A DNA stretch of 41,035 nt from a virus. Both the position numbers and the translations under genes were made by a program. Below, one piece after another: positions 1 to 41,035 of the stretch. Where the stretch lies: IMG/VR virus record IMGVR_UViG_3300048837_000668, positions 1 to 41,035 of that record; one strand, written 5' to 3'. The notes beneath the pieces are model-generated. The model was not told where the DNA came from, made no database searches, and saw only the letters and a program-made list of their open reading frames with translations. How positions within the stretch are numbered: the stretch's first letter is position 1; each line of letters opens with the position of its first letter.

Positions 1-127
1 CCCCGACAGCATCACGGCGCTGTTGCATGCGAGCGCGGTGGATGGCGGCCCGGTCGGCCCGGATCCGGAGTATGGGCGCGGCCGTGTCGACGTGCCGCGG
101 CTGCTCGCCCTCGTGATCCCTCGCGCC
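1..127. repeat. Terminal direct repeat, left copy (circular join)
   Basis: These 127 bases are identical to the last 127 bases of the window (40909-41035). The serine-protease reading frame continues in frame from one end to the other. The simplest reading is that an assembler opened a circular or circularly permuted molecule and left an overlap. A length of exactly 127 is a common assembly k-mer size, so this is probably not a biological terminal repeat. Confidence 0.95.
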
Positions 128-307
128 CCGATGATCGCTCCCCCTGACCCGACGCCGCTCGGGGTGACGCGATGCGTCCCCGTGGCGTCGGCTTCCCCCT
201 GGACAGCAACGACCGACGGCACCCTCGCGGTCTGGCAGTCCGGTAGTTCCCTCTGCTGGCGCGGTGACGCGGCTGGCACGTTCACCATTCGCTTGAGGAG
301 TACCTGA
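2..307 (+). CDS. Subtilisin-like serine protease, C-terminal part (continues from 39854-41035)
   Basis: This is the 3' end of the S8 protease gene that begins at 39854. Once the 127-base overlap is removed, the frame is uninterrupted and the joined protein is 453 residues. Residues encoded by 2-127 also appear at the right end of the window. The unique part, 128-307, adds about 60 residues after the catalytic domain: a proline-rich linker, then a short segment with two cysteines and beta-rich character ending in RLRST. That tail could be a small C-terminal domain used in folding or anchoring. The catalytic Asp, His and Ser all lie in the other part. The next gene begins 3 bases after the stop, so protease and downstream tail gene are probably co-transcribed. 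Confidence 0.9.
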   Translation, partial: PDSITALLHASAVDGGPVGPDPEYGRGRVDVPRLLALVIPRAPMIAPPDPTPLGVTRCVPVASASPWTATTDGTLAVWQSGSSLCWRGDAAGTFTIRLRST

Positions 308-310
308 ACC

Positions 311-1012
311 ATGATGACCAACCGTGGCATCACGCGCGTCGCCACCGTCGGCTGGGGCAACCTGACCGCGCCGCACGCGCTCCTGCTCGCCCGCGACGCG
401 GCGGTCCCGACCCGCGCCATCAACAACGTCGGCGAGATTGACGAGTACGCGGGCACCGGCTACACCGGCGGATTCGGGGGATCGTCCCGCGTGGCGATGG
501 CCTCGTTGGCGGTCAGTGAGGACGACAGCGGCAACCGCGCCGAACTGACGGCGGCGGCGATGGCGTTTTCCAGCGTGACCGGCCCCGCGCCCGTCGCGCC
601 CGCTGTCCTGGTTGCCGAGGAGATCACGGACAATGCTGGGTCCAATGTGATCGGCTGGGTGCCGGTGAAGACGACGGGCAACGTGATCGACGTGACGGCG
701 GCGAGCGAGGCGAACCCGGCCGTGCTCACCACCGATGGCGATCACGATCTCTCGACCGACGACCTCGTGTATATCGAGGGCTTCGCGGGTGGGACGTGGG
801 ACGACGAACTCAACGGCAAGTGGTTCAAGGTCACGGTCGTGGACGCCAACGAGTTCTCGTTGCAGGGCGTCAACTCGACGGCGTTCGGGACCGCGACGTT
901 CGCGACGGCGAAGGTGTACCGCCCGATCCCGATGAACGGGGCGACGTTCACCGTGACGCCGAACGCCGAGGGGCTCTTCCAGCTGTACCCGCAGACGACC
1001 GCCACGGTCTGA
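311..1012 (+). CDS. Putative virion or tail-fibre-associated protein with FCCH-like domain
   Basis: A 233-residue protein. Residues about 125-205 (TDGDHDLSTDDLVYIEGF, then a KWFKVTVVDANEFSLQG stretch) resemble the small beta domain that phage annotations often label 'ubiquitin-activating enzyme E1 FCCH domain', which occurs repeatedly in phage tail and fibre proteins. There is no signal peptide or membrane segment. The N-terminal half is rich in Ala, Gly and Thr and I do not recognise it. GAGGAG lies upstream at 296-301. It follows the protease gene by 3 bases and precedes the long repeat-bearing fibre gene, which supports an accessory structural role such as a collar, fibre or decoration protein. 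The exact role is inferred from this context only. Confidence 0.55.
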   Translation: MMTNRGITRVATVGWGNLTAPHALLLARDAAVPTRAINNVGEIDEYAGTGYTGGFGGSSRVAMASLAVSEDDSGNRAELTAAAMAFSSVTGPAPVAPAVLVAEEITDNAGSNVIGWVPVKTTGNVIDVTAASEANPAVLTTDGDHDLSTDDLVYIEGFAGGTWDDELNGKWFKVTVVDANEFSLQGVNSTAFGTATFATAKVYRPIPMNGATFTVTPNAEGLFQLYPQTTATV

Positions 1013-1047
1013 TCGTGACGGCACGGCTCGCCCGCGTGCTTGACCAG

Positions 1048-1075
1048 TCGCCCCGTCGCCCTCGCGGCGGGGCGA
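1048..1075 (+). terminator. GC-rich stem-loop between tail genes (possible attenuator)
   Basis: TCGCCCCG (1048-1055) pairs perfectly with CGGGGCGA (1068-1075) around a 12-base loop, in the 79-base gap after the gene ending at 1012. No T-run follows, so it is at best a weak or factor-dependent terminator, or an RNA processing or attenuation element ahead of the long fibre gene. Confidence 0.4.
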
Positions 1076-1094
1076 TCTGGCATGGGGGTGCGTG

Positions 1095-3473
1095 ATGGCG
1101 GTCGTTCCGTCGAAGATTCAGGTCGCACCCAATATCGGCGCCACCGGGACAGCATCCGGTGCCGCCGCGATCGCGGCCTCTGCGCTCAATCTCGCGCAAG
1201 CGGGGGACCTCCTCGTCTGGTGTGGCACGGGTCGCGGCACCTCGGTCGCCGCCCCCGACTCTGGCACGGGTGGGCAAACGTGGACCGAGGTGTTCTCCTC
1301 GACCGCCAACCCCCGCAGCTACTCGATGTTCTGGGCCGTCTTCGACGGGACGTGGGACGGCGACCTCGCGGGCGCGAGTGTCGGCTCAAACCCGTGCACG
1401 GTCGAGGTGTCGGTCTGGCGAGCGCACAACACCGGTGTCACATGGAGCGCCGAGCTGCTGGCGGGGCCGTCGGGCGTCGGCGCCCCGGGCTCGCCCTTCA
1501 CCTGCACGGTCACCAGCGCCGCGCCTACCGCCACTGATCCTGCCGTCATCGTCGGGTATCTCCAGACCGCCGACGACAACACCTGGGGATCGATCGGCGG
1601 CACGGGATGGGATTGGATCGGTAGCACCACCGGGTATGCGAACGACGCCTTCAGCGACAACTCGCTGGCGACCTTCTACGTGTTGCAGGCAGAGGCCGCC
1701 AACCCCGGGAGTGTCACGGCGCAGCAGACCGCCAACGGCGGCGACGCCTACACCCGGGCCATGGTTGCCTTCACGGCGGCGGGGGGTACCGAGCCGGGCG
1801 GCTCTGCCGACGCCGTCCCGGTCGCAGTCCATGCGCGTGCGGTGGCTGCGGCCGGATCGTTCGGCGCGATCCCCGGGCCGATCAGCGAGGCCATCGAGAC
1901 GCTCCGCCCGAACAGCACGGTCTACAACGGGGACACCCCGCCGTGGGTTGGCGATCCCGACGCGACCGACCCGCACGAGAATGTTAACGAGACCTCGCCG
2001 AACGATGCCTCGGTTGTCTACCTCCCTGAGGGGTCAGCGTTCTTCGGGAGCAATCTGCGGCTCGGCCTGCCTGCTCCCGTCGGCACGATCCGCACGGGCG
2101 AGGATCCGAGCGGGCACGTGGTTCGCGTGCGGATCGTGTCAGCGGACGACGGGGTGCCGATTGCGCCGAGTGGTGTGCCGGAGTGGAACCTGGATCTCTG
2201 GCAGGACAGCGTCGCGAAGGCACCTCGCAGTAGCGCCTCGGCGCAGCTTCCAGACCTCACGGGGGCATGGCAGGATGTCAGCTACGAGCTGACGGAGGCA
2301 GAGGCGGCGTCCATCTCGGACTACTCGTTGCTCCGGGTCTCGATCACCGCGCGGACGCAAAGCACCACCTATGGCGTGGCGGTTTCTTCGGTCTCGGTTG
2401 ACGTGCCGGTATTGGTGGCAGAAGACACCCCCACCGCTGTCCCTGTTTCTGGGCATGCCCGCGCGGTCGCTGCCCTTGGTGAGTTCGGTGGCGTAACACC
2501 CACCGATGGCGATGCGGTACCGGCGGCGACTGATGTGCGGGCCGTGCCCGCATCCGGTGCGTTCGCGGGACTCGCGGCGGATGGTGTCCCCGCGCAAGCG
2601 ACCGGGCACTCGGTAGCGGCGACCGGCGAGTTTGGCGCGCTGGCGACGACCGCGACACCCGCCGCCGTGCGTGCGCAGGCCGCGCCCTCGGTCGGCACCT
2701 CCGGTGCTCTGGATGCTGCCACCTCTCCAGTGGCCGTGGTGGCACGACCCCTTGCGGCGTCGGCGGGGTTCGATGCTCTTGACGGCGACGCTGCCCCTGC
2801 GCACGTCACGGCGCACGCGCTGGCGACCACCGCCGCGCTCGGCGTGCTGGCTGGTGATGCCGTCCCGGCCGCTGCCCATGTGCGATCCGTCCCCGCTACC
2901 GCCTCCGACATCACGCCGATCACGGGCGATGCCGCCCCCGCCGCTGGCATCGTGCGCAGTGTCGCCGCCAGTGGGGCGTTCGGTCCGCTCCCGGCCTCGG
3001 CGGGGCCAGCGCGTGTCGCCAATCGTGCGGTGGCGGCATCGGGCCTGTTCGGTGGCCTCGCGGGCACCACCACGCCGGTCTCTGCCCTTGCGTTCGCGGT
3101 CCCGGCAGATGCGGAGAACGACCCGCTCACCATCGCGGGCACTGCGGTCCCGGCTGCTGTCACCGCCACCGCATCGGCTGGGTTCGGGACGTTCGGGGAA
3201 CTGGCCGGCGCGATGGTCCCGGTGCAGGTGTCGGGGTTGGCCGTCACGGCCACCGTTGTCTTCGGCGGGCTCGCCGCGCTCGGCGTCCCGGTGGTGGTGT
3301 TCGCCACCTCGAAGGCGGCGGTGCTGTCGTTCGTGGACCCCGACGCCCTCCGCCCCATGCGCGCCACCCTGACGCGCGCCCCGTGGATCGAGGTGCGCCT
3401 CACGGACGCCCCCGCCATCGGTGCCAGCCTCCTCCGCGCCCCTCTTCTCGATGCCTACCGAGGTGACCCATGA
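1095..3473 (+). CDS. Long fibre-like protein with thirteen tandem 23-residue repeats
   Basis: 792 residues from ATG 1095, chosen over the adjoining GTG at 1092 because GGGGG at 1084-1088 is better spaced. Three parts can be seen. An N-terminal beta-rich module (about 1-230) is rich in Gly, Thr and Trp. A second beta-sandwich-like module follows (about 260-430, with NLDLWQDS and VSYELTEAEAASISDY). From about residue 445 to 750 there are thirteen tandem copies of a unit of about 23 residues, consensus DAVPAxVxARAVAASGxFGxLAG. One isolated copy sits near residue 240. The C-terminal 40 residues (LRPMRATLTRAPWIEVRL) differ. Globular modules plus a repetitive shaft suggest a receptor-binding fibre or adhesin. 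No catalytic motif is visible, and the stop overlaps the next start (ATGA). Confidence 0.6.
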   Translation: MAVVPSKIQVAPNIGATGTASGAAAIAASALNLAQAGDLLVWCGTGRGTSVAAPDSGTGGQTWTEVFSSTANPRSYSMFWAVFDGTWDGDLAGASVGSNPCTVEVSVWRAHNTGVTWSAELLAGPSGVGAPGSPFTCTVTSAAPTATDPAVIVGYLQTADDNTWGSIGGTGWDWIGSTTGYANDAFSDNSLATFYVLQAEAANPGSVTAQQTANGGDAYTRAMVAFTAAGGTEPGGSADAVPVAVHARAVAAAGSFGAIPGPISEAIETLRPNSTVYNGDTPPWVGDPDATDPHENVNETSPNDASVVYLPEGSAFFGSNLRLGLPAPVGTIRTGEDPSGHVVRVRIVSADDGVPIAPSGVPEWNLDLWQDSVAKAPRSSASAQLPDLTGAWQDVSYELTEAEAASISDYSLLRVSITARTQSTTYGVAVSSVSVDVPVLVAEDTPTAVPVSGHARAVAALGEFGGVTPTDGDAVPAATDVRAVPASGAFAGLAADGVPAQATGHSVAATGEFGALATTATPAAVRAQAAPSVGTSGALDAATSPVAVVARPLAASAGFDALDGDAAPAHVTAHALATTAALGVLAGDAVPAAAHVRSVPATASDITPITGDAAPAAGIVRSVAASGAFGPLPASAGPARVANRAVAASGLFGGLAGTTTPVSALAFAVPADAENDPLTIAGTAVPAAVTATASAGFGTFGELAGAMVPVQVSGLAVTATVVFGGLAALGVPVVVFATSKAAVLSFVDPDALRPMRATLTRAPWIEVRLTDAPAIGASLLRAPLLDAYRGDP
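2427..3344 (+). repeat. Tandem degenerate repeat of about 69 bp encoding 23-residue units
   Basis: About thirteen consecutive in-frame units, each beginning with a version of DAVPA and containing RAVAASG and FGxLAG. DNA identity between units is only moderate while the protein pattern stays recognisable, so the array is old and kept by selection on the protein. The regular period suggests a beta-stranded shaft or solenoid. Confidence 0.75.
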
Positions 3474-3817
3474 GTTGCACCACCGAGACCTACGCGCTCT
3501 CCCTCGGCAACGACCTGCCGGTGAGCGTGACCCTCACGACCAAGCACGGCGCGACCCTCACCGGACGCACCGTGACGGCGTACCTGGCGCTCACCGAAGG
3601 CGGATTGGCGGTCACCGACCCGGTGACCACCGTCACGCTGACCGAAGTGACGACCACCCCGGCCACCGCGCGCGTGTATCGCGGCACGATTGACGCGGCG
3701 GTCGTGGATGCGGTGATCGCGCTGGCCCCGTCGGCCGCGTGGCTCGCCATCAGCGTGGCAGGCGACCTGTTGGTCTGGGAGCGGGTGCCGGTGGTCCGGC
3801 ATCGGCGGGCGACGTGA
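3470..3817 (+). CDS. Small Ig-like or baseplate-type structural protein
   Basis: 115 residues with alternating hydrophobic positions typical of an all-beta fold (LPVSVTLTTKHGATLTGRTV, VYRGTIDAAVVD, LAISVAGDLLVWERVPVV). The pattern of an upper baseplate-like N-terminal domain (polarised polynomial-type input then Ig-like strands) is plausible, but I cannot assign a named family. The start ATG overlaps the stop of the fibre gene (ATGA, 3470-3473) and its own stop overlaps the next start (GTGA, 3814-3817). It is therefore translationally coupled on both sides, which argues for a part of the fibre assembly. No signal peptide or membrane helix. Confidence 0.55.
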   Translation: MSCTTETYALSLGNDLPVSVTLTTKHGATLTGRTVTAYLALTEGGLAVTDPVTTVTLTEVTTTPATARVYRGTIDAAVVDAVIALAPSAAWLAISVAGDLLVWERVPVVRHRRAT

Positions 3818-4464
3818 CCCGCGTGGTCCTCGCCGTCCTCGGGATCGCCGGGTTGGTCGGCGTCGGCGTCCTCTGGGGGGCCTACCTGCGGAGTCAGCAG
3901 GACGCTACCCGGATCGCCGCCCATCAGCGATCGGTCGAGGCGGTGGCCGATTCACTGGCCGAAGTCCGGGCCGATCGCGTGATCCTCACCCGGACCATGG
4001 ACTCGCTCGCCGCCTTGACGAAGCGCAAGGAAGCGGCGGCCGATTCGATGGCGACAGAGGGCTGGCGGCGCGAGGCGCGGCTGACGGCCTACCGCGACTC
4101 GCTCCGGCAGGTCGGGGCCACCACGGTCCCGCTTGCCGAGTATGACACCGTGATCGCGCTGGCCGAATACCGGGGTGCCCAACTGGAGGCGCAACGCGAC
4201 GTGTCGGCGATGTTGCGAGAGCAGCTGCGGACCGCGGCCAACCTCCGGGCCAGCGATACCACCGAGACCGCGCTGTGGCGTGGGCGGGCCGAGCGGGCCG
4301 AGGCCCTCCTGCGGGCTGTACCGCCCCCGGGGGCATCGAAAAATCGGGGGTGGGGTGTTGGTCCCACGCTGGCGATGGGCGGCGTCACGGTGGCAGCGTG
4401 CGCCGAGCGCGTGCTGTCCGCCGGGTGCCTTGCCGGTGCCGCCGTGCTGGCGAGTCGGTTGTGA
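3814..4464 (+). CDS. Spanin-like membrane and coiled-coil protein
   Basis: 216 residues from GTG 3814 (GTGA overlap with the previous stop). Residues about 3-24 form a hydrophobic N-terminal anchor (VVLAVLGIAGLVGVGVLW), followed by a long helical region (about 28-170) with regular heptad-like Ala, Leu and Arg/Glu content (SLAEVRADRVILTRTMDSLAAL) consistent with a coiled coil. The C-terminal part (GWGVGPTLAMGGVTVAACAERVLSAG) is Gly/Ala-rich and hydrophobic. An inner-membrane anchor plus periplasmic coiled coil is the architecture of Rz-type i-spanins, which link inner and outer membranes at lysis. It lies about 4 kb past the endolysin, so assignment rests on architecture. Alternatives are a tail-tip or membrane-fusion component. 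It ends the rightward late unit before a gap of about 270 bases. Confidence 0.5.
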   Translation: MTRVVLAVLGIAGLVGVGVLWGAYLRSQQDATRIAAHQRSVEAVADSLAEVRADRVILTRTMDSLAALTKRKEAAADSMATEGWRREARLTAYRDSLRQVGATTVPLAEYDTVIALAEYRGAQLEAQRDVSAMLREQLRTAANLRASDTTETALWRGRAERAEALLRAVPPPGASKNRGWGVGPTLAMGGVTVAACAERVLSAGCLAGAAVLASRL

Positions 4465-4733
4465 TTCGCGTCCACCCGTTCCAGCGGCCCCGCCCCAAGC
4501 CGCGCTGATCCCTCCACCGGCTCACACCCGGACGCCCCGACTCACCGCCTGCCCCCCGATCCCCTGCCCTCCGGCGGGGGCTTGGGTGACGGCGGTACTG
4601 CAGGGGTGTGACAGAGGGGGCGACCGAACGGGTCGCGGCCGTCGCCGGCGGCTGCCCAGGCGTCGGGGCGATGGAGTCCGAGGGCGGTGGTGAGGTCCAT
4701 GCCCCAAGATGGGGCGAGGGGGTCAACGGGGGG
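4465..4733. other. Intergenic gap between late operon end and leftward lipoprotein gene
   Basis: No convincing gene. This is where rightward late transcription and the leftward lipoprotein transcript meet. It contains GC-rich inverted repeats (one at 4701-4715) and C-rich tracts, so transcription termination for both directions is the likely function. A 15-codon frame at 4461-4508 shares a GTGA overlap with the previous gene but is too short to support. Confidence 0.5.
4701..4715 (-). terminator. Hairpin downstream of the lipoprotein gene
   Basis: GCCCC (4701-4705) and GGGGC (4711-4715) form a perfect 5-bp stem with loop AAGAT, about 20 bases past the leftward lipoprotein stop. There is no clear U-run on the leftward transcript, so this is only a candidate terminator. 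Confidence 0.3.
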
Positions 4734-5114
4734 TCAAATGGGGGTTAGGGTGCACGTCAGCCAGGCGGGAGAGTTGCCGAATCCAAAGAACGTCTGTCCA
4801 GTGCAGGTCTCCCCGAGGATCCGAACGATGTACATCGGGCCATTCAGGGCTTGGGGTCGCCAGTCCAGCCGGTAGGCTGATTCGTTCCATTGGGCGGTGT
4901 CGCGGACCGGCAGATCACCGCGAACGTCACCACCGACCCAGTCGATGACAATGCGCTCGTCGTTCTGGGAGATTACGCGAAAGCGGGCCGGCTGGGCCTG
5001 CACAGCGCCGGTGCCGTGGACGTCGTATTCCCCAGAGAGCCTTGTGTCGCTGGGGCCGGAGCCACCGCAGGCGGACCCGAGGATAGCGAGGAGGAGGGCG
5101 GATCTGATGCGCAT
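4734..5114 (-). CDS. Putative lipoprotein (lysogenic-conversion or superinfection-exclusion candidate)
   Basis: 126 residues from the ATG at 5114 with a good leftward ribosome site (GGAG 7 bases upstream). The N-terminus is MRIRSALLLAILGSACGG: a positive start, a hydrophobic core and a Cys at position 16 in an imperfect lipobox (G at -3), pointing to a lipid-anchored envelope protein. The mature part is beta-rich (LSGEYDVHGTGAV, RFRVISQNDERIVIDWVG, YRLDWRPQALNGPMYIVRIL) with two further Cys, suggesting a small barrel or lipocalin-like fold. It is the only gene besides the repressor on the minus strand. It has its own promoter candidate with repressor-like half-sites and sits next to the immunity region. 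That is the classic position of a moron expressed in lysogens. An o-spanin partner for 3814-4464 is less likely because of its orientation. Confidence 0.65.
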   Translation of the reverse strand: MRIRSALLLAILGSACGGSGPSDTRLSGEYDVHGTGAVQAQPARFRVISQNDERIVIDWVGGDVRGDLPVRDTAQWNESAYRLDWRPQALNGPMYIVRILGETCTGQTFFGFGNSPAWLTCTLTPI

Positions 5115-5169
5115 GGTGGACTCCTGACGGTGGGTTTCGCGGGGGATGCAACGGTCGGGGAAATGCTCT

Positions 5170-5197
5170 CGTATACACTGCATCGGGGGTGAGACAA
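5170..5197 (-). promoter_or_regulatory. Leftward promoter for the lipoprotein gene, with operator-like half-site
   Basis: Read leftward, TTGTCT (5192-5197) and TATACG (5170-5175) are separated by 16 bases, four of six matches each to the sigma-70 consensus. Transcription would start roughly 45-50 bases ahead of the lipoprotein ATG. On the plus strand the -10 area reads GTATACACTG (5171-5180), which is also present in the early-promoter operator at 5922-5931. Confidence 0.5.
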
Positions 5198-5222
5198 CCC
5201 CGATTTGAGGGAAATTTGAGGG
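5182..5222. promoter_or_regulatory. Inverted repeat and phased direct repeats, operator candidates
   Basis: ATCGGGG (5182-5188) and CCCCGAT (5198-5204) form a 7-bp inverted repeat with a 9-base spacer that covers the leftward -35. Next to it ATTTGAGGG occurs twice (5203-5211 and 5214-5222), exactly 11 bp apart, so both copies face the same side of the helix. The layout suits cooperative binding of a regulator between the lipoprotein gene and the rightward gene at 5283. Confidence 0.45.
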
Positions 5223-5282
5223 GGCTGGCTTATTGTCACCGCCCCCCTGTATCATCACCGCTCCATTCGGGAGATCTTCGGG

Positions 5283-5567
5283 ATGACCTACCCCCAGTTC
5301 TACATCGCGGTCGCGGGATGGGAGCACCTCGGCATCTGGCCAGGTGACACCGTCCGGTACGACCCGACGAGCTCCCCGGAGATCGTGGTAATCCGTCGCC
5401 TGCCTCCGAACCACGGCGCCCTGCTCCTCGCAGTCGAGGAAGGCGCCCTCACGCCGGTCGACGCTTGCCTTTCCGCGCTCGATCGGCACCCGCCAGCGCT
5501 GCCTCTGCCTCCTGAAAGAACTGCTCAGCCTGCACTGGCGGCACAGCCTCTGCGAGTGGTGCGGTAG
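5283..5567 (+). CDS. Small protein with S24/LexA-like strand pattern, function unknown
   Basis: 94 residues from ATG 5283, with GGGAG at 5269-5273. Residues about 10-45 (VAGWEHLGIWPGDTVRYDPT, then EIVVIRR) recall the strand around the 'GD.V' turn in the C-terminal domain of LexA/S24-type repressors, but the catalytic Ser-Lys pair is not evident. The last third is Pro/Ala-rich. Its 3' end overlaps the 3' end of the leftward repressor-like gene (5449-5567), so the two are convergent. An accessory immunity protein or antirepressor is possible. The first 60 residues look more protein-like than the tail, so the gene may be an eroded remnant. Confidence 0.45.
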   Translation: MTYPQFYIAVAGWEHLGIWPGDTVRYDPTSSPEIVVIRRLPPNHGALLLAVEEGALTPVDACLSALDRHPPALPLPPERTAQPALAAQPLRVVR

Positions 5568-5970
5568 CAGCCGCCGCACGCGCGGCCGCCCACTCCTGGA
5601 TCTCTCGGTACGCCTGCTGCACCCCCGCGCGGCGCGCCTCCTCGATCGCTTGGGCCTCGCTGGCGCCCGGCTTCTCGGGGAGCTCACCCCATAGAAGCCA
5701 GCCCGCGCGATAGCCAGTCAACCCGGAGAGCCACTCCGCCTCCGCGAGCGAAAGCGCCCCGGCGCGCGAAAAGCGGTTATTCGCCTTCCCGTCCGTCAGC
5801 ATCAGGGACGCCCGCGATAGACTCAACTCAGCCCCCGCCAACGCCTTAGCTACTCTGGCCTTCTGCTCGGAATTCGGCAGCGGACTGGTCCCTCTTGCGT
5901 AGACACTACGACTAGCGTAGTGTATACACTGTAGGTAGTACGGACTAGCTCTCTGAACCCGAGGAATCAT
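5449..5970 (-). CDS. Repressor-like DNA-binding protein (CI-type candidate)
   Basis: The open frame gives up to 173 residues. A helical N-terminal region (KARVAKALAGAELSLSRASL, then AGALSLAEAEWLSGLTGY followed by RAGWLLWGELPEK) fits the helices of small XRE/CI-type repressors, whose last helix is often followed by a 'WLL.GE' motif. The rest is Ala/Glu-rich and probably a coiled-coil dimerisation segment with a basic C-terminus (DRARKGKRRPA). There is no S24 peptidase domain, so SOS cleavage is not predicted. The ATG at 5970 would place the operator inside the coding region. The true start is more likely internal, for example a TTG near codon 44 preceded by AAGG, or a near-leaderless start. 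It diverges from the early operon, as expected for the immunity repressor. Confidence 0.6.
   Translation of the reverse strand: MIPRVQRASPYYLQCIHYASRSVYARGTSPLPNSEQKARVAKALAGAELSLSRASLMLTDGKANNRFSRAGALSLAEAEWLSGLTGYRAGWLLWGELPEKPGASEAQAIEEARRAGVQQAYREIQEWAAARAAAATAPLAEAVPPVQAEQFFQEAEAALAGADRARKGKRRPA
5900..5928 (+). promoter_or_regulatory. Main rightward early promoter
   Basis: TAGACA (5900-5905, five of six to TTGACA) and TATACA (5923-5928, four of six to TATAAT) are separated by exactly 17 bases. Transcription would begin near 5935, ahead of a GAGGA ribosome site at 5961-5965 and the ATG at 5971. It drives the long early operon and is overlapped by inverted repeats. Confidence 0.6.
5903..5931. 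promoter_or_regulatory. Overlapping operator palindromes on the early promoter
   Basis: ACACTACG (5903-5910) and CGTAGTGT (5916-5923) form a perfect 8-bp inverted repeat around ACTAG. A second perfect palindrome, AGTGTATACACT (5919-5930), shares the CGTAGTGT arm. Three half-sites of one type therefore cover the interval between -35 and -10. A dimeric repressor bound here would block the early promoter. Confidence 0.6.
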
Positions 5971-6144
5971 ATGCGCAAGACCCCTAAGACCAACAGGGTG
6001 GCCGTGAATATCAGCCTCACCGCGTCTGAGCGTGAGGAGCTGCAGCGCCGGGCTCTCGAGGAATCCACCCGCGAAGGCAAGATGATCTCAGTCAGTGAGT
6101 ACATCCGCCGTCGCACCCTCGCTGGCTACCAGGCGGCCGCATGA
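5971..6144 (+). CDS. Small ribbon-helix-helix (Arc/CopG-like) protein
   Basis: 57 residues from ATG 5971, with GAGGA 9 bases upstream. The sequence runs from a basic start through NRVAVNISLTASEREEL, an alternating beta strand, to two helices with EREELQRRALEE and SVSEYIRRRTLAGY. That is the strand-helix-helix pattern of Arc/CopG/MetJ-fold DNA-binding proteins, and the 'S.SEYIR' start of the second helix is typical. As first gene of the early operon, immediately across the operator from the repressor-like gene, it is placed like a Cro or Arc regulator that could down-regulate its own promoter. It ends in an ATGA overlap with the next gene (6141-6144). Confidence 0.65.
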   Translation: MRKTPKTNRVAVNISLTASEREELQRRALEESTREGKMISVSEYIRRRTLAGYQAAA

Positions 6145-6590
6145 CCGCCCCCACGCAGACGAAGGTCCGGCGCGGTCCCAGGTACCGCACGACCGCGATC
6201 ACCTATCGCGGATCCGCCCGCGATTGCTGGTCCGCGATGGCCACGTACTGGGGCGTGAGCAGCGAGCGTGCCCGGAAGAAGATCGCCGAAGCGCAGCAGT
6301 TGCTCGCGGATCTGATCACGCTCGCCCACCGCAACGACCGCGAAGACTGGATCCGCTCGGCCTTCGCCCGCCTCGACATGGCGCGCCCAGGCAAGCCGGT
6401 CCCGAATGAGCCGTGGGTGCTCGTCGCCGCCGCGAAACACGACGCCAAGGAGAACGCCTCCATGGTCGAGCTGCTCGCGAATCCGGATTGCCGAGACGCG
6501 GCGCGGCAATGGATCGCCGATGCACGGGCTGAAGTGATGGCCAAGCAGGAAGCGATCTACGCGGTCGAGACCGCACTGGCGGTCGGATGA
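6141..6590 (+). CDS. Early protein of unknown function
   Basis: 149 residues from ATG 6141 (ATGA overlap). The protein is mostly helical and basic at its start (TKVRRGPRYRTTAITYRGSA), with a Trp-rich patch (DCWSAMATYWGVSSERARKK) that resembles a helix-turn-helix: 'tYWGVSsErARKKIAEA'. A second half is rich in charged helices (NASMVELLANPDCRDAARQW). The second gene of an early operon is often a CII-type activator, which makes a transcription role conceivable, but I do not recognise the family. Confidence 0.5.
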   Translation: MTAPTQTKVRRGPRYRTTAITYRGSARDCWSAMATYWGVSSERARKKIAEAQQLLADLITLAHRNDREDWIRSAFARLDMARPGKPVPNEPWVLVAAAKHDAKENASMVELLANPDCRDAARQWIADARAEVMAKQEAIYAVETALAVG

Positions 6591-6688
6591 CCCCGAACCT
6601 CTGGATCATGCTCGGCGTCAGCATCATCGGCGTGCTCGGCCTCATCGGCGGGAGCCGCATCACCACGGACCGGAGGACGGAACTGTGA
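6587..6688 (+). CDS. Single-pass membrane micro-protein
   Basis: 33 residues from ATG 6587, overlapping the previous stop (ATGA), with its own stop overlapping the next start (GTGA, 6685-6688). Residues 5-22 are a hydrophobic helix (LWIMLGVSIIGVLGLIGG) followed by a charged tail (RITTDRRTEL). The double coupling makes it more credible than its size suggests. Membrane micro-proteins of early operons can act in superinfection exclusion or host takeover, but nothing here fixes a role. Confidence 0.55.
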   Translation: MTPNLWIMLGVSIIGVLGLIGGSRITTDRRTEL

Positions 6689-7788
6689 GCGAGACCACCG
6701 AAGAAAACGCGGGGGGGGTCGCCGTCGTACCGCAGACGCACCCCGGCTTCGCGCCGAAGGCGCAGATCCAGGCGGCGATCGAGGCGCGCAAGGAAATCGC
6801 CCACGCCATGCGCGCCTGGCGGGCGACGCAGTGGGGGAAGGATCTCGAGGAAGGCACGCTCAAGGCCCTCGGTGCATGGGCGAAGCGGCACGGGCTCGAC
6901 ATCACCGAGGTCGAGGTGCTCGGCGGCAAGCCGTACGTGAACGCGTCGTTCTACCTGCGCAAGCTCGCAGAGGCCGGTCCCGACCTGCTCGAGTACGCGC
7001 GTGCCGATCACGTGCACTTCGATCAGCGGCTGGTCGATCAGATGAACGAGCCGATCCCTGACGATGTGGACGAGGAGACGAAGGCGCTAATCCTCGGGGC
7101 GCGGCGCACGGCGCGTCAGGAGCACTACCGCCGCACCGCGCAGCGCGTCGCCTACAACCTCCCCGACAAGGCACTCGCCGCGGTGGTGTACCGCGTGAAG
7201 CTGAAGGGGATGGAGGGCGAGTTCGTCGGCGCCGACTGGTGCGGTAACAAGGGCACCCGGACGATCAAGAAGCGCGACGGCGGTTCCTTCACCAAGGACA
7301 AGGATCCCGTCGGCGATGAGGAGCCCGCGAAGACCGCTGAGACCCGCGCAGCTCGTCGCTGCCTCCGCCAGGCGGTGAGCGTCTTCCCGGAGACGCAGGC
7401 GGCGATCGAGTCGGTGGAGTCGGAGGCTAAGCAGCTCGCGCCGGTGATCGAGGCCGACCGCGAGGCGAACAAGCCCCAGCCGCTGGTGATGTCCCATGTC
7501 TCGCACCCGCCCATCGACGCCACCATCGTGGACGACATCACCGACGGTGAGGCCGAGGAGATCGTGACCGATCCCCGCCTCGCGGGAGGGAAGGATCCGT
7601 TCTCCGACGGACCGCGCACGAAGGCGCAGATCTATCGCCTCGAGCAGGTGATGAAGGGCCCGGAGTGGTCCGACGAAGAGCGCGCCGCGGCCGCGGACTA
7701 CGCGATCTCCGCGACGAGCGGGGAGATGGAGGAGAAGATCCGATGGGCCAAGCAGGAGAACGAGGCACGTCGGAAGGCGGCGGCATGA
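6685..7788 (+). CDS. Putative single-strand annealing or recombination protein
   Basis: 367 residues from GTG 6685. The core contains AVVYRVKLKGMEGEFVGADW, then KDPVGDEEPAKTAETRAARR. A strand-rich 'K.....G.....G..W.G' segment followed by 'DP.G...P.KTAETRA.RRALR' is a pattern I associate with diverged phage annealing or recombination proteins, but catalytic residues are not diagnostic in these families. The N-terminal third (QIQAAIEARKEIAHAMRAW) is helical and the C-terminal third acidic, ending in a helix. It is followed at once by a Gp157-family gene, a frequent neighbour of phage recombinases. Call it a recombination protein by pattern and context; a structural comparison would be needed to choose RecT, Erf or Rad52-like. 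Confidence 0.45.
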   Translation: MSETTEENAGGVAVVPQTHPGFAPKAQIQAAIEARKEIAHAMRAWRATQWGKDLEEGTLKALGAWAKRHGLDITEVEVLGGKPYVNASFYLRKLAEAGPDLLEYARADHVHFDQRLVDQMNEPIPDDVDEETKALILGARRTARQEHYRRTAQRVAYNLPDKALAAVVYRVKLKGMEGEFVGADWCGNKGTRTIKKRDGGSFTKDKDPVGDEEPAKTAETRAARRCLRQAVSVFPETQAAIESVESEAKQLAPVIEADREANKPQPLVMSHVSHPPIDATIVDDITDGEAEEIVTDPRLAGGKDPFSDGPRTKAQIYRLEQVMKGPEWSDEERAAAADYAISATSGEMEEKIRWAKQENEARRKAAA

Positions 7789-8324
7789 CCCGGCGCCTCT
7801 ATGAGATCACCACCGACCTGCGCGGCCTCGAGGAGCAGCTTCTCGAATCGGGGGGGGAGTGGACGCCGGAGATCGAGGCGTTGTTTGCTGGCGTCGAGGG
7901 CGAGCTCTCCGCGAAGGTGGATGGGTACGTCTCCCTGATTCGCGAGTGGGAGCTCGACGCCGAGAAGTGGAAGGCGGAGGAAGCCCGGATGCAGGCGCAC
8001 CGCCGCGCTCGCGAAAACGCCGTGAAGCGCCTCAAGGATCGGTTCTGCCAGGAGCTGCTCGCCGTCGGACGCGACAAGGTGGAGACCGAGCGCTTCAAGG
8101 TCGCGGTGCAGCGTGCCGCCAAAACCGTGGAGATCCTGGGCACGCCAGAACAACTGCCGGAGCGCTACCAGACGGTGATCCCGGCGAGTGTCGTCGCCAA
8201 CAAGGCGGCGATCACGGCGGACTGCAAGGCGCACCCCGACGGCATTCTCGCGGTGGATGAGGGGGAATATGAGATCGTGTTCGCCCGGCTGGTCGACGGC
8301 ACTCCCTACCTGAGGATCCGCTGA
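7785..8324 (+). CDS. Siphovirus Gp157 family protein
   Basis: 179 residues from ATG 7785 (ATGA overlap). The layout matches Gp157: an N-terminal helical half (LYEITTDLRGLEEQLLESGG, KVDGYVSLIREWELDAEKWK, with a basic 'RRARENAVKRLKDRF' helix), then a beta half beginning KVETERFKVAVQRAAKTVEI and including 'LPERYQTVIPASVVANKAAI'. Known Gp157 proteins are early siphophage proteins, and one is linked to phage resistance in Streptococcus thermophilus. The biochemical role is unclear, but the family typically neighbours annealing proteins and nucleases. Length is close to the family norm, so the gene looks intact. Confidence 0.85.
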   Translation: MTRRLYEITTDLRGLEEQLLESGGEWTPEIEALFAGVEGELSAKVDGYVSLIREWELDAEKWKAEEARMQAHRRARENAVKRLKDRFCQELLAVGRDKVETERFKVAVQRAAKTVEILGTPEQLPERYQTVIPASVVANKAAITADCKAHPDGILAVDEGEYEIVFARLVDGTPYLRIR

Positions 8325-8407
8325 TGCGCACGATCACGATCATCCAGTGCCCCGCCGGGAGCCCGCACCAGTTCATCGGGGTCATTCGCCCGGGAGGCCG
8401 CGCGTGA
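8324..8407 (+). CDS. Very small early protein, unknown
   Basis: 27 residues from ATG 8324, sharing one base with the previous stop (TGATG), and ending in a GTGA overlap (8404-8407). It has a beta-like run (RTITIIQCPAGSPHQFIGVI). Tight spacing is the only support for it being a gene. Confidence 0.35.
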   Translation: MRTITIIQCPAGSPHQFIGVIRPGGRA

Positions 8408-8511
8408 AGCGATTCTCCGATCTCGCCGCCCTCGCGCTCGTGATGCTCGTCGCGGCGGCCTGCCTCTTCCTGCTCGTCGCGATGGCCACGATGCCGCCGG
8501 TGGCGCCATGA
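8404..8511 (+). CDS. Single-pass membrane micro-protein
   Basis: 35 residues from GTG 8404 (GTGA overlap) with an ATGA overlap to the next gene (8508-8511). A short basic start (VKRFSD) is followed by a continuous hydrophobic run (LAALALVMLVAAACLFLLVA), so an N-in single membrane helix is expected. The Cys has no good lipobox. Role unknown; compare the similar micro-protein at 6587-6688. Confidence 0.5.
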   Translation: MKRFSDLAALALVMLVAAACLFLLVAMATMPPVAP

Positions 8512-8921
8512 CGCGCCGCTTCCTTGACGAGGTCGAGATGGAGGCGCATCGTCGCCCGGGCCCCTCGCAGGCCGACCTCGGCGACCTCTTCGCACCGCTC
8601 TCCCCGCCCACACGTCCGCAGGTCGAGCGTGCAGAGCAGCGCGCGCTCGCCATCCCGGGCGGCACGCTCGAGGGCGACTACAGCGCGTGGCGCGAGACGG
8701 AGCTCGGGCGCTTCGTCTATGAGGCGATCCGTACCAAGGCGATCGGCGAGGCGCGCACCGGCGCGAAGCGGCTCTCCGTGAAGGCCCTGATGGAGTGGTG
8801 TCGCGCGACGCATCGCGTCGAGTGCAACAACACCTGGACGGCGTTGATCGGCCGGGAACTCGCGGAACGTGAGCCGGAGCTGCGGCCGCTGTTCGAGTTC
8901 CGCCAGCGGAGTGCGACATGA
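8508..8921 (+). CDS. Conserved phage early protein, unknown
   Basis: 137 residues from ATG 8508. The second half (GRFVYEAIRTKAIGEARTGA, KRLSVKALMEWCRATHR, NNTWTALIGRELAEREPELR, LFEFRQR) has the helical pattern 'F...A....G....S...L..W.R......NN.y...ldR.l....P.l..lFe.R.R' seen in many small phage proteins near recombination genes. I know of no settled function. The N-terminal 60 residues are Pro-rich and probably flexible. Both ends overlap neighbours by 4 bases. Confidence 0.5.
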   Translation: MTRRFLDEVEMEAHRRPGPSQADLGDLFAPLSPPTRPQVERAEQRALAIPGGTLEGDYSAWRETELGRFVYEAIRTKAIGEARTGAKRLSVKALMEWCRATHRVECNNTWTALIGRELAEREPELRPLFEFRQRSAT

Positions 8922-9280
8922 TCGCCGGCGCGAAGGCGACGGTCTACGCCGACGTGAACAGCCCTGAGCGGCCGGCTGCGGTCGTCCGGGTACCGACCGT
9001 GGACGGGCTCCTGGAGATGCGGCTCACGTGGACTGAGGCGAGGTCGACCGTGGAGTGGGGACTGCACCGGCTCAACGCGGACATCTTCGCCGACATGTTC
9101 CGGGCCAAGCGCGAGCCGTGGCAGGAGTCTGCGGAAAATGCACCGACCATGACGGTGACCGAGGTGCTGACCAGCCTGCTGCCGATCGCGCAGCGGTGGG
9201 GGCGGGATCAGGTGCCCGCGATCACGGCGCTGATCTTCTGGCTGCAGGCGGAGTTGCATGCGCCCGGGGGGATCACGTGA
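8918..9280 (+). CDS. Early protein of unknown function
   Basis: 120 residues from ATG 8918 (ATGA overlap). An N-terminal beta-like stretch (AKATVYADVNSPERPAAVVR) is followed by helices (EARSTVEWGLHRLNADIFAD, TEVLTSLLPIAQRWGRD). No motif is recognised and no membrane helix is clear, though ITALIFWLQAEL is moderately hydrophobic. It is coupled to the AraC-type gene by GTGA at 9277-9280. Confidence 0.45.
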   Translation: MIAGAKATVYADVNSPERPAAVVRVPTVDGLLEMRLTWTEARSTVEWGLHRLNADIFADMFRAKREPWQESAENAPTMTVTEVLTSLLPIAQRWGRDQVPAITALIFWLQAELHAPGGIT

Positions 9281-9774
9281 CGATTGATGAGTGCCGGATG
9301 GCCGTGCTGGCCGCCGTCCAATCGGAAGTGCGGCTCAGCCCCGACGCGCTTCGGTTGTGGAGTGTATGCGCCGAATGTGCCCAGGAGGGCAGGACGGCAC
9401 GCCGGGTCGCGCCGGCGCTCGGCCTGCAAAAGACTACCCTCTTGAGTGGCTCGGCGCGGCGTGGCCTGCCGAGCCCGAAGCGGATCCTCGCGTACATCCG
9501 CCTCTGCTACGCAGCAGTCCTGTTCGACCGAGAGTCGACGGCGGGGGGCGTCGCCTCAGCGTTGGGGTGTGGCGGCCTACGGTCTTGGAACCGCCACCTC
9601 CAGAGGTATCACGGTCTGACGCCCTCGCGAGTGCGTGACGAGGTGCCGTTCCCGATGGCCCGCGAAATCCTGCTCGACCAATTGGTGCGTCCTTTCGCCG
9701 AGGAGTGGAGTCGCTACTCGTTCTTCGGTGACAAGCCGCACTCGCTCGCCGCCCGTGAACGGATGGCCGCATGA
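9277..9774 (+). CDS. AraC-type helix-turn-helix protein
   Basis: 165 residues from GTG 9277 (GTGA overlap). Residues about 66-121 (SPKRILAYIRLCYAAVLFDR, then STAGGVASALGCGGLRSWNR and HLQRYHGLTPSRVRDE) follow the AraC/XylS DNA-binding layout: first HTH 'vA..lGc.s...w.r.......G.tPs..R'. Both HTH units appear present, but there is no sensor domain: only about 65 residues precede and 40 follow. AraC-type domains are uncommon in phage early operons, so this may be a host-acquired regulator or an activator of later genes. I am fairly confident of the fold and unsure of targets. Confidence 0.6.
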   Translation: MTIDECRMAVLAAVQSEVRLSPDALRLWSVCAECAQEGRTARRVAPALGLQKTTLLSGSARRGLPSPKRILAYIRLCYAAVLFDRESTAGGVASALGCGGLRSWNRHLQRYHGLTPSRVRDEVPFPMAREILLDQLVRPFAEEWSRYSFFGDKPHSLAARERMAA

Positions 9775-9971
9775 TCAACGCCGGGAATGACACGCTCTGG
9801 ATGCACGCGGGCGAGATCCATCAGCACAACAGCCGCGGGGAGCTGATCGGCATCTGGCGGCTCTCGGGTGGGAAGTGGCAGCACCGCACGGGCTGGGGCG
9901 CCGAGTGGCAGGACGCGGAGCGCCCGACGACGGTGGACCTGCAGCTGGTGCAGAAGTTGGAGGCCGCATGA
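9771..9971 (+). CDS. Small early protein, unknown
   Basis: 66 residues from ATG 9771 (ATGA overlap with the AraC-type gene). The sequence has a beta-rich middle (NSRGELIGIWRLSGGKWQHR) with four Trp residues. No known family is recognised. It ends in an ATGA overlap with the next gene. Confidence 0.45.
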   Translation: MINAGNDTLWMHAGEIHQHNSRGELIGIWRLSGGKWQHRTGWGAEWQDAERPTTVDLQLVQKLEAA

Positions 9972-10195
9972 CGTGGAACCCGCACTACACCGCCTATGCA
10001 AAGGAGCATGGGCGCACCGAGCAGGAGCAGCTCGACCACGATCGGGCCGAGATGCCGGGCGCCAGCATGGGACCGTTCATGTCGTGGATCAACCAGCGCC
10101 GCGCGGCATTCATCGCCCAGGGTGGAGAGCTGACCCGGGGCGGTGGCGTGAAGGATCGCAATGCGTGGTCGGCCTTCGTCTCCGGGGATGCCTGA
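9968..10195 (+). CDS. Small early protein, unknown
   Basis: 75 residues from ATG 9968 (ATGA overlap). The pattern 'MTWNPHYTAYAKEHGRTEQE...MPGASMGPFMSWINQR' with a C-terminal 'AWSAFV' resembles small phage proteins that travel with replication or recombination genes, but no function is known to me. Charged and helical; no membrane helix. Confidence 0.5.
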   Translation: MTWNPHYTAYAKEHGRTEQEQLDHDRAEMPGASMGPFMSWINQRRAAFIAQGGELTRGGGVKDRNAWSAFVSGDA

Positions 10196-10401
10196 TGCCG
10201 ATGTATCGCTTGGAGGTCCGGACCAACCGCACCTGGCACATCATCGCCGCGCTGCAGAGCGAGACGACCGAGGCCGCGATCACGAAGATTCGAGAGATCC
10301 TCCCTCGCCGGTGCGAGGGTCACCTGGTACGGGCGATCGAGCTGCGCGCCCGCACCTCACGATGCACCGCGGCACGTGCCGCAGGGATGGAACATGGCTG
10401 A
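10195..10401 (+). CDS. Small early protein, unknown
   Basis: 68 residues from ATG 10195, sharing one base with the previous stop (TGATG). It opens with a beta strand (MYRLEVRTNRTWHIIAALQS) then a helix (TEAAITKIREILPRR), a possible small alpha/beta fold. The last 20 residues are basic and overlap the start of the next gene by 8 bases. Confidence 0.4.
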   Translation: MPMYRLEVRTNRTWHIIAALQSETTEAAITKIREILPRRCEGHLVRAIELRARTSRCTAARAAGMEHG

Positions 10402-10762
10402 GGGAGAAGTGACGCCGAGCCCGGCGATGTGCCTGATCGACACGATGGAGGATGGGCACTTCCGCCAGACGTTCGACGAGGCGCTTGAGGACCTGATCAA
10501 GGGGCTGCACAAGCACCACTCGAACGCCGGCGGGAAGGCGAAGGGCACGATCACCCTGAAGATCGACCACGTGTACGACGGCACGCATGTGATCATCTCG
10601 GGGGAGGTCAGCACCAAGCTGCCGAAGCCGGTGCGCGGGATGTCAGTCTACTTCCGCACGCCCGACAACGGCCTCAGCTCGCAGCACCCGAAGCAGTTGA
10701 ACCTGCCGCTCACGGATGTGACGGCGACCGGTGAACCCCGAACGATGAAGGTGGTGGGCTGA
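10394..10762 (+). CDS. Early protein of unknown function
   Basis: 122 residues from ATG 10394; an in-frame ATG at 10376 would add 6 residues. A central helix (GHFRQTFDEALEDLIKGLHKH) precedes beta strands (KGTITLKIDHVYDGTHVIIS, then EVSTKLPKPV). The C-terminal segment has a P-rich 'RTPDNGLSSQHPKQLNLPL'. Immediately upstream of the YfdQ/DUF2303 gene and sharing one base with it (TGATG), it is probably part of the same functional pair. Small acidic proteins of this sort often precede DUF2303 genes. Confidence 0.5.
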   Translation: MAEGEVTPSPAMCLIDTMEDGHFRQTFDEALEDLIKGLHKHHSNAGGKAKGTITLKIDHVYDGTHVIISGEVSTKLPKPVRGMSVYFRTPDNGLSSQHPKQLNLPLTDVTATGEPRTMKVVG

Positions 10763-11679
10763 TGACCGAATTCTCGGAAGGCTGCGGCGACATGCAGGCG
10801 GCACTGGAGTACCTCGCGGAGCATCACGAGCCGGGAGTCCTGATGGTGGACAACCAGCCGATCCTCGCCGCGCCCCGGGGCATCAATCTGTCGAGCGCGA
10901 AGGCACTGCTCGACACCTATCGCGAGTATCCGGAGCGCGCGGTGGGCTTCGATCGGATCACGGACCCGCAGTCGTTCGTGGCGCACGTGACGCGCCACGC
11001 CGGAGAGCAGTCGGTCATCTTCGCCAAGGATGACCCGCAGACCCCGACGTTCATCGCGGTCTACGATTACCACCAGCCGAAGACAGCAGGGCGCGAGGGC
11101 GGCCCTCGCCACGGGGAGCACGGGGCGATCTACTCGGTGGCGCTCTCCGATGAGTTCAAGGCATGGCACGGGCTCTCGAAGCGTGGCTTCCTCGCGCCGG
11201 TGGAGTTCGCGGAGTTCGTCGAGGAGCGGATCACGGACGTCATCGCCAAGCCCGAGGAGTCGGACAGCCTGACGGCGCTGCGCGAGCTGCTCGGTGGGCA
11301 GTGGGCGACGCCGGCGAAGCTGATCGAGCTCTCGCGCGGGCTGCAGGTGCACGTGGCCGAGACGGTGAAGTCGGCGCAGTCGCTATCGAGCGGGGAAATC
11401 TCCCTGACGTACGACGCCGTGCACCAGGACGGCGCGGGGCAGCAGATCCGGGTGCCTTCACTGTTCGCGATCGGGATCCCGATTTTCAGAGGGGGGGGGC
11501 TCTATCAGCTCGCCGTGCGACTCCGCTACCGGATCGCTGGCGGCAAGCTCTCCTGGGCGATCGCGCCGCACCAGATGGAGCGCGCGTGGGACCACGCCTT
11601 CGAGGGGCTCGCCACTCACATCGCCGAGGCGACCGGCGCTCCGGTGTACCGCGGGCACCCTGAGTTGCGGAGAGGCTGA
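10762..11679 (+). CDS. DUF2303 (YfdQ) family protein
   Basis: 305 residues from ATG 10762. Recognisable family features: 'P.G.....l....ldtyr..PeR..G......p.SFv.hv.R......vIfa....P...AVyDYH' (here ALLDTYREYPERAVGF, SFVAHVTRHAGEQSVIFAKD and FIAVYDYHQP), then 'W........FL.P.EFAEFvEeri.D' and a C-terminal beta region ending in 'A....a.Vy.G.P'. YfdQ-type proteins are found in prophage and phage early regions and have no established biochemistry. The full family length is present. Confidence 0.85.
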   Translation: MTEFSEGCGDMQAALEYLAEHHEPGVLMVDNQPILAAPRGINLSSAKALLDTYREYPERAVGFDRITDPQSFVAHVTRHAGEQSVIFAKDDPQTPTFIAVYDYHQPKTAGREGGPRHGEHGAIYSVALSDEFKAWHGLSKRGFLAPVEFAEFVEERITDVIAKPEESDSLTALRELLGGQWATPAKLIELSRGLQVHVAETVKSAQSLSSGEISLTYDAVHQDGAGQQIRVPSLFAIGIPIFRGGGLYQLAVRLRYRIAGGKLSWAIAPHQMERAWDHAFEGLATHIAEATGAPVYRGHPELRRG

Positions 11680-11684
11680 ATCTG

Positions 11685-11915
11685 ATGATGGACCTGAACG
11701 CATTCCCCGACGAAGCGATCCTCACCACGCGTGAGGTCGCACAGTGGCTGGGCTGCAGCGAGAAGAGCGTGCTGCGGCTGCCCATTCGTCGTGCCGCCAT
11801 CCCGTCACTCTCCGCCAGCTTCCTCGCGAAGGATGTGAAGGACACGGTGCTCGGGCGCGAACGCCGGCGCGCCATCCCGCGGCCGAAGCAGCGGCGGAAG
11901 GCTGAGGCGGCGTGA
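11685..11915 (+). CDS. Excisionase-like small winged-HTH protein
   Basis: 76 residues from ATG 11685 (a second ATG follows at 11688). Residues 10-40 (DEAILTTREVAQWLGCSEKS, VLRLPIRRAAIP) match the opening helix-turn-helix of MerR/excisionase-type proteins ('lT..EvA.wLg.s.kSV.rl'). The remainder is basic (GRERRRAIPRPKQRRKAEAA), suiting DNA bending. The stop overlaps the integrase GTG start (GTGA, 11912-11915). A basic HTH peptide coupled to an integrase is the usual recombination directionality factor arrangement. Confidence 0.65.
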   Translation: MMDLNAFPDEAILTTREVAQWLGCSEKSVLRLPIRRAAIPSLSASFLAKDVKDTVLGRERRRAIPRPKQRRKAEAA

Positions 11916-12991
11916 CACCGCATCGCGCGTCGGGTCAGCGGGGCACGTTTCTTCTCGATCGCCAGTTCTCTGGGATCGGGCGGATTCGGCGTGCCTCGGG
12001 CACCACGGACCGGCGCGTCTTTGCGGGCATCAACAAGATGCTCGACACGTTCTACGAGCGGGGCCTCTTTGGGCAGCTGGAGGCGATTCGCGACGGGAGC
12101 CTCAAGCCGATCGCCGCGTACGCCGTCTTCCGCACCACGCGCGCAGAGAGCGTCCCTGACGCCAAGGCGATGCTCCCGCTCCTGAGCACCTGGGAGACGT
12201 GGGAGGAGGAGACCCCGAACGCCGACACGCGACGGATGCGCCGCTTCGCGCGGGTCCACATCGAGCAGTTGGCGACGCAAGGGTCGGCGATCGCCGAGAT
12301 GGCCTCCGTCATTTCCCGGCTACGCCCGCGCCTGGTGAAGCAGCCCCCGACCTTCAACCGGGTCCGCGCCTCGGCGCTCGCGTTCCTCAAGACCACCCTC
12401 GGGAAGGGGCATCCGGCGTACGTCGCGGTGCGTGACATCGAGGGGATGCACGAGGACACCGTGCAGCGCTCCGCCCCGACGGTCGCGAAGGCGATCGCCG
12501 TCCGGCGAGCACTGCCGGCATCGGCGGCGGCGCTGTGGTGGTCCATGGCCACCACAGGGATGGGGCCGAAGGAGATCGACGGTGACTGGTCGGTCGGCAC
12601 GGATCGGGTGGAAGTGCACGGCCGGAAGCGCCAGGCGCGAGACCGCATCATCCCGCGCGTCAGTACCCCGACCCGGCGCGAGATCGGCTGGAAGCAGTTC
12701 CGGGAGATCCTGCGGGCCCTCCCGGTGGAGACCCGGGTGCAGCCCTACGACGGGCGGCGCGCCTACGCGCACCTGCTCGAGCAGGCGGGGATCGCACGGA
12801 CGCGTCGGCGGATGTACCTGGGGCACGCGGTTGGGGACGTCACCGACCGGTACGAGACCGCGGACCTCGTCGCCTTCCTGGGCGAGGACGCGGGAAAGAT
12901 CAGCGCGCTACTGGAGACGGAAGAGGAACGGGCGGCAAAATCGGGGCAGGACACCACCCCGGAGCGCCCGCGAAAGGGCAGGAAACCCTAG
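11912..12991 (+). CDS. int: Tyrosine recombinase (integrase) with altered catalytic positions
   Basis: 359 residues from GTG 11912. The C-terminal half aligns with the tyrosine recombinase catalytic domain: 'WWSMATTGMGPKEI' (210-221), Lys239 in HGRKRQARDR, a box-II region PYDGRRAYAHLLEQAG (278-293), LGH (303-305) and the presumed nucleophile Tyr314 in VTDRYE. Two positions differ from the classical set: Arg I in 'TG(L/M)R' is Gly218, and the His of HxxR is Tyr279 while its Arg282 is kept. The N-terminal half would hold SAM-like core- and arm-binding regions. attP lies 75 bases downstream, which argues for a working integrase. The gene is embedded in the early operon, so its expression is tied to lytic transcription unless another promoter exists. 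Confidence 0.75.
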   Translation: MTPHRASGQRGTFLLDRQFSGIGRIRRASGTTDRRVFAGINKMLDTFYERGLFGQLEAIRDGSLKPIAAYAVFRTTRAESVPDAKAMLPLLSTWETWEEETPNADTRRMRRFARVHIEQLATQGSAIAEMASVISRLRPRLVKQPPTFNRVRASALAFLKTTLGKGHPAYVAVRDIEGMHEDTVQRSAPTVAKAIAVRRALPASAAALWWSMATTGMGPKEIDGDWSVGTDRVEVHGRKRQARDRIIPRVSTPTRREIGWKQFREILRALPVETRVQPYDGRRAYAHLLEQAGIARTRRRMYLGHAVGDVTDRYETADLVAFLGEDAGKISALLETEEERAAKSGQDTTPERPRKGRKP

Positions 12992-13005
12992 CGCGAGTCC
13001 CCGAA
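12991..13005 (+). repeat. Integrase arm-type site candidate, left
   Basis: GCGCGAGTCCCCGAA is repeated exactly at 13200-13214. Each copy is followed 12-13 bp later by another CCCCGAAC (13012-13019 here), and inverted versions occur at 13030-13038 (GACTCGCGC) and 13042-13050 (TGTCGGGGA). Repeated short sites on both sides of a tRNA-like core are what arm-binding sites of an attP look like. Confidence 0.5.
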
Positions 13006-13065
13006 CAATCCCCCGAACGGGGAAGCGGAGACTCGCGCGAATGTCGGGGAAACCCTTGCGGAACC

Positions 13066-13114
13066 TAGCTCCCGAGACAGGACTCGAACCTGTGACCCGC
13101 TGATTAACAGTCAG
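13066..13114 (-). other. attP core: 3' half of a tRNA-Asn gene
   Basis: Read leftward, 13114-13066 reproduces tRNA positions 28-76. It gives the anticodon loop CTGTTAA with anticodon GTT (13108-13106), the 39-43 stem strand, a 5-base variable loop, a perfect T-arm (ACAGG / TTCGAGT / CCTGT), the acceptor strand CTCGGGA, discriminator G and CTA in place of CCA. Pairing fails at position 27, and there is no D-arm or 5' acceptor strand, so it is not a whole tRNA. A tRNA 3' half directly after an integrase gene is the standard phage attachment core, and it predicts insertion into a host tRNA-Asn(GTT) gene that the phage restores. Confidence 0.8.
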
Positions 13115-13199
13115 TCGGCGCAGGAACGGAAATCGGGAAAAGGGTTCCCCGGCAACAACATCGGGGGAGTGTATCGGGAACGATTTGCCGCCTGACCCG

Positions 13200-13214
13200 G
13201 CGCGAGTCCCCGAA
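13200..13214 (+). repeat. Integrase arm-type site candidate, right
   Basis: Second exact copy of the 15-mer at 12991-13005, followed by a further TCCCCGAAC at 13219-13227, so the same pair of sites 12-13 bp apart stands on each side of the tRNA-like core. Confidence 0.5.
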
Positions 13215-13252
13215 TATGTCCCCGAACACGAATTCACCCACCGGGGGGCATC

Positions 13253-13462
13253 ATGGCAGGCACAACAACCGAAAAAGCAGCCGCGCGACTCGACCTCTCT
13301 GAGCGACAGGTCCGCCGGCTCGTCCAGCGGGGGGTGCTCAAGCGCCTCCGCCGTCCGACCGCGAAGGATCGGCAGCGGCTCGGCTGCGCAGCGAACGCGC
13401 ACCTGATTGACGGCGACTCGGTGCTCGCGCTCAAGCGCGCGCGCCGGAAGGCGGGACGGTGA
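13253..13462 (+). CDS. Small MerR/excisionase-type HTH protein
   Basis: 69 residues from ATG 13253. GTTTEKAAARLDLSERQVRR followed by LVQRGVLKRLRR is a clear HTH with the 'erqVrrLvqrGvLkr' second helix and wing of MerR/HTH_17 proteins, and the C-terminus is basic. It is the first gene past attP, while another HTH peptide precedes the integrase, so either could be the directionality factor. In the prophage this gene would be separated from the integrase, which makes the 11685 protein the better candidate. Confidence 0.6.
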   Translation: MAGTTTEKAAARLDLSERQVRRLVQRGVLKRLRRPTAKDRQRLGCAANAHLIDGDSVLALKRARRKAGR

Positions 13463-13923
13463 TCTACGTCCTCGCCGGCTACTTCGCCCTCATGTTGGTG
13501 TCCACCGTGCTGCTGATCCGCCTGCGGCCAGAGTGGGTGCTAACCCGAACCATCCAGTCAAAGGCCAAGGAGGGATGGGAGGAGTACCTCTCACCGGCGG
13601 AGCAGAAGGAATTGGCTCGCACGCGTGAGTACTCGATCCTCTATGTCGCGACTCAACGGGTCTTCCGGGAGGTCGCCCACTATCGGGCGGCAAAGGGTCC
13701 TCCTGAGACGTGGCGATGGGAGTTCCATGCCCACCGGGGTTATGGCGCGGTGGTGGTGTGCGCGTTCTCGCCGCTGGTGCTGCTCCTCGCGTTGCCTGTC
13801 AGCATCGCGATCCGAGCGGCCACCGCCAGCGTGAACAAGCAGGAGAGCGTGCGGGTCAGCTTGGAGCGTGACCTCGCGGCCGCGAGGAAAGAGATCGACG
13901 AATTGTTGCGAGGTGGGTCATGA
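13459..13923 (+). CDS. Two-helix membrane protein with coiled-coil tail
   Basis: 154 residues from GTG 13459 (GTGA overlap). One N-terminal membrane helix (VLAGYFALMLVSTVLLIRL), a soluble middle of about 70 residues (SPAEQKELARTREYSILYVA), a second helix (AVVVCAFSPLVLLLALPVSI) and a charged C-terminal helix (VSLERDLAAARKEIDELLRG) that may form a coiled coil. Not recognised. Envelope proteins in early or prophage-expressed positions are candidates for superinfection exclusion. Confidence 0.5.
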   Translation: MIYVLAGYFALMLVSTVLLIRLRPEWVLTRTIQSKAKEGWEEYLSPAEQKELARTREYSILYVATQRVFREVAHYRAAKGPPETWRWEFHAHRGYGAVVVCAFSPLVLLLALPVSIAIRAATASVNKQESVRVSLERDLAAARKEIDELLRGGS

Positions 13924-14198
13924 GGGCCCGCCACGGAGCCGCCCCCCTCGCGGTGCTGCTCAGCATGCTGGCGAACGCAGCGCCTGCCTCCTCCACACCG
14001 CGGGAGGAGACACCCTGGCGTCGTCGCACGGACTCGACGTCTTCCGGTGTCCCCATCCACGGCCGGGTGAAGGAGCCCGGCCTCACCCTCGGCCGCGCCT
14101 GCAAGGTGCACCGCATCGCGGCGAAGCGGGTGCGGCGGAAGGTCGATGGCGTCAACCGCAAGGTGTGGCTGTGCACGCGCTGTGAGCGTGCGGCATGA
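13920..14198 (+). CDS. Small protein with signal-like N-terminus and CxxC
   Basis: 92 residues from ATG 13920 (ATGA overlap). The start (ARHGAAPLAVLLSMLANAAP) looks like a short signal peptide, but the C-terminal half is strongly basic with a Cys-His pattern (CKVHRIAAKRV, then VWLCTRCERAA) that could bind zinc. These two readings conflict; a cytosolic zinc-ribbon protein with a mis-called start is possible. It ends with an ATGA overlap. Confidence 0.4.
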   Translation: MRARHGAAPLAVLLSMLANAAPASSTPREETPWRRRTDSTSSGVPIHGRVKEPGLTLGRACKVHRIAAKRVRRKVDGVNRKVWLCTRCERAA

Positions 14199-14338
14199 GC
14201 ACGCTCACCGGTCTCGCCGCGGTGGTTGGCCTCCTGTTGCTCAGCTTCATGCTGGTGTTCGGCATGCTGCTCCTCTGGCGCGCGGCAAGCCGGCTCGGGA
14301 AGCCCGATGCTCGCGGAGCTCGGCGGGTGAACCAGTGA
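14195..14338 (+). CDS. Single-pass membrane micro-protein
   Basis: 47 residues from ATG 14195, overlapping the previous stop and the next start (GTGA, 14335-14338). Residues 5-31 form a long hydrophobic helix (LAAVVGLLLLSFMLVFGMLL) followed by a basic tail (RAASRLGKPDARGARR), so an N-out, C-in topology is expected. This is the third membrane micro-protein of the operon; role unknown. Confidence 0.5.
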   Translation: MSTLTGLAAVVGLLLLSFMLVFGMLLLWRAASRLGKPDARGARRVNQ

Positions 14339-14985
14339 TCGACTGGACCACGCGCCCGATCGGGATCTACCCCGTGCCGGAGACACGGCCGTCTGACCGT
14401 CGCAACAGCCCGTTCCGCACCAGCGCGAACGCGGCGATGAACCTGCTCGAGCGTGAGCTGGCAAAGCTCGGTGCGCGCTCGGCGGTGCTCGAGATCGATG
14501 TAAATACTTGGGACCTGCGCCTGGACGGTCGGCTGCGTGCGAACGCCCGTCCGCAGGGTCCTCGCGTCGTGGTCTCTGCCGAGACGAAGCACGGACCGAT
14601 GCAGTGGCCGTGCGACACGTTCCGTCACTACGAAGCCAACATCTACGCGATCGCGCTCACCCTCGAAAAGCTTCGGGCCATCGATCGCTACGGGGTGACG
14701 ACGCACGGCGAGCAGTACACCGGGTGGATCGCCATTCCCGGCGCGACTGGCGCGACGGATCCCGTTGAATCCGCGTGGGAGCTCCTGGTGATGACCGCAG
14801 CTGGTGAGCACGCCAGCGCCCTGCCCCAACACGCACGCACGCGCCAGTCGGCACTGCAGCACTTCCGTGAGGCGGCAAAGTTCGCGCACCCCGACGCCGG
14901 CGGTACCACTGAGCGGTTCGACGCGATCGTGCGAGCGCGCGACACCATCCTGAACAGCCTGGACACGAATGGAGCGGGACGATGA
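14335..14985 (+). CDS. Early protein with C-terminal J-domain-like segment
   Basis: 216 residues from GTG 14335 (GTGA overlap). Residues about 172-210 read SALQHFREAAKFAHPDAGG and then a helix (FDAIVRARDTIL). A helix, the HPD tripeptide (185-187) followed by GG, and a closing helix are the heart of a DnaJ J-domain, which stimulates the ATPase of the Hsp70 chaperone DnaK. The first 150 residues are alpha/beta and unrecognised, with an acidic patch and a WPCDTF motif. Several phages carry such J-like proteins, perhaps to recruit host DnaK to replication complexes, as lambda does through P. The HPD match is seen; the function is inferred. Confidence 0.6.
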   Translation: MIDWTTRPIGIYPVPETRPSDRRNSPFRTSANAAMNLLERELAKLGARSAVLEIDVNTWDLRLDGRLRANARPQGPRVVVSAETKHGPMQWPCDTFRHYEANIYAIALTLEKLRAIDRYGVTTHGEQYTGWIAIPGATGATDPVESAWELLVMTAAGEHASALPQHARTRQSALQHFREAAKFAHPDAGGTTERFDAIVRARDTILNSLDTNGAGR

Positions 14986-15587
14986 GCGAGCGGGAGATTA
15001 CGGCGGGGCGGAATGGCGGGCGTGAGTCGGCTCTGCGGCGTTGGGCGCTGAAGGTCAAGCTGCCATGCGATGGTGCCAACGGCTGCTGGGAGTGGATGGG
15101 CGCAACCGTTGGAAAGCGAGGCACTCGTCGTAGCTATGGGCAGATCTCCGTCAATCGGAGGACGGTGTTGGCCCACCGGTACTCCTACGAGCGATTTGTC
15201 GGGCCTATTCCGGCTGGACTTCAGTTGGACCACTTGTGCAGAAACCCAGCTTGCGTCAATCCGGCTCACCTGGAGGCCGTAACGCAGCGGACCAACATCC
15301 TGCGTGGTGAAAGCCCCTGCGCTCGCAATGCGTCAATGACGCATTGCCCCTGCGGGCTGGCGCTCAAAGGCAAAAACCTGTACGTCGCCCCGGATGGATC
15401 TCGGCGATGCGTTGAGTGCCGCAAGCAATTGGCGAGGCGTAGGCACGCCGAAAGGACGAGAGAAGATCCTAGCTACCGGGCCGCAAAAGCTCGGCGGAGG
15501 CGTGAAGTCTTGGCGCGCAAGCGTCATCGGCGTACCGACCTCGACGTGGTGGAGCGCGTGCGGAAGGGGGTGGCCCGTGGCGAGTGA
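14982..15587 (+). CDS. HNH homing-type endonuclease
   Basis: 201 residues from ATG 14982 (ATGA overlap). The central segment contains TVLAHRYSYERFVGPIPAG and then LDHLCRNPACVNPAHLEAV (82-100), the HNH_3 layout in which 'LDHlCrNp.CvNP.HLe' supplies His and Asn metal and catalytic residues. Two Cys pairs follow (HCPCG near 121-125, CVEC at 143-146), a likely zinc ribbon, then a basic helical tail (ARRRHAERTRE). It is free-standing with lower G+C and less biased codons than its neighbours, so it is probably a mobile endonuclease gene inserted in the early operon. Nicking or double-strand cutting near an intron-less homing site is its expected activity. Confidence 0.85.
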   Translation: MSEREITAGRNGGRESALRRWALKVKLPCDGANGCWEWMGATVGKRGTRRSYGQISVNRRTVLAHRYSYERFVGPIPAGLQLDHLCRNPACVNPAHLEAVTQRTNILRGESPCARNASMTHCPCGLALKGKNLYVAPDGSRRCVECRKQLARRRHAERTREDPSYRAAKARRRREVLARKRHRRTDLDVVERVRKGVARGE

Positions 15588-15816
15588 GCGGAGGGAGTTC
15601 GCGCTTTCGACGTTCGACTCGGCAGAGTGGGGGCCTGTCCCGATGCTCTCGCTCTCCGATGGCGTGAACGATTTCGTGCGCGAACCGGGTGGCAACTGGT
15701 GGCACCTCCTCCCGCCTTCACTGCGTGGGGAGTTTGACAACGATGCGTTCAGCGCGGCCCACTTGACCGACGAACTCAACGCGGCGCTGGCCGCACTGGA
15801 GTCCCCCGATGCCTGA
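15577..15816 (+). CDS. Small early protein, unknown
   Basis: 79 residues from GTG 15577, preceded by GGAAGGGGG; it overlaps the HNH gene end by 11 bases. The protein has Trp and Phe residues across a hydrophobic pattern (FALSTFDSAEWGPVPMLSLS, NDFVREPGGNWWHLLPP). Not recognised. The next start lies within its last codons. Confidence 0.4.
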   Translation: MASERREFALSTFDSAEWGPVPMLSLSDGVNDFVREPGGNWWHLLPPSLRGEFDNDAFSAAHLTDELNAALAALESPDA

Positions 15817-16192
15817 GCGCGTGGAGTTGGCGAGGCCGTTCGCGGTGGTGGCGGGAGACGGCGGGATCTCGGCCTTTGACACCGAGGCCGAGGCGCAAGA
15901 GAGGGCGACCCGGTGGGGCAAGCATTGCGCCGACGATGGCCCCTGTCTCGTCGTGCGCCTGACCGCCGAGCGGGTCGAGGAGCCGCTCCCCGAGGCCAAG
16001 AGCGGGTGGGAATGGGATGCCTGCAAGGACCACGATGGCGACGTACTGGTGCGCCGGAAGGTCAAGGGAGCGATGCGCCCCTATATCTGGGTCGCTCTGG
16101 CGGACCCCGACAAGAGTGCATGGGAAGAACTCGTCCCTCCCTGCGACCACGCGCACGTCGCGGCCCTGCTGCGGCGAGAGGGGGTGGAGTGA
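15809..16192 (+). CDS. Early protein of unknown function
   Basis: 127 residues from ATG 15809. Opening 'RPFAVVAGDGGISAFDTEAEAQ' looks like a small alpha/beta fold, and there are aromatic and acidic patches (GWEWDACKDHDGDVLVRRKV). Proteins with this kind of short modular alpha/beta unit ('Ead/Ea22-like') are common in early operons of temperate phages and have no known activity. It ends in a one-base overlap (TGATG) with the next gene. Confidence 0.4.
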   Translation: MPERVELARPFAVVAGDGGISAFDTEAEAQERATRWGKHCADDGPCLVVRLTAERVEEPLPEAKSGWEWDACKDHDGDVLVRRKVKGAMRPYIWVALADPDKSAWEELVPPCDHAHVAALLRREGVE

Positions 16193-16497
16193 TGTCCGGT
16201 GGATCGTATGACTACGCCTACGGGCGGGTCGCAGAAATGGCGGATCGGCTAGAGGGGAACTCCCCCGACTCTCCCGAGCGGATGGCGTTCGTCGCCCATC
16301 TCCGCAAGGTGGCGAAGGCGATGCGCGACATCGAGTGGGTGGACAGTAGCGACAAGTCGCCGGGAGACGAGATGGCCGCGATCATGGAGTGTGTCACGGA
16401 GGCGGAGGTGTTGGACGCCGCCACGGCACGAGCCGAATCGGCTCTGGCTACCCTGACCTCGGCACTGGAAGCCGTTCGTGGGGTGCCCGATGCGTGA
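16192..16497 (+). CDS. Conserved 'SGGSYDYAY' phage protein
   Basis: 101 residues from ATG 16192. The start MSGGSYDYAYGRVAEMADRL and the middle VAKAMRDIEWVDSSDKSPGD match a widespread small phage and plasmid protein ('MSGGSydY.y..v..ma..L.......R..F..HL..va.ALhDIEWvdSsD...G'), for which I know no function. Its occurrence across unrelated phages suggests a general early role. The stop falls just past the next start. Confidence 0.65.
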   Translation: MSGGSYDYAYGRVAEMADRLEGNSPDSPERMAFVAHLRKVAKAMRDIEWVDSSDKSPGDEMAAIMECVTEAEVLDAATARAESALATLTSALEAVRGVPDA

Positions 16498-16825
16498 CCT
16501 GAGCGCCGAGGAGAGGGAGGCGCTGAACGAGGTAGCCCGTGAGTGGGGCTATGAGCACATCCATGAGCACTTCGCTGAGATCGTGGCTGATGTGCTCGCC
16601 GCCGTGCCCCGGTTGCGCGAGGTCGAGGGGATGGGGGTGCGCGAGGACTTCGCGTGGAAGGTCCGGTCCCCGGATGGCCGACTGGAGAGCAAGGCCAATG
16701 AGACGGCGGCGCGAGAGTACGCCGACTGGCTGAACGCCACCTACGGCCCCGGCCACCACGCGGTGCGTCTCGCCGTGGTCGAGGTCGCCACCCCCACCCC
16801 GGAGGCGCACGATGGCGACGAGTGA
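16490..16825 (+). CDS. Early protein of unknown function
   Basis: 111 residues from ATG 16490; an in-frame ATG at 16478 would add four. The N-terminal half is a pair of helices rich in Glu (LSAEEREALNEVAREWGYEH, HFAEIVADVLAAVPRLREVE). The rest is a strand-helix-strand unit (FAWKVRSPDGRLESKANETA, YADWLNATYGPGHHAVRLAV). It resembles modular Ead-type early proteins. It overlaps the next gene by 14 bases. Confidence 0.45.
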   Translation: MRDLSAEEREALNEVAREWGYEHIHEHFAEIVADVLAAVPRLREVEGMGVREDFAWKVRSPDGRLESKANETAAREYADWLNATYGPGHHAVRLAVVEVATPTPEAHDGDE

Positions 16826-17357
16826 GCGAGTGAGTAAGTGCGAATTGTGCGGCGAGCCGATGCCGCCAAACGAGCAGATGTTCAAGATCCACGGCTACTC
16901 TGGTCCGTGCCCGAAGCCCGTTTCCCCCACCCCTCCCCCGGCGCGGGGGGAGGAGGACAAGCGCGTGAGGGCGATCGCCGAAGATGGTTCGCGTGTCGAG
17001 TACGAAGCGCTCGAAGTCTGCGAGGACGGCAAGACCCGCGTCTACAGCCGGGAAGCCCGCACCCTTGCCCGCCGGGTGCTGGAACTGGAGTCCACCCTCA
17101 CCGCGACCGAGGCGCGCCTGGCGGAAGCGGAGAACACCGCCAAGGGGCTCGGCATCGCCTTGGGTGAGGCGCTGTCCCAACGCGACGCCGCCGTGGCGAT
17201 TGCGAGGGAGGCGGTGGACGGGATGGAGGAGTTGCCTGCTGTGCCGACGACCACGCCAAGGTCGTGCTTGTCCGCGCCTCCCTCGCCCGCGTCAGGGAAT
17301 GGAGGGGGGTGTGAGCCAGCCCCTCACCCTCGACCAGGTGCGCGAGATCATCCGTGA
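16812..17357 (+). CDS. Early protein with N-terminal zinc motif, probably frameshifted near its end
   Basis: 181 residues as read. CELCGEPMPPNEQMFKIHGY with a later 'GPCPKP' suggests a small zinc-binding head. Residues about 75-140 are a coiled-coil-like helix (LARRVLELESTLTATEARLA, EAENTAKGLGIALGEALSQRD). After about residue 140 the sequence turns into a low-complexity Pro/Gly tail that overlaps the next gene by 47 bases. In the -1 frame the same DNA encodes CCADDHAKVVLVRASLARVR and ends at TGA 17312-17314, in a GTGA overlap with the next start like nearly every junction in this operon. A one-base deletion or assembly error between about 17222 and 17240 is the best explanation. Confidence 0.5.
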   Translation: MATSERVSKCELCGEPMPPNEQMFKIHGYSGPCPKPVSPTPPPARGEEDKRVRAIAEDGSRVEYEALEVCEDGKTRVYSREARTLARRVLELESTLTATEARLAEAENTAKGLGIALGEALSQRDAAVAIAREAVDGMEELPAVPTTTPRSCLSAPPSPASGNGGGCEPAPHPRPGARDHP

Positions 17358-17532
17358 GCGCGTCGCCGAGCACCCGTTGCCATCGGTGGTCACCTTCGCG
17401 AAGGCTACCGGCTGCACGGCGGAGCACGTCCAGGCGGTGCTCGACGGCAAGCGGGGACCGAGCTGGAAGCTCCTCCGCGCGGTCGGTCTCACCCGGCGCG
17501 CCCCGCCGGCGCACTACTGGAGGGTCCGGTGA
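17311..17532 (+). CDS. Small helix-turn-helix-like protein
   Basis: 73 residues from GTG 17311, with a strong GGAGGGG just upstream. TLDQVREIIRERVAEHPLPS is a helix. ATGCTAEHVQAVLDGKRGPS and WKLLRAVGLTR then fit an XRE-like pattern, with a turn and recognition helix followed by 'GkR.Ps..lL.alGl'. It may bind DNA as a short regulator. The stop overlaps the next start (GTGA, 17529-17532). Confidence 0.5.
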   Translation: MSQPLTLDQVREIIRERVAEHPLPSVVTFAKATGCTAEHVQAVLDGKRGPSWKLLRAVGLTRRAPPAHYWRVR

Positions 17533-17987
17533 CGCCCCCGATGCCAGAGCACATCGAGGCCGAGATCGTGGAGCAGCTGCGCCGCGGTGTTCCGCGCATG
17601 CGACTCGCTGCCCGCTTCGGTTACAGCGACCGGAAGATCCGTCGCATCGCCAACACGCACGGCATCCCTGCGATCGCCGGGGCCCCCTCGCTCGATCGCC
17701 AGCTCCTGCCGAGCACCATGGCCGCCACGGAGGAGGAGCGTCGGGAACGCCGTCGGCTGTCCGATCGCCTCTACAAGGAGCGACTGCGTGAGCGGGAACG
17801 CCAGCAGCGCAACACGCGCCCTGCGCACTGGGGTCAGCCGCGCAGCGAGACGCCCGTTCAAGATCTCGCCGCGGGGCTCGCGTCGTGGCGATGCCACTGC
17901 GGCCGGGTCCAGTCGGGGACGCACTGCGCTGGTGGGCACGAAGCGCCATGGGTGCCGCTCACCAAGCCCCTCGAGGGAATGCAATGA
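17529..17987 (+). CDS. HTH protein with C-terminal zinc-like cluster
   Basis: 152 residues from GTG 17529 (GTGA overlap). The N-terminal third (EHIEAEIVEQLRRGVPRMRL, AARFGYSDRKIRRIANTHGI) is a resolvase-like HTH ('G....rlA.rfg.S...irrIa'). A strongly charged middle helix (EEERRERRRLSDRLYKERLR) follows, then a Cys/His cluster (WRCHCGRVQSGTHCAGGH) likely to bind zinc. A DNA-binding early regulator is the natural inference; no named family. It ends in an ATGA overlap. Confidence 0.5.
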   Translation: MTPPMPEHIEAEIVEQLRRGVPRMRLAARFGYSDRKIRRIANTHGIPAIAGAPSLDRQLLPSTMAATEEERRERRRLSDRLYKERLRERERQQRNTRPAHWGQPRSETPVQDLAAGLASWRCHCGRVQSGTHCAGGHEAPWVPLTKPLEGMQ

Positions 17988-18205
17988 CGACGGCGGACGC
18001 TCTCGCTGAGGCCCGTCGCATTCTCGGGCCCCGGGCTCGGGTCTCCGATGAATTCGGCGTCTGTGTGGTCACCAGGCACGATATGAACGAGGCGGGATTC
18101 AGCTACCAGAAGGAATACGGCCGCGGCACCACCTGGGCGATCGCGCTCAACGCTGCAGCCAGAACGTATGCCGAGATGCGGAAGCATCCGAAGAGGAGTG
18201 CCTGA
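17984..18205 (+). CDS. Small early protein, unknown
   Basis: 73 residues from ATG 17984. Alpha/beta pattern (ADALAEARRILGPRARVSDE, GVCVVTRHDM, TTWAIALNAAARTYAEMRKH) without a recognised motif. It shares one base (TGATG) with the HNH gene that follows. Confidence 0.45.
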   Translation: MTTADALAEARRILGPRARVSDEFGVCVVTRHDMNEAGFSYQKEYGRGTTWAIALNAAARTYAEMRKHPKRSA

Positions 18206-18777
18206 TGAGGCGATCGCTGTCCAAGCGCCTTCGGTTCGAAGTGTTCAAGCGAGATGGGTTCCGCTGCATGTACTGCGGGCAGCGGCCACCAGAGGTGGTG
18301 CTCGTCGTGGATCACGTGGTGCCCGTCAAGGAGGGAGGAGGCGACGAGGCCGCCAACCTGGTCACCTCCTGCTTCAACTGCAACGCAGGCAAGGGAGCGG
18401 TGCCATTGGAATCGGTGCCGCCAGCATTCGATGAGATGGCGATCGCCGAGGCGATGCAGGAGATCGGCGAGCGGCGGATTGCACTGAAGGCTCAGTCCGC
18501 TGCCGTTGAGCAGGACCGCGTTGAGACCGAAGAAGCCGTTCAGTGTGTCTACAACTGGTGGATTGAGGAGTTCTCGGTGCAGGGCGCGGATCTCTTCAAG
18601 CCCGACTCGGTTCGCACTTGGCTCAGGTTAGGGCGGCCAATGAGCGAGATGTACAACGCGATCGTAGTGACAAGACGAAAGTGGGAGCGAGGGAATTACG
18701 AAATGTGCCCCTCGATGCTCTGGCCGTACCTCTGTGGTGTGATGTGGTCTACGATCAAAGGGAAGCACCAGCGATGA
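18205..18777 (+). CDS. HNH endonuclease fused to a phage-type helical C-terminus
   Basis: 190 residues from ATG 18205. The first 60 residues hold a classical HNH: FEVFKRDGFRCMYCGQRPP, then VDHVVPVKEGGGDEAANLVT and CFNCNAGKG. Two CxxC pairs bind structural zinc, and the DH pair (VVDH), the Asn of ANLV and the terminal His-like position form the beta-beta-alpha-metal site. The C-terminal 110 residues (QEIGERRIALKAQSAAVEQD, VRTWLRLGRPMSEMYNAIVV) are helical. Such HNH proteins directly ahead of DUF1376 replication genes are common in temperate siphophages and may process DNA at replication or packaging. It overlaps the next gene by 4 bases. Confidence 0.85.
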   Translation: MRRSLSKRLRFEVFKRDGFRCMYCGQRPPEVVLVVDHVVPVKEGGGDEAANLVTSCFNCNAGKGAVPLESVPPAFDEMAIAEAMQEIGERRIALKAQSAAVEQDRVETEEAVQCVYNWWIEEFSVQGADLFKPDSVRTWLRLGRPMSEMYNAIVVTRRKWERGNYEMCPSMLWPYLCGVMWSTIKGKHQR

Positions 18778-19670
18778 CGATTCCAAGCAAGAAGCTCAAG
18801 AAGCCCGCCTATCAGTGGTATCCTGGCGACTTCTGCGTCGATGAGCCCGTGCTGCTGATGTCCCTTGAGGAGGAGGGCGCGTATCGCCGACTGCTGGACC
18901 ACCAGTGGCTGCACGGTAGCGTGCCGCGGGACATCCGGCAGCTCGCGGCCATCTGCAAGGGGATCACGCTGGCCCGCATGAAGCGGGTGTGGCAGGCCGT
19001 GGGACCGTGTTTCCCGCCTTCGCCGGACGACCCTGAGCGGCTGCAGAATCGTCGCCTCGAACGCCAGCGCGTGCAGGATCAGGAGTACCGAAAGGCCATG
19101 GTGAACTCCGGTCAGGCGGGTGCGCAGAAGCGATGGGGTAAGCGCGGCAAGGCGACCAAGAGTGAGGCGAAGGACGATAGCCACCCTAATAGCCACCCTA
19201 ATGGGGTGGCTACGCAGAGGCCAATAGCCTCGGATAGCTCTTCATCTTCACCTTCTGTAGAACCTTCTCCAACAGCTAAAGCTGTTGTCGAAGGTCCCCC
19301 GCGAGGCGATGGCGGTGCCATCGCCAACGGCGCCGACGACGGCGCGACCGTACCTGGCTGGGGCGAGTGGTGCAACCGCGTGCCTGAGCACCTCCGGCCA
19401 GCCGTGGATGGCGCCGTACGTGCCGCCCAGAACCCTGCCGCGATTCAGCGGGAGCTCGTCGGGCTCACGGAGCCGATCACCGGCGGTGCCGCGTACCCGC
19501 CGACCGTGGTAGCGCAGGCGCTGCACGAACTGGCCGTAGCAGGCGGGAGGGTCACCTCGGCGGCATTGCGCAGCTTCTGCCGACGCATCGTGACGGACGG
19601 AGCGAAGGGTGGCAGCGACGGGCTCTCGCCAGGTGAACGCGTACTGCGCATGCTGGGAGATGCGGCATGA
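18774..19670 (+). CDS. DUF1376-type replication initiation protein
   Basis: 298 residues from ATG 18774 (ATGA overlap). Residues about 8-115 carry the DUF1376 pattern: YQWYPGDFCVDEPVLLMSLE, EGAYRRLLDHQWLHGSVPRD, IRQLAAICKG, then 'F.......L.N.RLE....'. This winged-helix-like domain is found in phage replication and primosomal proteins. A charged segment and a Ser/Pro-rich linker (about 135-175) follow, then a C-terminal helical domain (VPEHLRPAVDGAVRAAQNPA, PPTVVAQALHELAVAGGRVT). The linker DNA holds tandem repeats and a long hairpin, much as lambda's origin lies inside gene O. Followed by two loader-like genes, it probably recognises the phage origin and helps load the host helicase. Confidence 0.75.
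   Translation: MTIPSKKLKKPAYQWYPGDFCVDEPVLLMSLEEEGAYRRLLDHQWLHGSVPRDIRQLAAICKGITLARMKRVWQAVGPCFPPSPDDPERLQNRRLERQRVQDQEYRKAMVNSGQAGAQKRWGKRGKATKSEAKDDSHPNSHPNGVATQRPIASDSSSSSPSVEPSPTAKAVVEGPPRGDGGAIANGADDGATVPGWGEWCNRVPEHLRPAVDGAVRAAQNPAAIQRELVGLTEPITGGAAYPPTVVAQALHELAVAGGRVTSAALRSFCRRIVTDGAKGGSDGLSPGERVLRMLGDAA
19177..19295. other. Candidate replication origin inside the replication gene
   Basis: ATAGCCACCCTA occurs as two perfect tandem copies (19177-19188, 19189-19200), followed by an inverted partial copy GGGTGGCTA (19204-19212). Further on, ACCTTC-TCC-AACAGCT pairs with AGCTGTT-GTC-GAAGGT around a 2-base loop (19262-19295): 13 of 16 positions pair. The stretch between has noticeably lower G+C than its surroundings. 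Iterons next to an AT-richer hairpin in the linker of an initiator gene are typical of phage origins. Confidence 0.5.
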
Positions 19671-20212
19671 GCCCGGAATCATTCCGGCAAGGGATCGCCC
19701 TCCTCGCAGAGGCGTACCCACACCGCACGGTGTCTCCCGCGACCCTGTCGCTCTACCGCGAGATGCTCGCCGACCTCACCGACGCGGAGTGGGAGCGTGC
19801 GGTGAAGACCCACCTGCGCACCGCGAAGTTCTTCCCGGCGATCGCCGAGCTTCTGGAGCACGCGAAGCCGACGCCCACCGTGAACGACGTCGGGCAACTG
19901 TTCGCCCGGGTCGAGCTCAGGGCGTTGAACGGCAAGGGCTTCGACGCGATCGAGGCCGAGTTCGGAACCGCGGTCGGCAAGGCGATCCTTGCGATCGGCG
20001 GCATCACGCAGCTGCGTCAGCTCGAGCGGTCCACCGATCGCGCCTTCGCCCTGAAGGGCTTCACCGCCGCACTCGCTGAGCAGCACCGCGACGATCTGCT
20101 CGAGCCACTGCTCGGCCCCGCACCCAAGCGCCTAGAGGGTCTCGTGCAGCAGACCGCCAAGGTGCTCGCCTTCCCCACCTCTCGCACCAAGCCACCGGAG
20201 CGTGCCTCATGA
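19667..20212 (+). CDS. Putative helicase loader or replisome-organiser protein
   Basis: 181 residues from ATG 19667 (ATGA overlap). The start (ESFRQGIALLAEAYPHRTVS, TLSLYREMLADLTDAEWERA, VKTHLRTAKFFPAIAELLEH) matches the pattern of G39P-like replicative helicase inhibitor/loader N-terminal domains: 'l.......yp...l....l..y...L.dl....f..av......s.kfpPtiaEl'. The remainder is helical. No Walker motif, so it is not an ATPase loader of the DnaC type. It overlaps the next gene by 4 bases. Confidence 0.6.
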   Translation: MSPESFRQGIALLAEAYPHRTVSPATLSLYREMLADLTDAEWERAVKTHLRTAKFFPAIAELLEHAKPTPTVNDVGQLFARVELRALNGKGFDAIEAEFGTAVGKAILAIGGITQLRQLERSTDRAFALKGFTAALAEQHRDDLLEPLLGPAPKRLEGLVQQTAKVLAFPTSRTKPPERAS

Positions 20213-20634
20213 GCCGGCTGCTCGATACCCTGCCCCACCTCGTCGTCCAGGAGCAGGTGCAACGCCTGGCACGTGCGTTCCCAGGACGGCACGCGGACCT
20301 CGACGGGTTCATCTCCGAGCTGCGATCCGCACTTCAGGGGTGGTCACCAGACGAGCTCACCACGGCTGTCGGCGAGGTGATCCGCGAGGAGCGGACCTTC
20401 CCGCGCATTGCGACGATCATCCGGCATCGGCCTGAGCGACGCGTCGCCGAGCGACAGCACGCGGCAGGTGGGTGCGCCGTCTGCGGAGAAATGCCCTACC
20501 TCGCGGGCTACGAAAAAGCCGGGGGGGGGGTCATCGGGCGCATCCGGTGTGGGTGCCCTGCCTTCAACACCGGAGGGTGGATCACGCCAGCGGCCGAGGC
20601 GTGGACAGCGGAGCACCGCGAGGATGCCGCGTGA
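20209..20634 (+). CDS. Helicase-loader-like protein with zinc ribbon
   Basis: 141 residues from ATG 20209 (ATGA overlap). The N-terminal half repeats the loader-like helical layout of its neighbour (LVVQEQVQRLARAFPGRHAD, WSPDELTTAVGEVIREERTF, PRIATIIRH). The C-terminal half has a Cys cluster (GCAVCG, then IRCGCP), a likely zinc ribbon for DNA or protein contact. It is the last gene of the early operon, before a 61-base gap. The resemblance to 19667-20212 could reflect an old duplication followed by gain of the ribbon. Confidence 0.5.
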   Translation: MSRLLDTLPHLVVQEQVQRLARAFPGRHADLDGFISELRSALQGWSPDELTTAVGEVIREERTFPRIATIIRHRPERRVAERQHAAGGCAVCGEMPYLAGYEKAGGGVIGRIRCGCPAFNTGGWITPAAEAWTAEHREDAA

Positions 20635-20662
20635 GGGGACTAGCGCAGGCTAACGAACCAGA

Positions 20663-20668
20663 TATGAT
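20663..20668 (+). promoter_or_regulatory. Weak -10 candidate for the late block
   Basis: TATGAT lies 28 bases before the start at 20696, in the first gap after the early operon. No recognisable -35 stands 16-18 bases upstream, so activity would need an activator or would be weak. Confidence 0.25.
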
Positions 20669-20695
20669 CCGCGCTCTCTCGCTCAGGGCGGTGCC

Positions 20696-21472
20696 ATGAT
20701 TCCGCAGATCACGATCAACGGCGACAAGGAACTCGAGCTCGCGTTGGTGGGCCTCAGCAAGACGAGCCGCGAGGCGTGGGCTGCTGCAGCGAACCGCACC
20801 GCTGAGGAAGTGCTGGTCGAGCAGCGGAAGAAGATCACGCAGAACTTCATGGTCCGGGTGCCGAACTTCACGCTGCCGCCTGCCATCCTACCGAAGGCAT
20901 GGCGTGCCACCGAGAAGCGCCCGTGGACGCTCGTCGCCCTCGGCGATCGCCAAGCGGTGAACAAGAGCGACATCGGCTCGCGACGTGCGCACCTGCTCTC
21001 GAAGTTCGGCGCGTCGCAACGCAAGGTGGCGAAGGACCCGGCGAAGCTCCCCATCGCCATCCCCACCCCTGCCCTCGCCCCATCGAGGGCGATGCGTATC
21101 CCGCAGAAGATGTTGCCTCGTAATCTCGTCGGTTCGTTCTCGGCCTATGACGGCGCCTTCCAGGGGCTCACCAGGACAGCCCGGACCAAGAACACCTTCA
21201 GGAAGAACAAGGGCGGCACAACCGATGTGACGAGGAAGCAGGTTGGTCGCTACTTCGTCATCGGACACCCTGGCTCGAAGGGGTGGGGATTGTACGAACG
21301 TCGAAGCAAGGGACAGGGGGGAGCGCGGATGCTGTGGAAGTTCGCGACGAGTGTGCCGATCCCGAAGCTGCTCGACTTCGAGCCTGATGCGCGACGCATC
21401 ATCGCGCAGCGATTCATGCCGAACTTCGACGGCGCCATGGCCAAGGCTGTGGTGGGGCGACGGGTCGCATGA
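20696..21472 (+). CDS. Minor tail protein Z-like (tail completion) candidate
   Basis: 258 residues from ATG 20696. N-terminal helices (DKELELALVGLSKTSREAWA, AAANRTAEEVLVEQRKKI) precede a basic middle and a C-terminal region, VGRYFVIGHPGSKGWGLYER, then 'VPIPKLLDFEPDARRIIAQRF....F..am..A'. That order resembles lambda gpZ and P2 gpS-type tail completion proteins ('g.YeR....i...f.......i...l.f...........r....f...f..al..al'). In lambda this gene follows the head-tail joining genes, whereas here it precedes terminase, so the assignment is tentative. No other start is better supported. Confidence 0.5.
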   Translation: MIPQITINGDKELELALVGLSKTSREAWAAAANRTAEEVLVEQRKKITQNFMVRVPNFTLPPAILPKAWRATEKRPWTLVALGDRQAVNKSDIGSRRAHLLSKFGASQRKVAKDPAKLPIAIPTPALAPSRAMRIPQKMLPRNLVGSFSAYDGAFQGLTRTARTKNTFRKNKGGTTDVTRKQVGRYFVIGHPGSKGWGLYERRSKGQGGARMLWKFATSVPIPKLLDFEPDARRIIAQRFMPNFDGAMAKAVVGRRVA

Positions 21473-21603
21473 GCAAGAGTCGTGCCACGCCCGACCCCCG
21501 GCGGGTCCTTCCCAGCCCATGTGGGGGTGGGTGACGCGGACCCTGCACCTCCGCGTTTCTGCCCCCTTTTGGAAGTCGTTGCTATTTCAGGAGTTACCGC
21601 ACA
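21473..21603. other. Gap before terminase: hairpin and possible cos/pac area
   Basis: 131 bases without a gene. GACCC (21493-21497) and GGGTC (21503-21507) form a 5-bp hairpin with loop CCGGC followed by CTT, a possible weak terminator. The rest includes a C-rich tract and the AGGAG ribosome site (21589-21593) of the terminase small subunit. Packaging sites commonly sit here, but I see no diagnostic cos. Confidence 0.35.
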
Positions 21604-22101
21604 ATGCCAGAAGTCGAGGTCACCCAGTCGGAGTTCGCCGAGCTCATCGGAGTCTCGACGCGGACCGTGTTCAACCTCCGCGATGCGGGGTTGAACGACT
21701 ACTGCGTGACCAAGGGCAAGTCCGTCAAAGTCCGCATCCCGAGCGGGATCCAGTGGTATGTGCGCTACAAGGAATCGATGGCGGCAGAGAAGTCCACGCC
21801 GTCCTCCCTCGCCCAGGCAGAGTTGGACTACGCGGTGGCGAGGGCGGAGGGGATGCGCGCGGACGTGGATCGGAAAAAGGCGAAGCTGATCGAGCGGGCG
21901 CTGATCGAACCGTGGGTCGGTGACATGCTCTCCCGAGTTCGGAGCCGACTGGATGCGCTGCCGGTGAAGATCGCGCAGGGTGTGACAGCCGAGAAGGAGC
22001 GCGATCGCCGCAAGCAGGCCGCAGCACTGGTGACCGAGGTGCTCGAGGAGCTGCGCCTCGGCCCGATGCCGACCGGCAACGAGGAAGAGGACGAGTCGTG
22101 A
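21604..22101 (+). CDS. Terminase small subunit (Nu1-like)
   Basis: 165 residues from ATG 21604, with AGGAG upstream. The first 60 residues (VTQSEFAELIGVSTRTVFNL, RDAGLNDYCVTKGK) form the winged-helix DNA-binding head of Nu1/gp1-type small subunits ('vsq.efA..lGVs.rTV.....Gl'). Residues about 75-110 (AQAELDYAVARAEGMRADVD, RKKAKLIERALIE) match the 'A...EA...r.kaeL...kkGel...e' helix common to Nu1 and DUF1441 proteins, which dimerises and contacts the large subunit. It recognises the packaging site and hands DNA to the motor. The stop overlaps the large-subunit start (GTGA). Confidence 0.8.
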   Translation: MPEVEVTQSEFAELIGVSTRTVFNLRDAGLNDYCVTKGKSVKVRIPSGIQWYVRYKESMAAEKSTPSSLAQAELDYAVARAEGMRADVDRKKAKLIERALIEPWVGDMLSRVRSRLDALPVKIAQGVTAEKERDRRKQAAALVTEVLEELRLGPMPTGNEEEDES

Positions 22102-24005
22102 TCGCGACGCTCGATCCCCGGCTCATCGAGATCGAGGCGCGTCTCTTCGAGGAGCACTTCGCTCCGAAGCCAGACCTGCCGCTGCCGGAGCACGCGCGGC
22201 GCTACCGGGTGCTCACCCGCGACACCTCGGCGGTGGCGGGCGCGTTCATCGCGAAGCCCTACCAGATCGAGCCGATGCGCGCCCTGGATGATCCGGACGT
22301 GCGGTCGGTGACGTGCGTCATGCCGGCGCAGGTGGGCGGCAAGACGGAGATCGGGCTGTGCTGGTTCCTCAAGAACGCCCACATCAACCCGGGTCCGATG
22401 CTCGCGGTCGAGCCGACGCTCACGATGGCGAAGGCGCTGAGCGAGGAGCGGATCGACACGATGTTCGAGAACGCCTGGGATCTGCGCCGACTGCTGGCGT
22501 CGAGCGGCACGAAGGGCAAGGGCAACCGGATCCGCTTCAAGCGTGGCGCGGGGTGGTCCATCACGGTCGTCGGTGCGCGGTCGGCGGCCGAACTGTCCAT
22601 GCGTCCCATTCGCGACGTCTGGTGCGATGAGCCTGACCGGTACCCGCTGAACGTCGGCGGCGAGGGCACCGTCGTCCAGTTGGCTGATGGTCGGACGCGC
22701 ACGTATCAGGATCGCAAGCGGCTGCTCACCGGCACGCCAGTGTACGAAGACCTGGCGAACTCGATCTGGGTGTACCACGTGCAGGGTAGCGGAGGCGAGT
22801 GGCACGTGCCCTGCCCGCTCTGCAGCGCGGAACAGCCGCTGGTGTTCGGGGACCGTGACACACCGTTCGGCCTGAAGTGGAAGAAGGATCGGCCGGAGAC
22901 CGTGGAGTACCTCTGTGCGCACTGCGGCAAGATGTTCTCGGAGCGGCACAAGGTGGCGATCAACCAGGCAGGATCCTACCTGCACGAGCGGCCAGAGCGG
23001 ACGACGCATCCGAGCTTCCACTTCGAGGCGGTGGCGAGCGAGACGGTGAGTTGGCCTGAGATCGTGATCGCCTTGCAAGAGACGCTCATGATCCCGGATA
23101 AGCTGCAGACGTTCCAGAACACCTGGCGCGCGCTGCCGTGGCGCGAGGGTGGGGTGTCGGTGGACCTGAAGCTGCTGCAGTCGCGGCGCCTGGCACCGGG
23201 CGTCGAGATGCCGAACTACGTGCACGTGCTGGTGGCGGGGATCGACGTGCAGCACACGCGCGTCGAGGTCGGGCTGGTGGGCTTCGGGCCCGGCGAACGG
23301 TCGTGGATGAAGGTCTACCGCATCGAGGGTGACACGTCGTCGATCAACTCGCCGATCTGGAAGGACGTGGACGCCCTGCTCGAGACGCCGGTGAAGCGGG
23401 CCGACGGCAAGGAGATGCGGATCCGGATCAGCGCGATCGACATCGGTGACCAGGCAGAGGTGGTGTCGGAGTACGTGCGGACCCGGAGCCGGCTGAACGT
23501 GCGCGCGGTGCGCGGCGTCGAGATCGAGGGCATGGTCGAGCCGGTGCGTCGGGCCCGGAAGAAGAACCGGTACGGCATCGAGTGGTGGCAGGCCAGCAAC
23601 CTGGTCACGAAGCGGGTGCTCTTCGGGCGGCTCGCGCGGGTATCGACGCCCGGCCCGGGCTACATCGAGTTCGATGGGTCCATGACGGATGAGATGCTGG
23701 AGCAGTTCCTGAGCGAGAAGTTGGTCAAGCAGAACGGGCGGCGGATCTGGCTCAAGATCAGCGGGCGCGCGAACGAGGCGATCGACCTCTGGCGCTACGG
23801 CTACGCGACGCTGTGGATGCTGGGCTCGAACATCCGGTCGAAGCTGATGAAGCTGGCAGAGGTGGACGAGGTCGAGGACGCCGAGACGCCCGCCGAGGTC
23901 GTGGAGAGCGTTGAGGTGGCGGAAGAGGCACCGGAGCCTGAGCCCGAGAAGCCGAAGCGCGTGCGGCGCCGGCGGGGTTCGTGGCTGGATCGGTTCCGCG
24001 GCTGA
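22098..24005 (+). CDS. terL: Terminase large subunit (GpA family)
   Basis: 635 residues from GTG 22098 (GTGA overlap). The ATPase half has a GpA-type Walker A-like loop VMPAQVGGKTE (74-84) and a Walker B VWCDEPD (174-180). Two CxxC pairs at about 239-242 and 273-276 are the zinc knuckle often seen in GpA proteins. The nuclease half begins at VAGIDVQHTRVEV (379-391), whose first Asp is the expected metal ligand. The protein ends in an acidic then basic tail (EEAPEPEPEKPKRVRRRRGS), probably for portal or small-subunit contact. It cuts concatemeric DNA and powers packaging into the prohead. Length is normal for the family. Confidence 0.95.
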   Translation: MIATLDPRLIEIEARLFEEHFAPKPDLPLPEHARRYRVLTRDTSAVAGAFIAKPYQIEPMRALDDPDVRSVTCVMPAQVGGKTEIGLCWFLKNAHINPGPMLAVEPTLTMAKALSEERIDTMFENAWDLRRLLASSGTKGKGNRIRFKRGAGWSITVVGARSAAELSMRPIRDVWCDEPDRYPLNVGGEGTVVQLADGRTRTYQDRKRLLTGTPVYEDLANSIWVYHVQGSGGEWHVPCPLCSAEQPLVFGDRDTPFGLKWKKDRPETVEYLCAHCGKMFSERHKVAINQAGSYLHERPERTTHPSFHFEAVASETVSWPEIVIALQETLMIPDKLQTFQNTWRALPWREGGVSVDLKLLQSRRLAPGVEMPNYVHVLVAGIDVQHTRVEVGLVGFGPGERSWMKVYRIEGDTSSINSPIWKDVDALLETPVKRADGKEMRIRISAIDIGDQAEVVSEYVRTRSRLNVRAVRGVEIEGMVEPVRRARKKNRYGIEWWQASNLVTKRVLFGRLARVSTPGPGYIEFDGSMTDEMLEQFLSEKLVKQNGRRIWLKISGRANEAIDLWRYGYATLWMLGSNIRSKLMKLAEVDEVEDAETPAEVVESVEVAEEAPEPEPEKPKRVRRRRGSWLDRFRG

Positions 24006-24295
24006 TGTACCTCGCCCAACTCCTCCACGCGCGCACGAGTCGCCAGCTGAGCGGCACCGACTGGTCGGTGCTGGTGCACCTGCAGCTCGAGCTCGACCCG
24101 GTCGAGTTCCGGCCGGTGAAGATCAACGCGATCCGGCACGAGCTCGGATTGAAGTTCTCGCCCACGGCGCGTTCGGTGCGCCGCCTCATCGAGTTCGGGT
24201 ACCTCGGGGAGGGTGGGCGCCACGAGGGACTGCGCACCTACCGCCTGCGCGTCCCTGCTCCGCGTGACAGATCTGTCACCACGCGCGCCGCATAA
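24005..24295 (+). CDS. Small winged-helix protein between terminase and connector
   Basis: 96 residues from ATG 24005 (TGATG junction). LSGTDWSVLVHLQLELDPVE, VKINAIRHELGLKFSPTARS and VRRLIEFGYLGEGGRH follow the winged-helix layout: helices, a recognition helix, then a 'G.y.RhY.l' style wing (here GLRTYRLRVP). Such proteins are related to the N-terminal domains of phage O-type initiators and MarR-like regulators. The 3' end encodes DRSVTT through a perfect DNA palindrome (24264-24279) that recurs at 38244-38259, so self-binding is an attractive idea. A DNA-binding gene inside a packaging module is unusual; it may have been inserted there as a regulator. Confidence 0.55.
   Translation: MYLAQLLHARTSRQLSGTDWSVLVHLQLELDPVEFRPVKINAIRHELGLKFSPTARSVRRLIEFGYLGEGGRHEGLRTYRLRVPAPRDRSVTTRAA
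24262..24280. promoter_or_regulatory. Palindromic site, copy 1
   Basis: GCGTGACAGATCTGTCACC, whose inner 16 bases (24264-24279) are a perfect palindrome. The same 19 bases recur at 38242-38260, and both are followed one base later by CGCG. The site is near the 3' end of a winged-helix gene. It could be a dimer-binding site or, as RNA, a 6-bp hairpin with a GATC loop without a U-run. Confidence 0.65.
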
Positions 24296-24334
24296 CCCCT
24301 ACTCCACAACCCACATCCCAGCGAACGTGCGGCC

Positions 24335-24895
24335 ATGACGGCGCGCGCCACGACGATCCCCGCGTCTCTGACTGCAGGGGATACCTGGGAATGGGAGCGC
24401 TCGCTCCCCGATCACCCTGCCAGTGATGGCTGGGTGCCGAGCTACGCGATCGTGGGCGCGCTGAAGCTGACGTGGGATCCAGCGTGGGCGACCGCTGAGG
24501 GTGCGCTGCACGTGGTGACGGTCCCGATGGCGAAGACGGCGGAGCTGGGCGCGGGTGGCCCGGTGCGATTCGTCGAGATGGTCACGCTGTCGGGTGTGCG
24601 GAAGACGCTGGGGACGTTCGAGCGCGTGGTGGCACCCGATCCGGCAGGCTACGAGGCCGGAGACGGGATCAGCTGGGCGCGGCGGATGCTCAAGGTCGTG
24701 GACGACTTCCTCGAAGGGCATCTCGCCGACGGCGTCCAGTACCAGATCATCGGGACGCGGCAGCTGCAGCACATCCCGCTGCCTGAGCTGTTGCAGTTCC
24801 GGCGGGACCTGAAGGCGCAGGTGGCGCGTGAGATGGGACGCGGGAACGGCCCGCTTGGCCGCCCGATTCGCTTCACGATGCCGGGTGTGCAGTGA
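24335..24895 (+). CDS. Head-tail connector protein, gpW-like C-terminus
   Basis: 186 residues from ATG 24335. The N-terminal half is beta-rich (TTIPASLTAGDTWEWERSLP, VGALKLTWDPAWATAEGALH) and resembles small phage Ig-like or decoration folds. The C-terminal half (MLKVVDDFLEGHLADGVQYQ, IIGTRQLQHIPLPELLQFRR) has the gpW signature: helix, short hairpin with 'G.R...' and helix with 'L..R..l...'. gpW joins head and tail and sits just ahead of the portal gene in lambda, as here. The fused N-terminal domain is an addition over gpW (68 residues). No clear ribosome site; the stop overlaps the portal start (GTGA). Confidence 0.6.
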   Translation: MTARATTIPASLTAGDTWEWERSLPDHPASDGWVPSYAIVGALKLTWDPAWATAEGALHVVTVPMAKTAELGAGGPVRFVEMVTLSGVRKTLGTFERVVAPDPAGYEAGDGISWARRMLKVVDDFLEGHLADGVQYQIIGTRQLQHIPLPELLQFRRDLKAQVAREMGRGNGPLGRPIRFTMPGVQ

Positions 24896-26406
24896 CGATC
24901 CGGGATTGGCTCATTGACAAGCTGCAGCCGGGACCGAAGCGCCAGCGTCGGCGCCACTGGCAGGCCGCTGATCGCAACCGCATCACCCGAGGCTGGGTGG
25001 ACGGACTGCTCTCGGCGGACGCGGAGCTCTGGGATAGCCTGCCGACGCTCCGCGGGCGTTCGCGGCAGTTGGTACGCGACAACCCGCACGCGGCCGCCGC
25101 GGCGCGGGTCTGGGTCGACAACGTCGTGGGACCGAATGGGCTGACGCTGCACCCGCTGGTGACGCGAGGTGATCAGTCGCTCGACTCGGAGGCGAACGCG
25201 GAGATCCGCCGCTTCTGGAGGGCGTGGGGCACGCGATCGGTCTGCACCGTGGATCGGCGGCATAGCTGGTTCGATGTAGAGCGCTTGGCGGTGCGGTCGG
25301 AGTTCGTCGACGGCGAGTTCCTCGCGATCGAGCGCACGGGCCGCGGGGTGAATGAGTTCGGGTATGCACTGCAGCTGCTCGATCCCGACCAGTTGGACGC
25401 GAGTTTCAACAGGACGGCGACCAAGGGCCGCAACGAGATCCGGATGGGCGTGGAAGTGACGGAGTGGGGCGAGGCGGTGGCGTACCACCTCTGGCCTGGG
25501 CACCCGCAGGACATGGTGGCACGCGGTCGTGAACGGATGATCGTGCCGGCGGCGCAGGTGCTCCACTACTTCCAGGCGCTCCGTCCTGGGCAGACGAGAG
25601 GGATCCCACGTCTCGCACCGGTGATGAGCCGTCTCAAGATGCTCGATCGGTACAGCGAGGCGGAGCTGCTTGCCGCAGCGGTCGGTGCATGCAGCTCGGT
25701 GCACTACGAGCAGGACGAGCACTCGGAGCTCGACGAGGACGACGGTGACCCGGCCGGGGAGATCCCCGTGGAGCTGGAGCCCGCAATGGCGCGGCTGCTC
25801 CCGAAGGGCGTGAAGGCGGTGTTCAACAAGGCGGAACACCCGGCGACCGCCTACGGGCCGTTCGTGGATGTCGAGCACCACGCCGTGGGCGCCGGGCTCG
25901 GGATCGCGCACAGCACGCTCACAGGCAACCTGAATGGCGCGAACTACGGCTCGTTGCGGGACGGCACGATCAAGGAGCGCGATGTCTATCGGGTGGAGCA
26001 CCGTCGCCTGCCGGAGCACTTCCACTCGCGGGTGTTCCGCGCAGCACTGAAGAACGGCGTGCTGTACGACGCAGTCGAGATCAAGGGATCGGATTGGCGG
26101 CGGTATGCGCTGCACGCGTTCGCGGGACGAGGCTGGGCGTGGGTGGATCCGTGGAAGGACCTGAAGGCCGCGGAGCTCGAGCTGGCGCTGCGCCTCACGA
26201 CCCGGAGCCGGTTGGCGCTGGAGAATGGCCGGAGCTTCGAAGAGCTCCTGCAGGAGTGGGATCAGGATACCGAGCTGGCGAAGGCGTGGGGGGTGACACT
26301 CAACGACCCGATGCCAACCGGCAGCGCCAAGGCGGCGGCAGTAGTCGAGGACGCCGAGGACGACGACGAGGAAAAGGAGACCACGGATGACGACGACAGC
26401 GACTGA
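24892..26406 (+). CDS. Portal protein (lambda family)
   Basis: 504 residues from GTG 24892 (GTGA overlap). N-terminal 'LRGRSRQLVRDNPHAAAAARVWVDNVVGPNG' is the lambda-portal signature (R.R.R.L.rNn..a..a......nvvG.G). Further family marks are VRSEFVDGEFLAIERTGRGV, the 'Q.L.pD..' strand LLDPDQLDA, GVEVTEWGEAVAYHLW, then VLHYFQALRPGQTRGIPRLA, 'P.......l.......e.......a..a' and a wing with NYGSLRDG. Portal forms the dodecameric vertex through which DNA passes and to which terminase docks. The C-terminus is acidic (EDAEDDDEEKETTDDDDSD) and overlaps the capsid gene by 20 bases. Confidence 0.93.
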   Translation: MTIRDWLIDKLQPGPKRQRRRHWQAADRNRITRGWVDGLLSADAELWDSLPTLRGRSRQLVRDNPHAAAAARVWVDNVVGPNGLTLHPLVTRGDQSLDSEANAEIRRFWRAWGTRSVCTVDRRHSWFDVERLAVRSEFVDGEFLAIERTGRGVNEFGYALQLLDPDQLDASFNRTATKGRNEIRMGVEVTEWGEAVAYHLWPGHPQDMVARGRERMIVPAAQVLHYFQALRPGQTRGIPRLAPVMSRLKMLDRYSEAELLAAAVGACSSVHYEQDEHSELDEDDGDPAGEIPVELEPAMARLLPKGVKAVFNKAEHPATAYGPFVDVEHHAVGAGLGIAHSTLTGNLNGANYGSLRDGTIKERDVYRVEHRRLPEHFHSRVFRAALKNGVLYDAVEIKGSDWRRYALHAFAGRGWAWVDPWKDLKAAELELALRLTTRSRLALENGRSFEELLQEWDQDTELAKAWGVTLNDPMPTGSAKAAAVVEDAEDDDEEKETTDDDDSD

Positions 26407-28354
26407 GGCGGAGTACCTCGCCGAGCAGCTGATCGCGAAGGGCCGCGGGTGGCGCAGCCGCGAGATGATCGTGGCGCTCCGCGAGCCGGAGGAAGGCGAG
26501 GCGCAGGACGATCGGATCCCGGTGCGCCTGTCTTCCGAGCGCGAGGTGCACCGGTACGACTGGTGGGAGGACGAGAGCTACATCGAGGTCCTCGACCACG
26601 GCGCCGTCGACCTGAGCTATGCGCGGGACGGGTTGCCGTTCTGCCTGGATCACTGGACGGCGAAGCAGGTCGGCCTGATCGAGGACGTGCGCGTCGTCGG
26701 GAAGGAGCTGCATGGCATGGTGCGCCAGGGCAGCCACCCGGATGCGGAGTGGGCCTTCAAGGACATTCGCAACGGCATCCGGAAGAAGGTGTCGATCGGC
26801 TACCTGCAGCTCAGCTACAAGGTGGCGAACCCGAAGCGGAAGGCTGGGGAGCTCGAGATCCGGCGATACGGCTTCATGGTGTTGGAAGGCTCAACAGTCT
26901 GCATTCCGGCGGACTACGAGGTGGGATTCGGTCGCGGCTTGCTCAGGGCGCTGCGGCTCGGTGGAACGAACAGCCCTGAAACGGCCCCCAGTGGCCAGGA
27001 GCGCACGATGAAGACCGATGCAGCCATCGCGGCCCCGCCCGCCGAGGCCGAGGGCGAGGAGCGGGCCAACACGGAGCAGCTGCGGGTGCGGCTCCTGGAC
27101 GGGCTCGAGAGCCTGGGCGCAAGCGATGCCCAGATTCGCAAGTGGATCACCAGCGGCGCCAGCGTGAAGGACGCCAAGGAAGAGCTCAAGCGGGCAGCGG
27201 ACACCGCGGCCGAGGAGTTCAACACGCGGACGCGCGTGGCCACCGCTGGTGCGCCCGACGTCTTCGTGCGCTCGCCGAAGGGCGAGATCGGCCGTGACGG
27301 CAACGTGAAGACGGATGCCGACACCGGCGGGTTCGACTCCGAGGGCGAATTCTGGCGCGCGATCGCGAACGCCGGCATGCCGGGCAGCCGGGTCGACCGG
27401 CGCCTCCTGCGCGACGTGACTGGCCAGAGCACCGGCGTCTCGTCCGAGGGCGGCTTCGGCGTGCCGACCGCGATCGTGACGGCGACCACCGCCAACATGT
27501 TCGAGAACGGCCGGATCATGTCCCGGGTCAACCGGATCCCGGCGACCGCCCCCTCCGTCAAGCTCATGCGCGTGGATGAGGTCAGCCGCGTGGATGGGCA
27601 GCGCGGTGGCGGGGTCGTGTCGTACTGGGTGGGCGAGGGCGGGGCGGCCGAGGCCATCGCGAAGGTGAAGTGGCGCGAGCACCTGCTCGACAAGAAGAAG
27701 ATCATCGCGATCGCGCGGGCCACCGAGGAGCTGCTCGAGGACGCGCCGTCGATGGTCAGCGAGGTGCAGACCAAGATCGGGGAGGAACTGGAGTTCCGCT
27801 TCGAGAAGGCGATCGCCACGGGCAACGGCAACGGGCAGCCGATCGGCTTCATGGGGCACCCGGCGCAGGTCGCGGTCGCCATCGAGTCGGGCCAGAACAT
27901 CGCCAACACGAACACGCACATCGCGGCGAACGTCGCCACGATGATGTCTCGCGTGCCGGAGTCGCTCTGGAACTCGATCGTGTTCCTCGCGAACCAGTCG
28001 CTGTTCCCGAAGATCATCACGGCGACGCTGGGCAACCAGCCGCTCTACCTGCCGGGTGGGCTCGGCGGACGGCCGTACGACACGCTGCTCGGGCGGCCGC
28101 TGATCTTCACCGAGTTCCAGGAAGCGGTCGGCACCGTCGGTGACTTCGTCTGCGCGGCGCTCAGCCAGTACGACGTGCTCTACGGCAACGGCCCGAAGGC
28201 GTCGGTCTCGGCCCACGTCCGGTTCGACTACGACGAGATGTCGTTCAAGTGGACGGACCGGATCGATGGCCAGCTCTCCTGGCGCAAGGCGATCACCCCG
28301 CACAAGGGCTCCGACACGCTCACGCCTGTCGTTGCGCTGGCGGCCCGCTCGTAA
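26387..28354 (+). CDS. Fused prohead protease and major capsid protein
   Basis: 655 residues from ATG 26387 with AAGGAG upstream (26374-26379). Residues about 25-190 are an HK97-type prohead protease: 'LPFCLDHW....VGLIEDVRVV', then a helix leading to KKVSIGYLQLSYK, with the His of LDHW and the Ser of VSIGY as likely catalytic pair, and a VLEGSTVCIPAD strand. Residues about 200-310 are a charged, coiled-coil scaffold-like delta region. Residues about 320-655 are the HK97 capsid fold (GGFGVPTAIVTA, LEDAPSMVSEVQTKIGEELE, 'AIATGNGNGQPIGFMG', LWNSIVFLANQSL, 'LLGRPLIF'). An in-frame ATG at 27008 preceded by CAGGAG (26996-27001) would make a 448-residue scaffold-plus-capsid product on its own, comparable to lambda's nested C/Nu3. 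Confidence 0.9.
   Translation: MTTTATEAEYLAEQLIAKGRGWRSREMIVALREPEEGEAQDDRIPVRLSSEREVHRYDWWEDESYIEVLDHGAVDLSYARDGLPFCLDHWTAKQVGLIEDVRVVGKELHGMVRQGSHPDAEWAFKDIRNGIRKKVSIGYLQLSYKVANPKRKAGELEIRRYGFMVLEGSTVCIPADYEVGFGRGLLRALRLGGTNSPETAPSGQERTMKTDAAIAAPPAEAEGEERANTEQLRVRLLDGLESLGASDAQIRKWITSGASVKDAKEELKRAADTAAEEFNTRTRVATAGAPDVFVRSPKGEIGRDGNVKTDADTGGFDSEGEFWRAIANAGMPGSRVDRRLLRDVTGQSTGVSSEGGFGVPTAIVTATTANMFENGRIMSRVNRIPATAPSVKLMRVDEVSRVDGQRGGGVVSYWVGEGGAAEAIAKVKWREHLLDKKKIIAIARATEELLEDAPSMVSEVQTKIGEELEFRFEKAIATGNGNGQPIGFMGHPAQVAVAIESGQNIANTNTHIAANVATMMSRVPESLWNSIVFLANQSLFPKIITATLGNQPLYLPGGLGGRPYDTLLGRPLIFTEFQEAVGTVGDFVCAALSQYDVLYGNGPKASVSAHVRFDYDEMSFKWTDRIDGQLSWRKAITPHKGSDTLTPVVALAARS
27008..28354 (+). 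other. Nested internal start for capsid-only product
   Basis: ATG 27008 is in frame with the fusion and has CAGGAG 6 bases upstream, an unusually good ribosome site for the middle of a gene. The product would begin MKTDAAIAAPPAEAEG and include delta and capsid regions but no protease. Virions need hundreds of capsid subunits but only a few proteases, so a nested start would set the ratio. Confidence 0.55.
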
Positions 28355-28426
28355 CCGCTGGTGGGGTGGGGTGGCATCACGCTGCCTCACCCTGCCCTGC
28401 CCTGACCGATCAGAAAGGAAGTACCC

Positions 28427-28903
28427 ATGTTCCCGTTCACCCTTCCCGAGCAGGCCGTACTGGTCGGCGTGATGCCGCCGGCGACCGACGCTGCGGGGCG
28501 CACCGGCGACTACATCTCGCTGAAGCACCTGCACCGCGCGTTCGTGGTGTTCTTCATCAACCAGGGGCACGCCACCGTCGTGCCGTGCTCGATCAGCAAG
28601 GCCACCGGCGTCACCCCTGCGGGTGCGACGGCAATGACCGAACTCGTCCCGATCTGGACGAGCCTCGACCAGACCGCCGGGCACCAGTTCACCCGGCAGC
28701 CGAATGCGGCGTCGTTCAGCACCGACGCGGCACTCAAGCCGAAGATCGTGATCTTCGAGATCGTACCCGGCAGCCTCGGTGAGACCTACGACTGCATCGC
28801 GCCGGTGACGGCCGCGTCGAACGTGGGCAACATCACGTCGGCGCTGATCTACGGCGTCCCGCGCATCGCGGGCCGCGAGACCCCCGACGTCCTGACGGAC
28901 TGA
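28427..28903 (+). CDS. Putative capsid decoration or minor head protein
   Basis: 158 residues from ATG 28427, with a strong AAGGAA ribosome site (28415-28420), as expected for an abundant virion protein. The protein is beta-rich without charged clusters (FPFTLPEQAVLVGVMPPATD, DYISLKHLHRAFVVFFINQG, IVIFEIVPGSLGETYDCIAP) and ends in a short tail. It directly follows the capsid gene after a 72-base gap containing G-rich and C-rich arms. A gpD-type decoration protein occupies this place in lambda; the fold itself is not recognisable here. Downstream gene is coupled at TGATG. Confidence 0.55.
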   Translation: MFPFTLPEQAVLVGVMPPATDAAGRTGDYISLKHLHRAFVVFFINQGHATVVPCSISKATGVTPAGATAMTELVPIWTSLDQTAGHQFTRQPNAASFSTDAALKPKIVIFEIVPGSLGETYDCIAPVTAASNVGNITSALIYGVPRIAGRETPDVLTD

Positions 28904-29040
28904 TGAGCTCCAAGGAGACCCCGCGGGAGGAGACCCCGGCAGCGCGTGAGAGCGTGCCGCCGGTGTCCTCGACCGTGGGGTTTCCTGCGCGAGTCCGCTG
29001 GCTGCCTGATGGTCGGCCGGCGGGGATGCGGACCCGATGA
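28903..29040 (+). CDS. Small virion-operon protein, unknown
   Basis: 45 residues from ATG 28903 (TGATG junction), ending in an ATGA overlap with the next gene (29037-29040). Composition is Glu/Pro/Arg (SSKETPREETPAARESVPPV, VRWLPDGRPAGMRTR), mostly disordered. Support comes from the tight spacing. It may be a linker-like or head-completion accessory peptide. Confidence 0.4.
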   Translation: MSSKETPREETPAARESVPPVSSTVGFPARVRWLPDGRPAGMRTR

Positions 29041-29351
29041 ACACCGCAGCACGGGAGCGCGAGACGCAGCGCGTGCGGCGGATGATGAAGAGTCCCCGTA
29101 TGGGGACGGTGGTCTACGGGCCCGAGGGATGCCTGCACGGCTTCCTCGACGACGTGGACCGCGAGGAAGACGTCGAGGTGGGCCGTCGACTCGACAACGT
29201 GAAGCGGCTGCAGGTCTGTACCGACGACCTCGGCGCGATCACGAAAGGGACGGTCCTGACGGTGGATGATATCGCGTACCGAGTCCACGATCGGCCCCGC
29301 AAGATCGACGATGGCGTGGTGAGCATGGTCTACCTGGTACCGGTGCTGTGA
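29037..29351 (+). CDS. Head-tail joining protein (gpFII-like candidate)
   Basis: 104 residues from ATG 29037. Following helical residues (REREQTRQV-like, here RERETQRVRRMMKSPRMGTV), the sequence runs VYGPEGCLHGFLDDVDREED and later 'GAITKGTVLTVDDIAYRVHD....DDGVVSMVYLVPVL'. The final strand-rich segment 'G..lt.dg..Y.V.......g.g...l.L' matches lambda FII and related head-tail adaptor proteins, which close the portal for tail docking. It sits at the right position, between capsid and tail terminator genes. Confidence 0.65.
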   Translation: MNTAARERETQRVRRMMKSPRMGTVVYGPEGCLHGFLDDVDREEDVEVGRRLDNVKRLQVCTDDLGAITKGTVLTVDDIAYRVHDRPRKIDDGVVSMVYLVPVL

Positions 29352-29875
29352 TCTCCCAGGCACAGCGACTGATCGCTGCGGCGCTGGCGCACGACACGCG
29401 GGGCGTAAACGCGAAGCTCGCCGCGCTCGCGACGGCGGAGTACTTCGGCACGGACGACACGCCGCCAGATGTGACGGTGGTGGCCGCGGTGGATGACGCC
29501 TTTGCGGCGGTGCTGGATGCGCCGGACACCCTGCCGAGTCTCTCGGTGCTGTTCCACCAGGCGACGGGGTTGTCGCCGTTCGACAGCGCGGCGCAGCAGG
29601 ACGGGGTCTTCACGTTCATCGTGCGCTACGACGCGACGGAGGACGACCCGATCGCGTTGCACCGCAACTGCGCCCACACGATGCGCGCGGTGATGCTCTC
29701 CCTGGCGGCGTGGTTCCGCGGGGCGGGCGCTGGTGAGGGAAAGGTCTTGGAAGGCATACAGGTGATCGGGCCCGGGCAGGTGCGGATCGGGGATCCCCCG
29801 ATGGTGAGCCAGGAAGCGGCGCCGATCACGTTCTCGCTCTATCTCGAATTGGAACTGCAGGACATCGCGACCTGA
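29348..29875 (+). CDS. Tail terminator or tail completion candidate
   Basis: 175 residues from GTG 29348 (GTGA overlap). Opens with helices (SQAQRLIAAALAHDTRGVNA, KLAALATAEYFGTDDTPPDV), a strand (SLSVLFHQATG), then FTFIVRYDATEDDPIALHRN, CAHTMRAVMLSLAAWFRG, and a final strand pattern ITFSLYLELELQDI. The order 'alpha, beta, F.v.y.......A......v.a.l..l..........v......v.....l.leL.....' fits phage tail terminators (gpU/gp17-type). Its place just before the tube gene agrees. An alternative is a neck protein. Confidence 0.55.
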   Translation: MISQAQRLIAAALAHDTRGVNAKLAALATAEYFGTDDTPPDVTVVAAVDDAFAAVLDAPDTLPSLSVLFHQATGLSPFDSAAQQDGVFTFIVRYDATEDDPIALHRNCAHTMRAVMLSLAAWFRGAGAGEGKVLEGIQVIGPGQVRIGDPPMVSQEAAPITFSLYLELELQDIAT

Positions 29876-29896
29876 GCACACCCAACGGAGGATGCA

Positions 29897-30208
29897 ATGG
29901 ACATCATGACGATCAACGGGGAGCCGGTCGAGGTGCCTGCCGACCTGCTGGAGAAGTCCCGAGCCGTGGGCCTGCCTGACGGGCATGCCTACGCGAAGTG
30001 GTTCGCGGAACAGGACGCCCCGCACGCGAAGGCGAAGCTGCAGGCGAGCGGCCTGAAGGCGGGCGAGGTGACGTGCACCGGCTTCGGGGGCGCGATGCTC
30101 ACGAGCGACGTGGAGCGCGCCATTCAGGCACGCGACGAGGCGAAGGCCGCCAAGGCCGCGCCTGCCGAGACCAAGGCCGCTCCGGCCGACACCCCGCAGG
30201 AGGGCTGA
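29897..30208 (+). CDS. Small tail-operon protein, unknown
   Basis: 103 residues from ATG 29897, with GGAGG at 29886-29890. DIMTINGEPVEVPADLLEKS, RAVGLPDGHAYAKWFAEQDA precede an Ala/Lys-rich helical tail (RDEAKAAKAAPAETKAAPAD) that looks disordered. It lies directly ahead of the tail tube gene and has a strong ribosome site, so is probably needed in quantity. No family recognised. Confidence 0.45.
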   Translation: MDIMTINGEPVEVPADLLEKSRAVGLPDGHAYAKWFAEQDAPHAKAKLQASGLKAGEVTCTGFGGAMLTSDVERAIQARDEAKAAKAAPAETKAAPADTPQEG

Positions 30209-30211
30209 GTC

Positions 30212-31240
30212 ATGGCATACGTGCCCAAGAAGCTGGCGGTCTACTCCGCCGAGATGAAGGAAGAGACCACGTTCGGGACGCTGGCGGCTCCGGCTGCAGC
30301 GGACGACGCGTTCTACCTCCAGTTCGACAGTGACGACGTCCCTGAGATGGTGACGGAGGAGTTCGAGTTCGACGGCAACCTCGGACCGAACGCCGTGGGC
30401 TATGGCCCGAACCTGCAGGTGGCGCCCAGTGGCAAGGCCGCCAAGGTGCCGCTCAGCTGCTACTTCCGTGGCCCGGGTGCGGCGTACGCGGCCGGCGTCT
30501 TCGCGAAGAACCGCTGGCACCTGGCGATGAAGATCGCCGGGTACGTACCGACGGGGGACTTCACCGCCAGCTCCGAGAAGTTCACCTTCGTCCAGGGCGC
30601 GCCGAGCGTCACGCCGACGTCCGCCTCGATCTACTGCTGGGCCAAGCAGCTGCTCGGCGAGGCGAAGATGGAGCGGGTGGCTGTGCTCGCCGCCCTCGCC
30701 AACCTGAAGGTGATGGCGCAGGACCCGAAGCCGGCCAAGTGGATGTTTGAGGTTGCCGGGATCTACTCTGGCAACCCCACGGACGAGACCTTCACGGCGC
30801 CGACGCTTGCCGCGACGCCGCTGCCGCCGCTGTCCAGTGCCACGACGTTCGAGTACGGCGCGTTCACCACCGCGGTGGTCTACGGTTGGGAATTCGACCT
30901 CGGTCGTGACATCTCGAGCGCGCGCGTCCCGCTGAACAACGCCGGGGTGCACCTCGGCTTCGTGGCGGGGGGCTACGTCCCCACGATGAGCGTCACGATC
31001 GAGCAGACGGCGCTCGCGACGTGGAACCCCTACGCGATCCGCGACGCGGCGGGAACGGCGGCGCTGGAGCTGGTGTGCGGCACGGTGCAGTACAACCGGT
31101 TCACCCTGAACGGCCCGCAGGCCCAGCTCGTCGAGGTGAAGCAGGGCAACCGGGGGAAGATCCCGACCTGGACGCTGAAGTTCCTGCTCCCGCCGTCGAC
31201 CCCTGCCGGGACCGACTCGCACAACTGGGTCGTGGACTGA
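30212..31240 (+). CDS. Major tail tube protein
   Basis: 342 residues from ATG 30212. Beta-rich throughout, with features of large siphophage tube proteins: 'FYLQFDSDDVPEMVTEEFEFDGNLGPN' near the N-terminus, 'GKAAKVPLSCYFRG' and 'FTASSEKFTFVQGAPSVTPTSA' (like 'sYTpsS......t...y.dG....l.ga.g.......'), YCWAKQLLGEAKMERVAVLA and a GIYSG (F.g.l) strand. The last third (STAFEYGAFTT-like, here SATTFEYGAFTTAVVYGWEF) gives 'dlg..i..r.d.n...G.....v..r....s...e'. It lies ahead of the frameshifting chaperone and the tape measure, the fixed place of the tube gene. Polymerises as hexameric rings around the tape. Confidence 0.8.
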   Translation: MAYVPKKLAVYSAEMKEETTFGTLAAPAAADDAFYLQFDSDDVPEMVTEEFEFDGNLGPNAVGYGPNLQVAPSGKAAKVPLSCYFRGPGAAYAAGVFAKNRWHLAMKIAGYVPTGDFTASSEKFTFVQGAPSVTPTSASIYCWAKQLLGEAKMERVAVLAALANLKVMAQDPKPAKWMFEVAGIYSGNPTDETFTAPTLAATPLPPLSSATTFEYGAFTTAVVYGWEFDLGRDISSARVPLNNAGVHLGFVAGGYVPTMSVTIEQTALATWNPYAIRDAAGTAALELVCGTVQYNRFTLNGPQAQLVEVKQGNRGKIPTWTLKFLLPPSTPAGTDSHNWVVD

Positions 31241-31243
31241 TCC

Positions 31244-31666
31244 GTGGCGTTCGACTTCCGCAGCTTCGCGGCCGCGCACGAGCCCTGGGCGTTCACGGAT
31301 GCCCGGGGCCGGACGTGGACACCAGCGCGTGAGCTGTCGGCGCCGGAGGCGATCCGGTGGACCATCCGCTTCGAGCGGGTCAAGTCGCTCGAAGACTGGT
31401 ACCGGGTCACCTCCCGGCTGATCCGTCGCCTGTTCCCCTGGCACATCAAGTACTGGTGGTCAGGGGATCCAGCGGCGGCGTTCAATGAGATGCCGATCGA
31501 GGCCCGCAAGGCCGCGCTCGATGACCTTTTTCGTCACCGGTCGCGGACGACGTCGACGCCGCGCCCGAGCCCCAACCCGACGACGACCCCGAAACCATCC
31601 TCCGCCGACTCGCCGCCGATCCCTACACCCGGCCCGAGCGTAGCCTCCGACTTCACGCGGCCCTGA
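31244..31666 (+). CDS. Tail assembly chaperone, unshifted product (gpG-like)
   Basis: 140 residues from GTG 31244. The first 96 residues (FDFRSFAAAHEPWAFTDARG, RFERVKSLEDWYRVTSRLIR, LFPWHIKYWWSGDPAAAFNE, MPIEARKAALDDLF) form a compact alpha/beta and helical domain. After the T-run at 31527-31531 the zero frame turns into a Pro/Thr/Ser tail (TPRPSPNPTTTPKPSSADSP) that looks unselected, whereas the -1 frame gives ordinary protein for 119 residues. This is the arrangement of lambda gpG and gpG-T: both products bind the tape measure and recruit tube subunits, then leave. Confidence 0.75.
   Translation: MAFDFRSFAAAHEPWAFTDARGRTWTPARELSAPEAIRWTIRFERVKSLEDWYRVTSRLIRRLFPWHIKYWWSGDPAAAFNEMPIEARKAALDDLFRHRSRTTSTPRPSPNPTTTPKPSSADSPPIPTPGPSVASDFTRP
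31525..31532 (+). promoter_or_regulatory. Slippery site for -1 ribosomal frameshift
   Basis: The zero frame reads GAC CTT TTT CGT. A one-base slip back on the run CCTTTTTC lets Leu/Phe tRNAs re-pair, and the ribosome continues in TCG TCA CCG to TGA 31888-31890. The following sequence is GC-rich and able to fold, as needed for pausing. Confidence 0.65.
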
Positions 31667-31890
31667 GCCATGTGGCGCGTGTCTTTCCGTCGGTGGTCTG
31701 CAATCCCGGGGGATGGCGGACGCCGGATGGGTGGATCCCGTTCCGGGTGCTGCCGGCGTGGTACGGGATGATCCCGTCCGCGCTGGCATTGGACCGGCTC
31801 TCGATGTTCCGCGCGGTGCGCATGGGCTTCGGGGGCGAGGGAGTTCCTGAAATGGTCGCCGAAGACGAAGAGAGGATGCTGCCCGAATGA
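31531..31890 (+). CDS. Tail assembly chaperone, frameshift extension (gpT-like)
   Basis: Reached by -1 frameshifting near 31531; the full fusion product is about 215 residues (96 from the upstream gene, 119 here). It starts with an acidic linker (SSPVADDVDAAPEPQPDDDP), then ETILRRLAADPYTRPERSLR, LHAALSHVARVFPSVVCNPG and a C-terminal GWIPFRVLPAWYGMIPSALA, a Trp-rich segment. There is no start codon with a ribosome site near 31531. An internal ATG at 31669 exists but would remove the first 46 residues. The stop overlaps the tape-measure start (ATGA). In lambda the T part binds the tape measure. Confidence 0.7.
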   Translation, partial: SSPVADDVDAAPEPQPDDDPETILRRLAADPYTRPERSLRLHAALSHVARVFPSVVCNPGGWRTPDGWIPFRVLPAWYGMIPSALALDRLSMFRAVRMGFGGEGVPEMVAEDEERMLPE

Positions 31891-34829
31891 TTCGCCCCGC
31901 TGTTGAGGTCGTCCTCAGCCTGGTGGACAAGATCTCGGCCCCGCTGCGCGGTACGTCGCAGGGGGTGCGTGGCATGTTCGGTGACATCGCGAAGAGCATC
32001 GTCCCGATCGTCAACGTCGGGGATATCGCCGCGATGGCGATGCGGAAGCTGACCGACGTCGTTCGGGGGTCCTTCGCCGCATTCGACGAATACCGCACTT
32101 CGCAGATCAAGCTCGAGGGGACTGCGAAGATGACCGGGGTTGCCCTGTCGACGCTCACCAGCATTGCCAAGGAGGCCGAGGACCGCTTCCGGATGAGCAA
32201 GACGCAGTCCGCAGACTTCGCCGTGGAGGTTGTCAAACTGGCCACAGCGGCCGGTGATGTCGGGAAGGCCGCCCCACTCCTGAAGGCGTTTCTGGATATC
32301 GGCGCCGCCCGAGGGCTCACGGCCGAACAGACGCTCAAGGCGGTGCAGCAGTCGATTCTGGGGATTGACGAAGGGACCGACAAGCTCTTCGGCAAGAACC
32401 CGAGCGGCCTCTGGGCGGACTATGCCAAGGTGCTCGGCGTGAGCGCGGGCAAGTTCGGTGAACTCGAGAAGAATCAGGCCCTCGCCTATGTGACCCTCGA
32501 AATGGGCACGAAGGTCGTCGGAACGATGGAAACTCGACTCGGCGAGACCGTTGGCCAGTTGCAGGCGACCTCGAATGCGACCCAGATGTTCCAGACCCGC
32601 CTGGGGGAGCTGCTCGATCCGGTCCGTCGTGTGACCGCTCGCATTATCGAGGGGTTTGCGAACATCGGCATGGCGACCATCGGCACCTTCGAGGTCATCG
32701 GCACATCTGCTCTGGCCATCATCCAGGGAACGTGGAATATCGTGCGTGGCACTCTGGGCGGCGCTTCGAGCCTGCTCGGCACGATCATCAACACGGCCGC
32801 CAAGGTTGCCGGGCCGCTCCGCGACGAGTTCGAGGCAGTGGGACAGTCGCTCCAGTCGTGGGGCACCGGGGTGTTCGAGTCGTCCGAGCGGAACCTGACG
32901 CTGATCGGCTCCGCTTGGAAGACCCGAATGGGCGAGATCTATGGCATCTCACAGCAGACGGAATCGGACATCGTCGCTGTGCAGGCCGCAGGCAGCGCGC
33001 AGCGCGAGGAGATTAGCGCCGCGGAGGCCGCGCGCAGGAAGAAGGACGCCGAGGAGGCCGCCAAGGCGTTCGACGCGATCGCCACCTCGTTCCGGGAAGC
33101 GTACGACCCCGACGAGAACCCCGCCATCACCAAGGCGCGCGCCGCGATCGAGAAGATCAACGACGCGCTGGTGACGCAGAAGGGGCTCTCGGCGGAGCAG
33201 CGCACGGAGCTGCAGCGGATCCGCCAGGCATACGAGGACAACATTGACTCGCTGGAGATGGGGCTCGGCATCGAGCGCGAGCTCGTGCGCGTGCGCGACC
33301 TCCCCTTCCAGGAGGACAAGCTCCGGAGCCTGAACCGCCTGCTCGAGGAGTCGATTCGGTTCCGGGACCAGGAGGGCCAGTCGGCCGAGACCGTGAAGTT
33401 CTTCACGGCCCAGACCGAGGCGATCCAGAAGGAGATCAAGGCCGAGCTCGGCCAGAACGTCCAGCTGCAGCGATCGGTGGCCGATGCCGCGCGGATGACG
33501 CAGTACGCCTATGCCCTGATGTCCGGAGATGTCGAGACGCTGGCGCGGATGCAACGCGAGGCGGCGGAGGCGGCCGGGGAGGGTGCGGGCCACGTCGAGA
33601 AGCAGCAGAAGGAGATGTACAACGCGGCGCGCGGCGCGGTCTCGCTGGCGAAGGAGATGGGGGTCATCAACGCCGAGTCGGCGGGCGTCCTCAACAACGT
33701 CATCACGCTGTCGGAGACCCTGAAGGACGGACTCAGCAACCTGTCCGCCGGTGGGCTGATCGGCGCGGTGGGTGCGGTGGCCGGCATCCTCGGCTCGATC
33801 TTCTCCAAGAACCCGGCGCACGAAGCGCTGATGCGCCGCAACAACGACGCCCTGCAGGCGCTCACCCGGAGCAACGGCCTGCTGTTGCGCGCGCAGAGCA
33901 CCGGTGCGCAGGTCGAAGCCGCGAAGGGTGCGCTGCCGGGGTTGGAGTCGCTCACGTTCGGGGGCTCTGGAGCCATTGATGCCACGCGGTTTCAGGGCTT
34001 CCGCGCAACCCTGCAGGCGCAGGGCCTCACGATCACGGACGCCGAGCAGCTCGCGAAGGATATGGGCGTCGATCTCGGCATCGAGAATGGCCGCATCAGC
34101 AAGGAAGCGATCGAGGCGTTCGTGCGGGGTCTCAAGACCGCGAATTTCGGCTCCTTCGAGGACTCGTTCGGCGGCTTCCTGGACGAGCTCGACTTCCAGA
34201 GTGGCCTCGTCGGCGGGTTCTCCCCGACCGAGCAGCTGAACCGCATCAAGGAGGGGCTGGGCAAGGACTTCGGCAGCTCCGCGCTCAGCGGGGCGTTCGG
34301 CGGCGTGGACCTCACGACGGCGGAGGGGCGGGCCACGCTGATGCAGCGCCTGCTTGGCATCGGCCAGAACATCGGCTCACTCACCGACGGCGAGCGCGGT
34401 GGGCTCACGGGCAGCGAGTTCACCGACATCCTCACGCGCATCACCGGGATCCTGCGGGACATGGAGACGGCGCCGCCGGGGGGTGCGCCGGCGGGTGGCA
34501 CGGCACCAGACACCGGGGCCAGTGCGGTGCCGACCACGGGTGGCGTCGCGGTGCCAGGTGCCCCGGCCGGACTGAACGCCGGGATCCCGGTGGGCGACAG
34601 CGGCCTGATGATCAGTCACCTGGGCAAGCTGGTGGAACAGGGCACCGCGATGATCTCGCTGCAGACCCGGATCGCCGTCGCCACGGAGGCCGCGGTCGGG
34701 CGGCCCAGCGTCGCGATCGGCACCATCAATGCCAGCACCGTGGACGCGGTGGAGGGTGCGGTCATCAAGGGACTCGACGAGGCGTTGCGCATCGAGCGCG
34801 ATCTCGGTGTCCTGACGCGGGGAGGGTGA
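31887..34829 (+). CDS. Tape measure protein
   Basis: 980 residues from ATG 31887 (ATGA overlap). It is the largest gene, mostly helical with coiled-coil regions (ITSFREA..., AAEAARRKKDAEEAAKAFDA, QTEAIQKEIKAELGQNVQLQ). N-terminal 'EVVLSLVDKISAPLRGTSQG' and 'AFDEYRTSQIKLEGTAKMTG' are typical of lambda-H/TP901-type tape measures. Hydrophobic segments occur near residues 260-300 (TIGTFEVIGTSALAIIQGTW, SLLGTIINTAAKVAG) and 615-640 (AGGLIGAVGAVAGILGSIFS), expected to insert in the host membrane during ejection. At about 0.15 nm per residue it implies a tail near 145 nm. The C-terminal part has a Gly/Pro-rich linker and a helical end. Confidence 0.93.
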   Translation: MIRPAVEVVLSLVDKISAPLRGTSQGVRGMFGDIAKSIVPIVNVGDIAAMAMRKLTDVVRGSFAAFDEYRTSQIKLEGTAKMTGVALSTLTSIAKEAEDRFRMSKTQSADFAVEVVKLATAAGDVGKAAPLLKAFLDIGAARGLTAEQTLKAVQQSILGIDEGTDKLFGKNPSGLWADYAKVLGVSAGKFGELEKNQALAYVTLEMGTKVVGTMETRLGETVGQLQATSNATQMFQTRLGELLDPVRRVTARIIEGFANIGMATIGTFEVIGTSALAIIQGTWNIVRGTLGGASSLLGTIINTAAKVAGPLRDEFEAVGQSLQSWGTGVFESSERNLTLIGSAWKTRMGEIYGISQQTESDIVAVQAAGSAQREEISAAEAARRKKDAEEAAKAFDAIATSFREAYDPDENPAITKARAAIEKINDALVTQKGLSAEQRTELQRIRQAYEDNIDSLEMGLGIERELVRVRDLPFQEDKLRSLNRLLEESIRFRDQEGQSAETVKFFTAQTEAIQKEIKAELGQNVQLQRSVADAARMTQYAYALMSGDVETLARMQREAAEAAGEGAGHVEKQQKEMYNAARGAVSLAKEMGVINAESAGVLNNVITLSETLKDGLSNLSAGGLIGAVGAVAGILGSIFSKNPAHEALMRRNNDALQALTRSNGLLLRAQSTGAQVEAAKGALPGLESLTFGGSGAIDATRFQGFRATLQAQGLTITDAEQLAKDMGVDLGIENGRISKEAIEAFVRGLKTANFGSFEDSFGGFLDELDFQSGLVGGFSPTEQLNRIKEGLGKDFGSSALSGAFGGVDLTTAEGRATLMQRLLGIGQNIGSLTDGERGGLTGSEFTDILTRITGILRDMETAPPGGAPAGGTAPDTGASAVPTTGGVAVPGAPAGLNAGIPVGDSGLMISHLGKLVEQGTAMISLQTRIAVATEAAVGRPSVAIGTINASTVDAVEGAVIKGLDEALRIERDLGVLTRGG

Positions 34830-34830
34830 G

Positions 34831-35592
34831 ATGTCGGCTGTGCTGAAGATCGCCGGTGCGGACGCCAGCAGCCATGGGGTGTGGATCTCCGGCGAGCCGC
34901 GCGAATGGCTTGACGCGCCACGCGCCAGCTTCGGGGTCTCGCCGCTGACGGGCCGCATCGGCGGCATCGTGGCATCCACCTACGAGGTGCGAGCGCGCGA
35001 ACCGATGATCCCGATCCGGATCATTGGGGACACGCCCGCGGAGCGCGAACTCAATGAGCAGTGGCTGAAGAGCCACTTCCTGCGCGAGGTCGTGGTCCAG
35101 ATCGACGACGGCACCACACCGCGCCAGATCCGTGGTCGCCTGCAGTCGGTGGCGCTGGCTCCGCTCAAGCATGTGCAGGCGCGGGTGTCCTATGGTGCCA
35201 TCACGATGCTGTGCGGCGATCCCCGTTGGCAGGCGCTGACGCCGACGAGTCTGGTGCTCTCCGGCGAGACGGCGATCCCGATGGGCAACGCGGTCATTGA
35301 GAACTGGGCCCTCACGATCGAGGGCGACTTCGTCGATGCCACGATCGTGATCAAGAACGGGGACGGCGACACGCTCCACACGATGGTCTGGACCGGGGAC
35401 AGCAACGACACCGACCTGGTGATCGACGCCTCGACGGGGCGGGTGCTGCTCGATGGCGTCACCAGCGCGTTCGCGACCTACGTGGGCGGGTTCCCATCGC
35501 TGGATCCCTACGACGAGCCGACGATCACGGTCACGGTGGCGTCAGGCAGCGTCGACGCGGCAACCCTCGCCTATCGCGAGCTCTGGTACTGA
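34831..35592 (+). CDS. Distal tail protein (Dit-like)
   Basis: 253 residues from ATG 34831, one base after the tape-measure stop. The layout fits Dit: an N-terminal half beta-barrel-like region ('GVWISGEPREWLDAPRASFG', 'VAEVRAREPMIPIRIIGD'-like, 'RQIRGRLQSVALAPLKHVQA'), a 'W..L......l......l....' ring-forming core, then a beta-sandwich C-terminal domain (NAVIENWALTIEGDFVDATI, VIKNGDGDTLHTMVW, GVTSAFATYVGGFPSLDP) with the closing 'v......a...YRELWY' strand. Dit forms the hub ring that joins tube and tip. Placement between tape measure and Tal-like gene supports it. Confidence 0.65.
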   Translation: MSAVLKIAGADASSHGVWISGEPREWLDAPRASFGVSPLTGRIGGIVASTYEVRAREPMIPIRIIGDTPAERELNEQWLKSHFLREVVVQIDDGTTPRQIRGRLQSVALAPLKHVQARVSYGAITMLCGDPRWQALTPTSLVLSGETAIPMGNAVIENWALTIEGDFVDATIVIKNGDGDTLHTMVWTGDSNDTDLVIDASTGRVLLDGVTSAFATYVGGFPSLDPYDEPTITVTVASGSVDAATLAYRELWY

Positions 35593-38231
35593 TGCCCGCC
35601 GCGCAGCGCGTGCTCTCGGTGTGGAGTGACCTGCTCGCCGCTGGCGGGGCCTATCAGGGCACCTTGCGGGGCGTCACCAAGTGGATCACGACCCTCCGGA
35701 GCGACGGCGAACACCGCATGCAGTTGACGGTGCCGAACCGGACGCCAGGGACGGATGTCCTGGGCGACTTTGCCACGCCTGCGCTGGTGCCGCCGGGGGC
35801 GCCGGCGCCGGTTGAGGGCAACGGCCCCCCGACCGCAGGATCGCCCTACGTCTTCTGGGACGACATCACCAACACGACCGGCCTCGCGGTCGATCTCACG
35901 GCGTACACCCCGACACCTGGCGGGGGCGGGGTCACCGGCTATGAGTACCGGGGCGGTGCGACCGAGTACAAGGTCGAGGACTGGGACCAGATCCGGAATA
36001 ACACGACGACCCCATCATGGGGGGCGTTCCGCACGAACGCCGATCTCTACGACGACAACTTCGAGGTTGTCGCTGACCTCGGACGCCTCTCGTCCGACCA
36101 GAACGTCGCCTCCAGTGTGTTCACGCACCTGAAGAACACGACCATCGCCAGCTTCCTCGACAACGAGTGCTATGCGGTCCGGATGTACAGCACCGGGGCG
36201 AGCACCATCAAGATTCAGGTCGAGGACCGCCGCACCTCGACGACGAACCTCCTGCACGAGACGTCAGACATCACACTCTACACCTTCGGAGCAGGCTCCC
36301 CGTCAGCCCTCAGGCTCCGCGTCCGGGTGGTGGGCCTGACCATGACTGTCTGGCGGAGCGACGTGGTCACCGGGGCGAACGAGGTGCTGGTCTGTGAGGT
36401 CACCCTCCCGGTGGACTATCGGGACGGGAACCACCGTCGGATCGGCTTCGCCTCGAGCGGCAACAACAGTGGGGTGATTGCCCTGCAGCAGTGGGGTGTG
36501 CGCGGCCCGGGGTCAGACCCCGGGCTCACGGACCCGACCAGCTGGGTGGAGGTTATCGGCGACGGCAAGGTCCTGCTGGTCGAGCGCGAAGACGCCAGCA
36601 TGGAGGAGTGGGTGGTGGGCGCGGTCGATCGGGACTATGACCGCGACGTCATGGAAGTGACGGCGCTGCCGGTGGCGGCATGGTTCACCGAGCGGGTGCG
36701 GCTACGGGACGGCAACAACTACAGCGCGACGTTCACGGGCTCGCTCGAAGACGCCCTCGACCACCTGCTGACGCTGGGGAACTGGCCCCCCTGGCTGATC
36801 CCGGGTACGGTCGAGGTGAACCCGACCCTGACGGTGACGTACGGGCGGGATAGCGGACCGAGTGGCCTCGGCAAGTTGGTCGCCGCGGCGAATGCCACCA
36901 CCGCGATCCGCCTGGCACGGCAGACCATCCGGTCCCGGTGGCGCCGCGTGAACGCGATGCAGTGGGCGATTGACCTGCTGGTGAGCCCGGCGAGCGGGAC
37001 ACCAGCAATCGTCGAGGGGAAGAACCTCACGAAGTTCCGGGACTCCAACGACCGCACCCGGGCTGCGCAGGTGATCTACCCGCTCAACGACGAGGACACC
37101 GGCATCGCGGAGGCGCACTTCCGGGTGACGGCAGTGGATCTCGGCGACGAGCTGGTGACGCTCGGCGATTGGAGCCGCGGGCCGGCCGATCTCGCCATTG
37201 TCGAGGATGGGCAGTGGGTGGGCAAGTATCTGCGAGAGCCCGACGGCACTCTCCACCTGATCACGGACTCCTTCGCGGCGACCCGACAGCTCGAGGTGAC
37301 GGGGATTGTCTCGGGTGACTTCGAGGTGAATGACATCGTCCGGATCGTGGAATCCGATGGGAGCTCCATCTACGCCGTGGCGCTCCCGAATCGCCTGAAC
37401 CCGAAGGCCGATGACGATGTGCGGCCGTTCGCTGCCGCGACGAACTGGGCACCGAACGCGCATTTCCGCGACATCGACGCGGGCACCGGGATCCCGGATG
37501 GCTACACGGCCTCGGACGGTGCGGAGGACGATCTCTCCATCGAGACCGACCCGCAGTACATCGAGACGGGGACGCAGTCCCTGCGCTGGGACGCCGCAGG
37601 CGCTGACGAGCTGCTCACCGCGGATCTGATGCGGCAGCCGAACGACCGGATCACCAACGGGAGCACAAACGTCACGATCCACTGGGGCGTGGTCTACTGG
37701 GGTGGCGCGAGCCCGCTCCTGACCGCACTCCCGCTGATCACGGGGACGTTCTCCGGGACCGAGTACCTGACCAACGTCAACGAGGAGGCGAGTGGCCGCC
37801 GCGTGAACTACGGCACGATGCGCCTCAACTTCTCGAACGGGAACACCGGCTTCCGTGTGCGCCTCAAGTCGCTGGGCGCGGGCACGATCCGGATTGATCG
37901 CGTGTGGGCGTTCATCGAGGGGCAGGAAACCGACACCACGGTGGAAGGCTGCGGGCCGCTGATCGGACTCTTCGAGGGCAACCGGACGCTCCTCGATCGC
38001 GCCCAGGGGGGCCTCGCCTACGAGGTCGGCGTGCATGACGTCTATCGCGAGCGCCCGACGGTGTACCCGGGTGATCGGCTCGAGGTGGACCAGATCGCCA
38101 GGCTGGTCGTACCGTCGCGCGGCGTGGACGTCGAGATCCCGATCGCCGAGCTCGTCGTGGACGAGCTGCACCGCCACCGCACCGGTGTCGTGGTGGGTGC
38201 CATCCGTCGGAAGCTCACGACGCTCGTCTGA
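35592..38231 (+). CDS. Tail tip protein (Tal-like) with inserted lectin-like domains
   Basis: 879 residues from ATG 35592 (TGATG junction with Dit gene). The first 60 residues and residues about 310-610 (WVEVIGDGKVLLVEREDASM, EEWVVGAVDRDYDRDVMEVT, 'AWFTERVRLRDG', 'SLEDALDHLLTLGNWPPWLI') match the gp27/Tal hub pattern of phage tail tips. Between them, residues about 135-300 form a beta-sandwich (YDDNFEVVADLGRLSSDQNV, 'NNSGVIALQQWGVRG') with the look of a concanavalin-type domain, possibly binding surface sugar. A second such module follows (about 616-800, 'NAHFRDIDAGTGIPDGYTAS', 'ESGTQSLRWDAAG'-type). The C-terminus closes with a hub strand (RPTVYPGDRLEVDQIARLVV). No peptidase motif is seen. 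Likely receptor-binding and tail-tip closing. Confidence 0.65.
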   Translation: MPAAQRVLSVWSDLLAAGGAYQGTLRGVTKWITTLRSDGEHRMQLTVPNRTPGTDVLGDFATPALVPPGAPAPVEGNGPPTAGSPYVFWDDITNTTGLAVDLTAYTPTPGGGGVTGYEYRGGATEYKVEDWDQIRNNTTTPSWGAFRTNADLYDDNFEVVADLGRLSSDQNVASSVFTHLKNTTIASFLDNECYAVRMYSTGASTIKIQVEDRRTSTTNLLHETSDITLYTFGAGSPSALRLRVRVVGLTMTVWRSDVVTGANEVLVCEVTLPVDYRDGNHRRIGFASSGNNSGVIALQQWGVRGPGSDPGLTDPTSWVEVIGDGKVLLVEREDASMEEWVVGAVDRDYDRDVMEVTALPVAAWFTERVRLRDGNNYSATFTGSLEDALDHLLTLGNWPPWLIPGTVEVNPTLTVTYGRDSGPSGLGKLVAAANATTAIRLARQTIRSRWRRVNAMQWAIDLLVSPASGTPAIVEGKNLTKFRDSNDRTRAAQVIYPLNDEDTGIAEAHFRVTAVDLGDELVTLGDWSRGPADLAIVEDGQWVGKYLREPDGTLHLITDSFAATRQLEVTGIVSGDFEVNDIVRIVESDGSSIYAVALPNRLNPKADDDVRPFAAATNWAPNAHFRDIDAGTGIPDGYTASDGAEDDLSIETDPQYIETGTQSLRWDAAGADELLTADLMRQPNDRITNGSTNVTIHWGVVYWGGASPLLTALPLITGTFSGTEYLTNVNEEASGRRVNYGTMRLNFSNGNTGFRVRLKSLGAGTIRIDRVWAFIEGQETDTTVEGCGPLIGLFEGNRTLLDRAQGGLAYEVGVHDVYRERPTVYPGDRLEVDQIARLVVPSRGVDVEIPIAELVVDELHRHRTGVVVGAIRRKLTTLV

Positions 38232-38241
38232 GCGCCGCAGA

Positions 38242-38260
38242 GCGTGACAGATCTGTCACC
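38242..38260. promoter_or_regulatory. Palindromic site, copy 2
   Basis: GCGTGACAGATCTGTCACC, identical over 19 bases to 24262-24280. The 16-bp palindrome occupies 38244-38259, 12 bases after the tail-tip stop and 76 bases before the holin-like gene, in the 104-base gap that opens the lysis block. It may regulate lysis genes or act as a processing hairpin. Confidence 0.65.
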
Positions 38261-38335
38261 TCGCGCAGCCTCTCCCCCCTGCCCTCAACCGAGGCACGGC
38301 GCGAAGCTCCGGGAGACTCAACACCCGGAGCACGC

Positions 38336-38710
38336 GTGCCATCAGACCTTTGGGACTTCCTGCAGCTTATCGGGCTCTGGGACTTCCTGCAGCTTATCGG
38401 GCTCGTCGGCGCCATTGTCTACGGCGCCGGCAAGTTGGTCGGCGCGATGACGACCACGACCGCGACCCTCAAGGCTGGCCTCGACAAAGTGAGCCACGAC
38501 CTCGAGAGCCTCAGTCGAGACGTCAACACCCTCGGTCAGCTCGCCAGCTCACTCCAAGAAACCATCGCAGCGCTCGCCACTCGCGTCGACGCGATCGAGC
38601 GCGCGGGAAGCTCCGCAGCCGCCGCGGCACAGCAGGCGTCGGAAGCGGTGCGCCGGAAGGCACGGGCCGCCAAGGGGCGGACGAAGCCGAAGCCGACGAG
38701 GAAGCGGTGA
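38336..38710 (+). CDS. Holin-like membrane protein
   Basis: 124 residues from GTG 38336, GGAG upstream. Residues about 5-37 are hydrophobic (LWDFLQLIGLWDFLQLIGLV, then GAIVYGAGKLVGAM), giving one membrane helix or a hairpin. A coiled-coil stretch follows (LKAGLDKVSHDLESLSRDVN, LGQLASSLQETIAALATRVD), then Ala-rich and strongly basic C-terminus (RRKARAAKGRTKPKPTRKR). One N-terminal membrane segment, coiled coil and basic tail is a known holin layout, and the endolysin gene starts at its stop. The nine-residue unit LWDFLQLIG is tandemly duplicated, lengthening the hydrophobic segment. Confidence 0.6.
   Translation: MPSDLWDFLQLIGLWDFLQLIGLVGAIVYGAGKLVGAMTTTTATLKAGLDKVSHDLESLSRDVNTLGQLASSLQETIAALATRVDAIERAGSSAAAAAQQASEAVRRKARAAKGRTKPKPTRKR
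38348..38401 (+). repeat. 27-bp tandem duplication in the holin-like gene
   Basis: Two copies of a 27-bp unit (38348-38374 and 38375-38401) differ at one base, the third position of the first codon (CTT versus CTC). They encode LWDFLQLIG twice. The near identity shows a recent duplication, in frame, within the membrane anchor. Confidence 0.9.
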
Positions 38711-39159
38711 AGCTCTCACCGAACTTCTCCCTGGGCGAGTTCGGGGACGTCCCGGCGCAGTACATCAGCAACGCCAGGCGTCTGGCCCTGATGCTCGAGC
38801 ACGTGCGGGCGATCTGTGGCGATCGGAAGCTGCTCATCACCAAGGGTGGTGGTGGATACCGACGCGCCAAGCATGCCAGCGATCACTCCCAGCACACCAC
38901 GGCAAGCGCTGCGGACTTCAGCATCCCGGGGGTGTCGTGCCTGATCATCGCGCATCGCGTGATGGAAGCGAGAGCGCGCGGTGACTTCCCCGAATTCGGG
39001 CAGATGATCGCCTACCCCTACGAGCGGTTCCATGTGCACCTGAGTCTGGCCAACCGCCACAGCGGGAAGACGGACGAGCTGCTGATCTGCGTGAAGAAGA
39101 GCCCGGAGCGCTACCAGCCCTGGGATGGATGGGGGCCTCTCCCCCGCAACGAGAACTGA
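38707..39159 (+). CDS. Endolysin, M15 family peptidase
   Basis: 150 residues from GTG 38707 (GTGA overlap with the holin-like gene). NFSLGEFGDVPAQYISNARR starts an M15_3-type fold; 'SDHSQHTTASAADFSIPG' gives the zinc ligands His and Asp in the SxH..(6)..D pattern, and ERFHVHLSLAN supplies the third (His) ligand. Such enzymes cleave peptide cross-bridges of the cell wall (D,D- or L-alanyl-D-glutamate peptidases) and serve as endolysins in many phages. There is no signal peptide, so the holin has to release it. Small length fits a single-domain Gram-negative endolysin. Confidence 0.8.
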   Translation: MKLSPNFSLGEFGDVPAQYISNARRLALMLEHVRAICGDRKLLITKGGGGYRRAKHASDHSQHTTASAADFSIPGVSCLIIAHRVMEARARGDFPEFGQMIAYPYERFHVHLSLANRHSGKTDELLICVKKSPERYQPWDGWGPLPRNEN

Positions 39160-39171
39160 GGAGGACGCATC

Positions 39172-39801
39172 ATGGGACTGATTCGCGCGATTTTCACATC
39201 CAAGCTCACCACCCTGCTGTCGTTGGTGGCGGCGCTGATCGGGTTGCTCACGCAGCCGGAGTTCGTCGGGCTCGTGCCGGCGGACTGGTCCGCCTGGCTG
39301 GCCGGGGTCGGCACCTTCGTCGCGGCTCTGTCGCGCGGCTTCGTCGATGCTGACGGCGACGGTATCCCGGACGTCTTTCAGGGACGCCAGGGAAACGCAA
39401 AGCTCGGCCTGATGGTCTCTCTCCTGTTCCTCGGCGCATGCGGGCTGATCGGCGCGGGGAGCGGGAAGGTCCCTCCCGCATCGCCGGGCGTGACGATGGA
39501 GATCACCTTCAAGGCGGATACCGCGAGTGTCCGAATGGCCTGCCGCCCGGTGGGAACTGTCTGTCGCTGGACGAGCAACTTTGGCGCTGCCCCTGACGGG
39601 CCCGAGGCGCTGTTCAAGCTTCCGGCCCCCGCGCCAGGCGACTCTGTCCTGGTAGCCGGCACCGCCTACGCTGTCCGCCGTGGACTGGTCAGCGTGGAAC
39701 CCAACGCATGGTCGGCATGGGTCAAGCGCAACGACGTGCCGCCTCCGGCTCCCGACTCCGTTGTGGTGGTCGAGATCATCGTCCCGCCGGTGGTGGACTG
39801 A
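39172..39801 (+). CDS. Composite membrane protein: holin-like N-terminus, EF-hand motif, lipoprotein-like C-half
   Basis: 209 residues from ATG 39172 (GGAGG upstream). Residues about 8-50 (FTSKLTTLLSLVAALIGLLT, then DWSAWLAGVGTFVAALSR) resemble the r1t-type holin pattern of two helices. At residues about 61-69, FVDADGDGIPDVF is an EF-hand-type calcium loop (DxDxDG). Then MVSLLFLGACGLIGAGSG (about 81-98) looks like a lipoprotein signal with Cys after LGA, and the remainder is a beta domain (VTMEITFKADTASVRMACRP) with a Pro/Val tail. An ATG at 39412 would start the second half alone. One ORF may thus combine a holin and an o-spanin-like lipoprotein, or make both by a second start. It lies next to the endolysin. 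Confidence 0.5.
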   Translation: MGLIRAIFTSKLTTLLSLVAALIGLLTQPEFVGLVPADWSAWLAGVGTFVAALSRGFVDADGDGIPDVFQGRQGNAKLGLMVSLLFLGACGLIGAGSGKVPPASPGVTMEITFKADTASVRMACRPVGTVCRWTSNFGAAPDGPEALFKLPAPAPGDSVLVAGTAYAVRRGLVSVEPNAWSAWVKRNDVPPPAPDSVVVVEIIVPPVVD

Positions 39802-39854
39802 TGAACCAGGACGCGGATGACATCATCCTCTCGGCCGACACGGAGATGCGCTGA
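39801..39854 (+). CDS. 17-residue peptide between membrane protein and protease genes
   Basis: ATG 39801 overlaps the previous stop (TGATGA) and its own stop overlaps the protease ATG (TGATG, 39852-39856). It encodes MNQDADDIILSADTEMR. Its role could be translational coupling only. Confidence 0.25.
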   Translation: MNQDADDIILSADTEMR

Positions 39855-41035
39855 TGCAGCGCCTCGGCCGGATCCTCGCCGTCGTCACCCTCCTCGTCAT
39901 GGCGTGGGGGGGGGTGGCGTTCGTGAGCGCGCAGGCGCCCACGGTGCGCTATGCCGTCGTGCTCGAGGCCGAGCGCGACACTGTGCAGCTCCTCCCGGCG
40001 GCGAAGCGGTGGGGCCTGGCGGTGGCGTTCCGAGAGGGGGCCGTGCTGGCCTTCACTGGCCGCCCAGGTCTGCTCGACTCGCTGCGCGCGCTGCGGCCCG
40101 CTCCCCTGTACGCGGAGTACGATGCGACGACCCCGCTCCCGCCGCCGGATTCCACTGCCCTCGCTGACCTGAGTGATCTGGCGGCGCCGATGGCGCTGCC
40201 GTGGAACCTCGCGATGATCGGCGCGGACAGCGCATGGAACCGAGGGATCACCGGTGCCGGGGTGCGGGTGGGGATCATGGACTCAGGGATCTTCGCCGAC
40301 CACCCTCACCTGAACGTCGTCGGCGGCCGCAACTTCGGCACGAGCAACGGCGGGCCCGAGGCATGGGGCGACACCTTCGCACCGTGCAAGGGCCACGGCT
40401 CGCACGTCGCCGGTTCGGTCGGATCGTCGGTCAACGGCGCGGCCCCCGGCGTCGAGTTGTTCGCGCTCCGAGTGTTCGAAGACATCAACGGCGAATGCCT
40501 GAGCTGGTCCTCCGTTCAGGCGGTGGCCCTGCGGTGGGCTGACTCTGTGAGCCTCCCCGTCGTCAACGCCTCGATCGGCGGTGGCGCGACGGGCGTGATG
40601 ATGCTCGCCGTCCAGGGCTACACGGCGCGCGGTGGCATGCTGGTGGCCTCCAGCGGCAATGCTGGTGGGGCCACCGCCTACTACCCCGCCGCCTACGCTG
40701 GCGTCCTGAGTGTCGGCGCGGTGACCAGCGGCGGCGGGCGCGCGAGCTACTCCAATCGCGACCCCGATCTCGACCTCGTGGCCCCCGGCTCCGGCATCGT
40801 CTCCTCGTTGCCAAGTGGCGGCACGGGCTCGAAGTCGGGCACCTCGATGGCCTCGCCCCATGTGGCGGGTGTCGTGGCGCTGCTGCGCGGCCTGCGGCCT
40901 GAGCTCACCCCCGACAGCATCACGGCGCTGTTGCATGCGAGCGCGGTGGATGGCGGCCCGGTCGGCCCGGATCCGGAGTATGGGCGCGGCCGTGTCGACG
41001 TGCCGCGGCTGCTCGCCCTCGTGATCCCTCGCGCC
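39854..41035 (+). CDS. Secreted subtilisin-like serine protease (S8), N-terminal part
   Basis: The gene starts at ATG 39854 and continues, after removal of the 127-base overlap, to the stop at 305-307: 453 residues. A Sec signal peptide is clear (RLGRILAVVTLLVMAWGGVA, with cleavage around VSAQA). Residues about 34-110 resemble an I9-type propeptide (VRYAVVLEAERDTVQLLPAA). The S8 triad is complete: Asp143 (GIMDSGIF), His181 (GHGSHVAGS), Ser331 (GTSMASPHVAG), with oxyanion Asn269 (SSGNAGG). It is therefore a secreted, self-activating endoprotease, not an internal prohead protease. Set between the lysis genes and the fibre genes, it may act on host surface or debris at release, or be expressed in lysogens. 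It may instead be carried on the virion. Confidence 0.9.
   Translation, partial: MQRLGRILAVVTLLVMAWGGVAFVSAQAPTVRYAVVLEAERDTVQLLPAAKRWGLAVAFREGAVLAFTGRPGLLDSLRALRPAPLYAEYDATTPLPPPDSTALADLSDLAAPMALPWNLAMIGADSAWNRGITGAGVRVGIMDSGIFADHPHLNVVGGRNFGTSNGGPEAWGDTFAPCKGHGSHVAGSVGSSVNGAAPGVELFALRVFEDINGECLSWSSVQAVALRWADSVSLPVVNASIGGGATGVMMLAVQGYTARGGMLVASSGNAGGATAYYPAAYAGVLSVGAVTSGGGRASYSNRDPDLDLVAPGSGIVSSLPSGGTGSKSGTSMASPHVAGVVALLRGLRPELTPDSITALLHASAVDGGPVGPDPEYGRGRVDVPRLLALVIPRA
40909..41035. repeat. Terminal direct repeat, right copy (circular join)
   Basis: Identical to 1-127. Removing one copy gives a circle of 40,908 bp with the protease gene intact. Confidence 0.95.

Follow-up and report, generated by a model that had tools for sequence, protein, structure and literature searches.

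Why does a phage genome carry 49 bases of a tRNA gene, in antisense, just behind a gene whose product is missed by the libraries of integrase families? Could this fragment tell us where the phage integrates, and in whose chromosome? An initial annotation of the locus had taken the 49 bases for an attP core that predicts integration into a host tRNA-Asn(GTT) gene, and had suggested that the exact sequence would find the host. We set out the evidence below, on the basis of which these 49 bases are almost certainly the attP core of a temperate, circularising Gemmatimonadota phage that would insert into tRNA-Asn(GTT). The window, by which we mean the whole stretch of 41,035 bases analysed, is a virus record (G000) with a 127-base direct terminal repeat, and is probably a complete circular phage genome of some 40.9 kb, the repeat being of a length that would fit an assembly overlap. 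Its features are collected in Table 1.

Table 1. Features of the phage genome discussed in the text (positions in the window).
Feature	Position	Strand	Remarks
Direct terminal repeat, 127 bases	left copy 1..127; right copy 40909-41035		circular, apparently complete genome
Small HTH protein	11685..11915	+	overlaps integrase start; weak HTH_17/HTH_23
Divergent tyrosine integrase, 359 aa	11912..12991	+	G218 (Arg I position), K239, R240, R243, Y279, R282, H305, Y314
P-arm pair of putative arm-type repeats	12998..13017	+	TCCCCGAA / CCCCCGAA, 12-base period; near-identical pair in G037 P arm
Predicted attP core	13066..13114	-	tRNA-Asn(GTT) positions 28-73 plus CTA
Anticodon loop CTGTTAA	13104..13110	-	presumed 7-base crossover region; flanked by stem inverted repeat CTGA/TCAG
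P'-arm pair of putative arm-type repeats	13207..13226	+	TCCCCGAA x2, 12-base period; 92 bases from core
Small HTH protein	13253..13462	+	P' side; HTH_17 E 0.00018, below curated cut-off; PHROG 2907 excisionase E 0.003
Terminase large subunit (gpA)	22098..24005	+	synteny marker; 29.7% identical homologue on G037:C8
Portal protein (lambda family)	24892..26406	+	synteny marker; homologue on G037:C8

An exact tRNA-Asn(GTT) fragment adjoins the integrase gene

The reverse complement of the core begins at C28 and continues with the anticodon stem strand CTGA, the loop CTGTTAA with GTT at positions 34-36, the closing strand TCAG, the T-arm ACAGG-TTCGAGT-CCTGT, the acceptor strand CTCGGGA and the discriminator base G73. 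The numbering from position 28, the T-arm and the anticodon, as the initial annotation had them, can thus be read directly, on the minus strand. Two of its details need correction. The fragment was said to extend to the CCA end; it does run to the 3' end of the tRNA at G73, but the three bases that follow are CTA, and CCA is not encoded. The core does lie next to the integrase gene, but 74 bases, not 75, separate it from the end of the stop codon at 12991. No complete tRNA was detected in the window by ARAGORN or by Rfam at gathering scores, as expected, since the core is a fragment, comprising the final two thirds of a tRNA-Asn gene.

We scanned 84,980 species genomes, one per species, for the 41 bases from the anticodon loop to G73. 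This stretch occurs exactly in five places, each of them within a tRNA-Asn(GTT) gene called by ARAGORN. The match to the core extends over all 49 bases in one of the five (L009), over 48 in L010, L011 and L013, and over 46 in L012; in L009, a locus of a Gemmatimonadota genome, both flanks diverge at once. A chance match is excluded by the five exact occurrences, every one inside a tRNA-Asn(GTT) gene, together with the 49/49 identity of L009 and its diverging flanks. The exact 49-mer is absent from the viral contigs searched.

tRNA-Asn genes do occur in phages, as our search matches attest, and the fragment might accordingly be a decayed phage-borne tRNA gene that never served as an attachment site. 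We regard this as exceedingly improbable: identity to the bacterial gene spans exactly C28 to just past G73 and stops at an abrupt edge, with no decay in between; the fragment adjoins an integrase gene and sits between two pairs of arm repeats; and these edges recur in a related, integrated prophage.

A related prophage occupies the same tRNA gene

This prophage, in genome G037, is the decisive evidence for the predicted attP. Contig C4 of G037 carries the closest integrase that we found (L018, 47% identical) beside an intact tRNA-Asn(GTT) gene, and contig C8 holds only a 3' fragment of the tRNA, the other att copy. The attL and attR of this element have 48 bases in common, which start at C28 like the core of the window. 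The prophage is split over these two contigs, so that its ends are joined by content and not by one continuous sequence: C8 has genes for homologues of four window proteins, namely the terminase (29.7% identity), the portal (28.4%) and two from the tail region, and with respect to the att site these genes are ordered and oriented as in the window. A related element is thus bounded by copies of the same core in the same tRNA gene. The initial annotation had proposed a search of bacterial genomes with the 49-mer, and would have abandoned its reading had related prophages been found in a different site. The best match is tRNA-Asn, attL and attR of a related prophage are known, and the more distant relatives that lie at other tRNA genes bear different cores. 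No prophage closely akin to the window was found. The nearest integrase is the 47% identical one of G037, the structural proteins of that prophage are only 26-30% identical, and no relative of the window's terminase was found among viral contigs.

A second genome, G127, has two contigs with a common 5' flank and tRNA that then diverge, one into an integrase gene (L019) and the other elsewhere; these are apparently the occupied and the empty version of one site within one population.

Paired repeats flank the predicted core on both arms

Pairs of short repeats with a 12-base period lie on either side of the core. An exact 12-spaced CCCCGAA pair is found in just two places in the 41,035 bases, and in none of 100 shuffles. 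The motif pair recurs on each arm in G037, and its distance from the core on the P' side is 92 bases there, exactly as in the window. Four further elements (G287, G083, G133 and G151) arrange motifs of their own in this way too, with about 105-108 bases between the core and the start of the first repeat. In each of the six elements examined, those for which both ends are known, the P' side has a 12-base-spaced pair, approximately 92-108 bases from the core, that matches the element's own P arm. An arm pair was also found beside L024, an integrase with Arg I present, and beside L039, the motif of which is unreadable; it is weak at L026, and the segments checked next to L022, L035, L044 (only 20 bases) and L016 have none. 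We read the paired repeats as putative arm-type sites, which the integrase would bind, since the structure model of the integrase can be aligned from residue 1 with full-length lambda Int. What is new here is a predicted attP flanked by 12-base-spaced pairs of such repeats, in a layout shared by five related elements. The window would thereby supply a complete predicted attP, comprising the core and both arm pairs, to go with an integrase missed by Pfam, PHROGs and NCBIfam. Elsewhere in the window, at 19177-19200, exact 8-mer pairs also recur at 12-base spacing; this run, perhaps a short tandem repeat, lies away from attP.

How would the phage integrate? The N-terminal domain of the integrase would bind the pairs of arm repeats to either side of the core, and its other domains the core itself. 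attP would be recombined with the tRNA-Asn(GTT) gene of the host, with cuts most likely placed around the anticodon loop of 7 bases. The 3' part of the gene would then give way to the phage copy, so that attR, on the integrase side, keeps an intact tRNA, while the 3' fragment that was displaced would mark the far end (attL). Two small helix-turn-helix proteins could have a part in the reverse reaction. The one that overlaps the integrase start is a candidate excisionase or directionality factor, and in G037 (contig C4), G083 and G287 a homologue of it is encoded immediately upstream of the integrase gene; the other, on the P' side, is a second candidate excisionase. The window also encodes, at 7665-8324, a Mu Gam-like end-protection protein (PHROG 253, E 6e-27), in a phage with a lambda-type portal and a gpA terminase.

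The exact matches point to a host in the Gemmatimonadota

All five genomes with an exact match to the 41-mer are metagenome-assembled genomes of Gemmatimonadota. Among 395 sampled genomes of this phylum, 20 contain the 46-base core with at most two mismatches, and in seven of these it is exact. These matches point to a host in the Gemmatimonadota. The expectation that the exact sequence would find the host is therefore borne out for the phylum, but no further, as the core does not settle the genus. Since tRNAs are conserved and a single genome represents each species in the collection, might the host belong to another phylum and merely have the same 3' half of tRNA-Asn? We judge this very improbable: the exact matches over 84,980 species are Gemmatimonadota without exception, and the closest integrase and the syntenic prophage were likewise found in that phylum, of which 395 genomes were searched. 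The host of the window phage presumably carries an identical core. For an otherwise hostless metagenomic phage, host phylum and exact insertion site are thereby obtained, and with the exact attB known the system is a possible genetic tool for Gemmatimonadota. Phrase searches of the literature covered found no paper naming a Gemmatimonadota phage.

The five genomes with an exact attB contain no relative of the integrase at E 0.001 (one weak match has E 0.009). In the best-matching one, a decayed copy of the tRNA-Asn 3' part, interrupted by an insert, lies some 1.3 kb downstream from the intact tRNA gene (L009, 1750-1860) and is likely left over from an earlier integration at this site. The sole match to the core with a single mismatch (G370:C219:5002-5047) has the anticodon CTT in place of GTT; it is a tRNA-Lys-like sequence with the 3' half of tRNA-Asn.

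The integrase has the tyrosine recombinase fold and lacks Arg I at its usual place

Searched alone, the integrase hits no family in Pfam, PHROGs or NCBIfam. Single-sequence searches returned nothing from viral contigs or plasmids, only five weak matches (E 0.3-0.6) from the phages collection, and a single, unrelated match among solved structures. Its kinship is evident from the relatives and from the fold: 14 of the 21 members of its alignment match Phage_integrase (E up to 0.1), and a profile search retrieves the XerA-like structure 4a8e (E 2.7e-6). The structure model (pLDDT 89) superimposes on 4a8e with Z 13.0 (rmsd 10.2, 221 residues), on lambda Int 1z1g_A with Z 11.4 (rmsd 9.8, 264 residues) and on 3vcf_A with Z 12.7 (rmsd 3.0, 149 residues). 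Model and profile match agree on a tyrosine recombinase fold with core-binding and catalytic domains.

The enzyme retains the tyrosine nucleophile (Y314), Arg II (R282), the beta-hairpin lysine (K239) and the second histidine (H305). Arg I of the RKHRH pentad, on which such enzymes normally depend, is missing from its usual place, which is taken by G218 in the motif TGMGPKE (TGMR in other relatives), and the first histidine is replaced by a tyrosine, Y279. The Arg I position is occupied by Gly in 10, Asn in one, His in one and Arg in nine of 21 aligned rows (alignment A4, a selection of relatives that omits short, distant or unreadable rows). A search with a DNA pattern for TGMGPKE gave seven matching stretches, two of which (L002 and L003) encode integrase relatives; the remaining ones were dropped. 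A further relative used as query, L016, retrieved nothing from the phages and plasmids collections.

Relatives of the integrase often reside at tRNA genes

Is such an integrase still active? Relatives (E up to 0.001) are present in 37 of the 395 Gemmatimonadota genomes searched. We fetched 30 loci, half of which (15) have a convergent tRNA gene that overlaps the integrase stop or lies within 300 bases of it; in one, tRNAs at 13 and 156 bases are codirectional, one has a tRNA at 1,370 bases, and 13 have no tRNA in the locus. The two best-scoring genomic relatives, L018 and L019 (34-35% identical), both lie at tRNA-Asn(GTT). More distant ones are found at tRNA-Lys, -Arg, -Leu and -Gln, which indicates that the family switches sites. 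Four elements are bounded by a second, perfect copy of the tRNA's 3' part (44 bases in G287, 44 in G083, 60 in G133 and 46 in G151). The non-standard residues at Arg I and the first histidine recur in the nearest relatives, several of them at perfect att pairs.

These loci bear on the proposition that the attP is real but inactive, the integrase having lost catalysis and been kept as a DNA-binding protein. Gly at Arg I and Tyr at the first histidine would suit such a fate, and the structural matches of the model include SroF, a recombinase-like phage repressor of this kind. We nevertheless consider an inactive attP quite improbable. Relatives without Arg I sit at perfect att duplications in G287, G083, G133, G151 and G037, all seven genome-derived A4 rows with Gly or Asn at this position adjoin a convergent tRNA gene, and Tyr314, Arg282, His305 and Lys239 are retained. 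Moreover, the CTnDOT integrase functions without Arg I at the usual place, according to the excerpted text of PMC8138268.

Comparison with known integration systems

The predicted protein aligns with full-length lambda Int, and in both systems the core is flanked by arm-type repeats, here putative ones; identity to lambda Int is about 12%, and the arms here would consist of two tandem pairs. Lambda Int retains Arg I.

There is nothing unusual in the kind of att site. Anticodon-centred attP sites of tyrosine integrases have been described before (PMC4383910; PMC8371274, both as excerpted), and such tRNA att sites form class A in Islander. As this class is outlined in the excerpts of PMC4383910, the attP contains the 3' part of the tRNA, anticodon stem through gene end; upon integration the tRNA is restored and a 3' fragment is left behind at the opposite end, as proposed here. 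We see no difference in principle from that outline, to which the present locus adds the 12-base-spaced repeat pairs on both arms and an integrase from a clade unrecognised by family libraries.

By description, this clade resembles three known exceptions. In the IntCTnDOT subgroup, some members are without Arg I and a downstream arginine replaces it (PMC8138268, in excerpt). The window integrase likewise has no Arg I at the usual place and has candidate replacements downstream; IntDOT belongs to elements of Bacteroidetes and its substitute arginine was tested biochemically, whereas here it is only proposed. The IntDes enzymes, of unknown function and, in the same excerpts, reported only from Desulfovibrio, have a shifted first arginine and a tyrosine as the first histidine of the pentad (PMC8138268). 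An altered first arginine, the His-to-Tyr exchange and an arm-binding domain (predicted for our protein) are common to both, a likeness by description only, but the present clade is from Gemmatimonadota and has clear integration sites. Lastly, another survey lists two integrases with the first arginine changed to serine (PMC12884075).

An arginine near the catalytic lysine in most rows without Arg I

Could a nearby arginine, R240 or R243, substitute for Arg I? By analogy with the CTnDOT integrase this may be the case. In A4, the 11 Gly/Asn rows and the His row all have an arginine at K+4, as does one of nine Arg rows; at K+1 an arginine is found in 10 of the 11 Gly/Asn rows (L035 being the exception) and in none of the nine Arg rows. 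A wider set, counted by hand from the motifs, including L095 and leaving out rows with unreadable motifs, has the K+4 arginine in 14 of 15 rows without Arg I (L044 lacks both) versus 2 of 14 with it.

A statistical coupling of the two traits was sought and rejected: an independent-pairs test, on a tree that included the motif columns, yielded two supported pairs and p = 1. In a smaller tree the full-length rows without Arg I form one group (support 85/89), with L031 (His) counted in the Arg I group, and in a larger tree the Arg I label needs four changes. Coupling is not proven, because there are too few changes on the tree. Tentatively, and with somewhat less than even confidence, we propose that phages and islands of Gemmatimonadota harbour an undescribed clade of active arm-binding tyrosine integrases, the window integrase among them, that recombine tRNA genes while lacking the canonical Arg I and would draw the guanidinium from the beta-hairpin beside the lysine (R243, perhaps R240). 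The integrase clade is what is novel at the locus, and it deserves following up along with its paired-arm attP; a tRNA-targeted attP is textbook. If active, the window integrase would be a further natural case, after the CTnDOT integrase, of a tyrosine recombinase without Arg I at the usual place. The same guanidinium solution may account for the IntDes enzymes.

Two minor observations concern the relatives. In G287 and G083 (L020 and L021), the integrase frame extends into the 3' end of tRNA-Lys; the C-terminus of these integrases, encoded by the reversed tRNA, could alter on excision. On the viral contig IMGVR_UViG_3300013772_000051 (L096), a tRNA-Arg(ACG)-like 3' fragment that starts from position 30 lies at 4913-4950, downstream of a related integrase without Arg I, and is probably another attP.

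Follow-up and report, generated by a model that had tools for sequence, protein, structure and literature searches.

Two identical palindromic sites before the head and lysis genes of a phage: putative operators for a late regulator

Late gene order and the paired sites

The window analysed here is the whole 41,035-nt virus record IMGVR_UViG_3300048837_000668, in which all confidently called genes lie on the + strand. The genes for the terminase small subunit (21604-22101) and large subunit, TerL (22098-24005; phrog_15, E 1e-155), are followed by a gene for a 96-aa winged-helix protein (24005-24295), whose start overlaps the TerL stop, and then, after a gap of 39 bp, by the genes for a head-tail joining protein (24335-24895; phrog_5774, E 2e-22), the portal (from 24892) and the major head/protease protein (from 26387), with tail genes up to 38231. 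The last large gene of this structural block (35592-38231) has no PHROG or Pfam match and is a tail gene by position. A gap of 104 bp (38232-38335) separates it from a probable lysis-cassette gene (38336-38710), the product of which has weak DUF948/coiled-coil matches and a putative N-terminal membrane segment followed by a coiled coil, and from an endolysin gene of the Peptidase M15-like type (38707-39159; phrog_894, E 4e-13). The record carries a direct terminal repeat of 127 bp (1-127 = 40909-41035) and is therefore very probably a complete (circular) genome, so that sites counted in the window are counted for the whole phage.

A 19-bp sequence, GCGTGACAGATCTGTCACC, occurs in two exact copies, at 24262-24280 (site 1) and 38242-38260 (site 2), neither assigned to a strand, and the core of each copy is a perfect 16-bp dyad, GTGACAGATCTGTCAC (24264-24279 and 38244-38259). 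This confirms the first-pass annotation, which had described identical palindrome-bearing sites, one inside the 3' end of a winged-helix gene and the other in the gap before the lysis genes: site 1 occupies the last codons of 24005-24295, and site 2 is entirely non-coding in the called frames. The end of the dyad is 55 bp from the start of the head-tail gene at site 1 and 76 bp from that of the first lysis-side gene at site 2, with the dyad centres ~63 and ~84 bp upstream of the respective start codons; thus the gene that follows closely after each dyad is the one that opens a module. Identical dyads hence precede the head-tail gene and the lysis genes, where separate transcription units are putative.

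The annotation had also noticed no third copy, and an exhaustive search of the whole window, on either strand and with up to 3 mismatches, found none (0.02 chance matches expected); nor did the 16-mer have any further match in the window at up to 3 mismatches (0.13 expected). When flanks are included, the two copies agree at 24/25 positions (GCGTGACAGATCTGTCACC-A/T-CGCGC). The pair stands alone among dispersed exact repeats of at least 19 bp in the window, the remaining long repeats being the terminal repeat and one perfect 27-bp tandem duplication (38351-38404) in the first lysis-cassette gene, which makes the N-terminus of its product read WDFLQLIGL twice.

The simulated controls were 150 order-3 Markov genomes and, for single palindromes, shuffled genomes. 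One 16-bp palindrome is unremarkable (1.2 expected per shuffled genome) and a 19-bp repeat by itself is mildly unusual (some repeated 19-mer in 5 of the 150 genomes); repeat and palindrome combined are far beyond chance, since a repeated 16-bp perfect palindrome was seen in 0/150. A repeated 16-bp palindrome was likewise absent from ~0.97 Mb of related phage loci, Rfam gave no match, and the dyad sequence was not found in the literature searched. We regard the site pair as real and non-random, and a putative regulatory role for it as sensible.

Similarity continues downstream of the sites (26/56 matches, P 0.006) and is probably mostly a matter of composition, since the P value weakens to 0.03-0.10 without the CGCGC flank. 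Upstream, the motif GGTGGGYGCCA is present at 24212-24222 and 38192-38202, in register, 50 bp before both sites; it has no other exact copy in the window, and with up to one mismatch 7 are found against 3.4 expected.

A DNA site or an RNA element

The symmetry of the dyad includes its four central bases, which would be an unpaired loop in an RNA hairpin. When the core was held fixed and real flanks were compared with shuffled ones, the real flanks did not lengthen the RNA stem significantly at either site 1 (P 0.57-0.72) or site 2 (P 0.16-0.33), and the two copies are identical, with no compensatory change. For these three reasons the sequences favour recognition as double-stranded DNA over an RNA stem.

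Our preferred reading, to which we give a probability of about 0.5, is that the sites are paired operators at which one dimeric DNA-binding protein would regulate the head and lysis blocks. The copies are exactly identical, perfectly dyadic and unique in the genome, and they sit closely ahead of the genes that open the two blocks. The symmetry through the centre, the identical copies, the module-boundary positions and flanks that lend no support to an RNA stem all count for this reading; counting against it are the lack of a recognisable -10 box, the absence of close relatives from the collections searched, the location of site 1 inside a coding sequence and the C-rich tracts after the sites, which can equally be read as an RNA feature. 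A -10-like hexamer at the expected distance was not seen by eye at either site, and no sigma-70-like promoter was predicted in 21500-41035, with the proviso that a sigma-70 model may not suit the host.

As operators, the sites could function as follows. A homodimer would bind both dyads and set the initiation of a head/tail transcript (from 24335) and of a lysis transcript (from 38336), acting on promoters that would lie within the short leaders; activation seems likelier than repression. If each dyad were centred at -43.5, as for Mor and GIL01 gp6, transcription would be predicted to start near 24315 and 38295, giving leaders of ~20 nt (head/tail) and ~41 nt (lysis).

The main rival, distinctly less probable in our judgement and yet a serious contender, is an RNA element: the transcript would fold into a 6-bp stem capped by a GAUC loop, with unpaired C-rich sequence behind it, and this element would separate the packaging, structural and lysis messages. 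It could act as a U-less or Rho-assisted partial terminator, as a processing or stability site, or as a nut-like antiterminator site. Hairpins are predicted at the sites (-12.4 and -20.3 kcal/mol), both of which lie at or past the end of a gene and run into C-rich, G-poor sequence: the leader from site 1 to the head-tail gene (24281-24334, + strand), where the 40-nt window from 24280 ranks 3 in the genome for C over G, and the tract past site 2 (38261-38292, + strand), where the 40-nt window from 38251 ranks 4. The same 16-mer is the core of longer hairpins in several bacterial genomes (L109, L097, L129, L101 and L092), one with a T run after it, and U-less hairpins with partial termination have been reported in GC-rich mycobacteria (PMC5335608). 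We keep this reading because of the C-rich tracts after both sites, the lack of an evident -10 box and these known U-less hairpins.

However, a scan found no intrinsic terminator at either site, a U tract is absent at both, and strong termination would keep transcription from reaching the head genes; moreover, an RNA needs neither full identity without compensatory change nor a self-complementary loop. The RNA role raised in the first-pass annotation is accordingly a possible one, weakened by flanks that extend the stem no further than chance. In phage lambda, the nut/boxB elements are near-identical short hairpins at two places in one genome, and the window likewise has two hairpin-capable copies; in contrast to nut, the hairpin at site 2 has no boxA-like element visible by eye, the GAUC loop is self-complementary, and the positions are late, not early.

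Other features of the leaders are separate from the dyads. In the same gap as site 2, a strong hairpin (38293-38340, + strand; -28.8 kcal/mol, z -4.8) covers both the Shine-Dalgarno sequence (38327-38330) of the 38336 gene and its GTG start, a start region that ranks second strongest among 42 genes tested; the folding model suggests translational control of a lysis-cassette gene. At 24288-24333, GCCGCAT pairs with GTGCGGC round a C-rich loop directly ahead of the head-tail ATG, a start that has no Shine-Dalgarno sequence. Elsewhere, ~1.5 kb at 4465-5970 is without a convincing gene, and C-rich, G-poor composition reaches its genome-wide extreme there, near 4488-4570, for stretches of both 60 and 78 nt.

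The winged-helix protein and the slot after TerL

If the sites are operators, the protein encoded upstream of and overlapping site 1 is the likeliest ligand, with the odds somewhat in its favour. Its winged-helix assignment, made from a Pfam HTH_27 match (E 9e-5; 23.1 bits vs a cut-off of 22.2), appears real though marginal. The domain spans residues 15-82 and site 1 encodes residues 86-92 of the C-terminal tail; the site codes for sequence beyond the domain, and conserving it as a DNA site could therefore place little constraint on the fold. HTH_27 is the sole Pfam match, the protein falls outside the Mor family (PF08765), it has no PHROG or NCBIfam match and no LexA match in Pfam or NCBIfam, and its fold prediction from the single sequence (pLDDT 62.5, no PDB match) is too poor to use. 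The first-pass suggestion that a regulator, possibly this protein, coordinates the late block holds up insofar as a dimer-bound site fits best and the winged-helix call stands; no computed result links the protein to the dyad DNA. Alternative ligands are a host regulator or a protein with an N-terminal helix-turn-helix (17529-17987, + strand), which matches phrog_836, 'late transcriptional activator', at E 0.0017 and HTH_28 below the cut-off, and has no Mor match.

Searches of IMG/VR with TerL, with the 879-aa structural protein and with the winged-helix protein, of GTDB genomes with TerL, and of phages and plasmids at the DNA level turned up no close relative. The best TerL identity anywhere searched was ~33%, a homologue of the winged-helix protein was not found in the searches, and the site is absent from 80 distant TerL loci. 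Among distant relatives with a recognisable head-tail gene, this gene comes directly after TerL in most. Of the IMG/VR relatives, L060 and L082 match the head-tail gene with the highest significance (35% and 34% identity), and both carry a gene in between: in L060 a Mor-family gene (2640-2960; Pfam Mor, 31.7 bits vs a cut-off of 24.9; phrog_532, late transcriptional activator, E 7e-11), and in L082 (1801-2064) probably another, with a match below the cut-off. Because of these Mor-family proteins, the slot after TerL is a plausible home for late regulators, and the role of the window protein as one of them is putative. L082 also has an inverted repeat with 11-bp arms at 2077-2106, in the gap before the head gene.

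Two known systems offer partial parallels. Mu C binds dyads at Plys, PI, PP and Pmom (PMC4287176, PMC4461284), and the Mor dyad extends from -51 to -36, centred at -43.5 (PMC4287176). In Mu, one dimeric phage activator works through similar dyads of ~16 bp at more than one late promoter, those for lysis and for the head being separate (PMC4461284, PMC4287176), an arrangement that the window pair would resemble; a Mor-family gene also occupies the slot after TerL in L060 and probably in L082. Unlike in Mu, the protein in the slot is an HTH_27 winged helix, not Mor, the dyad sequence is another, no promoter elements were recognised and binding is putative. GIL01 gp6 is a small phage winged-helix protein that activates a late promoter, for virion and lysis genes, from an upstream palindrome centred at -43.5 (PMC6182141), and the window protein resembles it in being small, phage-encoded and winged-helix. 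They differ in that gp6 is a truncated LexA homologue acting on the site GaCACA-TGTGaC at one promoter, whereas the window has two sites of another sequence and its protein has no LexA match. By analogy, the pair would work like the Mu C sites or the GIL01 gp6 site, with a protein outside either family.

A bolder proposal, which we advance tentatively and would not bet on, is that of a new class of late regulator. In this scheme a winged-helix protein of 96 aa, encoded between TerL and the head genes, would read a 16-bp dyad that lies partly in its gene and recurs ahead of the lysis cassette, and would have independently replaced the Mor-type activator that distant relatives carry in this slot. 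If right, this would be a simple switch of one protein and two identical sites timing assembly and lysis, in a phage lineage without close relatives, and it would suggest that late regulators from unrelated families have settled repeatedly in the slot after TerL.

The same word in other genomes and the lesser alternatives

Another possibility, which we consider unlikely, is that the phage acquired the operator of a host regulator, for example of the TetR type, so that its late genes would answer to the state of the host. In nine Paraburkholderia/Burkholderia species, the exact 16-mer lies within a longer dyad of 20 bp, TTGTGACAGATCTGTCACAA, flanked by a TetR gene and an MFS gene (L098 at 5293, L107 at 1555 and seven more Burkholderiaceae loci; TetR_N, E 3e-14), where TTGTGACAGATCTGTCACAA is a probable TetR operator; a TetR neighbour accompanies the dyad in the Paraburkholderia loci only. 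However, the 16-mer is found in 49 bacterial contigs in 257 Gb of genomes (near the ~60 expected by chance for even base composition), nine of which represent this one conserved intergenic region, and the invariance of the core was built into the search. The phage lacks the outer TT/AA that the Paraburkholderia dyad has, and none of the window proteins scanned with Pfam has a TetR match. Judged from its contexts, the 16-mer can be part of either a hairpin or a probable operator for a protein, and its occurrence alone is not decisive. Among viruses, the 16-mer was found in one unrelated contig, inside a coding frame; its 14-mer core occurred exactly once in each of 61 viral stretches, and a one-mismatch copy was present in 4/42 searched records, some of them iteron-like and not paired operators.

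It is very improbable that the pair reflects chance similarity or a recent functionless duplication: a palindrome alone is expected and repeated 19-mers do arise in simulation, but their combination did not, the positions match two module boundaries, and the core is intact while the flanks have diverged.

Least probable of all is a recombination, packaging or replication site, given just two isolated copies 14 kb apart and the prospect that exchange between direct copies would remove the structural genes; the recombination role proposed in the first-pass annotation was rejected because neither an integrase or resolvase (among the proteins scanned) nor an array was found. What speaks for a site of this kind comes from one IMG/VR contig (L158), where an iteron-like cluster of TGACAGAT-type and TGACAGATTTGTCA-like direct and inverted repeats (12060-12280) adjoins a putative replication protein gene.
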